From Burkholderia multivorans ATCC BAA-247 (GTDB lineage Bacteria > Pseudomonadota > Gammaproteobacteria > Burkholderiales > Burkholderiaceae), in contig NZ_CP009832.1 of the NCBI RefSeq assembly GCF_000959525.1, forward strand, positions 2,604,001-2,668,000: a DNA stretch of 64,000 bases, given 5' to 3'. The notes under the pieces are model-generated. The model saw only the letters and a list, made by a program, of their open reading frames with translations. It was not told the origin of the DNA and ran no database searches. Below are positions 1 through 64,000 of the stretch, piece after piece. The translations under genes were made by a program, and so were the position numbers. The first letter of the stretch is position 1, and each line of letters starts with the position of its first letter.

Positions 1-26
1 ACCGGCGCACCGCTTCAGCGCGTGCT

Positions 27-1490
27 TCAGCTCGTCGGCTTGCGCGGCATGCCGAACCCGCCGAGCAACGCGGCAACCTGACGCTTCGGCGTCTTCTTCT
101 CGGGCTGCGCCGGCTTCGCGTCTTCGGCCTGCTTGGCCGGCGCCGACGGCTCGTACGGCTTGAGGAAGAAATCGTCGACCGGCGGCTCGTGGCGGCGATG
201 ATGCCCACGCTCCGCACCGGGCGACCGGCGGCCCGACGCGCCGCGATGCTCGTCGCGATCGCGCCGCCCGCCGCGCTCGCCGCCGCGTTCACCGCCGCGC
301 TCTTCATGACGATGGCGCGCCGGCTTGTCGAGCACGAGCGTCTGCATCTCGAGCGGACGCTTGATCAGTTTCTCGATATCGGCGAGCTGCTTGCGCTCGT
401 TCGGGCTGCACAGCGACAGCGCGTCGCCGGTCGCGCCCGCACGGCCCGTGCGGCCGATCCGGTGCACGTAGTCTTCCGCGTTGAACGGCAGATCGAAGTT
501 GATCACGGCCGGCAGTTCCGCGATGTCGAGACCGCGCGCGGCCACGTCGGTCGCGACGAGCGCCTCGATCTCGCCGCGCTTGAACGCGTCGAGCGCCTGC
601 ATCCGCTCGAGCTGCGACTTGTCGCCGTGGATCGCCGATGCGACCACGCCGTCGCGTTCGAGCTGACGCGCGAGCCGGCTCGCGCCGATCTTGCTGTTGC
701 AGAATACGATCACCTGCTTGAGGCCGCGATCGCGCAGCAGTTGCACGACCGCCGCCTGCTTGTCGCCTTCGGCGACGTCGTAGACGATCTGCGTGACGTT
801 CGCGTTCGTCGAATTGCTGCGCGCGACTTCGATCGTCTGCGGGTTGCGCAGGTACGTCGACGCAAGCTTCTTGATTTCGGGCGAGAACGTCGCCGAGAAC
901 AGCAGCGTCTGACGCTCCTTCGGCAGCAGGTTCAGGATGCGCTGCAGGTCGGGCAGAAAGCCCATGTCGAGCATCCGGTCCGCTTCATCGAGCACGAGAA
1001 TCTGTACCTGGCCGAGGTTCGCGGTCTTTTGCTGCACGTGGTCGAGCAGACGGCCCGGCGTCGCGATCAGGATCTCGACGCCGCGGCGCAGTTCCGCCAT
1101 CTGCGGGTTCATGTCGACGCCGCCGAACACGACCGCGCTGCGCAGCGGCGTGTGCTTGGCGTATGCGTGCACGTTCGCGGCGACCTGGTCGGCGAGTTCG
1201 CGCGTCGGCGTGAGGATCAGCGCACGCACGGGGTGGCGCGCGGGCGACGCGCTCGTGTTCGCCTGCGGCAGCAGACGCTGGATGATCGGCAGCGAGAAGC
1301 TCGCGGTCTTGCCGGTGCCCGTTTGCGCGGCGCCCATGACGTCGCGGCCGGCGAGCACGACCGGAATGGCCTGCGCCTGGATCGGCGTCGGCGTCGTATA
1401 GCCCTGCTCCGCAATGGCTTTCAGGATATCGGCGGCAAGGCCGAATTGATCGAAGGTGGCGTCGACAGGCTTGGCGACAGAATCGGACAT
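27..1490 (-). CDS. rhlE: DEAD-box ATP-dependent RNA helicase, RhlE type
   Basis: A 487-residue cytoplasmic RNA helicase that uses ATP to remodel RNA, in known systems during ribosome assembly and RNA decay. The sequence shows a Q motif (FGLAADILKAIAEQGYTTPT, about residues 16-35), Walker A AQTGTGKT at 55-62, PTRELA near 95, DEAD near 168, a SAT motif, and HRIGRTGRAG in the second RecA domain. The C-terminal tail is basic and low in complexity, with three consecutive RGGE-like units followed by Arg/His-rich sequence, as in RhlE-type tails that bind RNA. The start at 1490 gives MSDSVAKP and fits the family; the reading frame stays open upstream to 2135, but that part is non-homologous filler. 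It is transcribed away from the MliC gene behind a 380-base leader. Confidence 0.93.
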   Translation of the reverse strand: MSDSVAKPVDATFDQFGLAADILKAIAEQGYTTPTPIQAQAIPVVLAGRDVMGAAQTGTGKTASFSLPIIQRLLPQANTSASPARHPVRALILTPTRELADQVAANVHAYAKHTPLRSAVVFGGVDMNPQMAELRRGVEILIATPGRLLDHVQQKTANLGQVQILVLDEADRMLDMGFLPDLQRILNLLPKERQTLLFSATFSPEIKKLASTYLRNPQTIEVARSNSTNANVTQIVYDVAEGDKQAAVVQLLRDRGLKQVIVFCNSKIGASRLARQLERDGVVASAIHGDKSQLERMQALDAFKRGEIEALVATDVAARGLDIAELPAVINFDLPFNAEDYVHRIGRTGRAGATGDALSLCSPNERKQLADIEKLIKRPLEMQTLVLDKPARHRHEERGGERGGERGGRRDRDEHRGASGRRSPGAERGHHRRHEPPVDDFFLKPYEPSAPAKQAEDAKPAQPEKKTPKRQVAALLGGFGMPRKPTS

Positions 1491-1870
1491 GGTGGCGTTT
1501 CGCTCAAAAGGCGCGGCGGGGACATCGCGCGTCAGGCCGGCCGGGCCTGCGCTCATCACATTTCGGAAGTAGACGGAGCCGCGGCGCGCCGCGCGGCGCC
1601 GCTCTGGCGCTTGGGACCGGTTCGATGCGAACGTCGGACGCCAGGCCGTGCGGACTCCGTTCGGCGCGAATGCCGGCGGAAAGGGCCGTATTGTAGCACC
1701 GTGCGGCCGTCTGTCCGTGACAACGCCGCGAACGGCCGCCACGGCGGTTCGCCGCATGCCTGTGGCGGCTTCGCAGACGGAGGGCGACCCGCGTCCGGCG
1801 CAGCGTTCGAGCCCTGATTGAGTCGCAATCCGGCCGGACCCGGCGCGCTTTCGCGCCGCTCGGCCGCCGC
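1491..1870. other. Intergenic leader between rhlE and the MliC-like gene
   Basis: This 380-base stretch holds no convincing gene. Both neighbours point left, so it is the upstream region of rhlE and the downstream region of the MliC-like gene. A TACAAT -10-like hexamer lies on the minus strand at 1690-1695, but the nearest TTGTCA (1718-1723) is 22 bases away, too far for a standard sigma-70 promoter, so I do not call a promoter. The open frames here are GC-driven and resemble nothing I recognise. Confidence 0.4.
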
Positions 1871-2254
1871 TCAGCCCTTGCGCTTTTTCTTCTTGTCGAC
1901 CTGCACGCAGTCCGCGAGCAGCGGCGGCGATTTCTCGTCGGCGATTTCGTCGCGCAGCGTCGCTTCCTTGCCCTTCGTCCACCACGTATAGCGGCCGGCC
2001 TGATAGCGCACGCCCGACGCCGACACGGTATCGACGAACAGCAGCCGCTGTCCGTTCACGGGCACGAGCGCGAAGCTCTGGCCGTTGCCCGCGAGCCAGT
2101 ACGACACGCGCACCGGCTGCGGCTGGTTCGCGCACTGATACGCGACCGTCTGGCGCGCATCGGCGTCGATTTCCTCGATGGTCAGCTGCGCCGCATGCGC
2201 GACGGAAACGGTAAGGCCGGCCAGCGCGAGCGCGGCGACGGTTTGACGAATCAT
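1871..2254 (-). CDS. MliC-family lysozyme inhibitor-like periplasmic protein
   Basis: A 127-residue exported protein. It has a cleavable signal peptide (MIRQTVAALALAGLTVSVAHA, then AQLTIEE) and a short beta-barrel type domain with the MliC pattern: YQCANQPQPVRVSYW, then GQRLLFVDTVSASGVRYQAGRYTWW. Two cysteines (in YQC and LADC) could form the family's disulphide. MliC proteins bind c-type lysozyme and protect peptidoglycan. The classic members are lipoproteins; this one shows no lipobox cysteine, so it should be periplasmic. It ends in a basic KKKKRKG tail. A GAGAGGA ribosome site lies 6 bases before the ATG. Family assignment is good; actual inhibition of lysozyme is inferred. Confidence 0.75.
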   Translation of the reverse strand: MIRQTVAALALAGLTVSVAHAAQLTIEEIDADARQTVAYQCANQPQPVRVSYWLAGNGQSFALVPVNGQRLLFVDTVSASGVRYQAGRYTWWTKGKEATLRDEIADEKSPPLLADCVQVDKKKKRKG

Positions 2255-2345
2255 GCAGGTCCTCTCGGAAGACGAATGAAAATGCGCGCCTCGCCGGCGC
2301 GCGGCTTGTCGTTGTCGGTTATGGGCAGTGCGCTGTCTGCACGGG

Positions 2346-2531
2346 TCACGGATCGATCACGTCGGCGCATGCGTCGGTCGGCGCCGCGGCGACGTGGCCG
2401 ACGACCGGCACGATCTTGAGCCCGGCCGAGGCGATGCGGCACGGCGCAGCGGCCAGCCCGCAGCCGGCAAGGCCCGCCGCAAGCGCCGCTGCGGCGGCCA
2501 GTTTTGCGATACGCATCCAGATCGGCGCCAT
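2346..2531 (-). CDS. Small lipoprotein (DUF6726-like)
   Basis: A 61-residue predicted lipoprotein. The N-terminus MAPIWMRIAKLAAAAALAAG leads to a lipobox LAGC (Cys24), and the mature part is only about 38 residues, with CRIASAGLKIVPVVGHVAAA and a second and third Cys. It resembles the small DUF6726-type lipoproteins of Burkholderia as I remember them; no function is known. It starts 17 bases after the stop of purT, with a GGGAG ribosome site 7 bases ahead of the ATG, so it is probably co-transcribed with purT. The start at 2531 is the one that gives a proper lipoprotein signal. Confidence 0.7.
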   Translation of the reverse strand: MAPIWMRIAKLAAAAALAAGLAGCGLAAAPCRIASAGLKIVPVVGHVAAAPTDACADVIDP

Positions 2532-2548
2532 GGCGCACTCCCGGTTGA

Positions 2549-3763
2549 TCAGTTGCCCGCTACGGGCCGGACGGCCGCGGCCGCACGTTTGGCGCGCTCG
2601 CGCGCTTCGTCGACGTTCGCGCCCGTCGCGAGCGCGACGCCCATGCGCCGTTTCGTGAAGCTTTCCGGCTTGCCGAACAGCCGCAGATCGGCGCCCGGCA
2701 CCGCGAGCGCGTCGCGCACGCCTTCGAAGGCGATCCCGCGCGCGTCGAGCCCGCCGTAGATCACGGCCGATGCGGCCGGCGAACCGAGCGTCGCGTCGAC
2801 CGGCAGCCCGAGAATCGCGCGCGCGTGCAATTCGAACTCCGACTGGCGCTGCGATGCGAGCGTGACGAGCCCCGTATCGTGCGGCCGCGGGCTCACTTCC
2901 GAGAACCACACTTCGTCGCCGCGCACGAACAGCTCGACGCCGAACAGCCCGCGCCCGCCGAGCGCCTCGGTGACCTTGTGCGCGATCTCGCGCGATTTCT
3001 CGAGCGCCGCCGCGCGCATCGGCTGCGGCTGCCACGATTCGACGTAATCGCCCGCGACCTGCACATGGCCGATCGGCTCGCAGAACCACGTGCGCGTGTC
3101 GAGCGTGACAGGATCGATCGCGCGCACGGTCAGCTGCGTGATTTCGTATTCGAAGTCGATGAAGCCCTCGACGATCACGCGACCGTGATTCACGCGACCG
3201 CCCGCCATCGCGTAGTCCCACGCGGGCTTCACGTCGGCTTCGGTCCGTACGACCGACTGCCCCTTGCCCGACGACGACATCACGGGCTTCACGACGCACG
3301 GCATGCCGATCTGCGCGACCGCGGCCGCGAACTCGTCGAACGACTCGGCGAATGCATACGGCGACGTCGGCAGCCCGAGCGTTTCGGCCGCGAGCCGGCG
3401 AATGCCTTCGCGGTTCATCGTCAATTGCGTCGCGCGTGCGGTCGGGATCACTTCGGCAAGCCCGGCCGCCTCGATCTGCGCGAGCGCGTCGGTCGCGATC
3501 GCCTCGATCTCCGGCACGATCAGGTGCGGACGCTCGGCCTCGACGAGCGCGCGCAGCGCGGCGCCGTCCGTCATGTCGATCACGTGGGCGCGGTGTGCGA
3601 CCTGATGGCCCGGCGCATCCGGGTAACGGTCGACCGCGATGACTTCGACGCCGAGTCGCTGCAACGCGATGACGACTTCCTTGCCGAGCTCGCCGGCGCC
3701 GAGCAGCATGACGCGCGTGGCCGACGGCGAAAGCGGCGTACCGAGCCGCTGACCGATCTGCAT
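2549..3763 (-). CDS. purT: Formate-dependent phosphoribosylglycinamide formyltransferase (GAR transformylase 2)
   Basis: A 404-residue cytoplasmic enzyme of purine synthesis that makes formyl-GAR from GAR, formate and ATP, independent of folate. It shows the three ATP-grasp parts in order: the N-terminal Rossmann-like domain starting [20 protein letters not shown] (residues 18-37), the central ATP-binding segment with [14 protein letters not shown], and the C-terminal part with [20 protein letters not shown], which holds the Mg/ATP Glu residues. Length matches the family (about 390-400). The ribosome site is weak (GCGGGAA). The small lipoprotein gene follows closely downstream. Confidence 0.96.
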
Positions 3764-3964
3764 GTGATTTCCCGCTTCTGGTGGAGGACGAAAACGGCTC
3801 CGATGTTAACACGCGGGCCGGGCCGGTTCGCGCGCTTCGCCGCCGTCGGATGCGGCGCGCGGCCGGGCCGCGAACGTTTTCGCGCGCCGCGTGTCGGCTC
3901 GCCTCGCGCGGCGCGGGTGCGTTACTCTTACGCCTTGTTCAGAATCCGATGAGGCACGAGGCCC

Positions 3965-4510
3965 ATGTTCCACCCGTCCGCCACCGCACGCGCACGCGCC
4001 GGCCTGCTTCGCCCGCTGCGCGCGCCGCTCTGCGCGTTGACCCTTGCCACGCTTCTCGCCGCCTGCGCGATGCCGACCCACCCCGATTCCGCCGCCCCCG
4101 CACCCGATCCGTACAACCCCGCCGCGGTCCAGCTGCTCGACGACACGAGTTGGGAACTGACGCGCTGGCAGAACGCGGACGGCACGCCGCGCGCGATTCC
4201 GCACGGCGACAACGGCGAGCCGATCAAGCTTCAGCTGTCGACGCAATCGGGCGTTCGGCATGCGAGCGGGTTTTCGGGCTGCAACCGCTACATGGGTCCG
4301 TACAACGTGAAGAACGGGCTGCTGAGCTTCGGGCCGCTCGCCGGTACGCGGATGGCCTGTCCGAACACGCTCGGCGGCCAGCTCGAACGCGCGTACCTCG
4401 ATGCGCTCGCGCACATCGCGAAGACCGGCGTGCTGATGCGCGCGCCGCAGCAGTTGCAGATCGTGACCGAAGCCGGCGACACGCTGACGTTCACGCGCCG
4501 CGGTCAATGA
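3965..4510 (+). CDS. META-domain lipoprotein (HslJ-like)
   Basis: A 181-residue protein with an N-terminal export signal ending in a lipobox-like LLAAC (Cys34) and a single META domain. The domain shows LDDTSWELTRW near its start, SGFSGCNRYMGPY in the middle, and GPLAGTRMACPN, the Cys pair and MAC pattern of META/HslJ proteins. Members are envelope proteins linked to heat shock, novobiocin resistance or adhesion in different species; the biochemical role is not known. It stands alone between purT (divergent) and ftsK (same strand, 179 bases downstream). The start is supported by the placement of the signal sequence; an extra Arg-rich stretch lies in the n-region. Confidence 0.8.
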   Translation: MFHPSATARARAGLLRPLRAPLCALTLATLLAACAMPTHPDSAAPAPDPYNPAAVQLLDDTSWELTRWQNADGTPRAIPHGDNGEPIKLQLSTQSGVRHASGFSGCNRYMGPYNVKNGLLSFGPLAGTRMACPNTLGGQLERAYLDALAHIAKTGVLMRAPQQLQIVTEAGDTLTFTRRGQ

Positions 4511-4689
4511 CGTCGCGCGCGGAGATGGCCGACCGGCCGCCTTTCTCCGCGCGCATCGTCCGCATGACCGGTCGCGCGGCGGATTCGCGCCGTGCTGTCC
4601 GGGTGTCCTGTTGGTCCTTGTCCGGGTCGTCGGCCGGTTAAACTCGGCGGGTCGCGCATCGCGCTCCCCGCCTTACTTCGTTTCAAAGC

Positions 4690-7600
4690 ATGCACACGGT
4701 TGTTTTCGGCTGGTTCGGCATCTCCGCCGTCTGGTTCCTCCTCCTCTTCTGGCGTCTCGTGCAGGCGATGCTGCCTGGCGGCGGCGGCCTCGCCGGCCCC
4801 GGCTCGATTCGCCTGTGGCTCGGCTTTGCGGCCGTATTCGTCGCGAGCTGCACGCTGACGAGCGCGCTGTCCGGTCCCGACACGAACGCGCTCGGCCATG
4901 CGTTCGCGGGCGGCTTCGCGCACGTGCTCGGCCCGATCGGCACGCCGGTCGCGATGGTCGTGCTGCTGTTCGCCGGGCTGCCGTGGCTCACCGGCATCGG
5001 CTGGCGCCGGTTCGCCGCCTGGGTCGACACGTCGTTCGGCGTGAAGCTGGCGCGCGACACCGGCGACGACGATGCGCACGGCATCGCGGACCTGCCGCGC
5101 AGCGCGCTGTATCGCGACGACGACATCGTGCAGCCGACCACCGCGCATACCGTCAATCCGATGGCGCCGCGGCAGAACGGCCGCTATGCGCGTCCGACGC
5201 TGTGGAAGCCCGACCCGCAGGCGCGGCCGAAACCGCGCAGCAAGCCGGTGCCGCGCCCGCCGGTGGAGCCCGTCGCGCCGTCGGGCTGGCTGAAGCCCGC
5301 GTCCGGCACGCGGATGCCGGTGCCGCCCGCGCCGCCGGCGACCGGCGCAATGCCGCCGCCGACGATCGGCAGCACCGCGAGCCTCGCGCGCGCCGCCGCG
5401 AATGCGCAGCCGCGTCCTGACCCGGCACCGCTGCCGGCCGGCTTCGAGCCGATGCGGCCGCGTCCGACGGCCCTGCGCCCGGCCGCCGCACTCCGTCAGC
5501 CGGCCGCGCCGCGTGCAACCGTCGCGCCGCGCGCTGCGGCGCCCGCGCCGGCGCGTCCGCTCGCGCGTCCCGCCGGCGGAACCGCGGGCATCGGCGCGTC
5601 CGCGGATGCGTCGCGCCGTCGCGTGGCGGCGCCGCCGCAGAAACGCGCGCCGCTCTATGCGTGGGCCGACAAGCCGGCCGCGCCGATCACGCCGGCTCCG
5701 AGCGTGCATGAAACGCTGCGCTCGATCGAAGCCAGCACCGCGCAGTGGGCGACGCTGGCCGGCGCCGCGGCGTCGGCAGATGCTGCGCGCACGGCGGCGA
5801 GTGCGGCGGGAGTGATTGGCGTTGCCAACGCAAGCGCGGCCGCGGGCGTTGCTGCGCCTGCGCCGTCGGCCGCATCGGGTGCCGGTACATCGACGGTGAC
5901 GGACGACGCCGCGCCGCTGGTCGCCCCTGCCATCGAGCACGACACGGCGGCAACCGCACACGACGACAACGCGCCAATCGTACTGCCCGCATTTGTCGAT
6001 GTCGCGCCGGCTCCCCTCGCTTCCGCGGACGATACCGACATCGAAGCGCGCGCAGAAGCCGGGTACGACGCGTCCGCAAACCACACGAGCGACGCTCGTG
6101 CGTCCGCGGCGCCGCATGCGGACGATGAAACGCCGCAGATCGAGGCCGCGCAGGTCGCTTCGGCAATCGCTAGCGCGTCTGCCCGGCCGGGAGACGCGCC
6201 GATCGAACTCGCGCCGTGGGAAGATTTCGTCGCGCAGCAGGCTGCGGCCGTCGGTACGTCGATCGGTAGCTCGGGGGCGTCGGCGCCCGGCGTCGCAGAC
6301 GGGATCGGCACAATCGCCGCGACCGAGCCGCAGACATCCGCGCTTGCCGCCGCGCCGGCAAGCGACACGGCCCGCGTCGATACGGTCTCTGTATCCACTT
6401 CGGCGATCGACGACAAGAGCACGGCCGAAACGCAGTCCGCACCGCAAGTTGGCGCGGTGCAAGCGTCAATTGCGCCCTCGGGCGCCGCCGCGCAGCATGA
6501 TGCCGAACCGAGCGCTCCCCTTCCCGCTTCCGCGAGCAATGCAGCATCGCCGCCGGTGACGCTCGATCCACAAGCGGTCGCGGCGACGGTGCCGGTAACG
6601 GCAGCCGCTTCGACGGTCGGCCGCGCAAGCGCTCCGCGGGAGGCGGCGGCAACCGTCGCGGCGAAACCTGCGTCGACCGCGGCGGCAACGCCTGCATCCG
6701 CTTCGTTGCCACCGTCCGGCGATATCGTGCCCGGCACCGCTCCCGTTGCGTCCGCACCGGTCGTCGTGCCGCATGATGACGCGCAACCGGCTACTTCCGC
6801 CGTCGTCGCGACTTCGGCATTGAACGACGTCGAGGCCGCGACCGGCACGGCGGTCAATGCGGACGATGCGGTTGCGCCGACGTCGGTGCCGATACCCACA
6901 CAGATCGGCTCGGCAACCGCCGCTCAACCGGTTCCGAGGGCACCGCTTTCATCGACGCCGATGAAGCCGTTCGCGTCGGCCGCGGTGTCGGCACCGTCTG
7001 CGACATCGACAACGCCCGCAACGTCGAGCCCGACCGCATCTCAGCCCCCGATCACGCAGTCGTTGTCGCGTGCCGCTACGGCACAGCAGAGCGAGCACTT
7101 TGGCAGAACCGCGTCGGCCGCAGCCGCTCCGCAGAGTCCGATCGCCTCACTGGCCGCGACCGCACCGTCGAGCAGCCGCTTCGACATGCCGGCCGCCGTC
7201 ACGACGACACCCGCACCCGCGGCAACAACGGCTGCCGTCGAGGGCACGCCGTCCGTCGCACCGACGGCTGCTGCGGCTATGTCGTCCGCTAGTGCCGCAT
7301 CGGTGAGGACTACGGCGAGCCCTTCCGCTCCGGTGCCTGCGTCGGCTACGCCGTCTGCCGGTGCCGTACCGGTGACCACTACCGCGAGCCCTTCCGCTCC
7401 GGTGCCCGTGTCGGCTATGCCGTCCGCCACTACTGCATCGGGGATGACTACCGCGAGCCCGTCCACTGCGACGCCTGCGTCTGTTATCCCGTCCGGCGCC
7501 GCCGCATCGTTGACGACTACGGCGAGCGCGTCCGCTCCGACGCCTGTGCCGGCTACGCCATCCGCCGCTGCCGCATCGGTCACGACTACGGCGAGCCCGT

Positions 7601-9771
7601 CTGCGCCGATGCCCGCACCGGCACCCGCTTTCGGCATTGGCAACACGCGCGTTGCTGTCGGCGGCGCCGCCGCGGACACCGCGAGCATCGCCGAACCGGC
7701 ATCGCCGCGCATGCCGGCCGCGTCGATTTCGTCTTCTGCTGCTGCCACCACCGCCGCACCGCCCACGACCGCTGCATTCGCGGCGTTTGCCGCGAATGCG
7801 CCGGCAACCGCACCGGCAACGCTGTCGACGCTTGCCACCGTCACGGCACCGTCTGCACCGACGACGTTCGCGACCACGGTCGGCGTAACTGCGCCGTCGC
7901 CGAACCCGATGAACCCGCCGGCCGCGCCGAATCCGGCGCCCCAGGCGAACTGGAACGCCACGAGCACCGCGGCTCCGTCGTCCGCACCGTCCTCGACGTC
8001 ACAGCAGCCGACCGCAACCGCACCGGCCGCGACGATTTCGGCCACGACCACGGCGCCGGCCACACCCGCTACCGCGGCAACCCCGCCGGCCGCCCCTGCC
8101 GCGACGGTTTCCGGCATCGCGACGGTCCCGCCGAGCGTCGCCTCCGCGCCGCCATCGTCGCCCACATCCGTCGCCGCGCCCGCCGCAGAACCGGCCGCCC
8201 CGGCCGCCGATACCGCCGCGCAACCGGCTACGACCGCGCCCGCCCGCCAGCCGCGTCCGAACGCGTTCGAATTCCACGCGCCCGCGTCGTTCAGCGTCGA
8301 ACTGCCGACGCTCGACCTGCTCGAACCGGCATCCGACGAGATCGAACCGATCACCGACGAACATCTCGCGCAGACGGGCCAGGTGATCGAACAGCGGCTG
8401 CAGGAATTCAAGGTGCCGGTCACGGTCGTCGGCGCGTCGGCGGGCCCGGTGATCACGCGCTTCGAGATCGAGCCCGCGCTCGGCGTGCGCGGCAGCCAGA
8501 TCGTCGGCCTGATGAAGGATCTGTCGCGCGGCCTCGGCCTGACGTCGATCCGCGTCGTCGAGACGATCCCCGGCAAGACCTGCATGGGTCTCGAACTGCC
8601 GAACGCGAAGCGCCAGATGATCCGCCTGTCCGAGATTCTCGAGTCGCGCCAGTACCAGCACTCGACGTCGCAGCTGACGATCGCGATGGGCAAGGACATC
8701 ACCGGCCATCCGGTCGTCACCGATCTCGCGAAGGCGCCGCACATGCTCGTTGCGGGCACCACCGGTTCGGGCAAGTCGGTCGCGATCAACGCGATGATCC
8801 TGTCGCTGCTGTACAAGGCGACACCCGACGACGTGCGGCTGATCATGATCGATCCGAAGATGCTCGAACTGTCGGTCTACGAAGGCATCCCGCACCTGCT
8901 CGCGCCGGTCGTCACCGACATGAAGCTCGCCGCGAACGCGCTGAACTGGTGCGTCGGCGAAATGGAGAAGCGCTATCGGCTGATGTCGGCGGTCGGCGTG
9001 CGCAATCTCGCGGGCTTCAACCAGAAGATCCGCGACGCCGAGGCGAAGGAAAAGAAGATCGGCAACCCGTTCTCGCTGACGCCGGACGATCCCGAACCGT
9101 TGTCGACGCTGCCGCTGATCGTCGTCGTGATCGACGAGCTCGCCGACCTGATGATGGTGGCCGGCAAGAAGATCGAGGAGCTGATCGCGCGTCTCGCGCA
9201 GAAGGCCCGCGCGGCCGGCATCCATCTGATCCTCGCGACGCAGCGTCCGTCCGTCGACGTGATCACCGGGCTGATCAAGGCGAACATCCCGACGCGCGTC
9301 GCGTTCCAGGTCTCGTCGAAGATCGACTCGCGCACGATCCTCGACCAGATGGGCGCCGAATCGCTGCTCGGTCAGGGCGACATGCTGTTCCTGCCGCCCG
9401 GCACCGGCTATCCGCAACGCGTGCACGGCGCGTTCGTCGCCGACGAGGAAGTGCACCGGATCGTCGAATATCTGAAGCAGTTCGGCGAGCCGCAGTACGA
9501 GGAAGGGATTCTCGACGGCCCGGCCGCCGACGGCGCGACGCAGGACCTGTTCGGCGAAGCGCCCGATGCGGAAGCCGATCCGCTCTACGACGAAGCGGTC
9601 GCGTTCGTCGTGCGCACGCGGCGCGCGTCGATCTCGTCGGTGCAGCGTCAGCTGCGCATCGGCTACAACCGCGCGGCGCGGCTCGTCGAGCAGATGGAAG
9701 CGGCCGGGCTCGTGTCGGCGATGGGCATCAACGGCAGCCGCGAGGTACTGGTGCCGGCCGCGGCCGACTGA
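4690..9771 (+). CDS. ftsK: DNA translocase FtsK with a very long low-complexity linker
   Basis: A 1693-residue septal DNA pump that moves chromosome termini and activates XerCD at dif. The N-terminal about 115 residues hold three or four hydrophobic segments (e.g. [40 protein letters not shown]). Residues about 120-1180 form a low-complexity Ala/Pro/Ser/Thr linker. The motor follows, with Walker A GTTGSGKS at 1356-1363 and Walker B VVVIDE around 1478-1483. The C-terminal gamma winged-helix ([20 protein letters not shown]) binds KOPS sequences. The linker is far longer than in most species and contains 69-base tandem repeats (7303-7620). This length looks normal for Burkholderia FtsK from memory. 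The large open frames on the opposite strand of the linker are composition artefacts. Confidence 0.95.
7303..7620 (+). repeat. 69-base tandem repeat inside the ftsK linker
   Basis: Four complete and one partial copies of a 69-base (23-codon) unit start at 7303, 7372, 7441, 7510 and 7579, all in the ftsK frame. The shared protein pattern is a (V/L/M)TTTASPSAP core, then VPxSATPSAxAAS. The copies have diverged, mostly within codons for Ala, Ser, Thr and Pro. Such in-frame repeats can change number by slippage or recombination without breaking the gene. Confidence 0.85.
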
Positions 9772-9835
9772 TCGTTTCGGCCGCAACCGCAGGCCGCGCC
9801 GCGCGTGCCTGGTACGCGGCCGGCCGCACGAAAGC

Positions 9836-9866
9836 AACAAGGGCGCCGCGAGCGCCCTTGTTCGTT
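9836..9866. terminator. Bidirectional terminator between ftsK and the lactonase gene
   Basis: An 11-base perfect stem (AACAAGGGCGC, 9836-9846, with its complement at 9852-9862) with a 5-base loop lies between the convergent genes. A T-rich run (TTCGTTGTTA) follows on the plus strand, and A-rich sequence precedes it for the minus strand. Confidence 0.7.
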
Positions 9867-9867
9867 G

Positions 9868-11112
9868 TTACTGCACCGGTACGAGCTTGAAATCGACCGG
9901 CTTGCCGACCGCCACCTTGCGTGGATTCGCGGCGAGCTGCCCGCTGCCGACGTCGCGGCCGAACACGTAGAACGTGTCGCTGTCCTGGTTGCCGACGATC
10001 AGCCATTTGCCGGTCGGATCGATCAGGAATTCGCGCGGCGTCCGGCCGAGGCTCGACTGGCGACCGACGGTCTTCAGCCGGCCGTCGGCCTGGTTCACCG
10101 CGTAGATCACGATCTCGTTCGCGTCGCCGCGGTTGCTCACGTACAGGAAGCGGCCGTCCGGCGACAGGTGGATCGCGCCGCCGCCGACCTTGCCCTTGAA
10201 GCCGGGCGCGATCATCGACACGGTCTCGATCGGCGTGAGCTTCCCGTCGTGATAGCCGAACACCTCGACCGACGCGTTCAGCTCGCTCGTCACGTACGCG
10301 AACCGGCCGTCCGCACTGAATACGAGATGGCGCGGCCCCGCGCCGGCCTTCACCGGCGTATAGCGCGTGTCGGTCGGGCTGATCAGCCCGCGGCTGCCGT
10401 CGACCGTGTAGCGATAGCCGTAGATCTTGTCGAGACCGAGATCCTGCACGAACAGATAGCGGCCGTCGGGCGAGAACACCGTCGAGTGGACGTGCGCGTT
10501 GTCCTGCCGCCCTCTGACGGGCCCCTTCCCTTCGTGGTGCACGCTGAGCACGGCCGGTGCGACGCCGCCGTCGTCGCGGACCGGAAACAGCGCGAAGCTG
10601 CCGCCCGGATCGGCCGCGACCGAATAGTTGGCCGTCACCAGATACTTGCCGTCGGGCGACAGACTCAAATAGCAAGGATCGTTCCCCTCTGACGAAACGC
10701 GGTCGATGAACGTGAGCGCACCCGTCTTCGCATCGAAACGGAAGGCGCTGATGCCGCCGCGCTGCGTCGCGGGCCCGTTATCGCCGGGCAGTTCGTTGAC
10801 CGCATAGACGACGCGACCGTCGCGGCTCGGCAACAGATACGACGGGTTCACCGTCTTCGCCGACGATACCGGTGCGACACTACCGGTGCTCGTATCGAAG
10901 CGGTACACGTAGATGCCGTCGCTGCCGGTGTCGGTGTAGGTGCCGACGAGCAGGTTGTAGACGCCGTCGGCCGGTGCCGGCGATTGCTGCGCGAATGCAT
11001 GGGTCGCGGACAGGGAAAGCACGAACGCGAAACCTTTCATCCAGTGAGCGAGCCTAAGCGGGAACCCTCGTGTCGAAGCGTGTGCGTCACGCTCGCGTAA
11101 ACGGTTGGGCAT
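9868..11112 (-). CDS. Secreted lactonase-family seven-bladed beta-propeller (6-phosphogluconolactonase-like)
   Basis: A 414-residue protein of the YbhE/Pgl lactonase family (beta-propeller; e.g. LLVGTYTDTGSDGIYVYRFD at the first blade, SPDGRYLFVQDLGLDKIYGY and SPDGRFLYVSNRGDANEI in later blades). Cytoplasmic relatives hydrolyse 6-phosphogluconolactone, but this one carries an export signal (MKGFAFVLSLSATHAFAQQ), so its substrate is probably a periplasmic lactone or is unknown. Two starts are possible. The one at 11112 has a perfect AAGGAGG ribosome site 5 bases away; the one at 11040 would give a tidier signal peptide but has no ribosome site. I chose 11112, which gives a long n-region of 25 residues. 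Confidence 0.82.
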   Translation of the reverse strand: MPNRLRERDAHASTRGFPLRLAHWMKGFAFVLSLSATHAFAQQSPAPADGVYNLLVGTYTDTGSDGIYVYRFDTSTGSVAPVSSAKTVNPSYLLPSRDGRVVYAVNELPGDNGPATQRGGISAFRFDAKTGALTFIDRVSSEGNDPCYLSLSPDGKYLVTANYSVAADPGGSFALFPVRDDGGVAPAVLSVHHEGKGPVRGRQDNAHVHSTVFSPDGRYLFVQDLGLDKIYGYRYTVDGSRGLISPTDTRYTPVKAGAGPRHLVFSADGRFAYVTSELNASVEVFGYHDGKLTPIETVSMIAPGFKGKVGGGAIHLSPDGRFLYVSNRGDANEIVIYAVNQADGRLKTVGRQSSLGRTPREFLIDPTGKWLIVGNQDSDTFYVFGRDVGSGQLAANPRKVAVGKPVDFKLVPVQ

Positions 11113-11117
11113 TGAAT

Positions 11118-11124
11118 CCTCCTT
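11118..11124 (-). promoter_or_regulatory. Strong Shine-Dalgarno site deciding the lactonase start
   Basis: On the minus strand this reads AAGGAGG, followed by five bases and then ATG at 11112. It favours the upstream start over the ATG at 11040, which would otherwise begin exactly at the signal peptide. Confidence 0.75.
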
Positions 11125-11273
11125 GCATCGAGTCGCTTCAAGTGTTGAGATAGGACGAAACGCCGGCCGTCATGCGCTCCGCCTTCGATCGAGTATACGG
11201 GGCGCGGCGCCAGCGCGTGAAGCTGTCCGTCCGCGGCCCGCATTGTGAACCCGAAACAAGGATTTGCCCGCCC

Positions 11274-13103
11274 ATGCCCGCCCTGATCGAAGACTATGCC
11301 CTCGTCGGCGACGGCCACACGGCCGCGCTGATCGCAAAAGACGGCTCCGTCGACTGGCTGTGCTGGCCCCGGTTCGACTCGGGCGCCTGCTTCGCGGCGC
11401 TCGTCGGCACACCCGAGCACGGTCGCTGGCTGATCGCGCCGGCCGCCGACGTCGCGATTACGCATACGACACGCCGCTATCGCGGCGACACGCTGATTCT
11501 CGAAACCGATTACGAAAGCGCGGACGGCGCCGTGACCGTCGTCGATTTCATGCCGCCCGGCAACGGCTGGTCCGAGCTCGTGCGCATCGTCGTCGGCCGG
11601 CGCGGCACGATGAAGATGCGGATGGAACTCGTGCTGCGCTTCGACTATGGCTTCTCGATCCCGTGGGTCACGCAGCTCACGCGCGAAGACGGAATGAAGG
11701 CGATCGCCGGCCCCGACACGGTCGTGCTGCGCACGCCGGTGCCGCTCACCGGCAAGAACCTGCATACGCTCGCGGAATTCACGGTAAGCGCCGACGAGCG
11801 CGTGCCGTTCTCGCTCGGCTATGCGCCCTCGCATCTGCGGCTGCCGCCCGCGCGCGATCCGCTGTCGATGCTCGCGCGCACCGAGAACTACTGGCTCGAA
11901 TGGTCGGGCCGCTGCCAGGTGCGCGGCCGCTATGCGGCCGCCGTGCGCCGTTCGCTGATCACGCTGAAGGCGCTCGCGTACGAGCCGACCGGCGGCATCG
12001 TCGCCGCGCCCACCACGTCGCTGCCCGAGAAGATCGGCGGCAACCGCAACTGGGACTACCGCTACTGCTGGCTGCGCGACGCGACGATCACGCTGCTCGC
12101 GCTGATGCGCGGCGGCTACTACGACGAAGCGCGTGCGTGGCGCACGTGGCTCGGCCGCGTGATGGCCGGATCGCCCGAGCAGATTCAAATCATGTACGGG
12201 ATCGCGGGCGAGCGCCGGTTGCCCGAGATGGAGCTCGACTGGCTGCCCGGCTATCAGGATTCGAAGCCGGTGCGCGTCGGCAACGGCGCCGCAAACCAGC
12301 TGCAGCTCGACGTGTTCGGCGAAGTGATGGCCGCGCTGCATCTCGCGCGCGTGGGCGGCCTGCAGGCCGACGATACGGTGTGGTCGGTGCAGTGCGCGCT
12401 GCTCGATCATCTCGAGAAGATCTGGCAGGAACCCGACGAAGGAATCTGGGAAACGCGCGGCGGCCGCCGTCATTTCACGTTCTCGAAGGTGATGGCATGG
12501 GTCGCGTTCGACCGCGCGATCAAGTCCGCGGAGATGTTCCGCCTGCCGGGCTCGCTCGAGCGCTGGCGCGCGCTGCGCGACCGCATCCATGCGGACGTCT
12601 GCGAGAAGGCCTGGCACGACGGCAAGCAGGCGTTCGCGCAAAGCTACGGCAGCGACGAACTCGACGCGAGCGTGCTGCTGATGCCGCTGCTCGGCTTCCT
12701 GCCGCCCGAGGATCCGCGCATCGTCGGCACGGTGGAGGCGATCGAGCGGGAATTGCTGCACGACGGGCTCGTGATGCGCTACCGCACGACCGAGTACGAC
12801 GACGGCCTGCCACCCGGCGAAGGCACGTTTCTCGCGTGCAGTTTCTGGCTCGTCGACAACTACGCGCTGCTCGGCCGGATCGACGACGCGCATCGGCTGT
12901 TCAGCCGCCTGCTCGCGCTGTCGAACGACCTCGGGCTGCTCGCGGAAGAATACGACCCGGTCGAGGGGCGGCTTGTCGGCAATTTCCCGCAGGCGTTCTC
13001 GCACGTCGCGCTGGTGCATACCGCGATGAACCTGATGCACCACGAAGAGGCGATGGCGCGCGCGGCCGGACAGCCGGCGCCGGCCGCCGCGACGGGCCGC
13101 TGA
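11274..13103 (+). CDS. Glycoside hydrolase family 15 protein (glucoamylase/trehalase-like)
   Basis: A 609-residue protein of the bacterial GH15 group. It opens with the group's typical LIEDYALVGDGHTAALIAKD and VDWLCWPRFDSGACF, the N-terminal beta-sandwich. The (alpha/alpha)6 catalytic part has NRNWDYRYCWLRDATITL and EGIWETRGGRRHFTFSK; Glu residues in this last segment and near the C-terminus are the likely acid/base pair. No signal peptide is seen, so it should be cytoplasmic. Members split trehalose, glucans or related alpha-glucosides; the substrate cannot be read from sequence. The frame is open upstream to 11172, but the family start is MPALIEDY at 11274, with AAGGA upstream. It is divergent from the lactonase gene. 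Confidence 0.87.
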   Translation: MPALIEDYALVGDGHTAALIAKDGSVDWLCWPRFDSGACFAALVGTPEHGRWLIAPAADVAITHTTRRYRGDTLILETDYESADGAVTVVDFMPPGNGWSELVRIVVGRRGTMKMRMELVLRFDYGFSIPWVTQLTREDGMKAIAGPDTVVLRTPVPLTGKNLHTLAEFTVSADERVPFSLGYAPSHLRLPPARDPLSMLARTENYWLEWSGRCQVRGRYAAAVRRSLITLKALAYEPTGGIVAAPTTSLPEKIGGNRNWDYRYCWLRDATITLLALMRGGYYDEARAWRTWLGRVMAGSPEQIQIMYGIAGERRLPEMELDWLPGYQDSKPVRVGNGAANQLQLDVFGEVMAALHLARVGGLQADDTVWSVQCALLDHLEKIWQEPDEGIWETRGGRRHFTFSKVMAWVAFDRAIKSAEMFRLPGSLERWRALRDRIHADVCEKAWHDGKQAFAQSYGSDELDASVLLMPLLGFLPPEDPRIVGTVEAIERELLHDGLVMRYRTTEYDDGLPPGEGTFLACSFWLVDNYALLGRIDDAHRLFSRLLALSNDLGLLAEEYDPVEGRLVGNFPQAFSHVALVHTAMNLMHHEEAMARAAGQPAPAAATGR

Positions 13104-13166
13104 TCGCGGCCGGTGCTATGGTAAGAGAACGTCAAATCGCAAAAATTTGATGAAAAATCCGGGAAA

Positions 13167-13231
13167 TGTTGCATTGCACCACGGATCGTTGTCCGATATG
13201 ATCGACACGACTGTCCGGCTGCACTGCAACA
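13167..13231. promoter_or_regulatory. Inverted pair of PhaR-like operator sites upstream of phaZ
   Basis: TGTTGCATTGCA at 13167-13178 and TGCACTGCAACA at 13220-13231 are inverted copies that match at 11 of 12 positions, 41 bases apart. The second copy contains CTGC-ACT-GCAA (13219-13229), one base from the CTGC-N3-GCAG type site described for PhaR regulators of polyhydroxyalkanoate genes. The position, 80-150 bases before the PHA depolymerase start, fits an operator. Binding by PhaR is inferred. Confidence 0.5.
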
Positions 13232-13312
13232 TTGCCGGACGATGACCCACACGGCACGCCGCGACGCCCCACGCCGCCCTTGCGCACCGTCCCCCACGCG
13301 GGAGTAGTCTGC

Positions 13313-14809
13313 ATGCTTTACCAACTGCACGAATTCCAGCGGGCGATGCTGAGCCCGCTCACGGCTTGGGCCCAGGCCGCGTCGAAGTCCTTCGCCAATC
13401 CGTCGAGTCCGTTTTCGCTGATCCCCGGCGCGCCGCGCATGGCGGCCGCGTACGAGCTGCTGTACCGGCTCGGCAAGGATTACGAGAAGCCCGAATTCAA
13501 CATTCATCAGATCGTCAAGGATGGCCACAACATCCCGATCGTCGAGCAGACGATCGTCGAGAAGCCGTTCTGCCGGCTGCTGCGCTTCAAGCGCTATTCG
13601 GACGATGCCGATGCGGTCACGCAGCTGAAGGACGAACCGGTCGTGCTGGTCTGCGCGCCGCTGTCGGGCCACCACTCGACGCTGCTGCGCGACACCGTGC
13701 GCACGCTGCTGCAGGATCACAAGGTCTACATCACCGACTGGATCGACGCGCGGATGGTGCCGGTCGAGGTCGGCCCGTTCCATCTGCACGACTACGTCGA
13801 ATACATCCAGGAATTCATCCGCCACATCGGTGCGCGCAATCTGCACGTCGTGTCGGTCTGTCAGCCGACGGTGCCCGTGCTCGCGGCGATCTCGCTGATG
13901 GCAAGCCGCGGCGAGGACACGCCGCTCACGATGACGATGATGGGCGGCCCGATCGACGCGCGCCGCAGCCCGACTTCGGTGAACTCGCTCGCGACGCAGC
14001 ATTCGCTCGCGTGGTTCGAGAACAACGTAATCCATACGGTGCCGGCGAACTATCCGGGCGAAGGCCGTCAGGTGTATCCGGGCTTCCTGCAGCACACGGG
14101 CTTCGTCGCGATGAATCCGGAGCGCCACGCGCAATCGCACTGGGACTTCTATCAGAGCCTGCTGCGCGGCGACGAGGAAGACGCCGAAGCGCACCGCCGC
14201 TTCTACGACGAATACAACGCCGTGCTCGACATGGCCGCCGAGTACTACCTCGAGACGATCCGCGTCGTGTTCCAGGAATTCCGCCTCGCGGAAGGCACGT
14301 GGGACGTCAATGGCGAACGCGTGCGTCCGCAGGACATCAAGCACACCGCGCTGATGACGATCGAAGGCGAGCTCGACGACATCTCGGGCAGCGGCCAGAC
14401 GCACGTCGCGCACGAGCTGTGCACGGGCATTCCGCAGGATCAGCGCCGCAGCCTGACCGCCGAGAAGTGCGGCCATTACGGGATCTTCTCCGGCCGCCGC
14501 TGGCGCACGATCATTTACCCGCAATTGCGCGACTTCATCCGCGAGCATGCGCCGGAGCCGAAGAACGGCAGCGCGAAGGATCGCCCGGACGCAACGGCCG
14601 GCACGTCCGACACGCCGGCCGCATCGGCGCCCGCGCTCGCGGCCGTCCCGGCCGGCCAGGCGCAGCGCGAAACCGCGAAGGCTGCGGCCACGCTCGCAAA
14701 ACGCGCGCGCGCGAAATCGTCGGGCGCGCTGTCGCCGAAGGCCGCACCGGCGGCCAAGCGCGCGAGCGGCGCACGCGCGAAGCCGGTACGCGCGCGCAAG
14801 GCCGCCTGA
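13313..14809 (+). CDS. phaZ: Intracellular polyhydroxyalkanoate depolymerase
   Basis: A 498-residue enzyme that breaks down stored polyhydroxybutyrate granules. It matches the beta-proteobacterial intracellular PhaZ family throughout: MLYQLHEFQRAMLSPLTAWA at the start, the nucleophile region VVSVCQPTVPVLAA with catalytic Cys in place of Ser, the Asp region IEGELDDISGSGQT, and the His region EKCGHYGIFSGRRWR. The last 90 residues form a Lys/Ala-rich tail (AKRARAKSSG, AAKRASGARAK) that is not needed for catalysis in relatives and may bind DNA or granules. The start at 13313 has GGGAG 8 bases upstream; the frame extends further upstream without homology. A PhaR-like operator pair lies upstream, and a terminator follows. 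Confidence 0.93.
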   Translation: MLYQLHEFQRAMLSPLTAWAQAASKSFANPSSPFSLIPGAPRMAAAYELLYRLGKDYEKPEFNIHQIVKDGHNIPIVEQTIVEKPFCRLLRFKRYSDDADAVTQLKDEPVVLVCAPLSGHHSTLLRDTVRTLLQDHKVYITDWIDARMVPVEVGPFHLHDYVEYIQEFIRHIGARNLHVVSVCQPTVPVLAAISLMASRGEDTPLTMTMMGGPIDARRSPTSVNSLATQHSLAWFENNVIHTVPANYPGEGRQVYPGFLQHTGFVAMNPERHAQSHWDFYQSLLRGDEEDAEAHRRFYDEYNAVLDMAAEYYLETIRVVFQEFRLAEGTWDVNGERVRPQDIKHTALMTIEGELDDISGSGQTHVAHELCTGIPQDQRRSLTAEKCGHYGIFSGRRWRTIIYPQLRDFIREHAPEPKNGSAKDRPDATAGTSDTPAASAPALAAVPAGQAQRETAKAAATLAKRARAKSSGALSPKAAPAAKRASGARAKPVRARKAA

Positions 14810-14827
14810 CGCGCGGCTCGTTCACAG

Positions 14828-14866
14828 AAAAGCGCCGCCCTGCGCAAGCACGGCGGCGCTTTTTTA
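14828..14866. terminator. Bidirectional terminator after phaZ
   Basis: AAAAGCGCCGCC at 14828-14839 pairs with GGCGGCGCTTTTTT starting at 14852, with a 12-base loop. The T-run on the plus strand ends phaZ transcripts, and the matching A-run on the left serves the convergent TetR gene. Confidence 0.85.
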
Positions 14867-14894
14867 TCGACAAGCCGATCGCGCGGACGCTCGT

Positions 14895-15527
14895 TCAGCG
14901 CCGTAGCAGATACGCGAGCAGCACTTCGGTGTTCATCCGGACCATCTCCGCGCGCTCGTCGGCTTCGCTGAAATCGCGGCCGAGCGTCGCGGCCAGCGTG
15001 AAGCGGTTCGACACGATGTAGTAGCCGAGCCCCGACAGCGTCACGTAGAAGCGCAGCGGATCGACGTCGCCGCGGAACAGCCCGGCCTTCTGGCCGCGCA
15101 TCAGTACGTTGCCGAGCATCGCGACGATCGGCGACATCATCTCGCGGATGCGCGTCGACTTGTGCAGATAGCGCGCTTCGTGGAGGTTTTCGTTGTTGAT
15201 GAGCCGCAGCAGTTCGGGATGGTCGCGGTAGTAGTCCCAAACGAAATGCGCGAGCCGCGTGACCGCTTCGACGGGCGGCACGCCATCGAGATCGAGCACG
15301 CGTTCGGCTTCGGTCAGCGCGGAAAACGCATGTTCGAGCACCGCGGTGAAGAGCTGCTCCTTGCTGCCGAAGTAGTAATAGAGCATGCGCTCGTTGGTCT
15401 CGGCGCGCCGCGCGATCTGATCGACGCGCGCGCCGAACAGCCCTCCACTCGCGAACTCTTCGGCTGCCGCCATCAGGATGCGACGGCGCGTGCCTTCAGG
15501 ATCTCTTTTGATTTTTGGCTGATTCAT
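14895..15527 (-). CDS. TetR/AcrR-family transcriptional regulator
   Basis: A 210-residue repressor-type protein. The N-terminal helix-turn-helix is clear: GTRRRILMAAAEEFASGGLF, then VDQIARRAETNERMLYYYFG, and SKEQLFTAVLEHAF. The C-terminal ligand domain (about residues 70-205) has the HPELLRLINNENLHEARYLH segment common in one large TetR subgroup. The start at 15527 gives MNQPKIKRDPEGT; the frame runs on upstream without a sensible protein. It is divergent from rsxB across 250 bases and convergent with phaZ. Ligand and targets are unknown. Confidence 0.85.
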   Translation of the reverse strand: MNQPKIKRDPEGTRRRILMAAAEEFASGGLFGARVDQIARRAETNERMLYYYFGSKEQLFTAVLEHAFSALTEAERVLDLDGVPPVEAVTRLAHFVWDYYRDHPELLRLINNENLHEARYLHKSTRIREMMSPIVAMLGNVLMRGQKAGLFRGDVDPLRFYVTLSGLGYYIVSNRFTLAATLGRDFSEADERAEMVRMNTEVLLAYLLRR

Positions 15528-15777
15528 GTGGCGTTTTGCTGTGTGAGCCGCGTGATCCGGACCGGCACCCCACCGCATCGGCGCCGGCCGCCTTGGAACG
15601 GGCGTACCGCGTACAGTCGCCCTCCTGCTGCGCTCCTGCAAAAAAGCGGTTCGATTATGCGCACAGAAGGCGTCCAGCGCAATGCGGGAAATCGGCGATA
15701 ATCGGGGTTTGGCAAACCTTTCCGGCCGCGTCCGACGCGGCCGAGAGCCATTCGGCGCGATTGCGCCCGTTGTCACC

Positions 15778-16644
15778 GTGACCGATTCCAAGACACTCGC
15801 GGATCGCATCGAAGATCTGCTTCCCCAGACGCAATGCACGAAGTGCGGCTATAACGGCTGCCGCCCGTACGCCGAGGCGATCGCCGCCGGCGACGCGAAC
15901 TACAACCAGTGCCCACCCGGCGGCGCCGAAGGCATCGCGCGCCTCGCGAACCTGCTCGGCAAGCCGGTGATTCCGCTGAATCCCGTAAACGGCACCGAGC
16001 ACCCGCGTGCGGTCGCGTTCATCGACGAAAACCTGTGCATCGGCTGCACGCTGTGCATGCAGGCGTGCCCGGTCGACGCGATCGTCGGCGCGCCGAAGCA
16101 GATGCACACGATCGTGGCGTCGCTCTGCACCGGCTGCGACCTCTGCGTGCCGCCGTGCCCGGTCGACTGTATCGCGATGGTGCCCGTCACGGGCGAGCGC
16201 ACGGGCTGGGACGCATGGACGCAAGAGCAGGCCGACGCCGCGCGCGAGCGGCACGATCGCCGGCTCGCGCGCCAGCGCCGCGAGCGCGACGCGGCCGAGG
16301 CGCGCGCCGCCGCACGCCGCGCGGCGAGCGCCACCGCGACGCAACCCGCCACAGCGCCGGCCGCCGCACCGCCCGCCGCCGACGATGCCGACGCGAAAAA
16401 ACGCGCGATCATCGCCGCCGCGCTCGAACGCGCGCGCAAGAAGAAGGAAGAACTCGCCGCGCAGGGTGCGGCTCCGAAGAATACCGAAGGCGTGAGCGCG
16501 GCCGTCCAGGCGCAGATCGACGCGGCCGAGGCGCGCCGCAAGCGGCTCGCCGAACAACAGGCCGCGCGCGATGCGCAGGCCAACGATGCCGATCGAGACG
16601 ATACCGGCGGCCCGTCCGCGCCGCCCGACGACCAAGCGCCATGA
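15778..16644 (+). CDS. rsxB: Orphan electron-transport ferredoxin RsxB (RnfB family), soluble form
   Basis: A 288-residue iron-sulphur protein. The N-terminal Fe4S4 domain has CTKCGYNGC with a further Cys in YNQCPPGG, followed by two ferredoxin motifs, [14 protein letters not shown] and [15 protein letters not shown]. The last about 120 residues are Ala/Arg/Glu-rich and probably helical. In E. coli RsxB belongs to the membrane RsxABCDGE complex that reduces SoxR; here no other subunit is nearby, and the N-terminal membrane helix is missing. I place the start at the GTG at 15778 ([17 protein letters not shown]), as in Burkholderia homologues from memory. An ATG at 15682 is in frame but adds only Arg/Gly-rich filler. 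The gene overlaps nth by four bases (ATGA). Confidence 0.82.
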
Positions 16645-17285
16645 ACGCCAGCAAACGACGCGCGATCTACGAAACGCTGCAAAGCCTCAACCCGCATCCG
16701 ACCACCGAACTCGAATACTCGACGCCGTTCGAGCTGCTGATCGCGGTGATGCTGTCCGCGCAGGCGACCGACGTGTCGGTGAACAAGGCGATGCGCAAGA
16801 TGTTCCCGGTCGCCAACACGCCGCAACAGATCGTCGCGCTCGGCGAGGAAGGCGTCGCCGAGTACATCAAGACGATCGGGCTCTACCGGACCAAGGCGAA
16901 GAACGTCGTCGCCGCGTGCCGGATCCTGCTCGAACGCTACGGCGGCGAAGTGCCGGCCGACCGCGAAGCGCTCGAAAGCCTGCCCGGCGTCGGCCGCAAG
17001 ACGGCGAACGTCGTGCTCAACACCGCGTTCGGCCAGCCGACGATTGCGGTCGACACGCACATCTTCCGCGTCGCGAATCGCACGGGGCTTGCGCCCGGCA
17101 AGGACGTCAAAGCCGTCGAAGCCGCACTCGAAAAGTTCACGCCGAAGGAATTCCTGCACGACGCACATCACTGGCTGATCCTGCACGGCCGCTACGTCTG
17201 CAAGGCGCGCAAGCCCGAATGCTGGCACTGCGCGATCGAGCCGCTCTGCGAATACCGGCCGAAAACGCCGCCGCCGAACGACTGA
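16641..17285 (+). CDS. nth: Endonuclease III (DNA glycosylase/AP lyase)
   Basis: A 214-residue base-excision repair enzyme that removes oxidised pyrimidines and cuts at AP sites. It has the helix-hairpin-helix [18 protein letters not shown], with the catalytic Lys in GRKTA; the catalytic Asp lies in [13 protein letters not shown]. The C-terminal Fe4S4 loop has Cys residues in [21 protein letters not shown]. Length matches E. coli Nth (211). The ATG overlaps the stop of rsxB (ATGA), so the two are translationally coupled, as rsx and nth are linked in E. coli. Confidence 0.97.
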
Positions 17286-17293
17286 CGCGCACC

Positions 17294-17341
17294 GCAACGC
17301 CGCAACGCCGCAACGCCGCAACGCCGCAGCGCCGCAGCGCC
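17294..17341. repeat. Six copies of an 8-base tandem repeat
   Basis: Four copies of GCAACGCC (17294-17325) are followed by two copies of GCAGCGCC (17326-17341). The repeat lies between the convergent nth and EamA genes, starting 9 bases after the nth stop. No clear stem-loop terminator is seen between these two genes. Confidence 0.9.
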
Positions 17342-17369
17342 TGACCGGCGTGCAGGCGCTGCGCGGCTG

Positions 17370-18299
17370 CTACGCGTTCGACGTCGCCGTCGTGTCGTCG
17401 GCGGCCGCGCCGCCGGCGCGCACGAGCGCGAGCACGGCCGCCAGAATCGCGACGCCGCCCGCCCACTGCAGCGGCGACAGCGCCTCGCCGAACAGCAGCG
17501 CGGCGAGCGCGACCGTGACGACCGGCTCGAGCGTCGACAGCATCGACGTGCGCGCGGCGCCGAGCCGCTCGAGCCCCGCAAAGAACGCGAGCATCGCGGC
17601 CACGGTCGACACCAGCGCGATCGCAAGCATCGCGGCCCATCCGCCGGCCGTCGCGGGCCAGCGCGGCGGCGCATCGAAGGCGACGGTCCGCACCAGCGCG
17701 ATCAGCACGAGCGCGGCCGTCGCCGATACGCAGATGATCGCGGTGGTCGCGAGCGGATCGACGCCGCGCGTCGCCTTCGTGCCGCCGACGATGTACAGCG
17801 AATAGACGACCGCCGCGCCGAGCGCAAGCGCGATGCCGAACGGCTCGCCGTGGCCGCCGCCGACCATCAGCGCGGAGCCCGCGACGCACAGCACGAGCGC
17901 GACGCCCTTTGCGCGCGTGAGCCGCTCGCCGAGCCACCACGCGGCGAGCAGCGTCACGAAGGCCGGATACAGATAGAGCAGCAGCGCGACGAGGCTCGCC
18001 TGCGCATGCCGCAGCGCCGTGAAATAGCAGAACGACTGGCCGACGTAGCCGAGCGCGCCCATCGCGACGAGCGGCATCAGCGCGCGGCCGCGCGGCCAGA
18101 CGACGCCGCGCCGCCACGCGATCGCCGCGAGCACGGTGCCGCCGATCGCGAAACGCACGATCAGCAGGCCGAGCACGTCGACGCCGCCTGCATACGCGTA
18201 GCGGCCGAAAATCGCCATCGCGCCGAACGCTGCGGCGGACAACGCGACGTAGAGCGCACCTTGCAGCGCGGCGGACGAAGAACGAACGGCGGCGATCAT
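17370..18299 (-). CDS. EamA/DMT-family transporter
   Basis: A 309-residue inner-membrane protein with about ten hydrophobic helices in two EamA repeats. The first runs from ALYVALSAAAFGAMAIFGRY to KGVALVLCVAGSALMVGG, the second from GIALALGAAVVYSLYIVGG to AGGVAILAAVLALVRAGG. The second repeat carries the LEPVVTVALAALLFGEALSPLQW pattern typical of the family. Such proteins export amino acids, nucleosides or other metabolites; the substrate here is unknown. The C-terminal tail (AAADDTTATSNA) is hydrophilic. It stands alone, convergent with nth. Confidence 0.85.
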   Translation of the reverse strand: MIAAVRSSSAALQGALYVALSAAAFGAMAIFGRYAYAGGVDVLGLLIVRFAIGGTVLAAIAWRRGVVWPRGRALMPLVAMGALGYVGQSFCYFTALRHAQASLVALLLYLYPAFVTLLAAWWLGERLTRAKGVALVLCVAGSALMVGGGHGEPFGIALALGAAVVYSLYIVGGTKATRGVDPLATTAIICVSATAALVLIALVRTVAFDAPPRWPATAGGWAAMLAIALVSTVAAMLAFFAGLERLGAARTSMLSTLEPVVTVALAALLFGEALSPLQWAGGVAILAAVLALVRAGGAAADDTTATSNA

Positions 18300-18611
18300 G
18301 GCGAAGCGGGCGGTGGGTAGCGGCGCGAAAACGGGGACCGTAGGAGTGTAGCGACTCGCGGACCGCGAGCCTAGCTCAGGCTTACCCGTTACAAGCGACC
18401 CGCGCGGCTACGCGGAATTCGACACGCAGCCCCGCATGGGCGAACGCCGGCCGTGCCGCCACGGCCCCGCCCTCCCGCCCGCCGCCACGGGCCCGGCTTT
18501 CCCACCCGCCGTCGCGCACGGCCCTGGCCCCGGCCGCGGCCTGCGGCGCGCGCCGAGCCGGCGTACAATGCGCGACGCGGCACGATGCCGCGCATCACGA
18601 CGCTCCCCACC
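18300..18611. other. Divergent intergenic region between the EamA and DUF1841 genes
   Basis: About 310 bases serve as the 5' regions of both divergent genes. It is very GC-rich. A TACAAT hexamer at 18564-18569 is a possible -10 for the DUF1841 gene, but no matching -35 is visible. I see no RNA gene or further reading frame that I can support. Confidence 0.4.
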
Positions 18612-19046
18612 ATGTTCAATCCGAGCCGCGACGAAGTCCGTCGCTTTTTCACCGAAACCTGGCGCAAGCAACGCGCCGGCGAGATCCTGACGCCGCTGGA
18701 AGCGATGGCCGCCGACTGGATCGTCGAACACCCCGAATACCACGCGGAACTCGAGGACGCGGACGGCGCGGCCGCGCGCAACTACACGCCCGAGGAAGGC
18801 CGCACGAATCCGTTCCTGCATCTGTCGATGCATCTGGCGATCAGCGAGCAGCTGTCGATCGACCAGCCGCCCGGCATCCGCGCCGCGCACGACAAGCTCG
18901 CGGCGAAGCTCGATTCGACGCACGACGCGCAGCACGCGATCATGGAGTGCCTCGGCGAGACGATCTGGGAAGCGCAGCGCACGAACACGCCGCCCGACAC
19001 GGACGCGTACCTGCAGCGCATCCTGCGCCGCGCATCGCGCGACTGA
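18612..19046 (+). CDS. DUF1841 family protein
   Basis: A 144-residue conserved hypothetical of beta/gamma-proteobacteria. Recognisable family features are the opening MFNPSRDEVRRFFTETWRK, the central LTPLEAMAADWIVEHPEYH and NPFLHLSMHLAISEQLSIDQ, with closely placed His residues, and the C-terminal HAIMECLGETIWEAQR. The His/Glu pattern could bind a metal, but no function has been established. The start at 18612 is the family start; an in-frame ATG at 18585 would add nine residues. No close operon partner. Confidence 0.85.
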   Translation: MFNPSRDEVRRFFTETWRKQRAGEILTPLEAMAADWIVEHPEYHAELEDADGAAARNYTPEEGRTNPFLHLSMHLAISEQLSIDQPPGIRAAHDKLAAKLDSTHDAQHAIMECLGETIWEAQRTNTPPDTDAYLQRILRRASRD

Positions 19047-19139
19047 AACGCAACTGAAGCGCGACTGAGCGCCGCCGCCGCAACGGCCGGCCGTTCGTCG
19101 CATGCCGCCCGCCGCCCACCGTAATGCGCCGACTGCGGA

Positions 19140-19170
19140 CAAAAAAATACCCCGCCTCGGCGGGGTATCC
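19140..19170 (-). terminator. Rho-independent terminator after the cytochrome c pair
   Basis: On the minus strand a perfect stem (TACCCCGCC with GGCGGGGTA, two-base loop) is followed by a run of seven T. It ends the two-cytochrome transcript about 30 bases after its last stop. Confidence 0.88.
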
Positions 19171-19199
19171 TGGCCTGCCGGGCACACGGCCCGTCGCGC

Positions 19200-19559
19200 T
19201 TACTTCTTGAACACCAGGTCGCCCTTCAGCGACTCGATGTAGGCAGCGATGTCCTTCATGTCGTTGACCGACAGGTTCTGCACCTGCGCCTGCATGATCG
19301 CGTTGTTGCGACCGAGCAGCGGGTTCGTCAGGCCCATCTGGTACTGGCGCATCGCCCACACGAGATAGTCGGCGTGCTGGCCGGCGAGGCGCGGGTACTC
19401 GGCGTTGATCGGCTGGTTCAGCTTCGCGCCGTGGCAGGCCGCGCAGTTGTGCGATTCGACCAGATCCTTGCCCTTCGAGAGGTCGGCCGCGTGTGCGGTA
19501 CCGATCGCGAGGCCGGCCGCGAATGCGATCGCCGCCGCCGTCTTGAATGCGTTGTTCAT
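19200..19559 (-). CDS. Small c-type cytochrome
   Basis: A 119-residue periplasmic electron carrier. It has a cleavable signal peptide (MNNAFKTAAAIAFAAGLAIG to AHA), a haem-binding CAACH, and a later Met (in NNAIMQAQVQNLS) as likely second haem ligand. The fold is class I cytochrome c, close to the c553/c4 type. It lies 40 bases downstream of a second cytochrome gene of the same length. The two together resemble the two halves of a dihaem cytochrome c4 encoded separately. Partner oxidase or reductase is unknown. Confidence 0.88.
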   Translation of the reverse strand: MNNAFKTAAAIAFAAGLAIGTAHAADLSKGKDLVESHNCAACHGAKLNQPINAEYPRLAGQHADYLVWAMRQYQMGLTNPLLGRNNAIMQAQVQNLSVNDMKDIAAYIESLKGDLVFKK

Positions 19560-19599
19560 GAATGCTCCTGTCCCGCTGCTGAGATCAGCGGCGCGCGCT

Positions 19600-19959
19600 T
19601 TACTTGTAGGGATTGTCCTTCGAGTCGACCTTCTGCGCGGCGTAGTAGGCCGCCAGATCGGCGATGTCCTGATCCGTCAGCGAACCGGCGATCGCGTTCA
19701 TCGACGGGAAATGACGATCCTTCTTGCGGTAGGACTTCAGCGCGTTCTCGAGGTATTGCTGGTTCTGGCCGCCGAGGACGGGAACCCGGTAGACCTCCGG
19801 GTATGCCGCGCGGTAATCCTGGATGCCGTGGCAACCGATGCACATGGCGGCCTTGCTTGCCCCGTCCTTCGGGTTGCCGACCACACCGGCCGCCTGCGCG
19901 CTGCCCGCGAGCGCCACGAGCGCTGCGACAACGACGTGTTTGCCGACGAATTTGTTCAT
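19600..19959 (-). CDS. Small c-type cytochrome
   Basis: A 119-residue exported cytochrome with signal peptide (MNKFVGKHVVVAALVALAGS, cleavage near AQA), haem motif CIGCH, and the axial Met probably in HFPSMNAIAGSLTDQDIADL. The SLTDQDIADLAAYYA helix is typical of c4/c553 cytochromes. It is the first gene of the two-cytochrome operon and is divergent from the MoxR gene. It and the next gene are clearly paralogues (same length and domain order, similar LGGQNQQYLENALKSYR and LAGQHADYLVWAMRQYQ segments). Confidence 0.88.
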   Translation of the reverse strand: MNKFVGKHVVVAALVALAGSAQAAGVVGNPKDGASKAAMCIGCHGIQDYRAAYPEVYRVPVLGGQNQQYLENALKSYRKKDRHFPSMNAIAGSLTDQDIADLAAYYAAQKVDSKDNPYK

Positions 19960-20060
19960 AGCTCTTGTAACCTAGCTTGAGGGGAAACTGGCGCCGAAGC
20001 GGCAACGGCCCGCGCCGTTTTGCTTCTCGGATCGCCACGCAGGCCAAAAAAAACGGCCAG

Positions 20061-20066
20061 ATTGTA
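20061..20066 (-). promoter_or_regulatory. Candidate -10 element for the cytochrome c operon
   Basis: The minus strand reads TACAAT about 100 bases upstream of the first cytochrome ATG. No good -35 hexamer sits at the expected distance, so this is only a candidate. Confidence 0.3.
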
Positions 20067-20167
20067 CCGCGTCGGCGGGGAATGCGTCCATATCGGCGCC
20101 CCGGTGCGCCCCGCCGCAGCCCCGCAACGATACGCGGCCGGCGCCCAACCCGACAGCCCTTCTGACT

Positions 20168-20173
20168 TATACT
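20168..20173 (+). promoter_or_regulatory. Candidate -10 element for the MoxR operon
   Basis: TATACT lies 32 bases before the MoxR start codon, in an otherwise GC-rich region. The -35 position has no good match to TTGACA, so the promoter may need an activator or may not be real. Confidence 0.35.
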
Positions 20174-20205
20174 GGGATTTTTCCCCGCCAGAGAAGACCG
20201 CCGCC

Positions 20206-21048
<843 letters not shown>

Positions 21049-21072
21049 CCCTCCGTTCGCAAAGGCCCGGCC

Positions 21073-22248
21073 ATGCTGCTCAATTTCTTCTACGCGCTGC
21101 GCGCAGCCAAGCTGCCCGTCTCGGTGAAGGAATACCTGACGCTGCTCGAGTCGCTGAAGGCCGGGCTCATCGCGCCGTCGATCGACGCGTTCTACTTCCT
21201 CGCGCGCATGACGCTCGTGAAGGACGAGCAGTACTTCGACAAGTTCGATCAGGCTTTCGGCGCGTATTTCCACGGCGTGTCGGCGCTGCCCTCCGACGCG
21301 TTCGACATTCCGCTCGACTGGCTCGAGAAGCGCCTCGAGCGCGAGCTGTCGGCCGAGGAGAAGGCGCAGATCGAAGCGATGGGCGGGCTCGACAAGCTGA
21401 TGGCGCGCCTGAAGGAGCTGCTCGACGAGCAGAAGGAGCGGCACGAAGGCGGCAACAAGTGGATCGGCACCGGCGGCACATCGCCGTTCGGGCACGGCGG
21501 CTACAACCCCGAAGGCGTGCGCATCGGCGGTCCGTCGAACGGCAATCGCACGGCGGTGAAGGTGTGGGAAGCGCGCGCGTACCGCGACTACGACGACTCG
21601 GTCGAGATCGGCACGCGCAACATCAAGGTCGCGCTGCGGCGGCTGCGCCGTTTCGCGCGCGAGGGCGCGGCCGAGGAGCTCGATCTGCCCGGCACGATCC
21701 GCAGCACGGCCGCGAACGCGGGCTGGCTCGATCTGCGGATGGTGCCGGAGCGCCACAACAACGTGAAGGTGCTGATGCTGCTCGACGTCGGCGGCTCGAT
21801 GGACGATCACATCAAGCGCACCGAAGAGCTGTTTTCGGCCGCGAAGGCCGAGTTCAAGCATCTGGAATTCTTCTACTTCCACAACTGCGTGTACGACCAT
21901 CTGTGGAAGAACAACCGCCGTCGTCATTCGGAGCGCACCGCGACGTGGGACGTGCTCCACAAGTTCACGCCCGACTACAAGCTGATCTTCGTCGGCGACG
22001 CGACGATGAGCCCGTACGAGGTGCTGCAGCCCGGCGGCTCGGTCGAATACAACAACCCGGAAGCCGGCGCCGTGTGGCTGCGCCGGCTCGCCGATCAGTT
22101 CCCCCATCATGCCTGGCTGAACCCGGAACCCGAGCGCCTATGGGAATACCGGCAGTCGGTCGCGATCATTCGCGACCTGCTCGGCCACCGCATGTATCCG
22201 CTCACGCTCGCGGGGCTCGAAACCGCGATGCGCGCACTGAGCAAGTAA
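21073..22248 (+). CDS. CoxE-like VWA-domain protein
   Basis: A 391-residue cytoplasmic protein that pairs with the MoxR ATPase. The N-terminal half carries an FxxALRxAxLPVSVKEYLTL pattern and a charged helical linker (about residues 95-135). The C-terminal VWA domain has a metal-site motif, VLMLLDVGGSMDDHIK, in which the usual DxSxS is DxGxS. Conserved LEFFYFHNCVYDHLWKNN and LIFVGDATMSPYEV follow. CoxE-type partners help load metals or assemble enzymes such as CO dehydrogenase; no such enzyme is near. The MoxR-VWA pair is probably one operon. Confidence 0.87.
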   Translation: MLLNFFYALRAAKLPVSVKEYLTLLESLKAGLIAPSIDAFYFLARMTLVKDEQYFDKFDQAFGAYFHGVSALPSDAFDIPLDWLEKRLERELSAEEKAQIEAMGGLDKLMARLKELLDEQKERHEGGNKWIGTGGTSPFGHGGYNPEGVRIGGPSNGNRTAVKVWEARAYRDYDDSVEIGTRNIKVALRRLRRFAREGAAEELDLPGTIRSTAANAGWLDLRMVPERHNNVKVLMLLDVGGSMDDHIKRTEELFSAAKAEFKHLEFFYFHNCVYDHLWKNNRRRHSERTATWDVLHKFTPDYKLIFVGDATMSPYEVLQPGGSVEYNNPEAGAVWLRRLADQFPHHAWLNPEPERLWEYRQSVAIIRDLLGHRMYPLTLAGLETAMRALSK

Positions 22249-22305
22249 CGAATCCCCAACCAGCAGATACGAGGCCGCCGTCGAGCGGCCCGTTCCGGAG
22301 ATAGC

Positions 22306-23514
22306 ATGAACCCTTCGCCCACCGCGAGCGCGGGCCGCGCCGGCGGCCGCTTTTTGACCGATACGTCCGTCTCGGCACTCGTCGCCGGCTTCGTCGCGAT
22401 GATGACCGGCTATACGAGTTCGCTCGTGCTGATGTTCCAGGCCGGCCGCGCCGCGCACCTCAGCGACGCGCAGATCTCGTCGTGGATCTGGGCGCTGTCG
22501 ATCGGCATGGCGCTGACGACCATCGGCCTGTCGCTGCGCTTTCGCGCGCCGATCGTCGTCGCATGGTCGACGCCCGGCGCGGCGCTGCTGATCGCATCGC
22601 TGCCCGGCGTCCCGTACGCCGAGGCGATCGGCGCGTTCGTCGTGTGCGCGCTGCTGCTGACGGCCGTCGGCGTGAGCGGGCTGTTCGACACGCTGATGCG
22701 CCGCATTCCGTCCGGCATCGCGGCCGCGCTGCTCGCCGGGATCCTGTTCGAGATCGGCATCGAGATCTTCCGCGCGGCGCAATACCGCACCGCGCTCGTG
22801 CTCGCGATGTTCTTCACGTATCTGATCGTCAAGCGGCTCGCGCCGCGCTACGCGATCGTGACGACGCTGATCGTCGGCACGGCGGTGGCCGGCGCGCTCG
22901 GGCTGCTCGACTTCAGCCGGTTCCATATCGCGCTCGCGCAGCCGGTCTTCACGATGCCCGCGTTCTCGATCGCGTCGATCGTCAGCATCGGCATTCCGCT
23001 GTTCGTCGTCGCGATGGCGTCGCAGAACGTGCCTGGCATCGCGGTGCTGCGCGCGGACGGCTATCAGACGCCGTCGTCGCCGCTGATCGCGACGACCGGC
23101 CTCGCGTCGCTGCTGCTCGCGCCGTTCGGCTCGCACGGCGTGAATCTCGCGGCGATCACCGCGGCGATCTGCACCGGCCCCGAAGCGCACGAAGACCGCG
23201 CGAAACGCTACACGGCCGCCGTGTGGTGCGGCACGTTCTACCTGATCGCAGGCATCTTCGGCGCGACGATCGCCGCGCTGTTCGCCGCGCTGCCGAAGGC
23301 GCTCGTCGTGTCGGTCGCCGCGCTCGCGCTGTTCGGCTCGATCATGAGCGGGCTCGCCAACGCGATGCAGGACGCGAAGCAGCGCGAGGCCGCGCTCGTC
23401 ACGTTCATGGTGACCGCGTCGGGCCTCACGCTGCTGTCGATCGGCTCCGCGTTCTGGGGGCTCGTCGCCGGGATCGTCACGCAGGTGATCCTCAACGCGC
23501 GCCGCGCGCCGTGA
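22306..23514 (+). CDS. Benzoate/H+ symporter, BenE family
   Basis: A 402-residue inner-membrane transporter with about twelve hydrophobic helices. BenE features include SALVAGFVAMMTGYTSSLVL near the N-terminus, VVAWSTPGAALLIASLPGV in the first half, and VASQNVPGIAVLRADGY-like sequence (MASQNVPGIAVLRADGYQTP) and FGSHGVNLAAITAAICTGPE in the second. BenE members import benzoate or related aromatic acids. No aromatic degradation genes are adjacent, so the substrate is uncertain. It follows the CoxE gene by 57 bases on the same strand and may be read through. Confidence 0.88.
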   Translation: MNPSPTASAGRAGGRFLTDTSVSALVAGFVAMMTGYTSSLVLMFQAGRAAHLSDAQISSWIWALSIGMALTTIGLSLRFRAPIVVAWSTPGAALLIASLPGVPYAEAIGAFVVCALLLTAVGVSGLFDTLMRRIPSGIAAALLAGILFEIGIEIFRAAQYRTALVLAMFFTYLIVKRLAPRYAIVTTLIVGTAVAGALGLLDFSRFHIALAQPVFTMPAFSIASIVSIGIPLFVVAMASQNVPGIAVLRADGYQTPSSPLIATTGLASLLLAPFGSHGVNLAAITAAICTGPEAHEDRAKRYTAAVWCGTFYLIAGIFGATIAALFAALPKALVVSVAALALFGSIMSGLANAMQDAKQREAALVTFMVTASGLTLLSIGSAFWGLVAGIVTQVILNARRAP

Positions 23515-23671
23515 CGCGCCGCCGCGCATGCGCGATGCGCGAAAAGGTGCTCGACACGAATCGGGCCTAAAATAGTGGATCGAAGGCGGCGCATGGCGCC
23601 GCCTCGCTTCGCCGCCGCGTTCGCGCGGCCCGTGAGAACCCGGCGCCTGTGCGCCCTCCTCCCGAATCGCC

Positions 23672-24625
23672 ATGACTACCGCACTCGACCAGCTCAAGCA
23701 GTACACGACCGTCGTCGCCGACACGGGCGATTTCCAGCAGCTCGCGCAATACCAGCCGCAGGATGCGACCACGAATCCGTCGCTGATCCTGAAGGCCGTG
23801 CAGAAGGACGCGTACAAGCCGATCCTCGAGAAGACCGTCCGCGACCACCGCAACGAAAGCACCGATTTCATCATCGACCGGCTGCTGATCGCATTCGGCA
23901 CCGAAATCCTGAAGCTCATTCCCGGCCGCGTGTCGACCGAAGTCGACGCGCGCCTGTCGTTCGACGCCAAGCGCTCGGTCGACAAGGCGCACGAGCTGAT
24001 CAAGCTCTACGAAGCAGCCGGCATCGAGCGCGACCGCATCCTGATCAAGCTCGCATCGACGTGGGAAGGCATCCGCGCGGCCGAGACGCTGCAGAAGGAA
24101 GGGATCAAGTGCAACATGACCCTGCTTTTCTCGCTCGTGCAGGCCGCCGCGTGTGCCGAAGCCGGCGCGCAGCTGATCTCGCCGTTCGTCGGCCGCATCT
24201 ACGACTGGTACAAGAAGCAGGCCGGCGCCGACTGGGACGAAGCGAAGAACGGCGGCGCGAACGATCCGGGCGTGCAGTCGGTGCGTCGCATCTACACGTA
24301 CTACAAGACGTTCGGCTACAAGACCGAAGTGATGGGCGCGAGCTTCCGCACGACGAGCCAGATCGTCGAACTCGCGGGCTGCGACCTGCTGACCATCAGT
24401 CCCGATTTGCTGCAGAAGCTGCACGACAGCAACGAAACGGTCACGCGCAAGCTGTCGCCCGATGCGCTGCACGACAAGCCGACCGAGCGCGTCGCGATCG
24501 ACGAGGCATCGTTCCGCTTCCAGCTGAACGACGAAGCGATGGCGACCGAAAAGCTCGCGGAAGGCATCCGCGTGTTCGCCGCCGACGCGGTGAAGCTCGA
24601 GAAGCTGATCGAGGCGCTGCGCTGA
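23672..24625 (+). CDS. tal: Transaldolase
   Basis: A 317-residue cytoplasmic enzyme of the non-oxidative pentose phosphate pathway that moves a dihydroxyacetone unit between sugar phosphates. The Schiff-base lysine is Lys126 in [13 protein letters not shown]. Other landmarks are [12 protein letters not shown] (residues 31-42) and [20 protein letters not shown]. Length and order match E. coli TalB. The start at 23672 gives [20 protein letters not shown]. An intrinsic terminator follows about 60 bases after the stop. Confidence 0.97.
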
Positions 24626-24685
24626 GCGGCGCGCGCGGCGGCCCGCAGCGGGCCGGCCGCGCGATGCCGGCGCCGAACGCCGCGA

Positions 24686-24726
24686 GCGGCCGCGAACGAC
24701 TTCGTTCGCGGCCGTTTTATTTTTCA
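24686..24726 (+). terminator. Intrinsic terminator after tal
   Basis: CGGCCGCGAACG (from 24687) pairs with CGTTCGCGGCCG over a four-base loop and is followed by TTTTATTTTT. This is a strong rho-independent terminator. Confidence 0.9.
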
Positions 24727-24861
24727 TTCCGCTGCCCGACGCGCGCACTACAATCCACGACACGGGTGCGCCGGCCGCTTCCCGACACGCCCTTTCCCGT
24801 CACAATCTCGCATGACGCCGCCCCAGGGCAGGTCCGGCGACGCGTGCCCAAGGAGGCAACG

Positions 24862-25308
24862 ATGCAAGTCCAACCGTACCTGACCTTCTACGGTCAGGCC
24901 GACGAGGCGCTTCGCTTCTACGAGAAGGCGCTCGGTGCAAAGACGCAGTTCAAGATCTACTTCCGCGACGCGCCGCCGAATCCCGATCAGCCGATCTCGC
25001 CGGAGATGGCCGACAAGGTGATGCACGCGAATTTCACGATCGGCGAATCGTCGATCATGTGCTCGGACGGCAACTGCCACGCGGCCGACCGCCAGCACGC
25101 CGGGTATTCGCTGTCGCTGAATCCGGCGAGCGTCGACGAAGGCAAAAAGCTGTTCGATGCGCTCGCCGAGGGCGGCGAAGTGACGATGCCGTTCCAGAAG
25201 ACGTTCTGGGCACTCGGCTTCGGCATGGTGAAGGATCGCTTCGGCGTGCACTGGATGATCAACGTCGAGGATCTGTCGCAGCGCGAGCACATCCCCAATC
25301 GCGCGTAG
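24862..25308 (+). CDS. VOC-superfamily protein (PhnB/glyoxalase-like)
   Basis: A 148-residue protein of the PhnB-like VOC family (two beta-alpha-beta-beta-beta units). It shows QPYLTFYGQADEALRFYEKA at the start, VMHANFTIGESSIMCSD in the middle, and FWALGFGMVKDRFGVHWMIN at the end, the usual family landmarks. VOC proteins are metal-dependent isomerases, dioxygenases or drug-binding proteins; the PhnB-like group has no firm activity. A perfect AAGGAGG site stands before the ATG at 24862. It is flanked by terminators on both sides and so forms its own unit. Confidence 0.85.
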   Translation: MQVQPYLTFYGQADEALRFYEKALGAKTQFKIYFRDAPPNPDQPISPEMADKVMHANFTIGESSIMCSDGNCHAADRQHAGYSLSLNPASVDEGKKLFDALAEGGEVTMPFQKTFWALGFGMVKDRFGVHWMINVEDLSQREHIPNRA

Positions 25309-25331
25309 CGCCGATACACGCCGATACAACC

Positions 25332-25371
25332 TGAAACGCCCGCCGCTTCGCAGCGACGGGCGTTTTCATTG
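25332..25371. terminator. Intrinsic terminator between the VOC gene and the symporter gene
   Basis: AACGCCCG pairs with CGGGCGTT over a GC-rich inner stem, followed by TTTCATT on the plus strand. The convergent symporter gene ends 40 bases further on. Confidence 0.7.
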
Positions 25372-25411
25372 CGGCATGCTCGACGGGCGACGCGCGGCCG
25401 CGCCGGCGCGT

Positions 25412-26962
25412 TCAGCTTTCGACGACGTCGAGATAGTCTTCCGGCCGCGTGCGATCTTCCGCATGCGCCATCCCCATCACGCGCACGAGCACGCTGACCA
25501 CGATCGACACGACGAGGTTGACGATCAGCGACCACACCGCCGCGTAGCCGGGAATCGCGAGGCCGAACAGGTGAATCGTGAAGATCGAGCCGGCCAGCTT
25601 CAGCGAGATCGCCATCCACGTGCCGCAAACGATGCCGGCCGCCCAGCCGACCAGCAGCCCGCGATGATCGAGCACGCGCGTGTAGAGTCCGAGCACGATC
25701 GCCGGCAGCGTCTGGATGATCCAGATCCCGCCGAGCAGCTGCAGCTGGATCGCATACGTGAGCGGCAGCCCGAGAATGAATGCCACCGCGCCAATCTTCA
25801 CGATCAGCGACACGAGCTTCGCGACGTGCGTTTCCTGGTCGTGCGTCATGTTGCGGTTCACGAACTCGCGGTGGATGTTGCGCGTGTACAGGTTCGCGGC
25901 CGCGATCGACATGATCGCCGCCGGCACCAGCGCGCCGATCCCGATCGCCGCGAACGCGACGCCGACGAACCACGACGGGAAGTAGTTCAGGAACAGCGCG
26001 GGCACCGCGAAGTTCGGGCCGAACGCCTTGAAGTACGGCGCGTACTGCGGCATGTCTTTCACGCCCGACGCGAGCGCCATGTAGCCGAGCAGCGCGAGCA
26101 GGCCGAGCACGAACGAATAAGCCGGCAGCATCGCCATGTTGCGACGAATCGTGTTGCCCGACGACGACGAGAGGATCGCGGTGACCGAATGCGGATAGAG
26201 GAACAACGCGAGCGCCGAGCCGATCGCGAGCGTCGCGTAGGCGCTGTAGCCGTTCAGGCTCGTCGCGTCGGGCGCCTTCAGCAGCAGCTTCGCGGGCGGC
26301 ACGCTCGCGAAGATATGCCCGAAGCCGCCGAGCTTCGCGGGAATCACGATGATCGCGGCGGCGATCGTGATGTAGATCAGCACGTCCTTCACGATCGCGA
26401 TCATCGCGGGCGCGCGCAGCCCCGACGTGTACGTGTACGCGGCGAGGATCGCGAACGCGATGATCAGCGGCAGATCGCCGACGAAGCCCGTCGTGTCGAA
26501 ACCGAGCGCGCCGATCACGACCTCGATGCCGACCAGTTGCAGCGCGATGTACGGCATCGTCGCGACGATGCCCGTTACGGCGATCGCGAGCGCGAGCATG
26601 CGGCTGCCGTAGCGGGCGTTGACGAAGTCGGCGGCCGTCACGTAGCCGTGCCGCTTCGCGATGCTCCACAGTTTGGGAAAGACGACGAACGCGAACGGAT
26701 AGATGAGGATCGTGTACGGCAGCGCGAAGAAGCCCATCGCGCCGGCACCGAACACGAGCGCGGGCACCGCGACGAACGTGTACGCCGTGTACAGGTCGCC
26801 GCCGAGCAGGAACCAGGTGACAATCGTGCCGAAGCGCCGGCCGCCGAGCCCCCACTCGTCGAGATGGGCGAGGTCGCCGCGCCGCCAGTTGGCGGCGAGG
26901 AAGCCCATGATCGTGACGCCGATGAAAAGGAGAACGAAGACGAAAGTCGCGCCGAGATTCAT
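25412..26962 (-). CDS. Sodium:solute symporter family protein (monocarboxylate/MctP-like)
   Basis: A 516-residue inner-membrane transporter of the SSS family with about 13 hydrophobic helices. It opens with NLGATFVFVLLFIGVTIMGF, then LGGRRFGTIVTWFLLGGDLY, the sodium/substrate region of the MctP-like subgroup, and has HSVTAILSSSSGNTIRRNMA in the core. Relatives take up lactate, pyruvate, acetate or other monocarboxylates. An upstream in-frame ATG at 26986 exists, but the one at 26962 has a strong GGGAGG site 6 bases away and overlaps the stop of the DUF3311 gene as ATGA. The two genes form the usual small-subunit/transporter pair. Confidence 0.9.
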   Translation of the reverse strand: MNLGATFVFVLLFIGVTIMGFLAANWRRGDLAHLDEWGLGGRRFGTIVTWFLLGGDLYTAYTFVAVPALVFGAGAMGFFALPYTILIYPFAFVVFPKLWSIAKRHGYVTAADFVNARYGSRMLALAIAVTGIVATMPYIALQLVGIEVVIGALGFDTTGFVGDLPLIIAFAILAAYTYTSGLRAPAMIAIVKDVLIYITIAAAIIVIPAKLGGFGHIFASVPPAKLLLKAPDATSLNGYSAYATLAIGSALALFLYPHSVTAILSSSSGNTIRRNMAMLPAYSFVLGLLALLGYMALASGVKDMPQYAPYFKAFGPNFAVPALFLNYFPSWFVGVAFAAIGIGALVPAAIMSIAAANLYTRNIHREFVNRNMTHDQETHVAKLVSLIVKIGAVAFILGLPLTYAIQLQLLGGIWIIQTLPAIVLGLYTRVLDHRGLLVGWAAGIVCGTWMAISLKLAGSIFTIHLFGLAIPGYAAVWSLIVNLVVSIVVSVLVRVMGMAHAEDRTRPEDYLDVVES

Positions 26963-27192
26963 TGCACACCTCCCGGCGTTTTCCACGCGTTCTTGGTCTT
27001 GTAGTACACGAAGGCGGTGATCACCGCGCTAATGAACACCCAGAGCAGCTGGTACCAGTAGAAAAACGGAAAACCCAGCCATTGCGGTTCGATCTTGCTG
27101 TACGACGGCACCCAGACCATCGCGATCAGCGGCAGTACCAGCAGCCAGAGCCAGCGCTTGGCGGCCCGATTGGCGTCGGCATCGTGAGCCAT
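26959..27192 (-). CDS. DUF3311 small membrane protein, symporter partner
   Basis: A 77-residue membrane protein with two hydrophobic helices (WLWLLVLPLIAMVWVP and FFYWYQLLWVFISAVITAF) and the DUF3311 pattern EPQWLGFPFFYWYQLLWV. Such proteins are usually encoded just ahead of an SSS-family transporter and are thought to help it. Here the stop overlaps the start of the symporter by four bases (ATGA), which supports a coupled pair. Confidence 0.9.
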   Translation of the reverse strand: MAHDADANRAAKRWLWLLVLPLIAMVWVPSYSKIEPQWLGFPFFYWYQLLWVFISAVITAFVYYKTKNAWKTPGGVQ

Positions 27193-27388
27193 GACGTCTC
27201 CTCATCTTCCCGGTTATCGATCTTGTGAGCGGGTACGGCGGCGAGAGGAGCGGCAAAACGGGTAAGCTGCGGCTCCCCTGGCTTCGCGCCAGTATAGGAG
27301 TCGCAAGCATCCGGTCAAGCGGGGGCGAACCCGAGGTGATCCGCCCCCTGACGCGCGGTTGCACCGGCATGCGGGCCGCGCATGGGCG

Positions 27389-28306
27389 TCAGATCGTGAA
27401 CGACGCGCCGCGTGCGCCGATCGCTTCTTTCAAACCTTTCACCCATTTGCGGGCGGGCAGTTTCAGCGTGTCCTCGATCAGCTTCGCGCGCGCGTCGAGC
27501 TGCGCGAACGGCACGTCGAGCGCGGGGCCGGAGAACGCGATCGCGATCCGGTTGCCGTCGTGCACTTCCGGCAGCGCGATCACGCGGTGATCGAAGGCGG
27601 CGTTCAGGTGCTTCATGTTGCGCACGAAGCTCGGGTGATCGCCGAACAGGTTGATCGTCGCGATCCCCGCATCGGTCAGGCAGCCGCGCACCGCGCGGTA
27701 GAACGCGACGCTGTCGAGCACCGGGCCGCGCGCGGTCGCATCGTACAGGTCGATCTGGATCGCGCCCGTCGTGCCGCGATTCGCCGGATCGTTGACGAAA
27801 TCCCACGCGTCCGCTTCGTGCACGACAAGACGGGCGTCGTCCGGCGGCAGCGCGAACATCGTGCGCGCGGCGACGATCACGGCCGGGTTCAGTTCGACCG
27901 CCTCGACCTTCGCGCGCGGCAGGAAGCGGTGCGCGAACTTCGTCAGCGCGCCGGTGCCGAGCCCGAGCTGCACGATGCGTTCCGGCGTTTCGAGAAACAG
28001 CAGCCACGCCATCATCTGCTGCGCGTATTCGAGTTCGATCGCGAGCGGCTTCGAAATCCGCATTGCGCCCTGTACCCATTCGGTACCGAAATGCAGGTAG
28101 CGCACGCCGCGCTCCTCCGAGAAGGTGACCGGTGCGAAGCGCGGCTTGCGCGGCGCGTCGAGCACGGGCACGTCGTCGTGCTCGTCGAGGTCGGTGCGGC
28201 GCTTCACGCGCGGCGGCTGCAGTTTCTCGGAGCCGTTGTAGGCGGACGGCTGGTTGCGCTTGAAAGCGCGCGCCTCGGCGGATGCGCGCTTGATCAGTCG
28301 GGTCAT
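27389..28306 (-). CDS. Spermidine synthase-like methyltransferase-fold protein
   Basis: A 305-residue protein of the spermidine synthase family. The nucleotide-binding core shows VQLGLGTGALTKFAHRF and VEAVELNPAVIVAARTMF, then ARLVVHEADAWDFV, and IQIDLYDATARGP in place of the synthase gatekeeper Asp region. An 80-residue, charged, non-conserved N-terminus (KRASAEARAFKRNQPSAYNG and onward) precedes the fold. No S-adenosylmethionine decarboxylase is nearby, and such proteins in Burkholderia are only annotated by similarity. It may be a polyamine aminopropyltransferase or another SAM-type transferase. Confidence 0.75.
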   Translation of the reverse strand: MTRLIKRASAEARAFKRNQPSAYNGSEKLQPPRVKRRTDLDEHDDVPVLDAPRKPRFAPVTFSEERGVRYLHFGTEWVQGAMRISKPLAIELEYAQQMMAWLLFLETPERIVQLGLGTGALTKFAHRFLPRAKVEAVELNPAVIVAARTMFALPPDDARLVVHEADAWDFVNDPANRGTTGAIQIDLYDATARGPVLDSVAFYRAVRGCLTDAGIATINLFGDHPSFVRNMKHLNAAFDHRVIALPEVHDGNRIAIAFSGPALDVPFAQLDARAKLIEDTLKLPARKWVKGLKEAIGARGASFTI

Positions 28307-28533
28307 GGATGAATCTCGCTCGATGAAGCTGGTTTTGGCGGACGAGAGGATAGCATTGGCGCGGCAATCGCCGGCGCCGAACGGATTGCGTCACGCCGAT
28401 CGGCCGACTTGCGAGCGAGGGCATCGTGGTCGACAATGCATCGCACCGGCGATCCATCGACGACAGCCATACCGTGACGATTCTTGCGATACGTCACCGG
28501 CGAGAAAGCGGCTATCACTGACCCGGAGCGCAC

Positions 28534-28788
28534 ATGACCTCCACCGACAGGAAAATCTGGTTCCCGGCGAAACGCTACGGATGGGGATGGGGGCTGCCCA
28601 TCGCGTGGCAGGGATGGGTAGTCCTGTTGCTGTTTACGCTCGGCCTCGTCGCGGGTTCACGCCGCTTCCCGCCGGCACAGGCGCCGTTCGCGTTCGCAGC
28701 ATGCGTCGTGGGCTTGGTGCTCGCGCTCACGATCGTCTGTTACGCGAGAGGCGAAAAGCCGAAATGGCGATGGGGGAACGACAAGTGA
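28534..28788 (+). CDS. Small two-helix membrane protein of unknown function
   Basis: An 84-residue protein with two hydrophobic helices (WVVLLLFTLGLVAG and FAFAACVVGLVLALTIVCYA). The aromatic-rich N-terminal WFPAKRYGWGWGLPIAWQGW and the C-terminal KPKWRWGNDK make it look like a conserved family of small membrane proteins, which I know only as hypothetical. The start is reasonable (start codon preceded by GGAGC). No obvious operon partner. It is probably real, because of its well-ordered membrane layout. Confidence 0.65.
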   Translation: MTSTDRKIWFPAKRYGWGWGLPIAWQGWVVLLLFTLGLVAGSRRFPPAQAPFAFAACVVGLVLALTIVCYARGEKPKWRWGNDK

Positions 28789-29300
28789 CGCGTCGTACGC
28801 CGGCGCGCGCAATTCGAGCTGTCCAAGCAACGCGCCGCGCAGCAATCGGAACGGATTGAGGTTTCGGTTAATCCGACACGCCGAGGCGCTCGTTCGGCAT
28901 CGCCCTTCTCTCCCGCGCACTGCAACCCATTTCAACCTGTCTGTTTGGGAACCCGAACGATGGTTCGCGTCACGGCGTTGACCTGGCCCGGCAGATCTTT
29001 CCCGCGCCGGCGTTCAACGTGGCTTGAATCTGCCTGAAAGCGCGGCCTGACCAAATACAACGCGTCGCCCGACTCAACCGGTTACAGGCCGTCGCAGGCC
29101 GCTCGTTTTCAGCGCGCTGCGTCTCATCGTCCCTGAAACCGTCGCGGCCGCTCACTCGAACCCATATCGACATCTGCCGAACGGCCGACTTGTTCCGGCT
29201 CTTGGCCGACGACAAAAATGCCCGTGCCGAATCGTTCGGCATACGGCGTGACCCACCGCATTCGGCCCGCGCGACCGAACTGTTTTTCTGCGCGTCACGG
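28789..29300. other. Gene-free stretch upstream of the toxin-antitoxin genes
   Basis: About 510 bases without a gene I can support. It is less GC-rich than the flanking genes in places. Open frames on both strands give Arg/Ser-rich proteins with no recognisable domain. It may hold decayed sequence that came with the adjacent HigBA module, but no insertion-sequence end, tRNA or direct repeat is visible. Confidence 0.4.
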
Positions 29301-29307
29301 TTGCAAA

Positions 29308-29325
29308 TATACACAAATGGGTATA
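29308..29325. promoter_or_regulatory. Palindromic operator candidate in front of higB
   Basis: TATAC (29308-29312) and GTATA (29321-29325) form an inverted repeat with an 8-base spacer. It ends 9 bases before the chosen toxin start. A TTGCAA (29301-29306) and a TATAAA (29322-29327) with 15 bases between them could be the -35 and -10, so the palindrome would cover the promoter. HigA-type antitoxins are known to repress their own operon through such sites; binding here is inferred. Confidence 0.5.
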
Positions 29326-29334
29326 AATTCATCG

Positions 29335-29694
29335 ATGGTTCCGTACACCAAACCGCTCTACTGGCTCGGCTCGGCACGCAAGCACTTGAAAGCGATGCCC
29401 GAAGCGGTACAGGACACGTTCGGCTATGCGCTGTATCTGGCCCAGACGGGAGGAAAGCACGATCAGGCCAAGCCGTTGAGGGGTCTCGGATCGGCCGGCG
29501 TACTCGAGGTCGTGGAGTCGGAGGACAGCGGCACGTACCGGGCGGTCTATACGGTGAAACTCGGTGGCGCCGTCTATGTGCTGCACTGTTTCCAGAAGAA
29601 ATCGTGCCGCGGTATCGCTACGCCGAAGCCGGACATCGAACTGGTTCGCGCGCGCCTGAGGGCAGCCGAAGCACACGCAAATGGAGAAAAGTGA
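29335..29694 (+). CDS. higB: RelE/HigB-family toxin (phage Gp49-like)
   Basis: A 119-residue toxin of the HigB/Gp49-like RelE superfamily, expected to be an mRNA-cutting endoribonuclease that acts at the ribosome. Landmarks are KPLYWLGSARKHLKAMPEAV, GKHDQAKPLRGLGSAGVLEV, and the C-terminal AVYVLHCFQKKSCRGIATPK with the conserved Phe-Gln-Lys-Lys. Several in-frame starts are available upstream; MVPYTKPLYW at 29335 matches the family and leaves the palindromic operator outside the gene. No strong ribosome site is seen, and the likely transcription start is very near. The antitoxin gene overlaps the stop by one base. Confidence 0.88.
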   Translation: MVPYTKPLYWLGSARKHLKAMPEAVQDTFGYALYLAQTGGKHDQAKPLRGLGSAGVLEVVESEDSGTYRAVYTVKLGGAVYVLHCFQKKSCRGIATPKPDIELVRARLRAAEAHANGEK

Positions 29695-30017
29695 TGATCG
29701 AAATCGAACGGGGCAGCGGCAACGTCTACGCGGATCTTGGCACGCCCGACGCCGAAGAAATGCGCGTCAAGGCTCAACTCGCCGCCAAGATCGCGGAGAT
29801 CATCAAGACTCGCAAATGGACGCAGCAGCACGCAGCACGATTGCTCGGCATGACGCAACCGAAGCTATCGAACATGCTGCGCGGGCAGTTTCGCGGTGTA
29901 AGCGAAGCGAAGATGCTCGACTGTCTCGCCAAGCTCGGGCGCGATGTACAGATCGTCGTAGGACCGGACCGTCATTCGGAAACCGAAGGACACATCGAGG
30001 TCGTGTTCGCTGCCTGA
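29694..30017 (+). CDS. higA: HigA-type XRE-family antitoxin
   Basis: A 107-residue antitoxin with an XRE helix-turn-helix: LAAKIAEIIKTRKWTQQHAA, then RLLGMTQPKLSNMLRGQFRG, and SEAKMLDCLAKLGRDVQIVV. The short C-terminal segment ends VVFAA. HigA proteins of this type bind the toxin and repress the operon. It follows higB (toxin first, as usual for HigBA) with a one-base overlap (GTGATGA) and a GGAG ribosome site. A palindrome in front of higB is the likely operator. Confidence 0.9.
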   Translation: MIEIERGSGNVYADLGTPDAEEMRVKAQLAAKIAEIIKTRKWTQQHAARLLGMTQPKLSNMLRGQFRGVSEAKMLDCLAKLGRDVQIVVGPDRHSETEGHIEVVFAA

Positions 30018-30039
30018 CGGCACGGCAGGTTCGGGCAGC

Positions 30040-30531
30040 TCAATTCAATGGCCGCAGCTGCCGCCACGCGGCGAGTTTTTCCGCATACGAGATCGAAGCA
30101 TAGGCGGGACTGCTCGACGGCAGGCGCAGCAGCCGATACCGGGCGCCCTCTTCACCGAGCGCCGTCATGCCGATTTTGGCGGCCGTTCCGCCGTTAAAGG
30201 CGATGGTCGTCAGATTCGGCAGCGTCTCGATCAGCGCGATCAAATCGTTGCTCGCGTGATCGCGTATGCGGCTATCGAGGCTGCCGATACGGCTCGCCTG
30301 GGCCACGACGTCCCACAATCCGATGCGATGTTCGAGCAACGTATCGAGACGCGCCGGATAGCTCATGCCGACGAGATCGCGCTCTATCACGTCGCCGACC
30401 AGCGACCAGAACTTGTTTTGCGGATGTCCGTAGTACTGGCGAAGCGCCAACGATCGCTCGCCCGGCAGGCTGCCGAGAATCAAGATGCGCGTGTTCGCAT
30501 CAACGACTGGCGGAAAACAACGCTTGGTCAT
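30040..30531 (-). CDS. DNA-deoxyinosine glycosylase (family 6 uracil-DNA glycosylase-like)
   Basis: A 163-residue repair glycosylase that removes hypoxanthine (and perhaps uracil or mismatched bases) from DNA. It has the superfamily signatures [20 protein letters not shown] and [12 protein letters not shown] at the N-terminal half and [20 protein letters not shown] at the C-terminal, in line with family 6 HDG. An Asn in the [19 protein letters not shown] region is the usual catalytic area. It overlaps ubiC by four bases (ATGA) and is the last gene of the htpG-ubiC transcript. Confidence 0.87.
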
Positions 30532-31142
30532 TTCGCGATCGACGCTCCCGTTGCGACATCGGGCCCACCCGTGCGCGGCCCATCGCCATGCGCATCGAGA
30601 TGCCGCCACAGCGCCGGCAGCATGCACTCGGTGACCATCAACGGTGCGCCGTGACGCTGGAACACCGACCGTCGCGCCACAAACGCATGCGGCGCACGCG
30701 CGCCGCCGAGCGCATGGCTTGCGAGCGCATAAAGCGGATGGCCGGCGATCACGCGCCGGCTCACCAGCGCCGAGCGCTCGACCTGCGGATCGCTGTACAG
30801 CAGCTCGGCGAGCGGCCGCGTGCGTAGCCGCCGCATCGCCTGCCATACGCCCTTGCTCGCGGCGAGCGGCGCGATGCTGTGCGCGGCCACATACGGCGTG
30901 CCGTCGACCGACAGAATCACCTCGCGCACCCACATCGGCGCACGCGGCGCGCTGGCGAGCGCCGCGTGTTCGTCGAACCACGGTCGATCGACGGCCTCGC
31001 GCGTGACACGCACGCTCACGCGCCCGAGCCGCGCGAGGTGCGCGGTCAGCGAACCGCCGCGCGTGAGCCAGTCGCGCTGGTCCGGCGTGCATCCGGGCCG
31101 CGGCGTGTCGCGCCAGCCCGCAAGCGCGCCGTCGAATCGCAT
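30528..31142 (-). CDS. ubiC: Chorismate lyase (chorismate--pyruvate lyase)
   Basis: A 204-residue cytoplasmic enzyme that turns chorismate into 4-hydroxybenzoate and pyruvate, the first step of ubiquinone synthesis. Family landmarks are [40 protein letters not shown], then [20 protein letters not shown] and the C-terminal [20 protein letters not shown] with the catalytic Glu. It starts 8 bases after the htpG stop and overlaps the glycosylase gene by four bases. In many species ubiC precedes ubiA; here no ubiA is adjacent. Confidence 0.92.
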
Positions 31143-31150
31143 CCGCGCAC

Positions 31151-33049
31151 TCACGCGGCGCGCGACAGCAGCAGCGCGTTGGTCCGCTTCACGAAGCTCG
31201 CCGGATCGTCGAGCATCCCGCCTTCGGCAAGCAGCGCCTGATCGAACAGCAGATGGCACCAGTCGCCGAAATCGGCGCTGTCGGCCTTCAGCTGCTTCAC
31301 GAGCGCATGCTCGGGGTTGATCTCGAGAATCGGCTGGAACGACGGCGCCTTCTGGCCGGCCGCCTTCAGCATCCGCTGCAGGTAGCCGCTCATGTCGTTG
31401 TCGTCCGCGACGAGGCACGACGGCGAATCGGTCAGACGGAACGTGACGCGCACGTCCTTCACCTTGTCCCCGAGCGCTTCCTTCATCTTCTCGACGACCG
31501 GCTTGATCGCTTCGCCGGCCTCTTCCTGCGCCTTCTTCTCCTCGTCGTTCAGCGCGCCGAGATCGAGATCGCCGCGCGCGACGCTCGCGAGCGGCTTGCC
31601 GTCGAACTCGTGCAGGAACGACAGCATCCATTCGTCGACGCGATCGGTCAGCAGCAGCACCTCGACGCCCTTCTTGCGGAACACCTCGAGATGCGGGCTG
31701 TTCTTCGCGGCCTGCCACGTATCGGCCGTCACGTAGTAGATCTTCGTCTGCTCCGGCTTCATGCGCGCGACGTAGTCGGCGAGCGACACGTCCTGCGCAT
31801 CGGTGTCGCCGTGCGTCGACGCGAAGCGCAGCAGCTTCGCGATGCGCTCGCGGTTCGCGTGATCCTCGCCGACGCCTTCCTTCAGCACCTGGCCGAACGC
31901 GCGCCAGAACGTCTTGTACTTCTCCTTGCCGGCATCGTCTTCCGCATTCGCGAGCTCTTCGAGCATCGACAGCGCGCGCTTGGTCACGCCTTCGCGGATC
32001 GCCTTGACGTCGCGGCTCTCCTGCAGGATTTCACGCGATACGTTCAGCGGCAGATCGGCCGAATCGACGACGCCCTTCACGAAGCGCAGGTATTGCGGCA
32101 GCAGCTGCTCGGCGTCGTCCATGATGAACACGCGCTTCACGTACAGCTTCAGGCCGCCGCGATAGTCGCGGTTCCACAGGTCGAACGGCGCCTGCGACGG
32201 CACGTACAGCAGCTGCGTGTATTCGCTGCGACCTTCGACGCGGTTGTGCGTCCACGTGAGCGGATCCTGATGATCGTGCGCGATGTGCTGATAGAACTGC
32301 TTGTACTGCTCGTCGGCGATGTCGCTTTTCGGCCGCGTCCACAGCGCGCTCGCCTGGTTGACGGTCTCGTCGTCGTCCTTGACGACCATCTCGCCCTTCT
32401 CCTGATCCCATTCCTCCTTCTTCATCAGGATCGGCAGCGCAATGTGGTCGGAATACTTCTGGATGATCGACTTCAGCCGGTACGAGGACAGCAGTTCGTC
32501 CTCGCCTTCGCGCAGATGCAGCGTGATCGTCGTGCCGCGCTGCGCGCGCTCGATCGCGTCGATCGTGAAATCGCCCTCGCCCGCGCTTTCCCAGCGCACG
32601 CCTTCGCTCGCGGGCAGGCCCGCGCGGCGCGTCTCGACGGTGATCTTGTCCGCGACGATGAAGCCCGAGTAGAAGCCCACGCCGAACTGGCCGATCAGCG
32701 CCGCATCCTTCTGCTGGTCGCCCGACAGCTTCGAGAAGAATTCCTTCGTGCCCGAGCGTGCGATCGTGCCGAGGTTCGCGATCGCCTCGTCGCGACTCAT
32801 CCCGATCCCGTTGTCGTCGATCGTGATCGTGCGCGCAGCCTTGTCGTAGCCGATGCGGATGCGCAGGTTCGGATCGTCCTCGTAGAGCGCGTTGTCCGCG
32901 AGCGCCTCGAAACGCAGCTTGTCGGCCGCGTCGGACGCGTTCGACACCAGTTCGCGCAGGAAGATTTCCTTGTTGCTGTAGAGCGAATGAATCATCAGGT
33001 GGAGGAGCTGCTTGACCTCTGCCTGAAAGCTCATCGTTTCGTGTGCCAT
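31151..33049 (-). CDS. htpG: Molecular chaperone HtpG (Hsp90)
   Basis: A 632-residue cytosolic ATP-dependent chaperone. The N-terminal ATPase domain has [20 protein letters not shown] with the ATP/Mg Glu-Asn, IDDNGIGMS and [16 protein letters not shown]. The middle domain shows [20 protein letters not shown] and [11 protein letters not shown]-like [20 protein letters not shown]. The C-terminal dimerisation part ends LLLSRAA. Length is as in E. coli (624). A long T-rich leader (33050-33067) is followed by the MocR gene's end. The gene leads the htpG-ubiC-glycosylase transcript. Confidence 0.97.
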
Positions 33050-33207
33050 GGATGCTGTTTCCTCTTACTTGAACTTGAGTGGTGTGGCGCAGGCGTCCGG
33101 CGCGCGATGCCGGCCGGCCCGTCTAGGGACAACCGCCTGGCGCAAGCGGTTTGCGCGCGCAGATGGGGACGGCCGCGCCGATTTCAAGAGCCGGCACGGC
33201 CGCCGCG

Positions 33208-34668
33208 TCACGACGCGCGCCGCGTCGCCGATTCGATATAGCGCGCGAGAAACCCCGGCAGCGCCGGATCGCCGCAGTTCGCGACGTTGAAGCGCGTCCA
33301 CGTCGACGGCGACTGCTGCGGCGAGAACAGGCTGCCCGGCGTCAGCAGAAAGCCTTCCTCGTGCGCGGCGGCCGCGAGCGCGTCCGAGTCGACACCCGTG
33401 TCGGCCCACAGGAACATGCCGGCCGCCGGCATCGCGAACAGCTTCAGGCCGGTGCGCTCGAGCATCCGCGCGGTCTTGTCGCGCACGCCGTCGAGCCGCG
33501 CGCGCAGCCGCTCGACGTGCCGCCGGTAGTGGCCTTCGGTCAGGATCTTGTACAGCACGCGCTCGTTCAGCTCGGGCGTCGTCATGCCGACCAGCATCTT
33601 CTGATCGGTGATCGCCTTCGCGATTTCCGGCGCGCACGCGACGTAGCCGACGCGCAGGTTCGCGGCAAGCGTCTTCGAATAGCTGCCGAGATAGATCACG
33701 CGCTTCAACTGATCGAGGCTCGCGAGCCGCGTGGCCGGATAGCTCGGCGGGCACAGGTCGCCGTACACGTCGTCCTCGACGACGAGGAAGTCGTACTGCT
33801 CCGCGAGTTTCAGGATCCGGAATGCCTGCGCGGCCGACAGCGACGTGCCGGTCGGGTTCTGCAGCACCGAATTGATCACGAGCATCTTCGGGCGCCACAT
33901 CTGCACGAGCGTCTCGAGCGCGTCGAGGTCCGGACCGTCGGGCGTATAGGGCATCCCGACGAGCTGCGCGCCCTGCGACGCAAAGCGGCCGAACATCTGG
34001 AACCACGCGGGATCGCCGACGATCACCGCGTCGCCGGGCCGCACGTAGATCCGCGCGATCAGGTCGATCGCCTGCGTGATGCCCGAGACCATCACGATCT
34101 GCTCGGGCGTCGCGCCGATCTCGACTTCCGCGAGCCGCGTCTGCAGCTGTTGACGCAGCGGCAGGAAGCCCTGCGCGGTACCGAAGCCGAGCATCTGCGC
34201 GCCCGACTGGCGCCCGAGCGCGCGTAGCGCGCCGGTGATCAGCTCGCCGTCGAGCCAGCGTCCCGGCAGGTAGCCGAGACCGGGCCCCTTTTCCGGGCTG
34301 ACCGTATGCAGCATGTTGCGCAGCAGCCAGACGACGTCGATCGTGTTGTGCACGGGCGTCGCTTCGGCGCCGCGCGTCGCGCCGTCGGCGACGGGCTGCG
34401 GGCCGACCGTGCGCTCGCGCACGTAGAAGCCCGAGCCGCGTCGCGAATCGAGATAGCCCTGCGCGACGAGGCGCTCGTACGCTTCGACGACGGTAAAGCG
34501 CGACACGCTCTTGTCGAGCGCGAGCTTGCGGATCGACGGCATGCGCATGCCGGGGCGGAACACGCGCTCGTCGATGCGGCGGCGCGCCCACTGGACGAGC
34601 TGGTCGACGAGCGTCAGCGTGGCGGTGTCGTGCGGGGCGGGAATCTGTGCGAGCGGAACGGAGGACAT
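33208..34668 (-). CDS. MocR-type regulator: GntR DNA-binding domain fused to class I aminotransferase fold
   Basis: A 486-residue transcription factor of the MocR/PdxR group. The N-terminal GntR winged helix is RRRIDERVFRPGMRMPSIRK, then SRFTVVEAYERLVAQGYLDS with RRGSGFYV. After a linker (about residues 90-105) comes a fold-type I aminotransferase domain with NPTG, the PLP lysine in YLGSYSKTLAANLRVGY, and FNVANCGDP. MocR proteins bind PLP and regulate adjacent genes of amino-acid or pyridoxal metabolism. It is divergent from a VOC-EamA-aminotransferase-RidA-PhzF run, and the space between holds paired operator-like repeats. The start at 34668 has GGAGG overlapping region GAACGGAGGAC. Confidence 0.9.
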   Translation of the reverse strand: MSSVPLAQIPAPHDTATLTLVDQLVQWARRRIDERVFRPGMRMPSIRKLALDKSVSRFTVVEAYERLVAQGYLDSRRGSGFYVRERTVGPQPVADGATRGAEATPVHNTIDVVWLLRNMLHTVSPEKGPGLGYLPGRWLDGELITGALRALGRQSGAQMLGFGTAQGFLPLRQQLQTRLAEVEIGATPEQIVMVSGITQAIDLIARIYVRPGDAVIVGDPAWFQMFGRFASQGAQLVGMPYTPDGPDLDALETLVQMWRPKMLVINSVLQNPTGTSLSAAQAFRILKLAEQYDFLVVEDDVYGDLCPPSYPATRLASLDQLKRVIYLGSYSKTLAANLRVGYVACAPEIAKAITDQKMLVGMTTPELNERVLYKILTEGHYRRHVERLRARLDGVRDKTARMLERTGLKLFAMPAAGMFLWADTGVDSDALAAAAHEEGFLLTPGSLFSPQQSPSTWTRFNVANCGDPALPGFLARYIESATRRAS

Positions 34669-34680
34669 GGGCGGCGGCTC

Positions 34681-34745
34681 CAACTGTACCGAAGGGTATC
34701 GCGCCGATTGTACCGTTACTGTGCCGGTGCGCACGATTACAGTTG
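34681..34745. promoter_or_regulatory. Operator-like repeats between the MocR gene and the VOC gene
   Basis: CAACTGTA (34681-34688) and TACAGTTG (34738-34745) are a perfect 8-base inverted pair. Inside it TGTACCG occurs at 34685 and 34709, and TGTGCCG at 34720, all in the same orientation. MocR regulators often bind spaced direct or inverted repeats in the divergent region of their own gene. This is sequence fact; that it is the binding site is inferred. Confidence 0.5.
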
Positions 34746-34750
34746 ATCGA

Positions 34751-34841
34751 CAACCGGCCGTTCGCGACCGGCCGCCGCGCGCCCGCGCGCCGCCACCGAG
34801 CGGCGCGGCTGCACCGGCGGCCGCTCGCGAGCGGCCGGTTG
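34751..34841. repeat. Long imperfect inverted repeat in the VOC gene leader
   Basis: The 24 bases at 34751-34774 are complementary to those at 34818-34841 at 22 of 24 positions, with a 43-base loop that is itself GC-rich. It starts six bases after the operator repeats and ends 32 bases before the VOC start. It could fold as a very stable RNA hairpin in the mRNA leader or be a protein-binding site. Confidence 0.75.
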
Positions 34842-34873
34842 GCCATGACAGTTCCGCTTCCCGACCGACGCCG

Positions 34874-35566
34874 ATGCCTACCCGCTCCCTGACCCTCGAC
34901 CATCTCGTGATTGCCGCGCGCACGCTCGACGAAGGCGTGCGCCATGTCGCCGACGCGCTCGGCGTCGCCCCGGCCGGCGGTGGCCGCCATCCGCTGATGC
35001 GCACTCATAATGCGCTGTTCGGCCTCTGGGGCGGCCTGTATCTCGAAGTCATCGCGATCGATCCGGACGCACGCGACGACGCGACGGGCGGCGCGCCGCG
35101 GCGCGCGCGGCTGTTCGCGCTCGACGATCCGGCAATGCAGGCACGCGTCGCGCAGGGTCCGTTCCTCGCGCATTGGGTCGCGCGCGTCGAGCGCCCGCGC
35201 CGGCTCGCGCTGTGGCAAAGCCAGTACCCGGACCGCATTCCGCCCGTCGTCGCGATGCAGCGCGGCGATCTGACGTGGGGCCTGACGGTGCCCGACGACG
35301 GCGCGTTCCCCGCGTGGCAGCAGGCCGGCGACGGCCTCGTGCCGTCGCTGATCCAGTGGGACGGCCCGCGCCATCCGGCCGATTCGCTGCCGCACGACGG
35401 CGTCGCGCTGACGGCGCTCAAGGGCCGCCATCCGCGTGCGGACCTGATCGGCGAGCAGCTCGACTGGCTCGGCGCCGCCCATCTGCTCGACCTCGAAGCG
35501 GCCGACGGCCCGCCCGCGCTGATCGCCGAATTCGACACGCCGCACGGCCCGCGCGCGCTGCGCTGA
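34874..35566 (+). CDS. VOC-family (glyoxalase-like) protein
   Basis: A 230-residue protein with one glyoxalase-like domain. It begins SLTLDHLVIAARTLDEGVRH, then HPLMRTHNALFGLWGGLYLE and IAIDP; these match the Glyoxalase_3-type domain, in which a first metal-ligand His (DHLVI) and a Glu (YLEVI) are kept. The C-terminal half (from PHDGVALTALKG) is variable. No activity is known for this group. It is the first gene of a plus-strand run under likely MocR control, 52 bases before an EamA gene. The start at 34874 (MPTRSLTLDHL) is set by the domain. Confidence 0.82.
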   Translation: MPTRSLTLDHLVIAARTLDEGVRHVADALGVAPAGGGRHPLMRTHNALFGLWGGLYLEVIAIDPDARDDATGGAPRRARLFALDDPAMQARVAQGPFLAHWVARVERPRRLALWQSQYPDRIPPVVAMQRGDLTWGLTVPDDGAFPAWQQAGDGLVPSLIQWDGPRHPADSLPHDGVALTALKGRHPRADLIGEQLDWLGAAHLLDLEAADGPPALIAEFDTPHGPRALR

Positions 35567-35617
35567 ACGCACGCCGCGCCGCGTGCCCGAACCCCACGAT
35601 ACGGAGACACCCTCGAC

Positions 35618-36526
35618 ATGAATTCGCGCGAAACCCGGGGCATGCTGCTCGGCCTGATCGGCGTGATGATCTTCAGCCTGACGCTGCCGATGACGCGCAT
35701 CGTCGTCGCCGAGCTCCATCCGCTGCTCAACGGGCTCGGCCGCGCGCTCGCGGCCGCGGTGCCGGCCGGCCTGCTGCTGTGGTGGCGCCGCGAGCCGCTG
35801 CCGACGCGCACGCAGCTGAAAAGCCTGGCCGTCGTGTCGGCCGGCGTGATCGTCGCGTATCCGGTGTTCTCCGCGTGGGCGATGAAGACCGTGCCCGCGT
35901 CGCACGGCGCGGTCGTCAACGGACTGCAGCCGCTGTTCGTCGCGCTGTATGCGGCCTGGCTGTCGCACGAACGCCCGTCGAAGGCGTTCTGGGTCAGCGC
36001 GGTCACGGGCAGCGCGCTCGTGATCGCGTTCGCGCTGCGCGACGGCGGCGGCACCGTGCAGCCCGGCGACGCGCTGATGCTCGTCGCGGTGGGCATCGGC
36101 GCGCTCGGCTACGCGGAAGGCGCGCGCCTCGCGCGCCAGATCGGCGGCTGGCAGGTGATCTGCTGGGCGCTCGTCGTGTCCGCGCCGTTCCTCGTGCTGC
36201 CGGTCGGCTGGCTCGCGTGGCTGCAGCACGCCGCCCATCCGGGCCCGCTCGCGCCGCGCACGTGGCTCGCGTTCGGCTACGTGACCCTCTTTTCGCAATT
36301 CATCGGCTTTTTCGCGTGGTATGCAGGGCTGGCGATCGGCGGCACCGCGCGCGTGGGCCAGGTGCAACTGCTGCAGATCTTCTTCACGATCGCGTTTTCC
36401 GCGCTGCTGTTCGGCGAAACGGTCACGCCCTCCACGTGGCTGTTCGCCGCCGCCGTGATCGCGACCGTGATGCTCGGCCGGCGCTCGGCGGTCGCCACGG
36501 CGCCGCGTCCCGCTCGCGCCGGCTGA
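35618..36526 (+). CDS. EamA/DMT-family transporter
   Basis: A 302-residue inner-membrane protein with about ten helices in two EamA repeats, from GMLLGLIGVMIFSLTLPMTR to TWLFAAAVIATVMLGRRSA. The repeats keep the GAVVNGLQPLFVALYAAWL and QVQLLQIFFTIAFSALLFGE patterns. Many such proteins export amino acids or amino-acid-derived metabolites. Its place after a MocR/VOC pair and before an aminotransferase suggests it exports a substrate or product of that pathway. The substrate is not known. Confidence 0.85.
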   Translation: MNSRETRGMLLGLIGVMIFSLTLPMTRIVVAELHPLLNGLGRALAAAVPAGLLLWWRREPLPTRTQLKSLAVVSAGVIVAYPVFSAWAMKTVPASHGAVVNGLQPLFVALYAAWLSHERPSKAFWVSAVTGSALVIAFALRDGGGTVQPGDALMLVAVGIGALGYAEGARLARQIGGWQVICWALVVSAPFLVLPVGWLAWLQHAAHPGPLAPRTWLAFGYVTLFSQFIGFFAWYAGLAIGGTARVGQVQLLQIFFTIAFSALLFGETVTPSTWLFAAAVIATVMLGRRSAVATAPRPARAG

Positions 36527-36678
36527 TGAGGTACGCCATAATGTCCGCTTTGCCTGAACGGTTCTGCCCACCCGGCCGCGACGGCACGCACGCGCTCGCG
36601 CATGCTCACCCGGCTGCGTCGACGCGATCGGCCCGATCGACCTTTCTTGACTGACCACGATATCCGAACGAGGAGACT

Positions 36679-37860
36679 ATGAATCCGAGCGACCTGCACC
36701 CGCCGCACTGGCAGCTTTCCGAACGCGCCCGCAAGCTGACGAGCTCGGCGATCCGCGAGATCCTGAAGGTCACGGAACGCCCCGAGGTCATCTCGTTCGC
36801 CGGCGGCCTGCCCGCGCCCGCGACGTTCCCGGCCGAGCGCATGCGCGCGGCCGCCGACCGCGTGCTGCGCGACGCGCCGGCCGCGGCGCTGCAGTACAGC
36901 GCGACCGAAGGCTATCTGCCGCTGCGCGAGTGGATCGCCGAGCGCTATCGCGTGCGCGTGTCGCAAGTGCTGGTCACGACCGGCTCGCAGCAGGCGCTCG
37001 ACCTGCTCGGCAAGGCGCTCGTCGATCCGGGCAGCCCGATCCTCGTCGAAACGCCGACCTACCTCGGCGCGCTGCAGTCGTTCTCGCTGTACGAGCCGCG
37101 CTACGTGCAGGTGCCGACCGACGAACAGGGCCTGCTGCCCGACGGCCTGACGCCCGCGCTCACGCAGGGCGCGCGCCTGCTGTACGCGCAGCCGAACTTC
37201 CAGAATCCGACGGGCCGCCGCCTGCCGGTCGAGCGCCGCCGCGCGCTGGCCGCATTCGCGCAGACGAGCCCGTTCCCGGTGCTCGAAGACGATCCGTACG
37301 GCGCGCTGAACTATCAGGGCGAGCCGCTGCCGACGATGCTGTCGATGGCGCCCGACCACATCGTGCACCTCGGCACGTTCTCGAAGGTGCTCGCGCCTGG
37401 CCTGCGGATCGGCTACATCATTGCGCCCGAGGAACTGCACTTCAAGCTCGTGCAGGCGAAGCAGGCCACCGACCTGCACACGCCGACGCTCACGCAGCGC
37501 ATCGCACACGAGGTGATCAAGGACGGCTTCCTCGACGAGCACATCCCGACGATCCGCCAGCTGTACGGCGCGCAGTGCGAAGCGATGCTCGGCGCGCTCG
37601 CGCGTCACATGCCGGAAGGCGTCACGTGGAACCGCCCGGAAGGCGGGATGTTCGTCTGGGTGAACCTGCCGAAGCAGATCGACAGCATGGCGCTGCTCGC
37701 GACGGCGGTCGAGAATCACGTCGCCTTCGTGCCGGGCGCGCCGTTCTTCGCGAACGACGCGCAGCAAAATACGCTGCGCCTGTCGTTCGTGACGGTGCCG
37801 CCCGAGAAGATCGAGGAAGGCGTCGCGCGGCTCGGCAAGCTGATCCGCGAGCGCCTCTGA
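36679..37860 (+). CDS. PLP-dependent aminotransferase, class I/II (LysN/aminoadipate-aminotransferase-like)
   Basis: A 393-residue cytoplasmic transaminase. It has the fold-type I pattern: ISFAGGLPAPATFPAERM, LQYSATEGYLPLREWIAERY, QPNFQNPTGRRLPVERRR, the PLP lysine Lys236 in HLGTFSKVLAPGLRIGYI, and WNRPEGGMFVWVNLP near the C-terminus. This sequence type includes 2-aminoadipate, aromatic and branched-chain aminotransferases; the exact amino acid cannot be told. RidA, which follows 44 bases later, usually detoxifies the enamine/imine intermediates of PLP enzymes, and PhzF follows that. A tentative common transcript with the two genes is likely. Confidence 0.88.
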   Translation: MNPSDLHPPHWQLSERARKLTSSAIREILKVTERPEVISFAGGLPAPATFPAERMRAAADRVLRDAPAAALQYSATEGYLPLREWIAERYRVRVSQVLVTTGSQQALDLLGKALVDPGSPILVETPTYLGALQSFSLYEPRYVQVPTDEQGLLPDGLTPALTQGARLLYAQPNFQNPTGRRLPVERRRALAAFAQTSPFPVLEDDPYGALNYQGEPLPTMLSMAPDHIVHLGTFSKVLAPGLRIGYIIAPEELHFKLVQAKQATDLHTPTLTQRIAHEVIKDGFLDEHIPTIRQLYGAQCEAMLGALARHMPEGVTWNRPEGGMFVWVNLPKQIDSMALLATAVENHVAFVPGAPFFANDAQQNTLRLSFVTVPPEKIEEGVARLGKLIRERL

Positions 37861-37904
37861 TCCGCCCTTTTTTCCTGTCAAGACTCACTACGAGGAACGA
37901 ACGC

Positions 37905-38363
37905 ATGGCTAACGTCTACGACAAACTGAAATCGCTGGGCATCGAACTGCCGAGCGCCGGCGCACCGGCTGCCGCCTACGTGATGAGCGCGCAAAGCGGC
38001 AACACGGTCTACCTGTCGGGCCACATCGCGAAGAAGGACGGCAAGGTATGGGCCGGCAAGCTCGGCGCCGATCTGACGACCGAAGACGGCAAGGCGGCCG
38101 CGCGCGCGATCGCGATCGACCTGCTCGCGACGCTGCACGCGCACACCGGCGACCTGAACAAGGTCACGCGCATCGTGAAGCTGATGAGCCTCGTGAACTC
38201 GACGCTCGACTTCACCGAGCAGCACATCGTGACGAACGGCGCATCGGAACTGATCGCGGAAGTGTTCGGCGATGCGGGCAAGCATGCACGCTCGGCGTTC
38301 GGCGTCGCGCAGATTCCGCTCGGCGCCTGCGTCGAGATCGAACTGATCGCCGAAGTCGCGTAA
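37905..38363 (+). CDS. RidA/YjgF-family protein (enamine/imine deaminase family)
   Basis: A 152-residue protein of the Rid family. It shows KLKSLGIELPSAGAPAAAYV at the start, NTVYLSGHIAKKDGKVWAGK, and the signature ARSAFGVAQIPLGACVEIEL, in which the Arg of ARSA corresponds to the catalytic Arg of RidA. The order and the longer length place it in a Rid subfamily other than archetypal RidA, so the deaminase activity is likely but untested. It is placed between an aminotransferase gene and phzF-like gene and is separated by only 7 bases from the latter. Confidence 0.88.
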   Translation: MANVYDKLKSLGIELPSAGAPAAAYVMSAQSGNTVYLSGHIAKKDGKVWAGKLGADLTTEDGKAAARAIAIDLLATLHAHTGDLNKVTRIVKLMSLVNSTLDFTEQHIVTNGASELIAEVFGDAGKHARSAFGVAQIPLGACVEIELIAEVA

Positions 38364-38370
38364 TACGCCG

Positions 38371-39252
38371 ATGTCCGGCCGCCTCGTTCGCTTCGCGCAG
38401 GTCGACGTGTTCACGTCGGTGCCGTTCAAGGGCAATCCGCTGGCGGTCGTATTCGACGCCGATTCGCTCGACGACGACGCGATGCTCGCGATCGCCCGCT
38501 GGACGAACCTGTCGGAAACGACGTTCGTCTGCGCGCCGAGCGATCCGGGCGCCGACTATCGCGTGCGGATCTTCACGCCGGCCGGCGAGCTGCCGTTCGC
38601 CGGCCACCCGACGCTCGGCACCGCGCACGCGTTCCTCGCGAGCGGCGCGCGGCCGCGCACGGCGGGCCGGCTCGTTCAGCAATGCGGCGTGGGCCGCGTC
38701 GTGCTACGCGAACAGGGCGACGGCTGGGCATTCGCCGCGCCGCCGGCGCGCTTCACGCCGGTCGATCGTTCGGATTACGCGGCGCTCGCCGCCGCGCTGC
38801 GCTCCGACGCGATCGATCCGGATGCCGAACCGTGCGCGGTCGACAACGGCGCGCCCTGGCTCGTCGTGCGCCTGACGTCGGCCGACGCGTGCATCGGCCT
38901 CGCGCCCGATCCGGCCGCGCTCGAAGCGATCACGCATCGCTACGGCACGCACGGGCTCGCCGCCTATGCGCCGCATGCGGCCGGCGGCCCCGCGACGTTC
39001 GAAATCCGCTGCCTGATGACGGGCGGCAGCTTCGGCCTCGGGGAAGATCCGGTCACCGGCAGCGCGAACGCCGCGCTGGCCGGGTTGCTCGCGCGCCAGC
39101 AACGGCGCCCGGGCCCGTCCTATACGGCCCGCCAGGGCACCGCGATCGGCCGCGACGGCCGCGTATCGGTCCACTACGACGCCGACGGCACGACGTGGAT
39201 CGGCGGCAGCACGATCACCGTCGTCGACGGCACGTTCCGTCTTCCCGCCTGA
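38371..39252 (+). CDS. PhzF-family isomerase-like protein
   Basis: A 293-residue protein with the double diaminopimelate-epimerase-like fold of PhzF. It has AQVDVFTSVPFKGNPLAVVF at the N-terminus, the catalytic Glu region ARWTNLSETTFVCAPSD, LPFAGHPTLGTAHAFLA, and GLGEDPVTGSANAALAGLLA in the second half. PhzF isomerises a phenazine precursor, but most family members have other, unknown substrates; no phenazine genes are present here. It follows ridA by 7 bases and ends the aminotransferase-ridA-phzF run. Confidence 0.87.
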   Translation: MSGRLVRFAQVDVFTSVPFKGNPLAVVFDADSLDDDAMLAIARWTNLSETTFVCAPSDPGADYRVRIFTPAGELPFAGHPTLGTAHAFLASGARPRTAGRLVQQCGVGRVVLREQGDGWAFAAPPARFTPVDRSDYAALAAALRSDAIDPDAEPCAVDNGAPWLVVRLTSADACIGLAPDPAALEAITHRYGTHGLAAYAPHAAGGPATFEIRCLMTGGSFGLGEDPVTGSANAALAGLLARQQRRPGPSYTARQGTAIGRDGRVSVHYDADGTTWIGGSTITVVDGTFRLPA

Positions 39253-39425
39253 CGGTTTCCCGTCCCGAGGGCGCCCGTCCGCGGCGCCCTTCCCCCCCGC
39301 TATCGCAAAACCGCACCAGCCAGTAATATCGGGCCTAATCCGTTGCTTCGGACGTTTGCCCGGTATTCGCTCGCCGCGAACCGGCGGACGCCGCTGCGAT
39401 CCCACCAGCCGGCCATCCCCCGACG

Positions 39426-41795
39426 ATGGCGTACGCGAGAGCAGGACGCCGCCCTTCGATGAGCTTCGCCCGGTCATCCCACCCGCCGCCGCCGCGGCTG
39501 CGCACGCCGCGCAAGTCGAGGCGCCGGGCGCTATTCGCGATCCCGCTGCTCGGGATGCTCGCGCTGGCGCTGCTGTGGGCCGTGATCATCGCGCGGCTGT
39601 CGGTCGAGAAGGACAGCGCGTACAAGGAGGCGGCCGCATCGGCGGCGATCCTGTCGTCCGCGCTCGAACAGCACACGGTCAAGGCGATCCACCAGGTCGA
39701 CCAGATCACGCGCTTCGTCAAGTTCGAGTTCGAGAAGTCGCCCGCGCACTTCAATCTCGCGAGCGCGGTCGAGAAAGGCGTCGTGCCGAGCGACACGCTG
39801 ATCCAGGTCTCGCTCGTCAACGCGAAGGGCATGCTGTTCGCGAATACGGCCGAGACGCGCCCGCAAGCGATCAACCTGTCCGATCGCGAGCACTTCCAGG
39901 TGCATCTCGCGCACAACGACGACCGCCTCTACATCAGCAAGCCCGTGCTCGGCCGCGTATCGGGCCACTGGACGCTGCAGATGACGCGGCGGCTGAACAA
40001 TCCGGACGGCAGTTTCGCCGGCATCGTCGTCGTATCGGAAGACCCGAGCTACTTCACGAACGACTTCTACAACAACGCGGCGATCGGCAAGGAAGGCGTG
40101 ATCGCGGTCGTCTCCGACACCGGCGCCGTGCTCGCGCGCCGCACCGGTTCGGTCAGCAATGCGCCCGGCGCGTTCTCCGCATCGGGCGTCTATCCGATCG
40201 CCGAGCGCGTGACGGGGACGATCGCCGATCCGATCGACGGCGTCACGCGCATCGTGTCGTACCGTCACCTCGACGGCTATCCGCTCGCGGTGATGGTCGG
40301 GCTGTCGCAGGCCGAAGAGTTCGCGGACTACTACCACACGCGCAACGTCTATCTGCTGATGACGAGCTTCATCACGCTCGCGATGCTCGCGTTCTTCGGC
40401 GTTGCCACGGGCCTGATCGGCAAGCTGCTCGGCCGCGAGCGCGAGATGACGCAGCTCGCCGAATACGACCTGCTGACGGGCCTCGCGAACCGCTACGCGA
40501 CGCTGCGCGGGCTGCGCAACGACGTGTCGATGCCGTCGAGCCTGTCGCGGCTCGGGCTGCTGTTCATCGATCTCGACAACTTCAAGACCGTCAATGACAC
40601 GCTCGGCCACAACGCCGGCGACATCGTGCTGCAGATGACGGCATCGCGCCTGTCGGATGCCGTGGGCGACGAAGGCACGCTCGCGCGCATCGGCGGCGAC
40701 GAGTTCGTCGTCGTGATGAAGGGCGACGACGTCGAACGGCGCGCGGTACGGCTTGCCGAGGCGATCATCCGGATGTTCGCCGAGCCGTTCGACGTGCGCG
40801 GCAGCTCGTTCGTGCTGCACGCCAGCATCGGCATCGCGCTGCACACGGTCGCGAACGAAAGCGAGATCGACCTGCTGAAGAAGGCCGACCTCGCGATGTA
40901 CAGCGCGAAGGACGCGGGCAAGAACTGCTACCAGTTCTATGCGCCGCATCTGTCGCACCGTGCCGATCACCTGATGCGCTGGGAGCAGCAGCTGCGCGTC
41001 GCGCTCGCCGAAGGGCAGCTGTTCCTCGCGTACCAGCCGAAAATCGATCTCGCGCACCGCACGATCACGGGCTTCGAGGCGCTCGCGCGCTGGGATCACC
41101 CCGAGCACGGGATCATCTCCGCGAACGAGTTCATTTCGATTGCCGAATCGACCGGGCTGATCGTGCCGATCGGCGATTTCGTGATCCGCACCGCGTGCCG
41201 GCAGATTGCGCGCTGGCGCGAGGAAGGCCACGACACGCTGACGCTCGCCGTCAATATCTCGCCCGTGCAGTTCTGGCGCGGCGACCTGATCGAGACGATC
41301 TCGGGCGCGCTGCGCGAAACCGGCATCGACGCGAACCGCCTCGAGATCGAGATCACCGAGACCGCGATGATGGAATATCCGGAGCTCGTGTCCGAGAAGA
41401 TCGTCGCGCTGAAGAAGCTCGGCATCCGGATCGCGCTCGACGACTTCGGCACCGGCTATTCGTCGCTGTCGTACCTGCATCGCTTCTCGGTCGACACGCT
41501 GAAGGTCGACCGCTCGTTCGTGCAGGCGATTCCGCACGATCGCAGCGTGTGCGTGATGGTCGCGTCGATCGTGCATCTCGCGCGTTCGCTCGGGCTGACC
41601 GTCGTCGTCGAAGGCACCGAGACCGACGAGCAGATCGCGTGGCTGTCCGCGCTCGGCGAGATCGAGGCACAGGGCTTCCTGTTCTCGCGGCCGGTGCCGG
41701 CCGACGCGATCCCCGCGCTGATCGCGCGCTTCGGCGTGCGCGGCGACCATCCGAACGTCGTACCGCACCGCGCGGCCGGCGGCACGAGTGCCTGA
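39426..41795 (+). CDS. Membrane sensor with GGDEF and EAL domains (c-di-GMP turnover)
   Basis: A 789-residue inner-membrane signalling protein. A helix at about residues 35-58 (ALFAIPLLGMLALALLWAVI) precedes a periplasmic Cache-type sensor (about 60-310), followed by a second helix near NVYLLMTSFITLAMLAFFGV. The cytoplasmic GGDEF domain keeps the ARIGGDEFVVVMK active site, and I see no RxxD inhibitory site ahead of it. The EAL domain keeps GFEALARWDHPEHG, NISPVQFW, ITETAMM, LDDFGTGYSSLSYL, KVDRSFV and VVEGTET, so both activities may be intact. An alternative start is at 39459. It is flanked by unrelated genes on the same strand. Confidence 0.92.
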   Translation: MAYARAGRRPSMSFARSSHPPPPRLRTPRKSRRRALFAIPLLGMLALALLWAVIIARLSVEKDSAYKEAAASAAILSSALEQHTVKAIHQVDQITRFVKFEFEKSPAHFNLASAVEKGVVPSDTLIQVSLVNAKGMLFANTAETRPQAINLSDREHFQVHLAHNDDRLYISKPVLGRVSGHWTLQMTRRLNNPDGSFAGIVVVSEDPSYFTNDFYNNAAIGKEGVIAVVSDTGAVLARRTGSVSNAPGAFSASGVYPIAERVTGTIADPIDGVTRIVSYRHLDGYPLAVMVGLSQAEEFADYYHTRNVYLLMTSFITLAMLAFFGVATGLIGKLLGREREMTQLAEYDLLTGLANRYATLRGLRNDVSMPSSLSRLGLLFIDLDNFKTVNDTLGHNAGDIVLQMTASRLSDAVGDEGTLARIGGDEFVVVMKGDDVERRAVRLAEAIIRMFAEPFDVRGSSFVLHASIGIALHTVANESEIDLLKKADLAMYSAKDAGKNCYQFYAPHLSHRADHLMRWEQQLRVALAEGQLFLAYQPKIDLAHRTITGFEALARWDHPEHGIISANEFISIAESTGLIVPIGDFVIRTACRQIARWREEGHDTLTLAVNISPVQFWRGDLIETISGALRETGIDANRLEIEITETAMMEYPELVSEKIVALKKLGIRIALDDFGTGYSSLSYLHRFSVDTLKVDRSFVQAIPHDRSVCVMVASIVHLARSLGLTVVVEGTETDEQIAWLSALGEIEAQGFLFSRPVPADAIPALIARFGVRGDHPNVVPHRAAGGTSA

Positions 41796-42018
41796 TCGCA
41801 CAAGCCGCCGCGCTCTTCCCTCCCCGTGCGCCGGCACGCCGACCGATGCGGCCGCATCGATTGGTTCAATTTCCGCGCCAATTGCGCCTTTCGTTTACTA
41901 GCGTTTTCGCGCATGGAAGTGTCACGATCCGCGGCGGACAATCGGAAGGCCTTTCGTGCCGGCGGGCCGCCGGCACCTGACACGCGCGAGAGATCCGGCC
42001 TGCCGGCCGACTACAACC

Positions 42019-43221
42019 ATGACGACCACCGTCGAAATCGAAACGCCCGAGCGCATCGACCGCGCATCGCTGTTGACCTTGTTCAAGGTCGTGCTTGGCA
42101 TTTCCGCGGTGTCGTGGGGCGGCCTGTCGATGATGGCGCAGCTCGAACGCCACTACGTGCATCGCGTGCAGCGCATCGACGCGCAGACGTTCGCCGATCT
42201 CGTGTCGCTCGCCTGGCTCGTGCCGGGCCCCGTCGGCTGCAACGTCGCGGTGCAGGTCGGCCAGACGCTGCATGGCCGCGCCGGCGCATGGATTGCCGGC
42301 ATCGCGAGCGTGCTGCCGTTCTTCGCGCTGATGACGCTGTTCGCGGTGTTCTACCGCACGCCGCTCGTCCGCTCGCTCGCCGCGCCGATGCTGCTCAATC
42401 ATTTCGGGATGGTGCTCGCCGCGCTGATCGGCGTCACGTGGGTCAAGCAGCTGCGTACGCTCGCGCGCACGCGGCGCGAGCAGGCGATCGCCGCGCTGTC
42501 GACGATTCTGCTTGCGTTCGCGCATAGTCCGGCCGCTTTCGTCGGGATTCTTTTCGCGGCGTTTGCCGCCGGTTGGTTGAGTGGGCCGCAGCAGGAGGAC
42601 GCGGTCGGCTTCGCGTTGTCGCGACGCGACCGCAACCTGCTCGTGCTGCTCGCGATCCTCGTCGCGCTGTTCGCGCTGCCGCTGCCCGGCCATTACCAGG
42701 CGACGCTGCTCTGGCCGCGCCTCGCCGGCGCCGGGATGACGCTGTTCGGCGGCGGCTTTTCCGCGCTGCCGGTGCTGAAGACGCTGTTCGTCACGCCGGC
42801 GACCGGCATCTCGGAACACGACTTCACGCTCGCGTTCGCGCTGTCGCCCGTATCGCCCGGGCCGCTGCTGAACGTCGTGCCGTTTCTCGGCTATCTGACC
42901 GACGGCTGGGTCGGCGCACTGCTCGCGACCGCGGCGCTGTTCATTCCGTCCGGCTGCCTGGTCGTGTTCGCGCAACGCCATCTGCAGCGGCTGCGCCGCC
43001 ATTCGCGCTTCGAGCACGGCATGCGGCTGCTGCGCGCGGCGACGACGGGCTTTCTCGTCGTCGCGGTCGTGAAGATCCTGCATCGTGAGCCGGCCAACCC
43101 GGCCTACTGGCTGACCGGCGCGTTCGCCGCGCTCTGCTTCGCGCGCTTCAAGGTGCCCGTGTATGCGGTGTACGGCGCGGTCGCAATGGCCTGCGGCGCC
43201 TGGCTGCTCGCCGCACATTGA
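42019..43221 (+). CDS. chrA: Chromate efflux transporter, ChrA family
   Basis: A 400-residue inner-membrane protein of the long-chain CHR family, with two homologous halves. The first has LFKVVLGISAVSWGGLSMMA and DLVSLAWLVPGPVGCNVAVQ, the second has GAGMTLFGGGFSALPVLKTL and SPVSPGPLLNVVPFLGYLTD. These are the chromate-transporter motifs. The protein pumps chromate out by proton-linked exchange in known members. The start at 42019 (MTTTVEIETPERID) is the family-like one; the frame runs upstream to 41956. No chrB or chrF gene is adjacent. Confidence 0.88.
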   Translation: MTTTVEIETPERIDRASLLTLFKVVLGISAVSWGGLSMMAQLERHYVHRVQRIDAQTFADLVSLAWLVPGPVGCNVAVQVGQTLHGRAGAWIAGIASVLPFFALMTLFAVFYRTPLVRSLAAPMLLNHFGMVLAALIGVTWVKQLRTLARTRREQAIAALSTILLAFAHSPAAFVGILFAAFAAGWLSGPQQEDAVGFALSRRDRNLLVLLAILVALFALPLPGHYQATLLWPRLAGAGMTLFGGGFSALPVLKTLFVTPATGISEHDFTLAFALSPVSPGPLLNVVPFLGYLTDGWVGALLATAALFIPSGCLVVFAQRHLQRLRRHSRFEHGMRLLRAATTGFLVVAVVKILHREPANPAYWLTGAFAALCFARFKVPVYAVYGAVAMACGAWLLAAH

Positions 43222-43269
43222 ACGACGGGCGCCGCCGCACGTAGGCGGCCGCGCCCGTCGCTTCGCCGA

Positions 43270-43716
43270 TCAGCCTGCCTGCACCGCGACGCGGCGCGCG
43301 ATCCAGCGTGCGCGCAGCGCGTCGTACGCGAGATTGAAGCAGAACGTGTACGGCAGGAAGAACAGTACGATGCCGAGGTCCAGCAGCAACGCCTCGATCA
43401 GGCTCACGTTGAGCCACCACGCGGCGAGCGGCACCACCATCGCGACCAGGCCCGCCTCGAAACCGACCGCATGCGCGATACGCACGCCGATCGTGCGCGA
43501 TAGCCCCGCGCGGCGCTCGAAGCGGTCGAACAGCGTGTTGAAGATCATGTTCCACGCCATCGCGACCAACGACACCATCACGGTCAGCACGCCGACGTGC
43601 GCAACCGGCATGTCGAGCAGCCACGCGCCGATCGGCGCGCACAGCGCGATCGCGACGAGCTCGAACGTCAGCGCGTGGACGAGCCGCTCCATCACCGTCT
43701 TGTTCGTTTGTTTCAT
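43270..43716 (-). CDS. PACE-family multidrug/biocide efflux transporter
   Basis: A 148-residue inner-membrane protein with four helices formed from two bacterial-transmembrane-pair repeats. Typical elements are MKQTNKTVMERLVHALTFEL at the start, VMVSLVAMAWNMIFNTLFDR between the repeats, FEAGLVAMVVPLAAWWLNVS, and LGIVLFFLPYTFCFNLAYDA. PACE pumps such as AceI export chlorhexidine and other biocides. A LysR-type regulator is encoded divergently, 114 bases away, which is the common arrangement for PACE genes. Its substrate is inferred from the family. Confidence 0.9.
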   Translation of the reverse strand: MKQTNKTVMERLVHALTFELVAIALCAPIGAWLLDMPVAHVGVLTVMVSLVAMAWNMIFNTLFDRFERRAGLSRTIGVRIAHAVGFEAGLVAMVVPLAAWWLNVSLIEALLLDLGIVLFFLPYTFCFNLAYDALRARWIARRVAVQAG

Positions 43717-43793
43717 GATTCGCTCCCTCTGAGTGTGTTTCGTCGATGGGGTGCATTTTGATCGGTCGATACGGATACATCCAGTTTGTTATC

Positions 43794-43808
43794 ATCGGTT
43801 TTACCGAT
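43794..43808. promoter_or_regulatory. Palindrome in the PACE/LysR divergent region
   Basis: ATCGGT-TTT-ACCGAT is a perfect 6-base inverted repeat with a three-base spacer, 22 bases before the LysR gene. It has the T-N11-A core of LysR-type sites (T at 43795, A at 43807). A related half, GATCGGTCGAT, lies 25 bases upstream at about 43760-43770. Binding by the adjacent regulator is inferred. Confidence 0.55.
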
Positions 43809-43830
43809 ATATCAACGACAGGACAACCCG

Positions 43831-44715
43831 ATGCGCCATCCGCCCGAAGCCCTCGTCGCGTTCGCCGAAGCGGCGCAGCTCGGCTCGTTCACGGCCGCCG
43901 CGAAGAAGCTCGGCAAGCGGCAGTCGACGGTGTCCGAGGCGATCGCCAACCTCGAGATCGATCTCGGCGTGCAGCTGTTCGACCGCTCGACGCGCTCGCC
44001 GACGCTGACCGACGCCGGCCGCGCGCTGCTGCCGCACGTGCAGCGCACACTCGAGGCCGGCGCCGCGATCGATCGCGTCGCCGCGCGGCTCGCGCGCGGA
44101 GAGGAAGCGCGGCTGACGCTCGTCGTCTCCGACACGTATCAGTCGAAGCGCTACGAAGAAACACTCACCGCGCTCGAACAGCGGTTTCCGGCGCTCGAAC
44201 TCGAATGCCAGATCGCCGAGCACGACGACGTGCTGGACCTGATTCAGCAAGGGCGCGCGCAACTCGGGCTGATGGCCGCGCGCGCGAGCTACCCGCCCGA
44301 CATCGGCGCGGCAACGGTGGCGGAGGAATCGGAAATCGGACTGTTCGTCGGCCGCACGCATCCGCTCGCCGACTACCGCGATGCCGAAGTGCCGCATGCG
44401 GCGCTACGCGATGCACGCGAGCTGCGGCTCAATACGTACGTGATGCCCGAAGGTCGCAGCAGCGATCACCGGATCGTCGTCGGCACGCAGCGCTGGCTCG
44501 CGCCGAGCTATCTGATGCTGCTGGAAATGGCGGTGCTGGGATTCGGCTGGGCCGAACTGCCGCGCTGGATGGTCGAGCATTTCGCGCGCGACCGGCTGTG
44601 CGAACTGCGTGCGCGCGGCTGGCCGCGGCGCGTGCGCGTCGATGCGGTGTGGTCGCGCAACCGGCCGCTCGGGCCGGCCGGCTCGTGGCTGCTCGACGCG
44701 ATGCTCGCCGCATAA
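43831..44715 (+). CDS. LysR-family transcriptional regulator
   Basis: A 294-residue regulator. The N-terminal winged helix-turn-helix is MRHPPEALVAFAEAAQLGSF, then TAAAKKLGKRQSTVSEAIAN and LEIDLGVQLFDRSTRSPTLT. The C-terminal effector domain (about residues 90-290) has the usual LxLVVSDTYQSKRYEETL opening. It starts at 43831, with AGGA upstream; an in-frame ATG at 43786 lies inside the operator region and is unlikely. It faces away from the PACE efflux gene and probably controls it in response to a biocide or polyamine-type inducer (inference). Confidence 0.88.
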   Translation: MRHPPEALVAFAEAAQLGSFTAAAKKLGKRQSTVSEAIANLEIDLGVQLFDRSTRSPTLTDAGRALLPHVQRTLEAGAAIDRVAARLARGEEARLTLVVSDTYQSKRYEETLTALEQRFPALELECQIAEHDDVLDLIQQGRAQLGLMAARASYPPDIGAATVAEESEIGLFVGRTHPLADYRDAEVPHAALRDARELRLNTYVMPEGRSSDHRIVVGTQRWLAPSYLMLLEMAVLGFGWAELPRWMVEHFARDRLCELRARGWPRRVRVDAVWSRNRPLGPAGSWLLDAMLAA

Positions 44716-44752
44716 CGCGGCGTCGCGCGAGGCCGGCCTGCGCGAGAGGCGT

Positions 44753-45211
44753 TCAGAAGCCGCGCGACAGCACGGCGGCGCCGATCGTCACGACGCCGAG
44801 CACGAGATTGACGATGACGAGCAGGCGCACGCCGTTGACCGCGCGCGCGCCGTCCGGCCAGTTCTGCGCCTGCACCGCGCGGCGGATGCGCGGAAACAGC
44901 GCGAAGCGGATATGGCCGAAGATCAGCATCATCACGACGCCGAGGCCCGCCATCGCGTGCAGCGGCCAGGTCGCATGCGCGCCGCCGAACTGCATCAACA
45001 GGAAGCCGCCGGACAGCAGGATCACGATCACCGCGCCCGCGACCCAGTTGAAAAAGCGGCCGAACACGCCTTCGATCAGCGGCAGCCGAAGCTGCGGCGC
45101 GAGATCCGACAGCGCGGGCCGCAGGCAGAAATGCGCAAATACCATCCCGCCCACCCACACGGCGACGGCCAGCAGATGAAGAAACAGCGCGACGGTAACG
45201 GCATGAGACAT
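44753..45211 (-). CDS. CopD-family/DUF2269-like membrane protein
   Basis: A 152-residue inner-membrane protein with four hydrophobic helices (HAVTVALFLHLLAVAVWVGG, then WVAGAVIVILLSGGFLLM, MAGLGVVMMLIFGHIRF, and LLVIVNLVLGVVTIGAAVLS). The spaced His and the GGMVFAHFCLRPAL start fit the CopD-like group, members of which are copper- or haem-linked membrane proteins. No copper-resistance gene is nearby, so the function is unknown. It is convergent with the LysR gene and divergent in layout from the topoisomerase operon end. Confidence 0.78.
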   Translation of the reverse strand: MSHAVTVALFLHLLAVAVWVGGMVFAHFCLRPALSDLAPQLRLPLIEGVFGRFFNWVAGAVIVILLSGGFLLMQFGGAHATWPLHAMAGLGVVMMLIFGHIRFALFPRIRRAVQAQNWPDGARAVNGVRLLVIVNLVLGVVTIGAAVLSRGF

Positions 45212-45394
45212 GGCGACGATCCTGTGACGGGTTGAATGTGGGAACGCGAGCCGGTGTGCGCCGTACGGCGGGACGCACGCGGCATCAAGCGACGTTCGAC
45301 CGGCGCGCCGCCGCGCGGTTCAGGCGCCGCACCCGATTTCACACTATTTTGCATGTTACGCGCGACGATGCGCGGCGCGGCACCCGCGCCCAGC

Positions 45395-45435
45395 AAAAAA
45401 GCCGCACGCCCGCCGAAGCGGAACGTGCGGCTTTG
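45395..45435 (-). terminator. Intrinsic terminator after parC
   Basis: On the minus strand AAAGCCGCACG pairs with CGTGCGGCTTTTTT across a GC-rich loop, leaving a run of six T. It lies about 20 bases after the parC stop. Confidence 0.88.
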
Positions 45436-45456
45436 GGACGCCGGGCGCGCGGCCTG

Positions 45457-47778
45457 TCAGCCGAGCAGCGGACGCAGCTCGGTCACGACCTTCAGCTTCG
45501 TGTCGGGTGCGCGCCCCTTGCGCGCGCGCTTGCCGATATGCGGCGCGAGACCCGCATACGACAGCGTCTCGTCCTGCACCTTGCCGCCACGGCCCGTGCC
45601 GATCAGCACGACGCCGGCCGGATCGATCGCGAGCGCCTGCACGAGGGTTTCCTTGTCGTCGAGCGCCATCAGCGTCACGCCGCGTCCACCGCCCGACAGC
45701 GTCTTCATCTCGTCGATGCCGAACACCAGCAGCCGCCCGCCGCTCGACAGACACGCGACCTGCGTCGCGTTCGGCAGCACCGGCATCGGCGCGAGCGGCA
45801 CCGCGCCCGGATCGATCGTCATGAACGACTTGCCGGCCTTCACGCGGCTCACCATGTCGCCGACCTTCGCGATGAAGCCGAAGCCGTTGCTCGAGGCGAG
45901 CAGCAGCGGCTGGTCGGCCGACGCCGCGTAGTAATGCATCAGATGCGAGCCCGATTCGAGCTCGATCAGCGACGTGACCGGCACGCCGTCGCCGCGGCCG
46001 CCCGGCAGCACCGACACGTCGACCGAGTACACGCGGCCGCTGCTGCCCCACGCGATCAGCCGATCCGGCGTGCGGCACTGGAACGCCGCATACAGGCTGT
46101 CGCCGGCCTTGAACGAGAAGCCCGCCGGATCGAGCCCGTGGCCCTTCAGTGCGCGCACCCAGCCCTTCTGCGACACGACGACCGTCACCGGTTCGTCGAC
46201 GACCTTCGCCTCGAACGTCGCGCGCTTCTCCTGCTGGATCAGCGTGCGGCGATCGTCGCCGTACTGCTTCGCGTCGGCCTCGATCTCCTTGATCATCAGC
46301 CGCTTCATCGCGCTGTCGTTCGCGAGCAGTTCTTCCAGCTTCGCCTTCTCGTCGCGCAGCGATTCGAGCTCCTTCTCGATCTTGATCTTCTCGAGCCGCG
46401 CGAGCTGACGCAGCCGGATTTCGAGGATGTCCTCGGCCTGACGGTCCGTGAGTCCGAATGCACTCATCAGCGCGGCCTTCGGCTCGTCCGACTCGCGGAT
46501 GATGCGGATCACCTCGTCGAGATTCAGGAAGACGATCATCCGCCCTTCGAGGATGTGGATGCGATCGTCGACCTTGCCGAGACGATGGCGGCAGCGGCGC
46601 GTCATCGTCATCTGGCGGAACTTCACCCATTCGTCGAGGATAGTCAGCAGCCCCTTCTGGCCCGGCCGGCCGTCGGCGCCGATCATCACGAGGTTCAGCG
46701 TCGCGTTCGATTCGAGGCTCGTATGCGCGAGCAGCGAGTTGACGAATTCCGTCTGGTCGATCGTGCGCGACTTCGGCTCGAACACGAGCCGCACCGCCGC
46801 TTCCTTGCCCGATTCGTCGCGTACCGCGTCGAGCAGATCGAGCATCGCCTTCTTCGTGTTCAGCTGCTCGGGCGTCAGCGTCTTCTTGCCGAGCTTGAGC
46901 TTCGGGTTCGTCAGCTCCTCGATTTCCTCGAGCACCTTCTGGCACGACGTGTTCGGCGGCAGCTCGGTGACGACGAGCTGCCACTGGCCGCGCGCGAGAT
47001 CCTCGATCTTCCAGCGCGCGCGCACCTTCAGGCTGCCGCGGCCCGTCTCGTAGGCCGACGCGATTTCGGCGTCGCTCGAAATGATCTGCCCGCCGCCCGG
47101 GAAATCGGGGCCCGGGATCAGCGTCATGAGTTCTTCGTGCGTGAGCTTCGGGTTGCGGATCAGCGCGACCGCGGCGGCCGCGACCTCGCGCAGGTTGTGC
47201 GACGGAATTTCGGTCGCGAGACCGACCGCGATGCCCGACGCGCCGTTCAGCAGCACGAACGGCATGCGGCTCGGCAGCGTCTTCGGCTCCTCGAACGAAC
47301 CGTCGTAGTTCGGCATGAAGTCGACCGTGCCCTGGTCGATCTCGTCGAGCAGCAGCTTCGAGATCGGCGTGAGCCGCGCTTCGGTGTAGCGCATCGCCGC
47401 CGCCCCGTCGCCGTCGCGCGAGCCGAAGTTGCCCTGACCGTCGATCAGCGGGTAGCGCAGCGAGAAGTCCTGCGCGAGACGTACGAGCGCGTCGTACGCC
47501 GACTGATCGCCGTGCGGGTGGTACTTGCCGAGCACGTCGCCGACCACGCGCGCCGATTTCACCGGCTTCGCGTCCGGGCCGAGGCCCATTTCGTTCATCG
47601 CATAGAGAATGCGGCGCTGCACCGGCTTCTGGCCGTCGCAGACGTCGGGCAGCGCGCGGCTCTTCACGACGCTGACCGCATAGCTGAGATACGCCTGCTC
47701 CGCGTAATTGCCGAGCGTCAGCGCATCGGCCTCGGGCGAGTCGGACCCGGCAAAGAGATCGGAGGTGTTGTCGTCCAT
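45457..47778 (-). CDS. parC: DNA topoisomerase IV subunit A
   Basis: A 773-residue subunit that cuts and rejoins DNA for chromosome decatenation. The breakage-reunion domain shows [40 protein letters not shown] and the catalytic Tyr131 in [11 protein letters not shown] coiled region ([20 protein letters not shown]) follows, and the C-terminal domain has six-bladed pinwheel repeats, e.g. [20 protein letters not shown]. At the quinolone-binding positions the sequence is Asp91-Gln92-Ser93-Ala-Tyr-Asp96; E. coli ParC has Asp79-Ser80 and Glu84. It lies 67 bases after parE on the same strand and ends at an intrinsic terminator. Confidence 0.96.
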
Positions 47779-47845
47779 CTGAATTCCGTATTCGTAAGTG
47801 GCGTGAGGGCGCGCCGCGCATCATGCGCGGCCGCGCTCGGGGCGC

Positions 47846-49828
47846 TTAGATATCCGCTTCGACGTCGTTGCCCTTTTCCTCGAGCCAGCCGCGCCGTGCG
47901 GCCGCCTCGCCCTTGCCCATCAGCATCGTCATCCGCGCGACGGTCGTCTCGTAGTCGAGCTCGCCGAGCTTCACCGGCATCAGGCGGCGCGTATCGGGGT
48001 TCATCGTCGTGTCCCACAGCTGCTCCGCGCTCATTTCGCCGAGACCCTTGAAGCGGCTGATGCTCCATTGCGTTTCGCGCACGCCGTCCTTGCGCAGCTT
48101 GTCGAGGATCGCCTCCAGTTCGCCTTCGTCGAGCGCGTAGAGCTTCTGCGCGGGCTTCTTGCCGCGCGCCGGCGCGTCGACGCGGAACAGCGGCGGCCGC
48201 GCCACATACACGTGGCCGCGCTCGATCAGCTGCGGGAAATGCTTGAAGAACAGCGTGAGCAGCAGCACCTGGATGTGCGAGCCGTCGACGTCCGCGTCCG
48301 ACAGGATGCAGATCTTGCCGTAGCGCAGGTTCGACAGATCGACGCTGTCGTCCGGGCCGTGCGGATCGACGCCGATCGCGACCGAAATGTCGTGCACTTC
48401 GTTGTTCGCGAACAGACGGTCGCGCTCGGTTTCCCACGTGTTCAGCACCTTGCCGCGCAGCGGCAGGATCGCCTGGTATTCCTTGTCGCGGCCCATCTTC
48501 GCGGAACCGCCCGCCGAGTCGCCTTCGACGAGGAACAGCTCGTTGCGCGCGATGTCTTCCGTCTCGCAGTCGGTCAGCTTGCCCGGCAGCACCGCGACGC
48601 CCGAGCTCTTGCGCTTCTCGACCTTCTGGCCCGCGCGCGTGCGCGCCTGCGCCTGCTTGATCACGAGCTCCGCGAGCTTCTTGCCATGCTCGACGTGCTG
48701 GTTCAGCCACAGCTCGAGCGCCGGACGCGAGAACGACGACACGAGCTTCACCGCGTCGCGGCTGTTCAGCCGTTCCTTGATCTGCCCTTGGAACTGCGGA
48801 TCGAGCACCTTCGCGGACAGCACGAACGACACGCGCGCGAACACGTCTTCGGCGAGCAGCTTCACGCCCTTCGGCTGCAGGTTGTGCAGTTCGACGAAGC
48901 TCTTCACCGCCTGATAGAGACCGTCGCGCAGGCCGGATTCATGCGTGCCGCCGGCCGGCGTCGGGATCAGGTTGACGTACGACTCGCGCACCAGCGAGCC
49001 TTCCTCGCTCCAGGCGACGACCCACGACGCGCCCTCGCCTTCGGCGAACGTGTCGTCGCCCGAACGCGAATCGGCGAAGCGTTCGCCCTCGAACAGCGGA
49101 ATCAGCAGTTCGCTGCCGTTCATCTCGTCGAGCAGATAGCCGCGCAGGCCGTCCTCGTATTTCCAGCTCTGGCGCTCGCCGCTCTTCTCGTTGACGAGCA
49201 CGACCTCGACGCCCGGCAGCAGCACGGCTTTCGAGCGCAGCAGGCGCTGCAGTTCGCCGAGCGGCAGGTTTGCCGAGTCGAAGTACTTCGGATTCGGCCA
49301 TACGCGCACGCGCGTGCCCGACTTCTTCTCGCCGCGGCCGGCCGGCTGCGTGGACAGCGGCTTGACGACGTCGCCGTCGGCGAAACCGAGCTCCGCGATC
49401 TTGCCGTCGCGCCAGACGGTCACGTCGAGCCGCGTCGCGAGCGCGTTCGTCACCGACACGCCGACGCCATGCAAGCCGCCCGAGAACGTGTATGCGCCGC
49501 CCGCCGCCTTGTCGAACTTGCCGCCCGCATGCAGGCGCGTGAACACGATTTCGACGACCGGCACGCCTTCGTCGGGATGCAGGCCGAACGGAATGCCGCG
49601 GCCGTCGTCCTCGACGGAGACCGACTGGTCCGCGTGCAGCGTGACCGTGATCTGCTTGCCGTAACCGCCGAGCGCCTCGTCGGACGCGTTGTCGATGACT
49701 TCCTGGATGATGTGCAGCGGATTCTCGGTGCGGGTATACATGCCGGGCCGCTGCTTGACCGGCTCGAGACCCTTGAGCACCTTGATCGATGCTTCGCTAT
49801 AGGCCGCGCTGGGCTTCTTCGTTGACAT
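47846..49828 (-). CDS. parE: DNA topoisomerase IV subunit B
   Basis: A 660-residue ATPase subunit of topoisomerase IV. The GHKL ATPase domain has EVIDNASDEALGGYGKQITV, VEDDGRGIPFGLHPDEGVPV, GGLHGVGVSVTNALAT and VRVWPNPKYF. The TOPRIM domain shows LFLVEGDSAGGSAKMGRDKE, then ILPLRGKVLNTWETERDR and ILSDADVDGSHIQVLLLTLF, and the C-terminal QWSISRFKGLGEMSAEQLWD is the GyrB/ParE signature. Length and layout are typical of beta-proteobacterial ParE. Just upstream lie three DnaA-box-like sequences at 49859-49893. parC follows in the same transcript. Confidence 0.97.
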   Translation of the reverse strand: MSTKKPSAAYSEASIKVLKGLEPVKQRPGMYTRTENPLHIIQEVIDNASDEALGGYGKQITVTLHADQSVSVEDDGRGIPFGLHPDEGVPVVEIVFTRLHAGGKFDKAAGGAYTFSGGLHGVGVSVTNALATRLDVTVWRDGKIAELGFADGDVVKPLSTQPAGRGEKKSGTRVRVWPNPKYFDSANLPLGELQRLLRSKAVLLPGVEVVLVNEKSGERQSWKYEDGLRGYLLDEMNGSELLIPLFEGERFADSRSGDDTFAEGEGASWVVAWSEEGSLVRESYVNLIPTPAGGTHESGLRDGLYQAVKSFVELHNLQPKGVKLLAEDVFARVSFVLSAKVLDPQFQGQIKERLNSRDAVKLVSSFSRPALELWLNQHVEHGKKLAELVIKQAQARTRAGQKVEKRKSSGVAVLPGKLTDCETEDIARNELFLVEGDSAGGSAKMGRDKEYQAILPLRGKVLNTWETERDRLFANNEVHDISVAIGVDPHGPDDSVDLSNLRYGKICILSDADVDGSHIQVLLLTLFFKHFPQLIERGHVYVARPPLFRVDAPARGKKPAQKLYALDEGELEAILDKLRKDGVRETQWSISRFKGLGEMSAEQLWDTTMNPDTRRLMPVKLGELDYETTVARMTMLMGKGEAAARRGWLEEKGNDVEADI

Positions 49829-49858
49829 AGGCGCTGAATATCGTCATGCGTCCGGGCG

Positions 49859-49893
49859 TTGTCCACATCTCGTGTGGATAACGTCGTGGACAA
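49859..49893. promoter_or_regulatory. Cluster of DnaA-box-like sequences upstream of parE
   Basis: TTGTCCACA lies at 49859-49867 (+), TGTGGATAA, the perfect complement of the TTATCCACA box, at 49873-49881, and CGTGGACAA, complement of TTGTCCACG, at 49885-49893. The first and second together form an almost perfect inverted repeat. They sit 31-65 bases upstream of the parE ATG, where a promoter would be. DnaA is known to act as a transcription factor at such boxes; regulation here is inferred. Confidence 0.6.
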
Positions 49894-50094
49894 AACGTTG
49901 AGTTCCGTAAAAAAGCGAATCGAAACAACGGTGTGCTTGGACTGCTCCGAAAGCGGGCGCGCCGCATGCGCGGCGCGGCCCGGGACGCGCGGTATTTTAC
50001 TGGTTCCGCGTCGCGCGCCGTCGCGACAAGGCGCGCGTGGCGCCGGCACGCCGGCCGCGCGCGCGAGCCGCAGGCTGCCGACGCGCACCGCGCG

Positions 50095-52044
50095 TCATAC
50101 CGGCTTGCGTTTCGCTTCGAGCGTTTCCCAGCGTTCGAGCGCCGCGAGCAGTTCGTCGTCGATCGCCGCGAACCGCTCGGTGAGGCGCGCGCCTTCCTGC
50201 GGGTCCTTCGCGAAGATCGAACCGTCCTCGAGCTGCGCGCCGATCGTCTTTTGCTCGGCCTCGAGTGCGGCGATCTTCTCCGGCAGCGCATCGAGTTCGC
50301 GCTGCTCGTTGAACGACAGCTTCACCGTGCGCTGTGCGTTGCGGCCCGCCGCGCTTTTCGCCGGCTCGTCCTTGACCGGCGCCGCTTCCTTGACCGCGCG
50401 CTTCGCGGCTTCCTGCTGCGCGAGCTGCCCGGCGCGCTCGCTCTGGATCTGCCAGTCGGTGAAGCCGCCGACGTACTCGCGCCACTTGCCGTCGCCTTCG
50501 GATGCGATCACCGACGTCACGACGTTGTCGAGAAACGCGCGATCGTGGCTGACGAGCAGCACGGTGCCGTCGTAATCCGTCAGCAGTTCTTCGAGCAGTT
50601 CGAGCGTCGGGATGTCGAGGTCGTTGGTCGGTTCGTCGAGCACCAGCACGTTGGCCGGACGCGCGAACAGGCGCGCGAGCAGCAGGCGGTTGCGCTCGCC
50701 GCCCGACAGCGACTTGACCGGCGAGCGCGCGCGCTCCGGCGCGAACAGGAAGTCGCCGAGATAGCTCATCACGTGCTTGCGCACGCCGCCGATTTCGACC
50801 CACTCGCTGCCGGGGCTGATCGTATCCGCGAGGCTCTTTTCCTGATCGAGCTGCGCGCGCATCTGGTCGAAATACGCGACCTGCAGGTTCGTGCCCGTGC
50901 GCACCGTGCCTTCGTCCGGCTTCAGTTCGCCGAGGATCAGCTTGAGCAGCGTGGTTTTCCCCGCACCGTTGGGGCCGACGAAGCCGATCTTGTCGCCGCG
51001 CATCACCGTCGCCGTGAAGCGGTCGACGATCGTGCGGCCGCCGTAGCGCTTCGTCACGTCGGTCAGTTCCGCGACGATCTTGCCGGACTTCTCGCCCTGC
51101 GCGACGTCGAGCTTCACGTTGCCCTGCGCGTTGCGGCGCTCCGCACGCTCGCGGCGCATCTGCTCGAGCCGCGCGATGCGGCCGACGCTGCGCGTGCGAC
51201 GCGCCTCGACGCCCTTGCGGATCCACACTTCTTCCTGCGCGAGCAGCTTGTCGAATTTCTCGTTCTCGACGCGCTCCACTTCGAGCTGCTGCGCCTTGCG
51301 CGTCTGGTAAGCGGAGAAATTGCCCGGATACGACAGCAAGCGGCCGCGATCGAGTTCGACGATGCGCGTTGCGACGCGATCGAGGAACGCGCGATCGTGC
51401 GTGATGAACAGCAGGCCCGCGCGCTGCGCGACCAGCAGTTCTTCGAGCCAACGGATACCGTCGAAGTCGAGGTGGTTCGTCGGTTCGTCGAGCAGCAGCA
51501 CGTCCGGCTGCAGCACCAGCGCACGCGCGAGCGCGACGCGCTTCTGCATGCCGCCCGACAGCGCCTCGACGCGCGCGTCGCCGTCCTGCAGCCCGATCTG
51601 CGCGAGCGTCATCGACACGCGCGTGCGCCAGTTCCACGCGTCGTGCGCATCGAGCGACGACTGCAGCGCGTTCATCCGCGCGAGCAGCGCATCGTGCTCG
51701 GCGCCTTCCGGCGTCTCGGCAAGGCGATGCGCGATCGCGTCGTATTCGTCGAGCAGTTCGCGCGTGTGCGTGAGCCCCGACGCGACCGCGTCGAACACCG
51801 TCGCACCGGGCTCGAACTCCGGCTCCTGCGGCACGTAGACCGTCACGAGTTCCTGCTGCCGCGTGACGAGGCCGTCGTCGGGCTTCGCGAGCCCCGCGAC
51901 GATCTTCAGCAGCGACGACTTGCCCGCGCCGTTGCGGCCGATCAGACCGACGCGCTCGCCGGCTTCCAGCGAGAAATCCGCGTGATCGAGCAACGCGACG
52001 TGACCGAACGCGAGTTGCGCGCCGGTAATGGAATAAAGCGACAT
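50095..52044 (-). CDS. ABC-F family ATPase (Uup-like)
   Basis: A 649-residue soluble protein with two ABC ATPase cassettes. The first has GLIGRNGAGKSSLLK and LSGGMQKRVALARALVLQPD; the second has GFVGPNGAGKTTLLK and LSGGERNRLLLARLFARPAN. Both have LLLDEPTNHLD or VLDEPTNDLD. The cassettes are joined by a charged helical linker (VERVENEKFDKLLAQEEVWI and onward), and a C-terminal coiled coil (QRTVKLSFNEQRELDALPEK) follows, as in Uup. ABC-F proteins act on the ribosome or in DNA-related roles, not in transport. The start at 52044 fits the family; the frame runs upstream without homology. Confidence 0.9.
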   Translation of the reverse strand: MSLYSITGAQLAFGHVALLDHADFSLEAGERVGLIGRNGAGKSSLLKIVAGLAKPDDGLVTRQQELVTVYVPQEPEFEPGATVFDAVASGLTHTRELLDEYDAIAHRLAETPEGAEHDALLARMNALQSSLDAHDAWNWRTRVSMTLAQIGLQDGDARVEALSGGMQKRVALARALVLQPDVLLLDEPTNHLDFDGIRWLEELLVAQRAGLLFITHDRAFLDRVATRIVELDRGRLLSYPGNFSAYQTRKAQQLEVERVENEKFDKLLAQEEVWIRKGVEARRTRSVGRIARLEQMRRERAERRNAQGNVKLDVAQGEKSGKIVAELTDVTKRYGGRTIVDRFTATVMRGDKIGFVGPNGAGKTTLLKLILGELKPDEGTVRTGTNLQVAYFDQMRAQLDQEKSLADTISPGSEWVEIGGVRKHVMSYLGDFLFAPERARSPVKSLSGGERNRLLLARLFARPANVLVLDEPTNDLDIPTLELLEELLTDYDGTVLLVSHDRAFLDNVVTSVIASEGDGKWREYVGGFTDWQIQSERAGQLAQQEAAKRAVKEAAPVKDEPAKSAAGRNAQRTVKLSFNEQRELDALPEKIAALEAEQKTIGAQLEDGSIFAKDPQEGARLTERFAAIDDELLAALERWETLEAKRKPV

Positions 52045-52183
52045 GGGGAAACGGCGAAGAGAAATCGGAAGCGCCCATTGTACCGGTGGCGCGCGTCGCC
52101 GACCGTATGGCCGGATGGACGAGTGCCGCGGCGGAGCACGCCGCGGCGAAGCGGCGCGCATCGCGCGCGCCGCGCAATGGCGG

Positions 52184-52588
52184 TTACTTCACGTTGACGG
52201 TGATCGTCGAGCTCAATTCGGGACCGTACGAGCGGTGTGCGCCGTCGCCGAGCTGGAGTGTGAGCGTGTGCTGGCCGGGCGGCAGCGTGACGTCGGTTTC
52301 GGTCTGCGCCTTGCCGAAATGCAGCGAATGTTCGGTGGCGGGGATCACGTCGCCCTTCGGCACCGGCTTGCCGTCGATCAGCAGATGGTGATGGCCGGTG
52401 TCCGGCGTCATGTCGCCGGCCGGCTTCAGCGCCATTCCTTCGAGGCCGAACTTGACGTGCACGGGGTTCGACACCGTCGCGCCGTCCTTCGGCTCGACGA
52501 AGAACACGCGCGCTTCGGCGCGCGCGAGCGTCGATACGGCGAATGCCGCGACGCATACCGCACCCGCGATCCACTTTTTGTTGAGCAT
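52184..52588 (-). CDS. DUF4399 exported protein
   Basis: A 134-residue periplasmic protein of unknown role. A signal peptide (MLNKKWIAGAVCVAAFAVST, cleaved near ARA) precedes a DUF4399 domain, with VFFVEPKDGATVSNPVHVKF, then GMALKPAGDMTPDTGHHHLL and GDVIPATEHSLHFGKAQTET, and the C-terminal LTLQLGDGAHRSYGPELSST. The His cluster GHHHLL, with later His residues, could bind a metal, and some relatives occur near ATPase or copper genes, but no function is established. It is upstream of the ABC-F gene on the same strand, 139 bases away. Confidence 0.85.
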   Translation of the reverse strand: MLNKKWIAGAVCVAAFAVSTLARAEARVFFVEPKDGATVSNPVHVKFGLEGMALKPAGDMTPDTGHHHLLIDGKPVPKGDVIPATEHSLHFGKAQTETDVTLPPGQHTLTLQLGDGAHRSYGPELSSTITVNVK

Positions 52589-52787
52589 CGTTGACTCCTT
52601 TCAGATTGACAGGCTCACGAAGCATACACTGCGCGGCGATCGCTGGCGACGAGGCGCGCTGTTCGCGATGCGTACGTTTAACACGACGTTGGCGCAGAGA
52701 TCGGCGAAATTCCGGTACCATTGCGCCTTTCGTCCGGCGGCCGCGCCGCGGACGGCATTACACGGACTTTCATCTTTCGAGCGCGTC

Positions 52788-52970
52788 ATGAGCGAAGTAA
52801 CCGAATACCAGAGCTGGGTCTGCCTGATTTGCGGGTGGGTCTACAACGAAGCGGAAGGGCTGCCGGACGAGGGCATCGCGCCCGGCACGCGTTTCGCGGA
52901 CATTCCCGCCGACTGGCGCTGCCCGCTGTGCGACGTGGGCAAGGAAGATTTCGTCGTCGTCGACTTCTGA
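52788..52970 (+). CDS. Rubredoxin
   Basis: A 60-residue one-iron electron carrier. The four Cys ligands are Cys12, Cys15 (CLICGWVY) and Cys45, Cys48 (CPLCDVGKEDF). Trp43 and the EGIAPGTRFADIPADWRCPL stretch are typical of rubredoxins. In aerobes it serves alkane hydroxylases or oxygen-stress reductases; no partner is encoded nearby. The start at 52788 is the family start, and the frame is open far upstream without homology. It is the last chromosomal gene before the prophage boundary. Confidence 0.94.
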   Translation: MSEVTEYQSWVCLICGWVYNEAEGLPDEGIAPGTRFADIPADWRCPLCDVGKEDFVVVDF

Positions 52971-53118
52971 TCTTCCGATCTTCCGATTGCGACGGCCGCT
53001 TGACCCGCGCATCGGCGCGCATTCCGTCCGCCGATGCGTCGCGCGTTTGCTATACTCTGCGCGCTGTCCACACCGCCGTCCAGCTCGCGCGCTCGCGCGA
53101 TGTCTGCCGGACATGGCT

Positions 53119-53184
53119 CTCCCCGTAGTTCAGGGGATGGAATGACAGGCACAAGGCTTGTCCGGCAAGGCTCACACCCCTTGC
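53119..53184 (+). pseudogene. tRNA-like remnant, tRNA-Arg-type 5' half with degenerate 3' half
   Basis: Read as a tRNA, bases 53119-53125 (CTCCCCG) would be the acceptor 5' strand, followed by TA and a D arm GTTC/GAAT. An anticodon stem ACAGG/CTTGT and a six-base T stem GCAAGG/CCTTGC (53165-53170, 53179-53184) also pair. The D arm (GTAGTTCAGGGGATGGAA) is close to that of tRNA-Arg. It cannot be a working tRNA: the anticodon loop lacks T33, the T loop lacks TTCRA, and no 3' acceptor strand pairs with CTCCCCG. It lies exactly where host sequence gives way to prophage. A decayed integration target is the likely explanation. Confidence 0.5.
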
Positions 53185-53202
53185 TGTAGCAAATTTGTAG
53201 CA
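53185..53202. repeat. TGTAGCA direct repeat at the prophage boundary
   Basis: TGTAGCA occurs at 53185-53191 and 53196-53202, 11 bases apart, with AATT between. It begins one base after the tRNA-like remnant. It could be part of the integrase crossover core; the second att copy lies outside the window, so this cannot be tested here. Confidence 0.3.
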
Positions 53203-53208
53203 CGTGAA

Positions 53209-53233
53209 GAAGCCCGCTCGTAGCGGGCTTTTG
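53209..53233 (+). terminator. Intrinsic terminator beside the tRNA-like remnant
   Basis: AGCCCGCT pairs with AGCGGGCT over a short CGT loop and is followed by TTTTG. The pattern (stem, then T-run, directly after a tRNA-like sequence) is what follows many tRNA genes. Confidence 0.7.
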
Positions 53234-53413
53234 TGCTTCTGAGCGTCACTCCTGCCACCGGTCGCAAAGCAACTTGCACTGCCTGATGATGTAACAGTAC
53301 CGGGGCCTTATCAGACAAAACGCATTGAACGCCCATCGAGATCGGGAGAATCGCGCCGAGATTCGTCTATGCTTGTTAAACTTGGTTACCGTAAAAAATA
53401 GAATATCTACTAT

Positions 53414-55834
53414 ATGCGCGGCACCGTTGATATCAAGATTCGACCGACCAAGTTGGCCTTCTTAGTCGATCCCAATAGCGCATCGCAGGTGCGCGAAGCC
53501 ATCCGTCTTGCCAGTAGCCTTTGGGGAGGGGTCTACTTTCCGATCATCCCGCTCTTCAAGCGGATGCCAGCGAGCTGGCGTGAGAAGCCCTTGTCGCCTC
53601 CCGGCTCACGCGATGTGGTGCGCGGCTATATCGATGCATTCGATCCGGACGTCCTCGTTCAGTTTTCTCAAAGCCTTCCGTCTTATGTCGCCGACGTACG
53701 CCTGCCGGTTGTTAAGCCTTCCGAAGTGTGGGAGCGAGTGGGTCCACTTGTTCGACCTACCTACGGCATCGGTGCATTCACACTGTTCGATGCCATATAC
53801 AAGGAATTCTTCAAATACAAGGCAAAGTATCCCGTCAGAGTCGTGGCACCGGTTATTCCGAATAAACTCGGATTATTTTGGGCAAGCGTATATGGAGAGT
53901 ATGCCGACGATACTCTTTCGGAGATAATCAGGCACTACGCAGAACCCTTGGACATCGAACAACCACCAGTTACGACGGAATCGTTCCCGACACTGACAGG
54001 ACCAGACGTTCTTTTCCCAAGAAGAATTACGGGATGGGACCTTTTCCCGCACGGCAATACGAACTATGGACGACACGCATGCATCTTTTTCATGGATGCG
54101 AGCAACGTTGAGGATATCGTCGACTACTGGAACCTTCGAGCTACTGGTAGAAACGTACTTCCACTACCAAAGCAGTTTTTACAAGAAGAGCCATTCAGGC
54201 GTGTGGCGGTTGAGTTTCTCGTCGCGGAACGCCGGCAATGGCCACATGATCCTAAACAATTCGATGTCGCAACATTCATTCGAAGTCGCCACTCAACGAT
54301 GGAAGAAATGCAGGCGTATGCGGCCACGCTCGAGTTTCCGACCGCAGCCGCACACACCGTAACCGGGCCATATTTTTCGTTGCAACATTGGTATCCACGT
54401 ATCTGGGACGAGTGGGCTCGTGGCAAAGACGGTGGCGTGGTTGACGTCTATGCAGAGGGAGAGCACTCAATCGACATAGCAAGCCCTTCCGACCTTGAAA
54501 TGCGAATCAAGGCTTTGGTGCCCGAATTTGTACCGCCGGATTGGTTCCATAGCGAAGGGCTGTGCGCGAACGAATTCGACTTGCGTCTATATGGCGCAGA
54601 GGAGCATCTCGCGGAGGTCTATCCGAAAATCACGGGGGACCATTTAGCTAGCGCGATTTCCGGTATGAGCGGCCTCTCAGGTCAGTGGCGCATTGGACGA
54701 CACGGCTTGGTGAAGCTTGTGCAACACTCGTTCATCGAGCCGCACACTGTACCGTCATCTGAAGCGATCATCTTTGCTTGGTTAGAAGATCTTGGGTGGA
54801 AGGCCGAATTGTCACCGCCCGGCATCCTCGCCAAGCAGATTTTCAAACGACTTCGTGGGAACTCAAGATTGCTCGCTGACAAGTCCGTCCTGGGACTGCT
54901 AGAACACATGAATGGCGGGGCCGTCAGCAAGAATGGAATGCCGATTGACGCGAGCCGGTTAACCGCGGCACGTGAGGTTTCTGTCGGCGAGGTCAAGCGT
55001 CGACTAAAGAATCCCACGTTGTACGACACGTTTCTCCAGAGTGGCGTCTTCAAGCTTGGCCTGCGAACACAATGCCCTACCTGCCAACGCAATACCTGGT
55101 TTGCCATGTCAGCACTAAATGAGTCGCTAGAGTGTCCGAAGTGCCTGACTTACTTCCCTGCCGCCGGCAATGTCGACCAATCATCCGGCGGATGGTACTA
55201 CCGGACCGCCGGGCCGTTCAGCGTCCCAAACTATGCAGATGGTGCACACGCCGTATTGCTGACCATTGCTGCCCTTAGTGACCGTATGCATACAGGGCTA
55301 CGGACGACATCGGTTCCTAGCTTCACAGCTACGTCGCCGGGTAAGTTTAATATGGAAGCGGACTTTGCCATGTTCTGGAGGGATTCGGTTTATGGTGAAC
55401 AGAGCGAAGGTTTGCTGTTCGGCGAATGCAAAACATACGGCAAATTCGAGGCTAAGGACATCGACAGAATGCGCATGTTGGCCGAGACTTTCCCGGGCGC
55501 CATCCTGGTCTTCAGTACTTTGAGAGAAGCTCTGACCGCGAAGGAAATCGTATCAATTGGCAAGCTTGCGAAGTTTGGGAGAAAACACTGGAAAGCAGAG
55601 CGCTCCATCAATCCTGTTCTGATTCTCACTGGTACTGAACTATTGCATTGGAAGGGCCCCCCGTATTGTTGGACTGAAGCGCTGCGCGCGAGATTTCCCA
55701 ATGCTTACGGATTACTCAGCCTCTGTGATGCGACTCAGCAACTGTACCTGAACCTGCCGCCGCTGGATGAAGAATGGCAGATGCGCTGGGCGCGGCAACG
55801 GGCACGCCGGAAAACCCTCCGGAGGGCTGAGTAG
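53414..55834 (+). CDS. Large unrecognised protein with zinc ribbon and PD-(D/E)xK nuclease signature (candidate phage-defence cargo)
   Basis: An 806-residue protein that I cannot assign to a known family. Residues 1-550 are globular with no motif I recognise; the first 90 include VDPNSASQVREAIRLASSLW and FDPDVLVQFSQSLPSYVADV. A zinc ribbon follows (CPTC at 554-557, CPKC at 574-577). The C-terminal part has a restriction-type nuclease signature: Glu648-Ala-Asp650, then Gly-Glu671-Cys-Lys673 in LLFGECKTYGKF, followed by an alpha helix and GAILVFS, as in PD-(D/E)xK folds. Its base composition is much lower in GC than its flanks (e.g. 30 of 60 in 53881-53940). No ribosome site precedes the ATG, so it may be leaderless. 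Cargo of a P2-like prophage; defence function is inferred. Confidence 0.85.
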   Translation: MRGTVDIKIRPTKLAFLVDPNSASQVREAIRLASSLWGGVYFPIIPLFKRMPASWREKPLSPPGSRDVVRGYIDAFDPDVLVQFSQSLPSYVADVRLPVVKPSEVWERVGPLVRPTYGIGAFTLFDAIYKEFFKYKAKYPVRVVAPVIPNKLGLFWASVYGEYADDTLSEIIRHYAEPLDIEQPPVTTESFPTLTGPDVLFPRRITGWDLFPHGNTNYGRHACIFFMDASNVEDIVDYWNLRATGRNVLPLPKQFLQEEPFRRVAVEFLVAERRQWPHDPKQFDVATFIRSRHSTMEEMQAYAATLEFPTAAAHTVTGPYFSLQHWYPRIWDEWARGKDGGVVDVYAEGEHSIDIASPSDLEMRIKALVPEFVPPDWFHSEGLCANEFDLRLYGAEEHLAEVYPKITGDHLASAISGMSGLSGQWRIGRHGLVKLVQHSFIEPHTVPSSEAIIFAWLEDLGWKAELSPPGILAKQIFKRLRGNSRLLADKSVLGLLEHMNGGAVSKNGMPIDASRLTAAREVSVGEVKRRLKNPTLYDTFLQSGVFKLGLRTQCPTCQRNTWFAMSALNESLECPKCLTYFPAAGNVDQSSGGWYYRTAGPFSVPNYADGAHAVLLTIAALSDRMHTGLRTTSVPSFTATSPGKFNMEADFAMFWRDSVYGEQSEGLLFGECKTYGKFEAKDIDRMRMLAETFPGAILVFSTLREALTAKEIVSIGKLAKFGRKHWKAERSINPVLILTGTELLHWKGPPYCWTEALRARFPNAYGLLSLCDATQQLYLNLPPLDEEWQMRWARQRARRKTLRRAE

Positions 55835-55839
55835 ACAGA

Positions 55840-56133
55840 TTGGTGCTCCGTTACGCGGACCGCATCCCGGAACACCATGTCGTGGTTAACGTCGAGCTCG
55901 TGCTACGCACAGAGTATCCGCCTCGCGGCGTTCGTCCGCCGTACCTGTGCGTCGTCCACTTCGATCCGGGACGCTCGACCGACTTGCCGCTCACATGGAA
56001 ACGCAATATCGAGGAACTCAAATTCGATTCCAACACCACGTACGTCGAATGCGGGTACGACATTTTCGACTCGTTCAGCGACGCGAAGATGAACTTGACG
56101 GCGCGCGGTTTCTACATCGAGCCGATCAACTAG
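55840..56133 (+). CDS. Unrecognised 97-residue protein after the nuclease-like gene
   Basis: A 97-residue protein starting with TTG at 55840, or GTG at 55843, only 5 bases after the stop of the 806-residue gene. The sequence looks like a folded protein (VVVNVELVLRTEYPP, LTWKRNIEELKFDSNTTYVE, MNLTARGFYIEPIN), but I recognise no domain. Its GC content (42 of 60 in 55921-55980) is like the phage and chromosome, unlike its upstream neighbour. So it may be an original phage gene rather than part of the same acquired unit. A 7-base hairpin (56226-56243) without a T-run lies between it and the convergent dam gene. Confidence 0.6.
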   Translation: MVLRYADRIPEHHVVVNVELVLRTEYPPRGVRPPYLCVVHFDPGRSTDLPLTWKRNIEELKFDSNTTYVECGYDIFDSFSDAKMNLTARGFYIEPIN

Positions 56134-56256
56134 CTTCCGATGGACGATACGTCCCGGAAGACCGTCAAGGCGTCGCGGAGAATGACGCAATGTTAGAGCA
56201 GATACTGCGCCGGTATTTGAGGGAGGTGGGGCAACTGCCCCACAGACCACCCGTCT

Positions 56257-57048
56257 TCAGAACAGCCCGACAGGCTGCGCCGCATCGTCCCAACTGAAGA
56301 TGATCAGCTCGTTGCGCTCGACGCCCTTGTGCCCACCGGCAACCGTATACTGGAGCGGCACCGTCTCGATGTGAAAACCTTCAAACACGCGCCGGATGTC
56401 GGGATGGTCGTTCAGGCTGACAATTGCTCGCCCCTTAATTGTGCGAAGACGATCCGCAATCTTTTCGTATTCCTCGAAGGCAAACTCGACGCCGTAACCG
56501 CGTGTTTCGTAGTACGGCGGATCGAGATAAAAAAGCGTGTGCGGACGGTCGTATCGTTCCATGCATTCGCCCCAGTGCATCCGCTCGATGTACGCACCCG
56601 CGAGGCGCAAGTGCGCGGCTGACAGCTCCTCCTCCAAACGAAGCAGGTTCAATCCGGGCGGCGCAGTCGTCGCGGTACCAAACGTCTGACCGTGAACAAT
56701 GCCCCCAAAGCAACTTTTCTGCAGGTAGTAGAACCTCGCCGCACGCTGAATATCGGTGAGCGTTTCCGGGACGGTCAACTTCAGCCACTCGAACACCTGT
56801 CGGCTCGTCAGCGCCCACTTGAACTGGCGCACGAACTCTTCGAGGTGGTGCTGAACGACGCGATACAGATTCACCAGCTCGCCGTTCACGTCGTTGATCA
56901 CCTCGACCTTCGCCGGCGGCCGAAGGAAATACAGTGCCGCCCCGCCGGCGAACACCTCCACGTAGCAGTCATGCGCCGGAAAGCGCGGAATAAGATGGTC
57001 TGCCAGTCGGCGCTTGCCGCCGATCCACGGAATAATCGGATTTGCCAT
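56257..57048 (-). CDS. dam: Phage DNA adenine methylase (D12 class, Dam-like)
   Basis: A 263-residue adenine-N6 methyltransferase. It has the SAM-binding PIIPWIGGKRRLADHLIPRF and YVEVFAGGAALYFL, the catalytic DPPY in LFYLDPPYYETRGYG, and RNELIIFSW at the C-terminus. This is the order of the D12 (alpha) class that includes Dam. Phage-borne copies protect phage DNA from GATC-type restriction or change host methylation. No cognate restriction enzyme is next to it. The neighbouring nuclease-like gene is on the opposite strand and convergent. The start at 57048 fits the family. Confidence 0.92.
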   Translation of the reverse strand: MANPIIPWIGGKRRLADHLIPRFPAHDCYVEVFAGGAALYFLRPPAKVEVINDVNGELVNLYRVVQHHLEEFVRQFKWALTSRQVFEWLKLTVPETLTDIQRAARFYYLQKSCFGGIVHGQTFGTATTAPPGLNLLRLEEELSAAHLRLAGAYIERMHWGECMERYDRPHTLFYLDPPYYETRGYGVEFAFEEYEKIADRLRTIKGRAIVSLNDHPDIRRVFEGFHIETVPLQYTVAGGHKGVERNELIIFSWDDAAQPVGLF

Positions 57049-57141
57049 TGTGAAAGCCGTTTTTTAACTTGGTGTAGAATCCGGCCCGCCTACCGGTAGG
57101 TAGCAGGGCCTTGGCTGATTCACTGGCACGCGCAGTGGAAA

Positions 57142-57190
57142 GGCGACCGGGGAGCGTGTTGCCGCACGCCCCTCGGTCGCCCTGTTTCTT
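57142..57190. terminator. Long hairpin between dam and the Rz genes
   Basis: The 17 bases at 57142-57158 and 57165-57181 pair at 15 of 17 positions around a six-base loop, and CTGTTTCTTTC follows on the plus strand. The minus strand has no T-run, so it may be a terminator for plus-strand transcripts, or a structure that separates the lysis cassette from dam. Confidence 0.5.
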
Positions 57191-57217
57191 TCAAGGCCGG
57201 TCGGCCTCGACGCCGCC

Positions 57218-57712
57218 CTACTGCCGCCTATCGAATTGCGCGTTGCCGTTCAACGCGTCGTAACTGCGCTCGCACTGCTGGCCGGCGATGCCGCGTTCGT
57301 CAGCGATCTTCGCCAACTCTCCCGCAGCGTCGTCAGTCCGGCCGAGCACGTCGGCAAGCAGATCGAGGGCGTCGTCGGTTGCCGGGCTCCCGGCCGAAGC
57401 GGCGGCACGCCGAGCGTCGGCGACAAGCGCGGCGACGTGCTTGCGCAAGCCGTCAGCAGCACCATCGGCAGCAGCAGCGTCACGGCGTGCCTGATCCCGT
57501 TGTTTCGCAGCATCGGTTGCGATCTCCTGTTGAGCCGCCAGCTGGCGGCGAATTTCGTTACGCTCGGTCGTCAGATCGCCGATCTGTCTCGCCTGATCAG
57601 CGACCTTCGCGGACTGGTCGGCATCACGGTGCCCTTTGATATATCCGCACGCCGAGCCGGTAACGACACCGGCGACGACGAGCAGCCAGATGCGCGGGTC
57701 GAACCACGTCAT
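57218..57712 (-). CDS. Rz-like inner-membrane spanin (i-spanin)
   Basis: A 164-residue lysis protein. The N-terminal signal-anchor helix (IWLLVVAGVVTGSACGYI) is followed by a long periplasmic coiled coil (DQARQIGDLTTERNEIRRQL and onward, Ala/Arg/Asp-rich), as in i-spanins. Together with the outer-membrane Rz1 it fuses the two membranes at the end of lysis. It overlaps the transglycosylase by four bases (ATGA), and Rz1 is encoded inside it in another frame. No residues of enzymatic kind are expected. Confidence 0.88.
   Translation of the reverse strand: MTWFDPRIWLLVVAGVVTGSACGYIKGHRDADQSAKVADQARQIGDLTTERNEIRRQLAAQQEIATDAAKQRDQARRDAAAADGAADGLRKHVAALVADARRAAASAGSPATDDALDLLADVLGRTDDAAGELAKIADERGIAGQQCERSYDALNGNAQFDRRQ
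57250..57513 (-). CDS. Rz1-like outer-membrane spanin lipoprotein, nested in Rz
   Basis: An 87-residue lipoprotein read in a different frame entirely inside the Rz gene. The N-terminus MLRNNGIRHAVTLLLPMVLL leads to the lipobox LTAC, and the mature part is Pro/Ser-rich (STSPRLSPTLGVPPLRPGAR). These are the marks of Rz1. Its nesting inside Rz is the same as in lambda. The ribosome site is not obvious, but the lipobox and position make the call good. Confidence 0.82.
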   Translation of the reverse strand: MLRNNGIRHAVTLLLPMVLLTACASTSPRLSPTLGVPPLRPGARQPTTPSICLPTCSAGLTTLRESWRRSLTNAASPASSASAVTTR

Positions 57713-58203
57713 GCGGTCACCTCCCCGCCGGCCGCGCGATACGCGGCCAGCAAATGCTCGATCTGGTTTTCGTGTTGGCCGTACCCGGCCCCCGGCAGAC
57801 TGGCCCAAACGTTCGAGACTTTCGCCACCGCCTCGCGGAACCGGCCGGCGTCGATCAGCGGCAATGCGCCGTGCTCGCGCAGCTGCTGCAGTGCGTACCG
57901 GTCCTGCGAGACCGGCCCGAAGTCCGGTAGCTTCATCTGCGCCTGATAGATCCGCCACCAGCGCGCGAGAATCTGATAGCGGCCGGCGGCTGTCGACGGC
58001 ACTGGAATCTGCCGGTTGAGCACATTCGGATGCGCCGCGTAGCTTGCGAACAGCAGCGGCCGCGACGGCGTCGAGCCGACGAGCACGTTGTAGCCATCGT
58101 CCGACTTCCCCAACAGATCCGAGCCGATCTCGCTCACGGCGATCATGTCGAGAAACGCGACGCGGTTGCGGCCGCCGGCAGCGGTAACGGTGATACGCGC
58201 CAT
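57709..58203 (-). CDS. Phage endolysin, lambda R-type lytic transglycosylase
   Basis: A 164-residue murein-cleaving enzyme. The catalytic Glu is in LDMIAVSEIGSDLLGK (lambda R has it in MLAWSEGTD), followed by GYNVLVGSTPSRPLLFASYA, then AAGRYQILARWWRIYQAQMK and the SQDRYALQQLREHGALPLID and KVSNVWASLPGAGYGQHENQ segments. The similarity to lambda R endolysin runs over the full length. It cuts peptidoglycan to 1,6-anhydro products. It is without signal sequence, so it needs the holin just upstream (2 bases from the holin stop). Confidence 0.93.
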   Translation of the reverse strand: MARITVTAAGGRNRVAFLDMIAVSEIGSDLLGKSDDGYNVLVGSTPSRPLLFASYAAHPNVLNRQIPVPSTAAGRYQILARWWRIYQAQMKLPDFGPVSQDRYALQQLREHGALPLIDAGRFREAVAKVSNVWASLPGAGYGQHENQIEHLLAAYRAAGGEVTA

Positions 58204-58205
58204 CG

Positions 58206-58490
58206 TCACTTCTCCCCGAACAGTCGCTTCGCGTTCCGACGCAGCAGCACTTCGAGGTACTGCGATCCGATGATGCCGAGTGCGCTGCCGAGACCGAGCA
58301 GCGCGATCGGTGGCAGATCCGGGATCTGCAACAGCGCCAAGCCGGCGACCATCGACGTCGCCGAGCCCAACACCGCCCTGCCAGCAACAAGCCGGAACGT
58401 CAGCTGATCGCTGCCGACCAGCACCTTTGCGATACCAATCAGTCCGCCCATGATGATCAGCTCCAGAATGGTTTTCTCGTGGTCCTGCAT
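58206..58490 (-). CDS. Phage holin (LydA-like, three-helix)
   Basis: A 94-residue inner-membrane protein with three hydrophobic helices (LELIIMGGLIGIAKVLVG; FRLVAGRAVLGSATSMVAGL; PPIALLGLGSALGIIGSQYL). The N-terminus is short and charged (MQDHEKT) and the C-terminus basic (RRNAKRLFGEK), as in class I holins. Its position directly before the endolysin supports the role: it forms membrane holes that let endolysin out. It lies downstream of a terminator that ends the tail operon. Confidence 0.85.
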   Translation of the reverse strand: MQDHEKTILELIIMGGLIGIAKVLVGSDQLTFRLVAGRAVLGSATSMVAGLALLQIPDLPPIALLGLGSALGIIGSQYLEVLLRRNAKRLFGEK

Positions 58491-58504
58491 TCCACCCCCG
58501 CAAT

Positions 58505-58541
58505 AAAAGAAAAAGCCGCCCGAGTTGCCTCGAGGCGGCTG
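58505..58541 (-). terminator. Terminator between gpD and the lysis cassette
   Basis: On the minus strand AGCCGCC pairs with GGCGGCT (58514-58520, 58534-58540) over a Cys/Gly-rich loop, followed by TTTTTCTTTTATTG. It sits just after the gpD stop and would end the tail operon, leaving the lysis genes to a separate promoter or read-through. Confidence 0.8.
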
Positions 58542-58562
58542 CCAGAAATCGACGCACGCGTG

Positions 58563-59615
58563 TTACTTCGGCGGCGACGGTACAACCAGATCGATCTTCT
58601 TCGTCGGCTTCTTGCGATGGCCGACCTTCGCCTTGCCCTTGTTGCCGGCGTTCAGCTCCACCGACGTCTCCCAACCATTGCCGGCATACCGGTGTCGTAC
58701 GGAATCGACCAGAAAGTCGCCGTCCGCCTCCTGTTTGAAACCCGACAGCTTCACGGTCTTCTCGGCCGATATGTCCGTACGCCCCTTCATTCGCAGCACG
58801 CTGCGCGCGGTGTGCCGGTTCAGCTTCTCAAGGCGCGACTTCGCGGCGCTCTTCGCGGCCTCGGGACTGGCGAACGCATGGCGCTCGGTGTGCACGGCGG
58901 CGGCGCCGGGCGAAGCGTCGGGATTCGGGATCGTCAGGTCAATCTTCTTCCCCGTTTTCTTGTCGTGCACCTTCGTCCGTACAGCAACGAAGCTCGCACG
59001 ATCCGGGAACGAGATCTCGTAGTCCGTTAGATCGTCCGGTGTCAGGGTGATAGACGGCAACGGCTTGCCGCTGGCGCTCTTGCCGCCGCCGATCGGCGCG
59101 ACGATCAGCTTGCCCGCCTTCACCGTCGCCGTCGCGCCGTACTGCCGCGCGATACGCGTAATGAAATGCAGGTCGCTCTCTCCGAACTGATCTGCACGCG
59201 GCACGGCCGCGTCGACCGAACATGCGGCGGCCCATTTGTTGCGCCGCGCGACGTCGCCGACGATGTCGGCGAGCTTCACGTTCGTCCAGCTGCCGTTGCG
59301 CTGCGTCTTCGACGTCGCGCGCAGGTTGGCCGGCCGACCGCGAATGATGAGCGTCGCCGGCGGCCCACGCAACACGATCTCGTCCACCGCATACTCGCCG
59401 AGCATCGTCAGCCCTTGCCCTTCCCATCCGAGCGAGATCTTCAACGTCGCGCCCTTCGGCGGAAACCGCACCTTGCCGTCACGGTCGTCCAGCTCGATCT
59501 CGCACTCGTCCGCCTCAAGGCCCGGCTTGTCGGTCGTCTGAATCTGCAGTATGCGGTCCTGAATCACGCGCGTGATGTCATCGCCGTTCGCGACGATCTG
59601 AAAAATTGCCCGCAT
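58563..59615 (-). CDS. Phage late control protein D (gpD, tail protein)
   Basis: A 350-residue P2 gpD-type tail protein. It has TDKPGLEADECEIELDDRDG near the N-terminus, then the long beta-rich part with WEGQGLTMLGEYAVDEIVLR and RGRPANLRATSKTQRNGSW, and QFGESDLHFITRIARQYGAT, which is the gp27/VgrG-like hub fold. gpD forms the hub of the phage tail. It is the last tail gene, downstream of gpX, and a terminator lies after it. Length is as in P2 (387) but somewhat shorter. Confidence 0.93.
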   Translation of the reverse strand: MRAIFQIVANGDDITRVIQDRILQIQTTDKPGLEADECEIELDDRDGKVRFPPKGATLKISLGWEGQGLTMLGEYAVDEIVLRGPPATLIIRGRPANLRATSKTQRNGSWTNVKLADIVGDVARRNKWAAACSVDAAVPRADQFGESDLHFITRIARQYGATATVKAGKLIVAPIGGGKSASGKPLPSITLTPDDLTDYEISFPDRASFVAVRTKVHDKKTGKKIDLTIPNPDASPGAAAVHTERHAFASPEAAKSAAKSRLEKLNRHTARSVLRMKGRTDISAEKTVKLSGFKQEADGDFLVDSVRHRYAGNGWETSVELNAGNKGKAKVGHRKKPTKKIDLVVPSPPK

Positions 59616-59625
59616 CGCCCCTCCG

Positions 59626-59832
59626 TCACGACCAGAGCTGGATCGGTTCGTCGCGCGGCGTGTCGAGATCCGGCATCGTGATCAACACGCCGGACCGAAA
59701 CGGCTGTGGCTCGCGCGCGAGACCGGGATTGGCTTCGTACACGGCCTCGACGGTGCCCTTCAACGTCCCGTAGTGGGCGTAGCAGAGCGTGTCGAGGATG
59801 TCCCCGTCAGAGGTTCGCAAAATCTTCGCCAT
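59626..59832 (-). CDS. Phage tail protein X (gpX, LysM-like)
   Basis: A 68-residue tail protein. The pattern TSDGDILDTLCYAHYGTLKG, then VYEANPGLAREPQPFRSGVL and ITMPDLDTP is that of gpX, which has a LysM-like fold and completes the tail. The start at 59832 (MAKILRTSDGD) is the family start and overlaps the end of the gpU gene by 26 bases. It ends 11 bases before gpD. Confidence 0.9.
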   Translation of the reverse strand: MAKILRTSDGDILDTLCYAHYGTLKGTVEAVYEANPGLAREPQPFRSGVLITMPDLDTPRDEPIQLWS

Positions 59833-60688
59833 AGCGGCCGAACTCCAGACTGTAGGTTTGCTTGCGCGGCGCACCGTCGGACATCAGCGCCTCCTGCTCT
59901 TCATCGACGCTGTGCAGATACCAGCGCCCGAGCACGTCGCCCGTGCCGGCCGTGAGCTGCACCGGCTTCAACTTCGCGCCGATCGCGCGCAGCGCCTCCA
60001 GCTGGCGGAAGCCGGCACCGAGCGACGGGAACACGACGCCCGACAGCGTGATCGTGTCGCCGCCCTGACTCACCGGCTGCTGCGCTTCCTCGCGATTCAA
60101 GCGCTCCTGCGACGCAATCTTGAAGCGCGTCGAGCGCCGCAGCTTGTCGTACGCCGCCGTCGACAATCCAAAGTGAAACGCGTCCCCGTCATCGGTCGAC
60201 AGCGTCAGCAGATGAGGGGTAGACGACGTCGCGCTGTCGAACAGGCCGGAGAAGATGGAGCTCAGCCCCGTCGTCTGTGCGAACGACTGCAATGCGCCCA
60301 TCGTCTGCTCGCCGACCAGCGCGGTGAACTGCGTTTTCGCGTCACCCAACGCGCCCATGACGGACTGCGCAGCCGACTGGATCAACGGATGATTGACACC
60401 GCCGACCATCTTCAGCACGCCGCTGACGGCCGCACCGGTTGCCGAGAAACTGCGCATCACCGTACCGATCTGCGGACTGAGGTCGCCGGCCACCGACAGC
60501 AGACTCGTCGCACCGCGCAGCAGGTCCGCGGCCGACGTGAGGTTGCCCGTCGCGAGCTTCGTCAACGTGTCGACGGTGTTCTGGCTCGCACTGCGATTCC
60601 GATCGAACACGCGCACCACGTGCCGAACCCGTTCCGACGCAATGCTGGCCTGCGTCGCGGCCTGCGTCACACTGGAAATGAAGTCCAT
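59807..60688 (-). CDS. Phage tail protein U (gpU), long form
   Basis: A 293-residue tail-completion protein. The gpU domain is in the C-terminal half: PHLLTLSTDDGDAFHFGLST, then RSTRFKIASQERLNREEAQQ and RQLEALRAIGAKLKPVQLTA, with LGRWYLHSVDEEQEALMSDG. The N-terminal about 130 residues (TQAATQASIASERVRHVVRV and onward) are a helical, Ser/Thr-rich extension not found in P2 gpU, which is only about 160 residues. It follows the tape measure gene by 11 bases. Confidence 0.88.
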   Translation of the reverse strand: MDFISSVTQAATQASIASERVRHVVRVFDRNRSASQNTVDTLTKLATGNLTSAADLLRGATSLLSVAGDLSPQIGTVMRSFSATGAAVSGVLKMVGGVNHPLIQSAAQSVMGALGDAKTQFTALVGEQTMGALQSFAQTTGLSSIFSGLFDSATSSTPHLLTLSTDDGDAFHFGLSTAAYDKLRRSTRFKIASQERLNREEAQQPVSQGGDTITLSGVVFPSLGAGFRQLEALRAIGAKLKPVQLTAGTGDVLGRWYLHSVDEEQEALMSDGAPRKQTYSLEFGRYGEDFANL

Positions 60689-60699
60689 CTACCACCCCC

Positions 60700-63117
60700 T
60701 TACAGATGCGGTGCATCGAACATCGCCGACCGGTTGCTCTTGTCGAGCGTCTCGGTCATCGTCCGCTGAATCAGCGGGTTGATGCGGGCCAGCAGCTTGT
60801 CCGCGATCTCGGCGTCCGAACTGCCCTCGACCTTGATGTGGAACACCGGAGCGAACGAGTTTTGTTGCTCGACCTTGAAGGGACGCGACTGCGGCGAATC
60901 CGCGCCCGCGGCGGCCTTCGCAGCGGCCTTCGCTGCGTCACTGTCGTCCGCCTTCGGGCCGGTCGCCCATCGCGCGATCGCGCCAAGTAACTTCCCGCCG
61001 GCGAACGTACCGACTGCACCGCCAAGCACACCGCCGATCGCAACGCCGATCGGGCCGCCGAGCATGCCGATACCCGCACCGAGCTTCGCTCCAACGACGC
61101 CACCGGCGAGCGAGCCGCCGATGCTGGCGTACCCTTCCGCCTTCCTCGCGATCGGCTGGTCGCTGCGTGCGACCGCGTATGCGTCCTTCGCCGCGAACGC
61201 GATCTTCAGGACGCTGCCGGCGATCGCGAGCTTCCCCGCGTACGGCGCAATGCGGCCGGCGACCGTACGAAACGCGCCGATGACGCGCCCGAGTCGACCG
61301 CTCGACGCGCGACCAGCTGTCGAGCCGCCGCCGGCAAGGTCGCCGAGCAGATCGCCCGCTGCGCCGGCGATGCCGCCACCGAGACCGCCGCCCGGCAGGT
61401 TCACGACGAATACGCGTTGCACGCCCCCGGCCGCACCGCTCAACGCGTCGAGCGCCTTGCCAAGCCGTCCGCCGGCAGTGCCGCCACCAGGTGCCCCACC
61501 ACCGCCACGTCGAGCCATCCACCCGCCGCGCAGAATGTCGAACACGCCGCGCCCCATGTTCCACGCAGCACGTGCGCCACGAACGGCAATCGCCGTGCCG
61601 ATGACGCCGACGACCGCTGCGGTCGCTCCGGGGGCCGCATCGGACGCGTGCTGCACCGTTTCGCCCGCACGCTTCGCGACCTTGCCGGCGAGATCCGTCA
61701 CCGGCCGCAGCGCATCGCCGATACTGCGCATCGCGTCGTCCCACTGCTGGACGACCTCGCTCCAGATCTGCTTCGACGTTGCCCGCCGATCGGCCAGATC
61801 CTTGTCGATCTCACCGCTCGCATCTGCCGCGTTGCGCTTGAGCTTCTGATACAGATCGGCGTTCTGCATGTAGGCGGTGAGCGCTACCTTGACCTGCATG
61901 TCGTTGAACAGGTCGCCGGTCTTCATCGTGTCCTCGAAGGCCCGCATCTGCGCCTGACGCTTCGCGGGATCCAGCTCGCTGTTGAGCTGCTTCGCCACCG
62001 CTGCCAGCTGCGCCGCCTTCTTCGGATCGACACGCTCGATGTAGGCCCGCGCGAGAACAAACGACGCCTCCAGCGGCGACCATCCCTTGTTGATCGCCTC
62101 CTTCATCTTCGCTTCGTAGTCGACGCCGGCCTTTTTGTAGTTGCGCTCGGTCTCCCCTGAACCGATCTTCGAAAACCAGTTCTTCAGGTTGTTCGCTGCC
62201 TCGTCTGCGTTGCCGGCCGTCTTCATCTGGACCTGCAGCATTGCGCCGAGCTGCGTCACCGAATCCTTCCCCGTGATGCCGAGCTTCTTCATTTCGGCCA
62301 ACAGCACCGGGAACCAACGCGCCATGTCGACGGATTCGAACGAGCCCTCCTTGCCGAGATACGCGATCGCCTCAAGCGCCTTCATCATCGCCTTGGGATC
62401 CTTGATGTCAGCGTTCTGCTGCAGCGCCTGAATCATCTGCGCAGTCTCGACGCTGGACGCCCCCTGACCTACCGAGAATTTCGCGACGGCCGGGCCGAAG
62501 TTCAGCGCCCGGTCGACGTCCATCCCGGCCGCAACCATCTGGTTGACCGCGTCGGCCAGCTCGTTGCGCCCCATGCCGTTCGACAATGCGTCACGGCGGA
62601 TGCGCTCGGACATCGCGCGCTCCTGCTCCGTGCGCGCGATGCCGGCCTTGATCGCGATGTCGCGAATGATCGCCTGATACTGCGCCGACACCGTGGTCGG
62701 CACCGCGACGGCCGCACCGAGCTTCATGGTGTCGCGCGCCGCATCACGCATGCCGTCGCGGCCGACAGCCAGACGTTCGTGCCCGGCCGCTTTCAGTTCG
62801 AGCCCGCGAACGGTGCGCCCGAGTCTCGCGTACGCGCGATCGAGGCGATCGACCTCGAACCCGGCGTCACGCAGCGCACGAACATTGCTGTCCAGCTTGC
62901 GCCGGATTCCGTCCGCGGCGCTGTCGCCCGCCAGATGCAGCCGGCGAAACTCCTCTTGCAGCTTGATCGTCTCGCCAATCTGCCGCTGCCACATGCCGCG
63001 CTCGCTCGCAGCCTTGCGCAGCCCGACGATCTTCGAGTTCGTGTCGGCAAACGCCTTGCCGAGCGTTGCCGACACGGCACCGCCGATGACGATGCCAAGT
63101 GCAATATCGCGTGCCAT
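60700..63117 (-). CDS. Phage tail tape measure protein (gpT)
   Basis: An 805-residue protein that sets tail length. Landmarks are the N-terminal LGKAFADTNSKIVGLRKAAS and long alpha-helical stretches, the conserved VSAQYQAIIRDIAIKAGIAR, then the Gly/Ala-rich hydrophobic segment (GGSLAGGVVGAKLGAGIGML and GPIGVAIGGVLGGAVGTFAG) in the C-terminal third. This segment is a typical tape-measure membrane part. It begins 12 bases after the E' stop. The 805-residue length, short of the 1000 or more residues in many phages, would predict a moderately long tail. Confidence 0.93.
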   Translation of the reverse strand: MARDIALGIVIGGAVSATLGKAFADTNSKIVGLRKAASERGMWQRQIGETIKLQEEFRRLHLAGDSAADGIRRKLDSNVRALRDAGFEVDRLDRAYARLGRTVRGLELKAAGHERLAVGRDGMRDAARDTMKLGAAVAVPTTVSAQYQAIIRDIAIKAGIARTEQERAMSERIRRDALSNGMGRNELADAVNQMVAAGMDVDRALNFGPAVAKFSVGQGASSVETAQMIQALQQNADIKDPKAMMKALEAIAYLGKEGSFESVDMARWFPVLLAEMKKLGITGKDSVTQLGAMLQVQMKTAGNADEAANNLKNWFSKIGSGETERNYKKAGVDYEAKMKEAINKGWSPLEASFVLARAYIERVDPKKAAQLAAVAKQLNSELDPAKRQAQMRAFEDTMKTGDLFNDMQVKVALTAYMQNADLYQKLKRNAADASGEIDKDLADRRATSKQIWSEVVQQWDDAMRSIGDALRPVTDLAGKVAKRAGETVQHASDAAPGATAAVVGVIGTAIAVRGARAAWNMGRGVFDILRGGWMARRGGGGAPGGGTAGGRLGKALDALSGAAGGVQRVFVVNLPGGGLGGGIAGAAGDLLGDLAGGGSTAGRASSGRLGRVIGAFRTVAGRIAPYAGKLAIAGSVLKIAFAAKDAYAVARSDQPIARKAEGYASIGGSLAGGVVGAKLGAGIGMLGGPIGVAIGGVLGGAVGTFAGGKLLGAIARWATGPKADDSDAAKAAAKAAAGADSPQSRPFKVEQQNSFAPVFHIKVEGSSDAEIADKLLARINPLIQRTMTETLDKSNRSAMFDAPHL

Positions 63118-63129
63118 GTCAGTCCTCGC

Positions 63130-63267
63130 TCAATCAGTCAGCCACCACAACACGTCGTCGATCGTCATGTCGTCAACCGACTGCGGCTGCACCCCGTACT
63201 CCTTCATCAGCCGGCGAGCCAGCGCCTTCACTGTTTCGATTGGCAGCCGGACGAACGGATCGAAAGG
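63130..63267 (-). CDS. gpE' extension, made by frameshift from gpE
   Basis: A 45-codon open segment that ends gene E' without a usable start of its own (the only ATG, in RRLMKEYG, has no ribosome site). It reads PFVRLPIETVKALARRLMKE, then YGVQPQSVDDMTIDDVLWWL, the gpE' domain of P2-like phages, which is made only as a fusion to gpE. The change from the gpE frame is +1 (equivalently -2). A candidate slip site is TCC-TTT-CGA at 63268-63260, where the Phe codon TTT could shift to TTC before the slow Arg codon CGA. The fusion would be about 123 residues. Confidence 0.7.
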   Translation of the reverse strand, partial: PFDPFVRLPIETVKALARRLMKEYGVQPQSVDDMTIDDVLWWLTD

Positions 63268-63502
63268 ATTCGTACGCACGCTGCATGGCGTCGTAATCGA
63301 CCATGTCCATTCCTTCGATGTCGTCGGGCGCGACGTCGGCCAGCGTCGCGAACAGCACGATCTCGCGCAGCTCGTCGTCACCCTGTGCCTGCTTGCTCGC
63401 CGCGCGCATGTCGCGAACCTTTGGGCGGCGCATCACCAGTTCGTCGCGCACGACGCCGTCGAACGCCACGGGATACTTCAGTTTGATCTTCACGGTTTCC
63501 AC
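63173..63502 (-). CDS. Phage tail assembly chaperone gpE
   Basis: A 109-residue tail assembly protein. It has VKIKLKYPVAFDGVVRDELV at the N-terminus and MRRPKVRDMRAASKQAQGDD, then LREIVLFATLADVAPDDIEG, the pattern of P2-type gpE. The unshifted product ends with a Gly/Ala-rich tail (SEGAGSPADEGVRGAAAVG) that is probably meaningless read-through of the E' frame. A frameshift near 63265 produces the longer gpE-E' chaperone needed for building the tape measure core. It follows the FII gene by 82 bases. Confidence 0.9.
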   Translation of the reverse strand: METVKIKLKYPVAFDGVVRDELVMRRPKVRDMRAASKQAQGDDELREIVLFATLADVAPDDIEGMDMVDYDAMQRAYESFRSVRPAANRNSEGAGSPADEGVRGAAAVG

Positions 63503-63584
63503 TCAGCACCTCAGAAATGACAAAGGGACGGTCAACGGCCCGCCCCTCGGGTTATCGAAAAGTTGCTTTGGCCGGCCGCGGCGC

Positions 63585-64000
63585 TCACATGCCGAGCGCC
63601 TTGCGCACATCGGCGAGCTGATCGACGCCGTCGATGATGCGGATCATGTTCAGCACGTCAATCTCGCAGATCACCGCACCGTCGATCTCGGCCTTGTAGT
63701 AAGACAGATCGGCCGTGTACTTCAGCTCCGACGTCGAGCCCGGCTTCCAGCTGCCGGGATCGTATTCGGACAGCATGCCGCGCATGATGAGCGCGACCGA
63801 CTTCACCTTGCCCCGCGTGTCGCGAAACGCACCGCGAAAGGTGGCGTTGAACGCGCTGTTGTCGGCCAGCCCGAAGAACTTCAGCACGTCACGCTCGACG
63901 CTCCCCATGGTGAACGCCGCCTGCAGCCCCTCCATACCTTGGTCGACCTTGACGGGCGCGTCCATGCCGCCCGCGCGATAGTCCTCCGTCTTGATCTTCA
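63585..64000 (-). CDS. Phage major tail tube protein FII (partial, 5' end outside window)
   Basis: The C-terminal about 138 residues of a P2-type tail tube protein. Reading starts at the window edge with KIKTEDYRAGGMDAPVKVDQ, then VERDVLKFFGLADNSAFNAT and KVKSVALIMRGMLSEYDPGS, then the C-terminal VICEIDVLNMIRIIDGVDQL. The full-length protein is usually about 170 residues, so roughly 30 residues are missing. The internal ATG at 63965 is not the true start. It forms the inner tube of the contractile tail. Confidence 0.93.
   Translation of the reverse strand, partial: KIKTEDYRAGGMDAPVKVDQGMEGLQAAFTMGSVERDVLKFFGLADNSAFNATFRGAFRDTRGKVKSVALIMRGMLSEYDPGSWKPGSTSELKYTADLSYYKAEIDGAVICEIDVLNMIRIIDGVDQLADVRKALGM

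What the first reader, a model, noticed from the sequence alone, without database searches (positions are those of the whole stretch)
53414..55834. Unrecognised 806-residue zinc-ribbon/PD-(D/E)xK protein as prophage cargo: candidate new defence protein
The sequence shows CPTC (554-557) and CPKC (574-577), then Asp650 and Glu671-x-Lys673 in a restriction-nuclease arrangement, all preceded by about 550 residues with no motif I recognise. The gene is far lower in GC than its flanks and stands on the strand opposite to the phage tail genes, next to the attachment side. P2-like prophages are known to carry anti-phage genes at such ends. A single large protein with its own sensing part and a nuclease would fit a one-gene defence system that cuts DNA or RNA on infection. 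The function is inference.
Basis: partly seen in the sequence, partly recalled or inferred. Interest (0 to 1): 0.85.

Follow-up and report, generated by a model that had tools for sequence, protein, structure and literature searches.

The report
Unnamed prophage nuclease, likely phage defence
A gene carried by a dormant virus in a bacterial chromosome belongs to a widespread but unnamed protein family that looks like a DNA- or RNA-cutting enzyme with its own unknown sensor part, and it probably protects the cell against other viruses.

Summary
Window 53414-55834 (+) is an intact 806-codon gene at the attachment end of a ~39.7 kb prophage in tRNA-Arg(CCT). It has no convincing match in Pfam, PADLOC, PHROGs or NCBIfam. 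In 76 non-redundant homologues with 14 phylum labels, all four cysteines, Asp650, Glu671 and Lys673 are invariant, as are Asp234, Trp239 and Asn240 in the unrecognised N-terminal part. The nuclease fold is not shown: structure prediction was off, and comparison with Mrr and NERD nucleases was not significant.

Context fits defence cargo. The nearest relative (82%) shares with the window's prophage only this gene and, 22 kb off, a dam-like stretch. Sister prophages carry Septu or a type IIG restriction enzyme on the same side of dam. One homologue lies in the published P2 defence hotspot, some near type I restriction genes, one near AbiJ and IetAS. No gene recurs at more than 6 loci.

Best reading: a one-gene anti-phage nuclease. 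Function is inferred.

The parts
53414..55834 (+). 806-aa gene: N-terminal conserved region, zinc ribbon, PD-(D/E)xK-type nuclease region
   Evidence: homologues
53373..55833 (+). extent of DNA shared with the G402 copy (83% nt); in the 40 kb compared there is otherwise only a dam-like stretch 22 kb away: a one-gene cassette
53426..54313 (+). N-terminal conserved region (residues 5-300) with R10-P11, W37-G-G39, P43, D79, D234, W239-N240, R242; unknown function, putative sensor
   Evidence: no credible solved-structure relative by sequence
55073..55144 (+). zinc ribbon C554-x2-C557-x16-C574-x2-C577
   Evidence: 4 Cys invariant in 76 of 76; spacing fixed in 75 of 76
55355..55432 (+). nuclease signature E648-x-D650 ... 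E671-x-K673
   Evidence: D650, E671, K673 in 76 of 76; E648 in 74 of 76, Asp in 2
53119..53142 (+). left prophage junction: 5' remnant of tRNA-Arg(CCT); the intact gene is at window-extended 92840-92914 next to an integrase-like gene
   Evidence: empty site in G422 (L135)
55840..56133 (+). 3' part of a small phage gene that has a longer N-terminus in G407 (L133); the shared phage DNA begins 10 bases after the stop of the 806-aa gene
56257..57048 (-). phage DNA adenine methylase (D12 class), widespread in genomes of the genus; bounds the variable slot
58563..59615 (-). P2-type baseplate hub gene gpD
   Evidence: Pfam Phage_GPD
60700..63117 (-). phage tape-measure-like tail gene
   Evidence: Pfam PhageMin_Tail

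Best explanation
The gene encodes a single-protein anti-phage (or anti-mobile-element) nuclease that the prophage carries as cargo. Shown: one conserved architecture (N-terminal region with WGG and D-x4-WN-x-R motifs, four-cysteine zinc ribbon, E-x-D...E-x-K nuclease signature); strong purifying selection; mobility as one gene; presence in prophage cargo slots and, at some loci, near known defence genes. Inferred: the C-terminal region folds as a PD-(D/E)xK nuclease and cuts nucleic acid with a divalent metal; the zinc ribbon helps bind it; the N-terminal 530 residues recognise an infection signal (phage DNA state, phage protein or invading-element feature) and release the nuclease, giving either direct destruction of invading DNA or abortive infection. 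No Walker A motif is found, so an ATP-driven trigger is unlikely.
For: D650, E671, K673 and four Cys in 76 of 76 homologues. dN/dS 0.16-0.19 against the G402 copy, with residues 541-600 and 601-750 best kept (90% and 88% identity). DNA shared with G402 is the gene, plus a dam-like stretch 22 kb away. Slot: Septu PtuA/PtuB (5.7e-163, 2.5e-106) in a second prophage-like region of the same genome and a type IIG enzyme (1.4e-256) in G380, on the side of dam where the window has its attachment site. L016: gene between a P2-type replication gene and portal Q, the hotspot of PMC9122126 and PMC9519451. Mu-like prophage L015; P2-like L101 beside gpV. Bradyrhizobium plasmid: YhaV gene just upstream; AbiJ, IetA/IetS within 9 kb. 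Type I R-M genes near L064 and others; Orf5/HEC-06 gene upstream in L019. Photobacterium plasmid: DUF4238 gene next to it; a DUF4238 protein gave T7 resistance in PMC9122126. No neighbour recurs at more than 6 of 75 loci within 8 kb (genes of 90 aa or more) or at more than 5 of 76 within 3 kb (frames of 35 aa or more). Walker A in 0 of 79.
Against: No activity data. Fold not tested. Profile comparison with Mrr_cat and NERD is not significant (prob 0.3% and 2.2%): the catalytic columns line up, but the Mrr score (12.9) is barely above the best decoy (12.3), and only NERD (18.5) clears its decoys (at most 11.9) and the family's own N-terminal part (13.0). The PADLOC neighbour scan is a weak contrast: 190 models hit by 148 near proteins against 87 by 147 far ones, models redundant, members not counted. 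Of 10 chosen neighbours, 5 matched no PADLOC model and 2 only weakly, and two of the three strong ones I had picked as likely R-M genes. Close relatives L018 and L043 have metabolic-looking neighbours (94, by eye). In sister prophages the same side of dam also holds PAAR modules, not defence. L013 has Thr at the K673 column.
Confidence: 0.58

Rival explanations
1. It is a stand-alone restriction-type DNase (type IV-like: it cuts DNA by modification state; or a type II enzyme whose own DNA is protected by the phage or host methylase), so the N-terminal part is a DNA-reading rather than an infection-sensing module.
For: Nuclease signature and zinc ribbon; dam methylase two genes away; methylase-type genes near some homologues: HsdM-like at 6 loci and another DNA-methylase-like cluster at 3 of 75 (the latter named by eye).
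Against: dam is not tied to this gene: the DNA around it has some match in 51 of 65 genus genomes while the nuclease is in 2 of 65. No methylase is constant beside homologues.
Confidence: 0.2
2. It serves the mobile elements themselves: a nuclease for recombination, transposition or replication (TnsA-like), not defence.
For: Often on prophages or plasmids in the cases read; serine-recombinase-like genes near the G402 and L045 copies (by eye).
Against: No recurrent transposase or recombinase partner; the elements are unrelated (P2-like, Mu-like, plasmids); the gene is absent from 63 of 65 genus genomes, most of which have DNA related to the neighbouring phage genes.
Confidence: 0.1
3. It is a toxin acting on host nucleic acid, held in check by an antitoxin or by the prophage (addiction or abortive infection without sensing).
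For: YhaV/PrlF toxin-antitoxin pair directly upstream in Bradyrhizobium; nuclease signature.
Against: That pair looks complete by itself, and no gene of 35 aa or more recurs beside homologues at more than 5 of 76 loci; shorter or RNA antitoxins were not tested.
Confidence: 0.08

Closest known systems
PD-(D/E)xK nucleases of the Mrr_cat (PF04471) and NERD (PF08378) families
   Same: hhalign lines up D and E-x-K with the corresponding columns of both families, and for Mrr also a downstream strand ending in EL
   Different: Similarity not statistically significant; D-to-E spacing 18-24 residues in 70 of 76; preceded by a zinc ribbon and a 530-residue conserved region; no Pfam match of that kind
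P2-type prophage hotspot defence genes (Rousset 2022 PMC9122126; Vassallo 2022 PMC9519451; passages read)
   Same: Same kind of place: the L016 copy lies between gpA-type and gpQ genes
   Different: The window protein matches no PADLOC model and 60 members gave two single weak hits; the window copy sits at the attachment end, not at the gpA-gpQ locus
Septu (PtuA/PtuB) and type IIG restriction enzymes
   Same: Occupy the same side of the dam gene in sister prophages
   Different: No sequence relation reported by the PADLOC scan of the window protein; PtuA is an ATPase, this protein has no Walker A
Photobacterium plasmid protein WP_341509620.1 and Bradyrhizobium plasmid protein WP_231145838.1 (hypothetical proteins)
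   Same: Full-length homologues, 26% and 22% identity, key residues kept
   Different: Other replicons; annotated only as hypothetical

Membership tests
PD-(D/E)xK nuclease superfamily | Conserved D and E-x-K catalytic residues | tested here: met
   76 of 76 homologues; exception L013 outside that set, Thr for Lys
PD-(D/E)xK nuclease superfamily | alpha-beta restriction-nuclease core fold | not testable with these tools
PD-(D/E)xK nuclease superfamily | profile similarity to known member families | tested here: inconclusive
   hhalign against Mrr_cat and NERD: right columns aligned, prob 0.3% and 2.2%; no nuclease among the PDB hits at E<=10
Zinc ribbon | two CxxC knuckles with fixed spacing | tested here: met
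   weak zinc-ribbon profile hits in Pfam
Known defence systems of PADLOC 2.0.0 | match to a system protein model | tested here: not met
   0 families for the window protein at E<=10; 2 single weak hits (PDC-M33C 5e-4, PD-Lambda-5_A 2e-3) in 60 members
Prophage anti-phage hotspot cargo | interchangeable cargo at a fixed place that also holds known defence genes | tested here: met
   2 of the 8 sister loci read were shown to hold known defence genes, and proteins of only 4 of the 8 were scanned with PADLOC
Prophage anti-phage hotspot cargo | protection against phage | not testable with these tools
   needs plating assays
Type II restriction-modification | cognate methyltransferase travelling with the nuclease | tested here: not met
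   methylase-type genes lie near a minority of homologues (HsdM-like 6 of 75, another cluster 3 of 75) and none is constant; dam is not tied to this gene
Type IV restriction | cleavage dependent on modified DNA | not testable with these tools
   biochemistry needed
Toxin-antitoxin system | adjacent antitoxin gene | tested here: inconclusive
   no recurrent frame of 35 aa or more at more than 5 of 76 loci; shorter or RNA antitoxins not tested
ATP-driven (STAND, AAA) defence nucleases | Walker A motif G-x4-GK[ST] | tested here: not met
   0 of 79 sequences

The most novel reading that the evidence does not exclude
The N-terminal 530 residues are a new, ATP-independent infection-sensing domain (signature RP...LWGGxxNPI ... 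D-x4-WN-x-R) fused to a zinc-ribbon nuclease, so that one protein senses and cuts. The same unit defends bacteria of many phyla, perhaps including the small-genome Patescibacteria, and moves alone between P2-like and Mu-like prophages, plasmids and defence islands.
Probability: 0.42. Interest if true: 0.78.

Novelty: new variant of a known kind. Interest (0 to 1): 0.62.

Why it matters
A family with relatives under 14 phylum labels, key residues invariant in 76 of 76, and no convincing match in Pfam, NCBIfam, PHROGs or PADLOC is a ready-made target: its catalytic residues and its putative sensor residues are now listed and can be mutated. If it defends, it adds a one-gene system to the prophage arsenal and a sensing domain without a recognised counterpart.

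Tried and rejected
Internal repeat in the N-terminal region (it looked as if WGG and WN segments were copies): hhalign found none. Adjacent dam methylase as cognate partner: rejected. Solved structures: no relative for the whole protein; for the C-terminal profile 20 chains at E 0.11-10, none a nuclease by name, mostly zinc-binding proteins; for the N-terminal profile only an arsenical pump ATPase at E 0.48. PD-Lambda-5_A as relative: one weak hit in 60 members; none in the own genome, but that search rang in no control genome either, so it shows nothing. First genome contigs and viral-contig scans with the single protein found nothing. PADLOC near/far tally proved too coarse to count loci; it used 148 of 219 near and 147 of 241 far proteins (one of the 148 far proteins drawn was left out by oversight when I made A6). 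My first neighbour set chose genes by longest frame and at least 90 aa and missed real genes, for example YhaV/PrlF in L005; one search repeated the partner test with every frame of 35 aa or more. Rfam: one match at E 0.97, far below its gathering score. Promoter scan: no + strand promoter-like site; one found in all against 1.7 expected. Architectures in which the C-terminal module stands without the N-terminal part: none seen. In one search the complete frames L149 and L150, and L151 (cut by its contig end), matched both parts, while L146 and L147 gave only the zinc-ribbon segment and L148 nothing; those three were not followed up. Literature: searches (PMC open library only) listed no paper that by title or abstract describes this family; I saw search listings, and passages of PMC9519451, PMC9122126 and PMC13092281, not whole texts or supplements.

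Full report
Observation. The frame 53414-55834 on + encodes 806 residues without interruption. G+C falls to 0.53-0.56 across the gene, against 0.65-0.69 to the left; to the right it stays at 0.57-0.58 over the small gene and dam before rising to 0.63-0.66. GC3 of the gene is 0.59, while the nearest conserved chromosomal genes (45457-52588) have 0.86-0.91. Shuffling the protein shows that the D...ExK pattern by itself is expected (71% of 20,000 shuffles), while the four-cysteine pattern is not (0.005%).

Place. The window continues into a prophage. A 5' remnant of a tRNA-Arg gene lies at 53119-53142; the intact tRNA-Arg(CCT) lies at window-extended 92840-92914, with an integrase-like gene at 91526-92665 (named from its sequence and place). 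In genome G422 of the same genus the two flanks meet in one intact tRNA-Arg(CCT), the empty site. The element is thus about 39.7 kb and the gene is its first gene from that junction, on + while dam, gpD and tape-measure-like genes run on -. The tail genes tested are P2-type or general; head and replication genes were not classed.

Family libraries. The protein has no family at E<=10 in PADLOC or PHROGs, and only zinc-ribbon noise in Pfam (Anti-TRAP 0.15) and NCBIfam (YnfU 0.05). Scanning 60 members one by one gave much the same: in Pfam 23 families at E<=0.1, mostly zinc ribbons or hits in a single member; two single weak PADLOC hits; and in NCBIfam two weak YnfU hits, one IS3 transposase and one LapB hit.

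Relatives. None in 50,697 phage records; two plasmid records, Photobacterium (26%) and Bradyrhizobium. Including the own genome: 2 of 65 genomes of the genus, 2 of 398 of the family sample, 2 of 369 of the class sample (the other being the broken G034 copy), and 5 of 398 of the phylum sample with a 4-row profile. Pattern scans with the growing alignment found 90 relatives in genome contigs (80 kept) and 4 prophage contigs in viral contigs (a repeat with A4 gave the same four). From these I took frames of at least 690 aa with E<1e-25: 85 hits, 77 after removing loci fetched twice and the untrimmed G402 frame, 79 with the window and the trimmed G402 copy, 76 after removing three near-copies. C554, C557, C574, C577, D234, W239, N240, G610, D650, E671 and K673 are the same in 76 of 76; E648 in 74 (Asp in 2). 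W37 and G39 are kept in 75 with one gap, G38 in 74. The spacing between the cysteine pairs is fixed in 75 of 76. Against: the distant relative L013 (outside the 76) has threonine at the K673 column.

One architecture. Distant members found with the C-terminal profile alone (9 of 299 genomes, own included) matched the N-terminal and whole-protein profiles too where a long frame could be read (L149, L150, L151). Weak hits L146 and L147 gave the zinc-ribbon segment only, L148 nothing in a frame of 150 aa; they were not pursued.

Nuclease identity. The order E-x-D, then E-x-K, then a D...P helix and LT-x2-EL follows the PD-(D/E)xK scheme (this reading of the scheme is recalled). hhalign of residues 596-770 (76-row set) against Mrr_cat and NERD sets built here (11 usable sequences of 24 and of 18 loci) placed D650 and E671-x-K673 on the D and (Q/E)-x-K columns of both. 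Scores were 12.9 (Mrr; reversed and five shuffled profiles at most 12.3) and 18.5 (NERD; at most 11.9, the family's N-terminal part 13.0), against 9.7 for an HNH set (10 of 12 loci; decoys up to 11.7). Probabilities were 0.3% and 2.2%, so this is agreement, not proof. No credible PDB relative by sequence. Structure prediction could not be run.

Selection and mobility. Against the G402 copy (82% aa, 83% nt) dN/dS is 0.16 (NG86) or 0.19 (YN00); residues 541-600 and 601-750 are best kept, at 90% and 88%. In 40 kb around that copy, DNA similarity to the window's prophage region is confined to 53373-55833, apart from a dam-like stretch at 72% about 22 kb away. On the other side, DNA shared with G407 resumes at 55844 within a small gene whose form in G407 has a longer N-terminus. 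I infer that the gene arrived as a unit of one gene and displaced the start of that small gene. A maximum-likelihood tree of the 76 rows needs 17 changes of phylum label (13 is the least possible, shuffled mean 27.6; 12 rows bear no label): clustering with some mixing, for which transfer is one explanation and binning error another.

The slot. Of eight sister loci read, I scanned six proteins from four of them with PADLOC. Two carry known systems on the side of dam where the window has its attachment site: Septu PtuA/PtuB in a second prophage-like region of the same genome (L138, 7-9 kb from dam) and an MmeI-like type IIG enzyme in G380 (L139, 3 kb from dam). The one protein scanned from each of L131 and L133, and a third from L138, had no match. 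PAAR-type modules occupy the space in others (L136 tested; L137 by sequence). Phage KS9 has a TIGR02391 gene on the same side of dam. I did not map the ends of the L138 and L139 prophages.

Other contexts. L016 lies between a P2-type replication gene and the portal gene, the defence hotspot of E. coli P2-like phages (PMC9122126 and PMC9519451, passages read). Its neighbour of 831 aa looks by eye like a SIR2-type protein; the PDB search showed only TPR-like repeats. L101 is P2-like, next to gpV. L015 is a Mu-like prophage. The Bradyrhizobium copy follows a PrlF/YhaV pair directly and lies within 9 kb of IetA/IetS and an AbiJ-type gene. The Photobacterium copy has a DUF4238 gene beside it; in PMC9122126 a DUF4238 protein gave T7 resistance. 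Type I R-M genes recur: HsdM-like at 6 loci, an HsdS-like gene at 4 and an HsdR-like gene at 4 of 75 within 8 kb, with PADLOC confirmation for HsdM and HsdR of L064 and four Specificity_I matches among the 148 near proteins. A further DNA-methylase-like cluster stands at 3 loci (by eye). L019 has an Orf5/HEC-06 gene upstream. No gene is present at more than 6 of 75 loci (864 neighbours of 90 aa or more). The repeat with every frame of 35 aa or more within 3 kb (3939 frames at 76 loci) gave at most 5 loci. Against: several loci, among them the close relatives L018 and L043, sit among metabolic-looking genes; of ten neighbours chosen, five had no PADLOC match and two only weak ones; and the PADLOC tally of near and far neighbours (190 against 87 models) cannot be turned into a count of loci.

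Mechanism. The most likely reading is a one-gene defence protein: recognition by the N-terminal region, binding helped by the zinc ribbon, cleavage by the PD-(D/E)xK site, no ATP (no Walker A in 79 sequences). Shown: conservation, intactness, mobility, context. Inferred: fold, substrate, trigger, and whether the cell survives.

Novelty. Prophage-carried nucleases that defend are a known kind. This family has no convincing match in the four libraries, and the papers that my searches listed do not name it in title or abstract; its N-terminal region has no recognised relative. Newer defence catalogues, bioRxiv and supplements were not searched. The genus is taken to be Burkholderia because of phage relatives; the species is not known to me.

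Noticed in passing
L138 (G000:C3:2311000-2324000), 153-2305: A second prophage-like region of the same genome, sharing the dam gene, carries a Septu PtuA/PtuB pair, with a PAAR-module-like set of genes between it and dam.
   Followed up: partly
L139 (G380:C2), 3200-6271: MmeI-like type IIG restriction-modification enzyme on the same side of the dam gene in a sister prophage.
   Followed up: partly
window 55840-56133: Small phage gene without its 5' part beside the cassette; a longer form stands in G407 (L133) and a protein that looks related stands near the G402 copy. Function unknown, no Pfam match.
   Followed up: partly
L002/L003/L009 (G034): A broken relative with 8 in-frame stops in one matched piece: the family also decays in place.
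   Followed up: no
L027, L032, L095: Contigs labelled Dojkabacteria, Falkowbacteria and Patescibacteria encode full-length 790-883 aa relatives, large for such small genomes; binning error not excluded.
   Followed up: no
L020-L024, L026, L028, L036, L056, L058, L061, L064, L096: 13 of the 76 non-redundant homologues come from contigs labelled Candidatus Poribacteria, three of them near type I R-M genes.
   Followed up: no
L022, L023, L024, L028, L096: At five Poribacteria loci a frame related to a roughly 1020-1630 aa protein (helicase-like by eye) lies within 3 kb of the homologue.
   Followed up: no
L016, 4748-7240: 831-aa neighbour in a P2 hotspot: SIR2-like start by eye and TPR-like repeats (PDB hits); possibly another defence gene.
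   Followed up: partly
L005, 11964-14273: 770-aa unannotated Bradyrhizobium plasmid protein downstream of the homologue, without a PADLOC match, in a defence-rich stretch.
   Followed up: no
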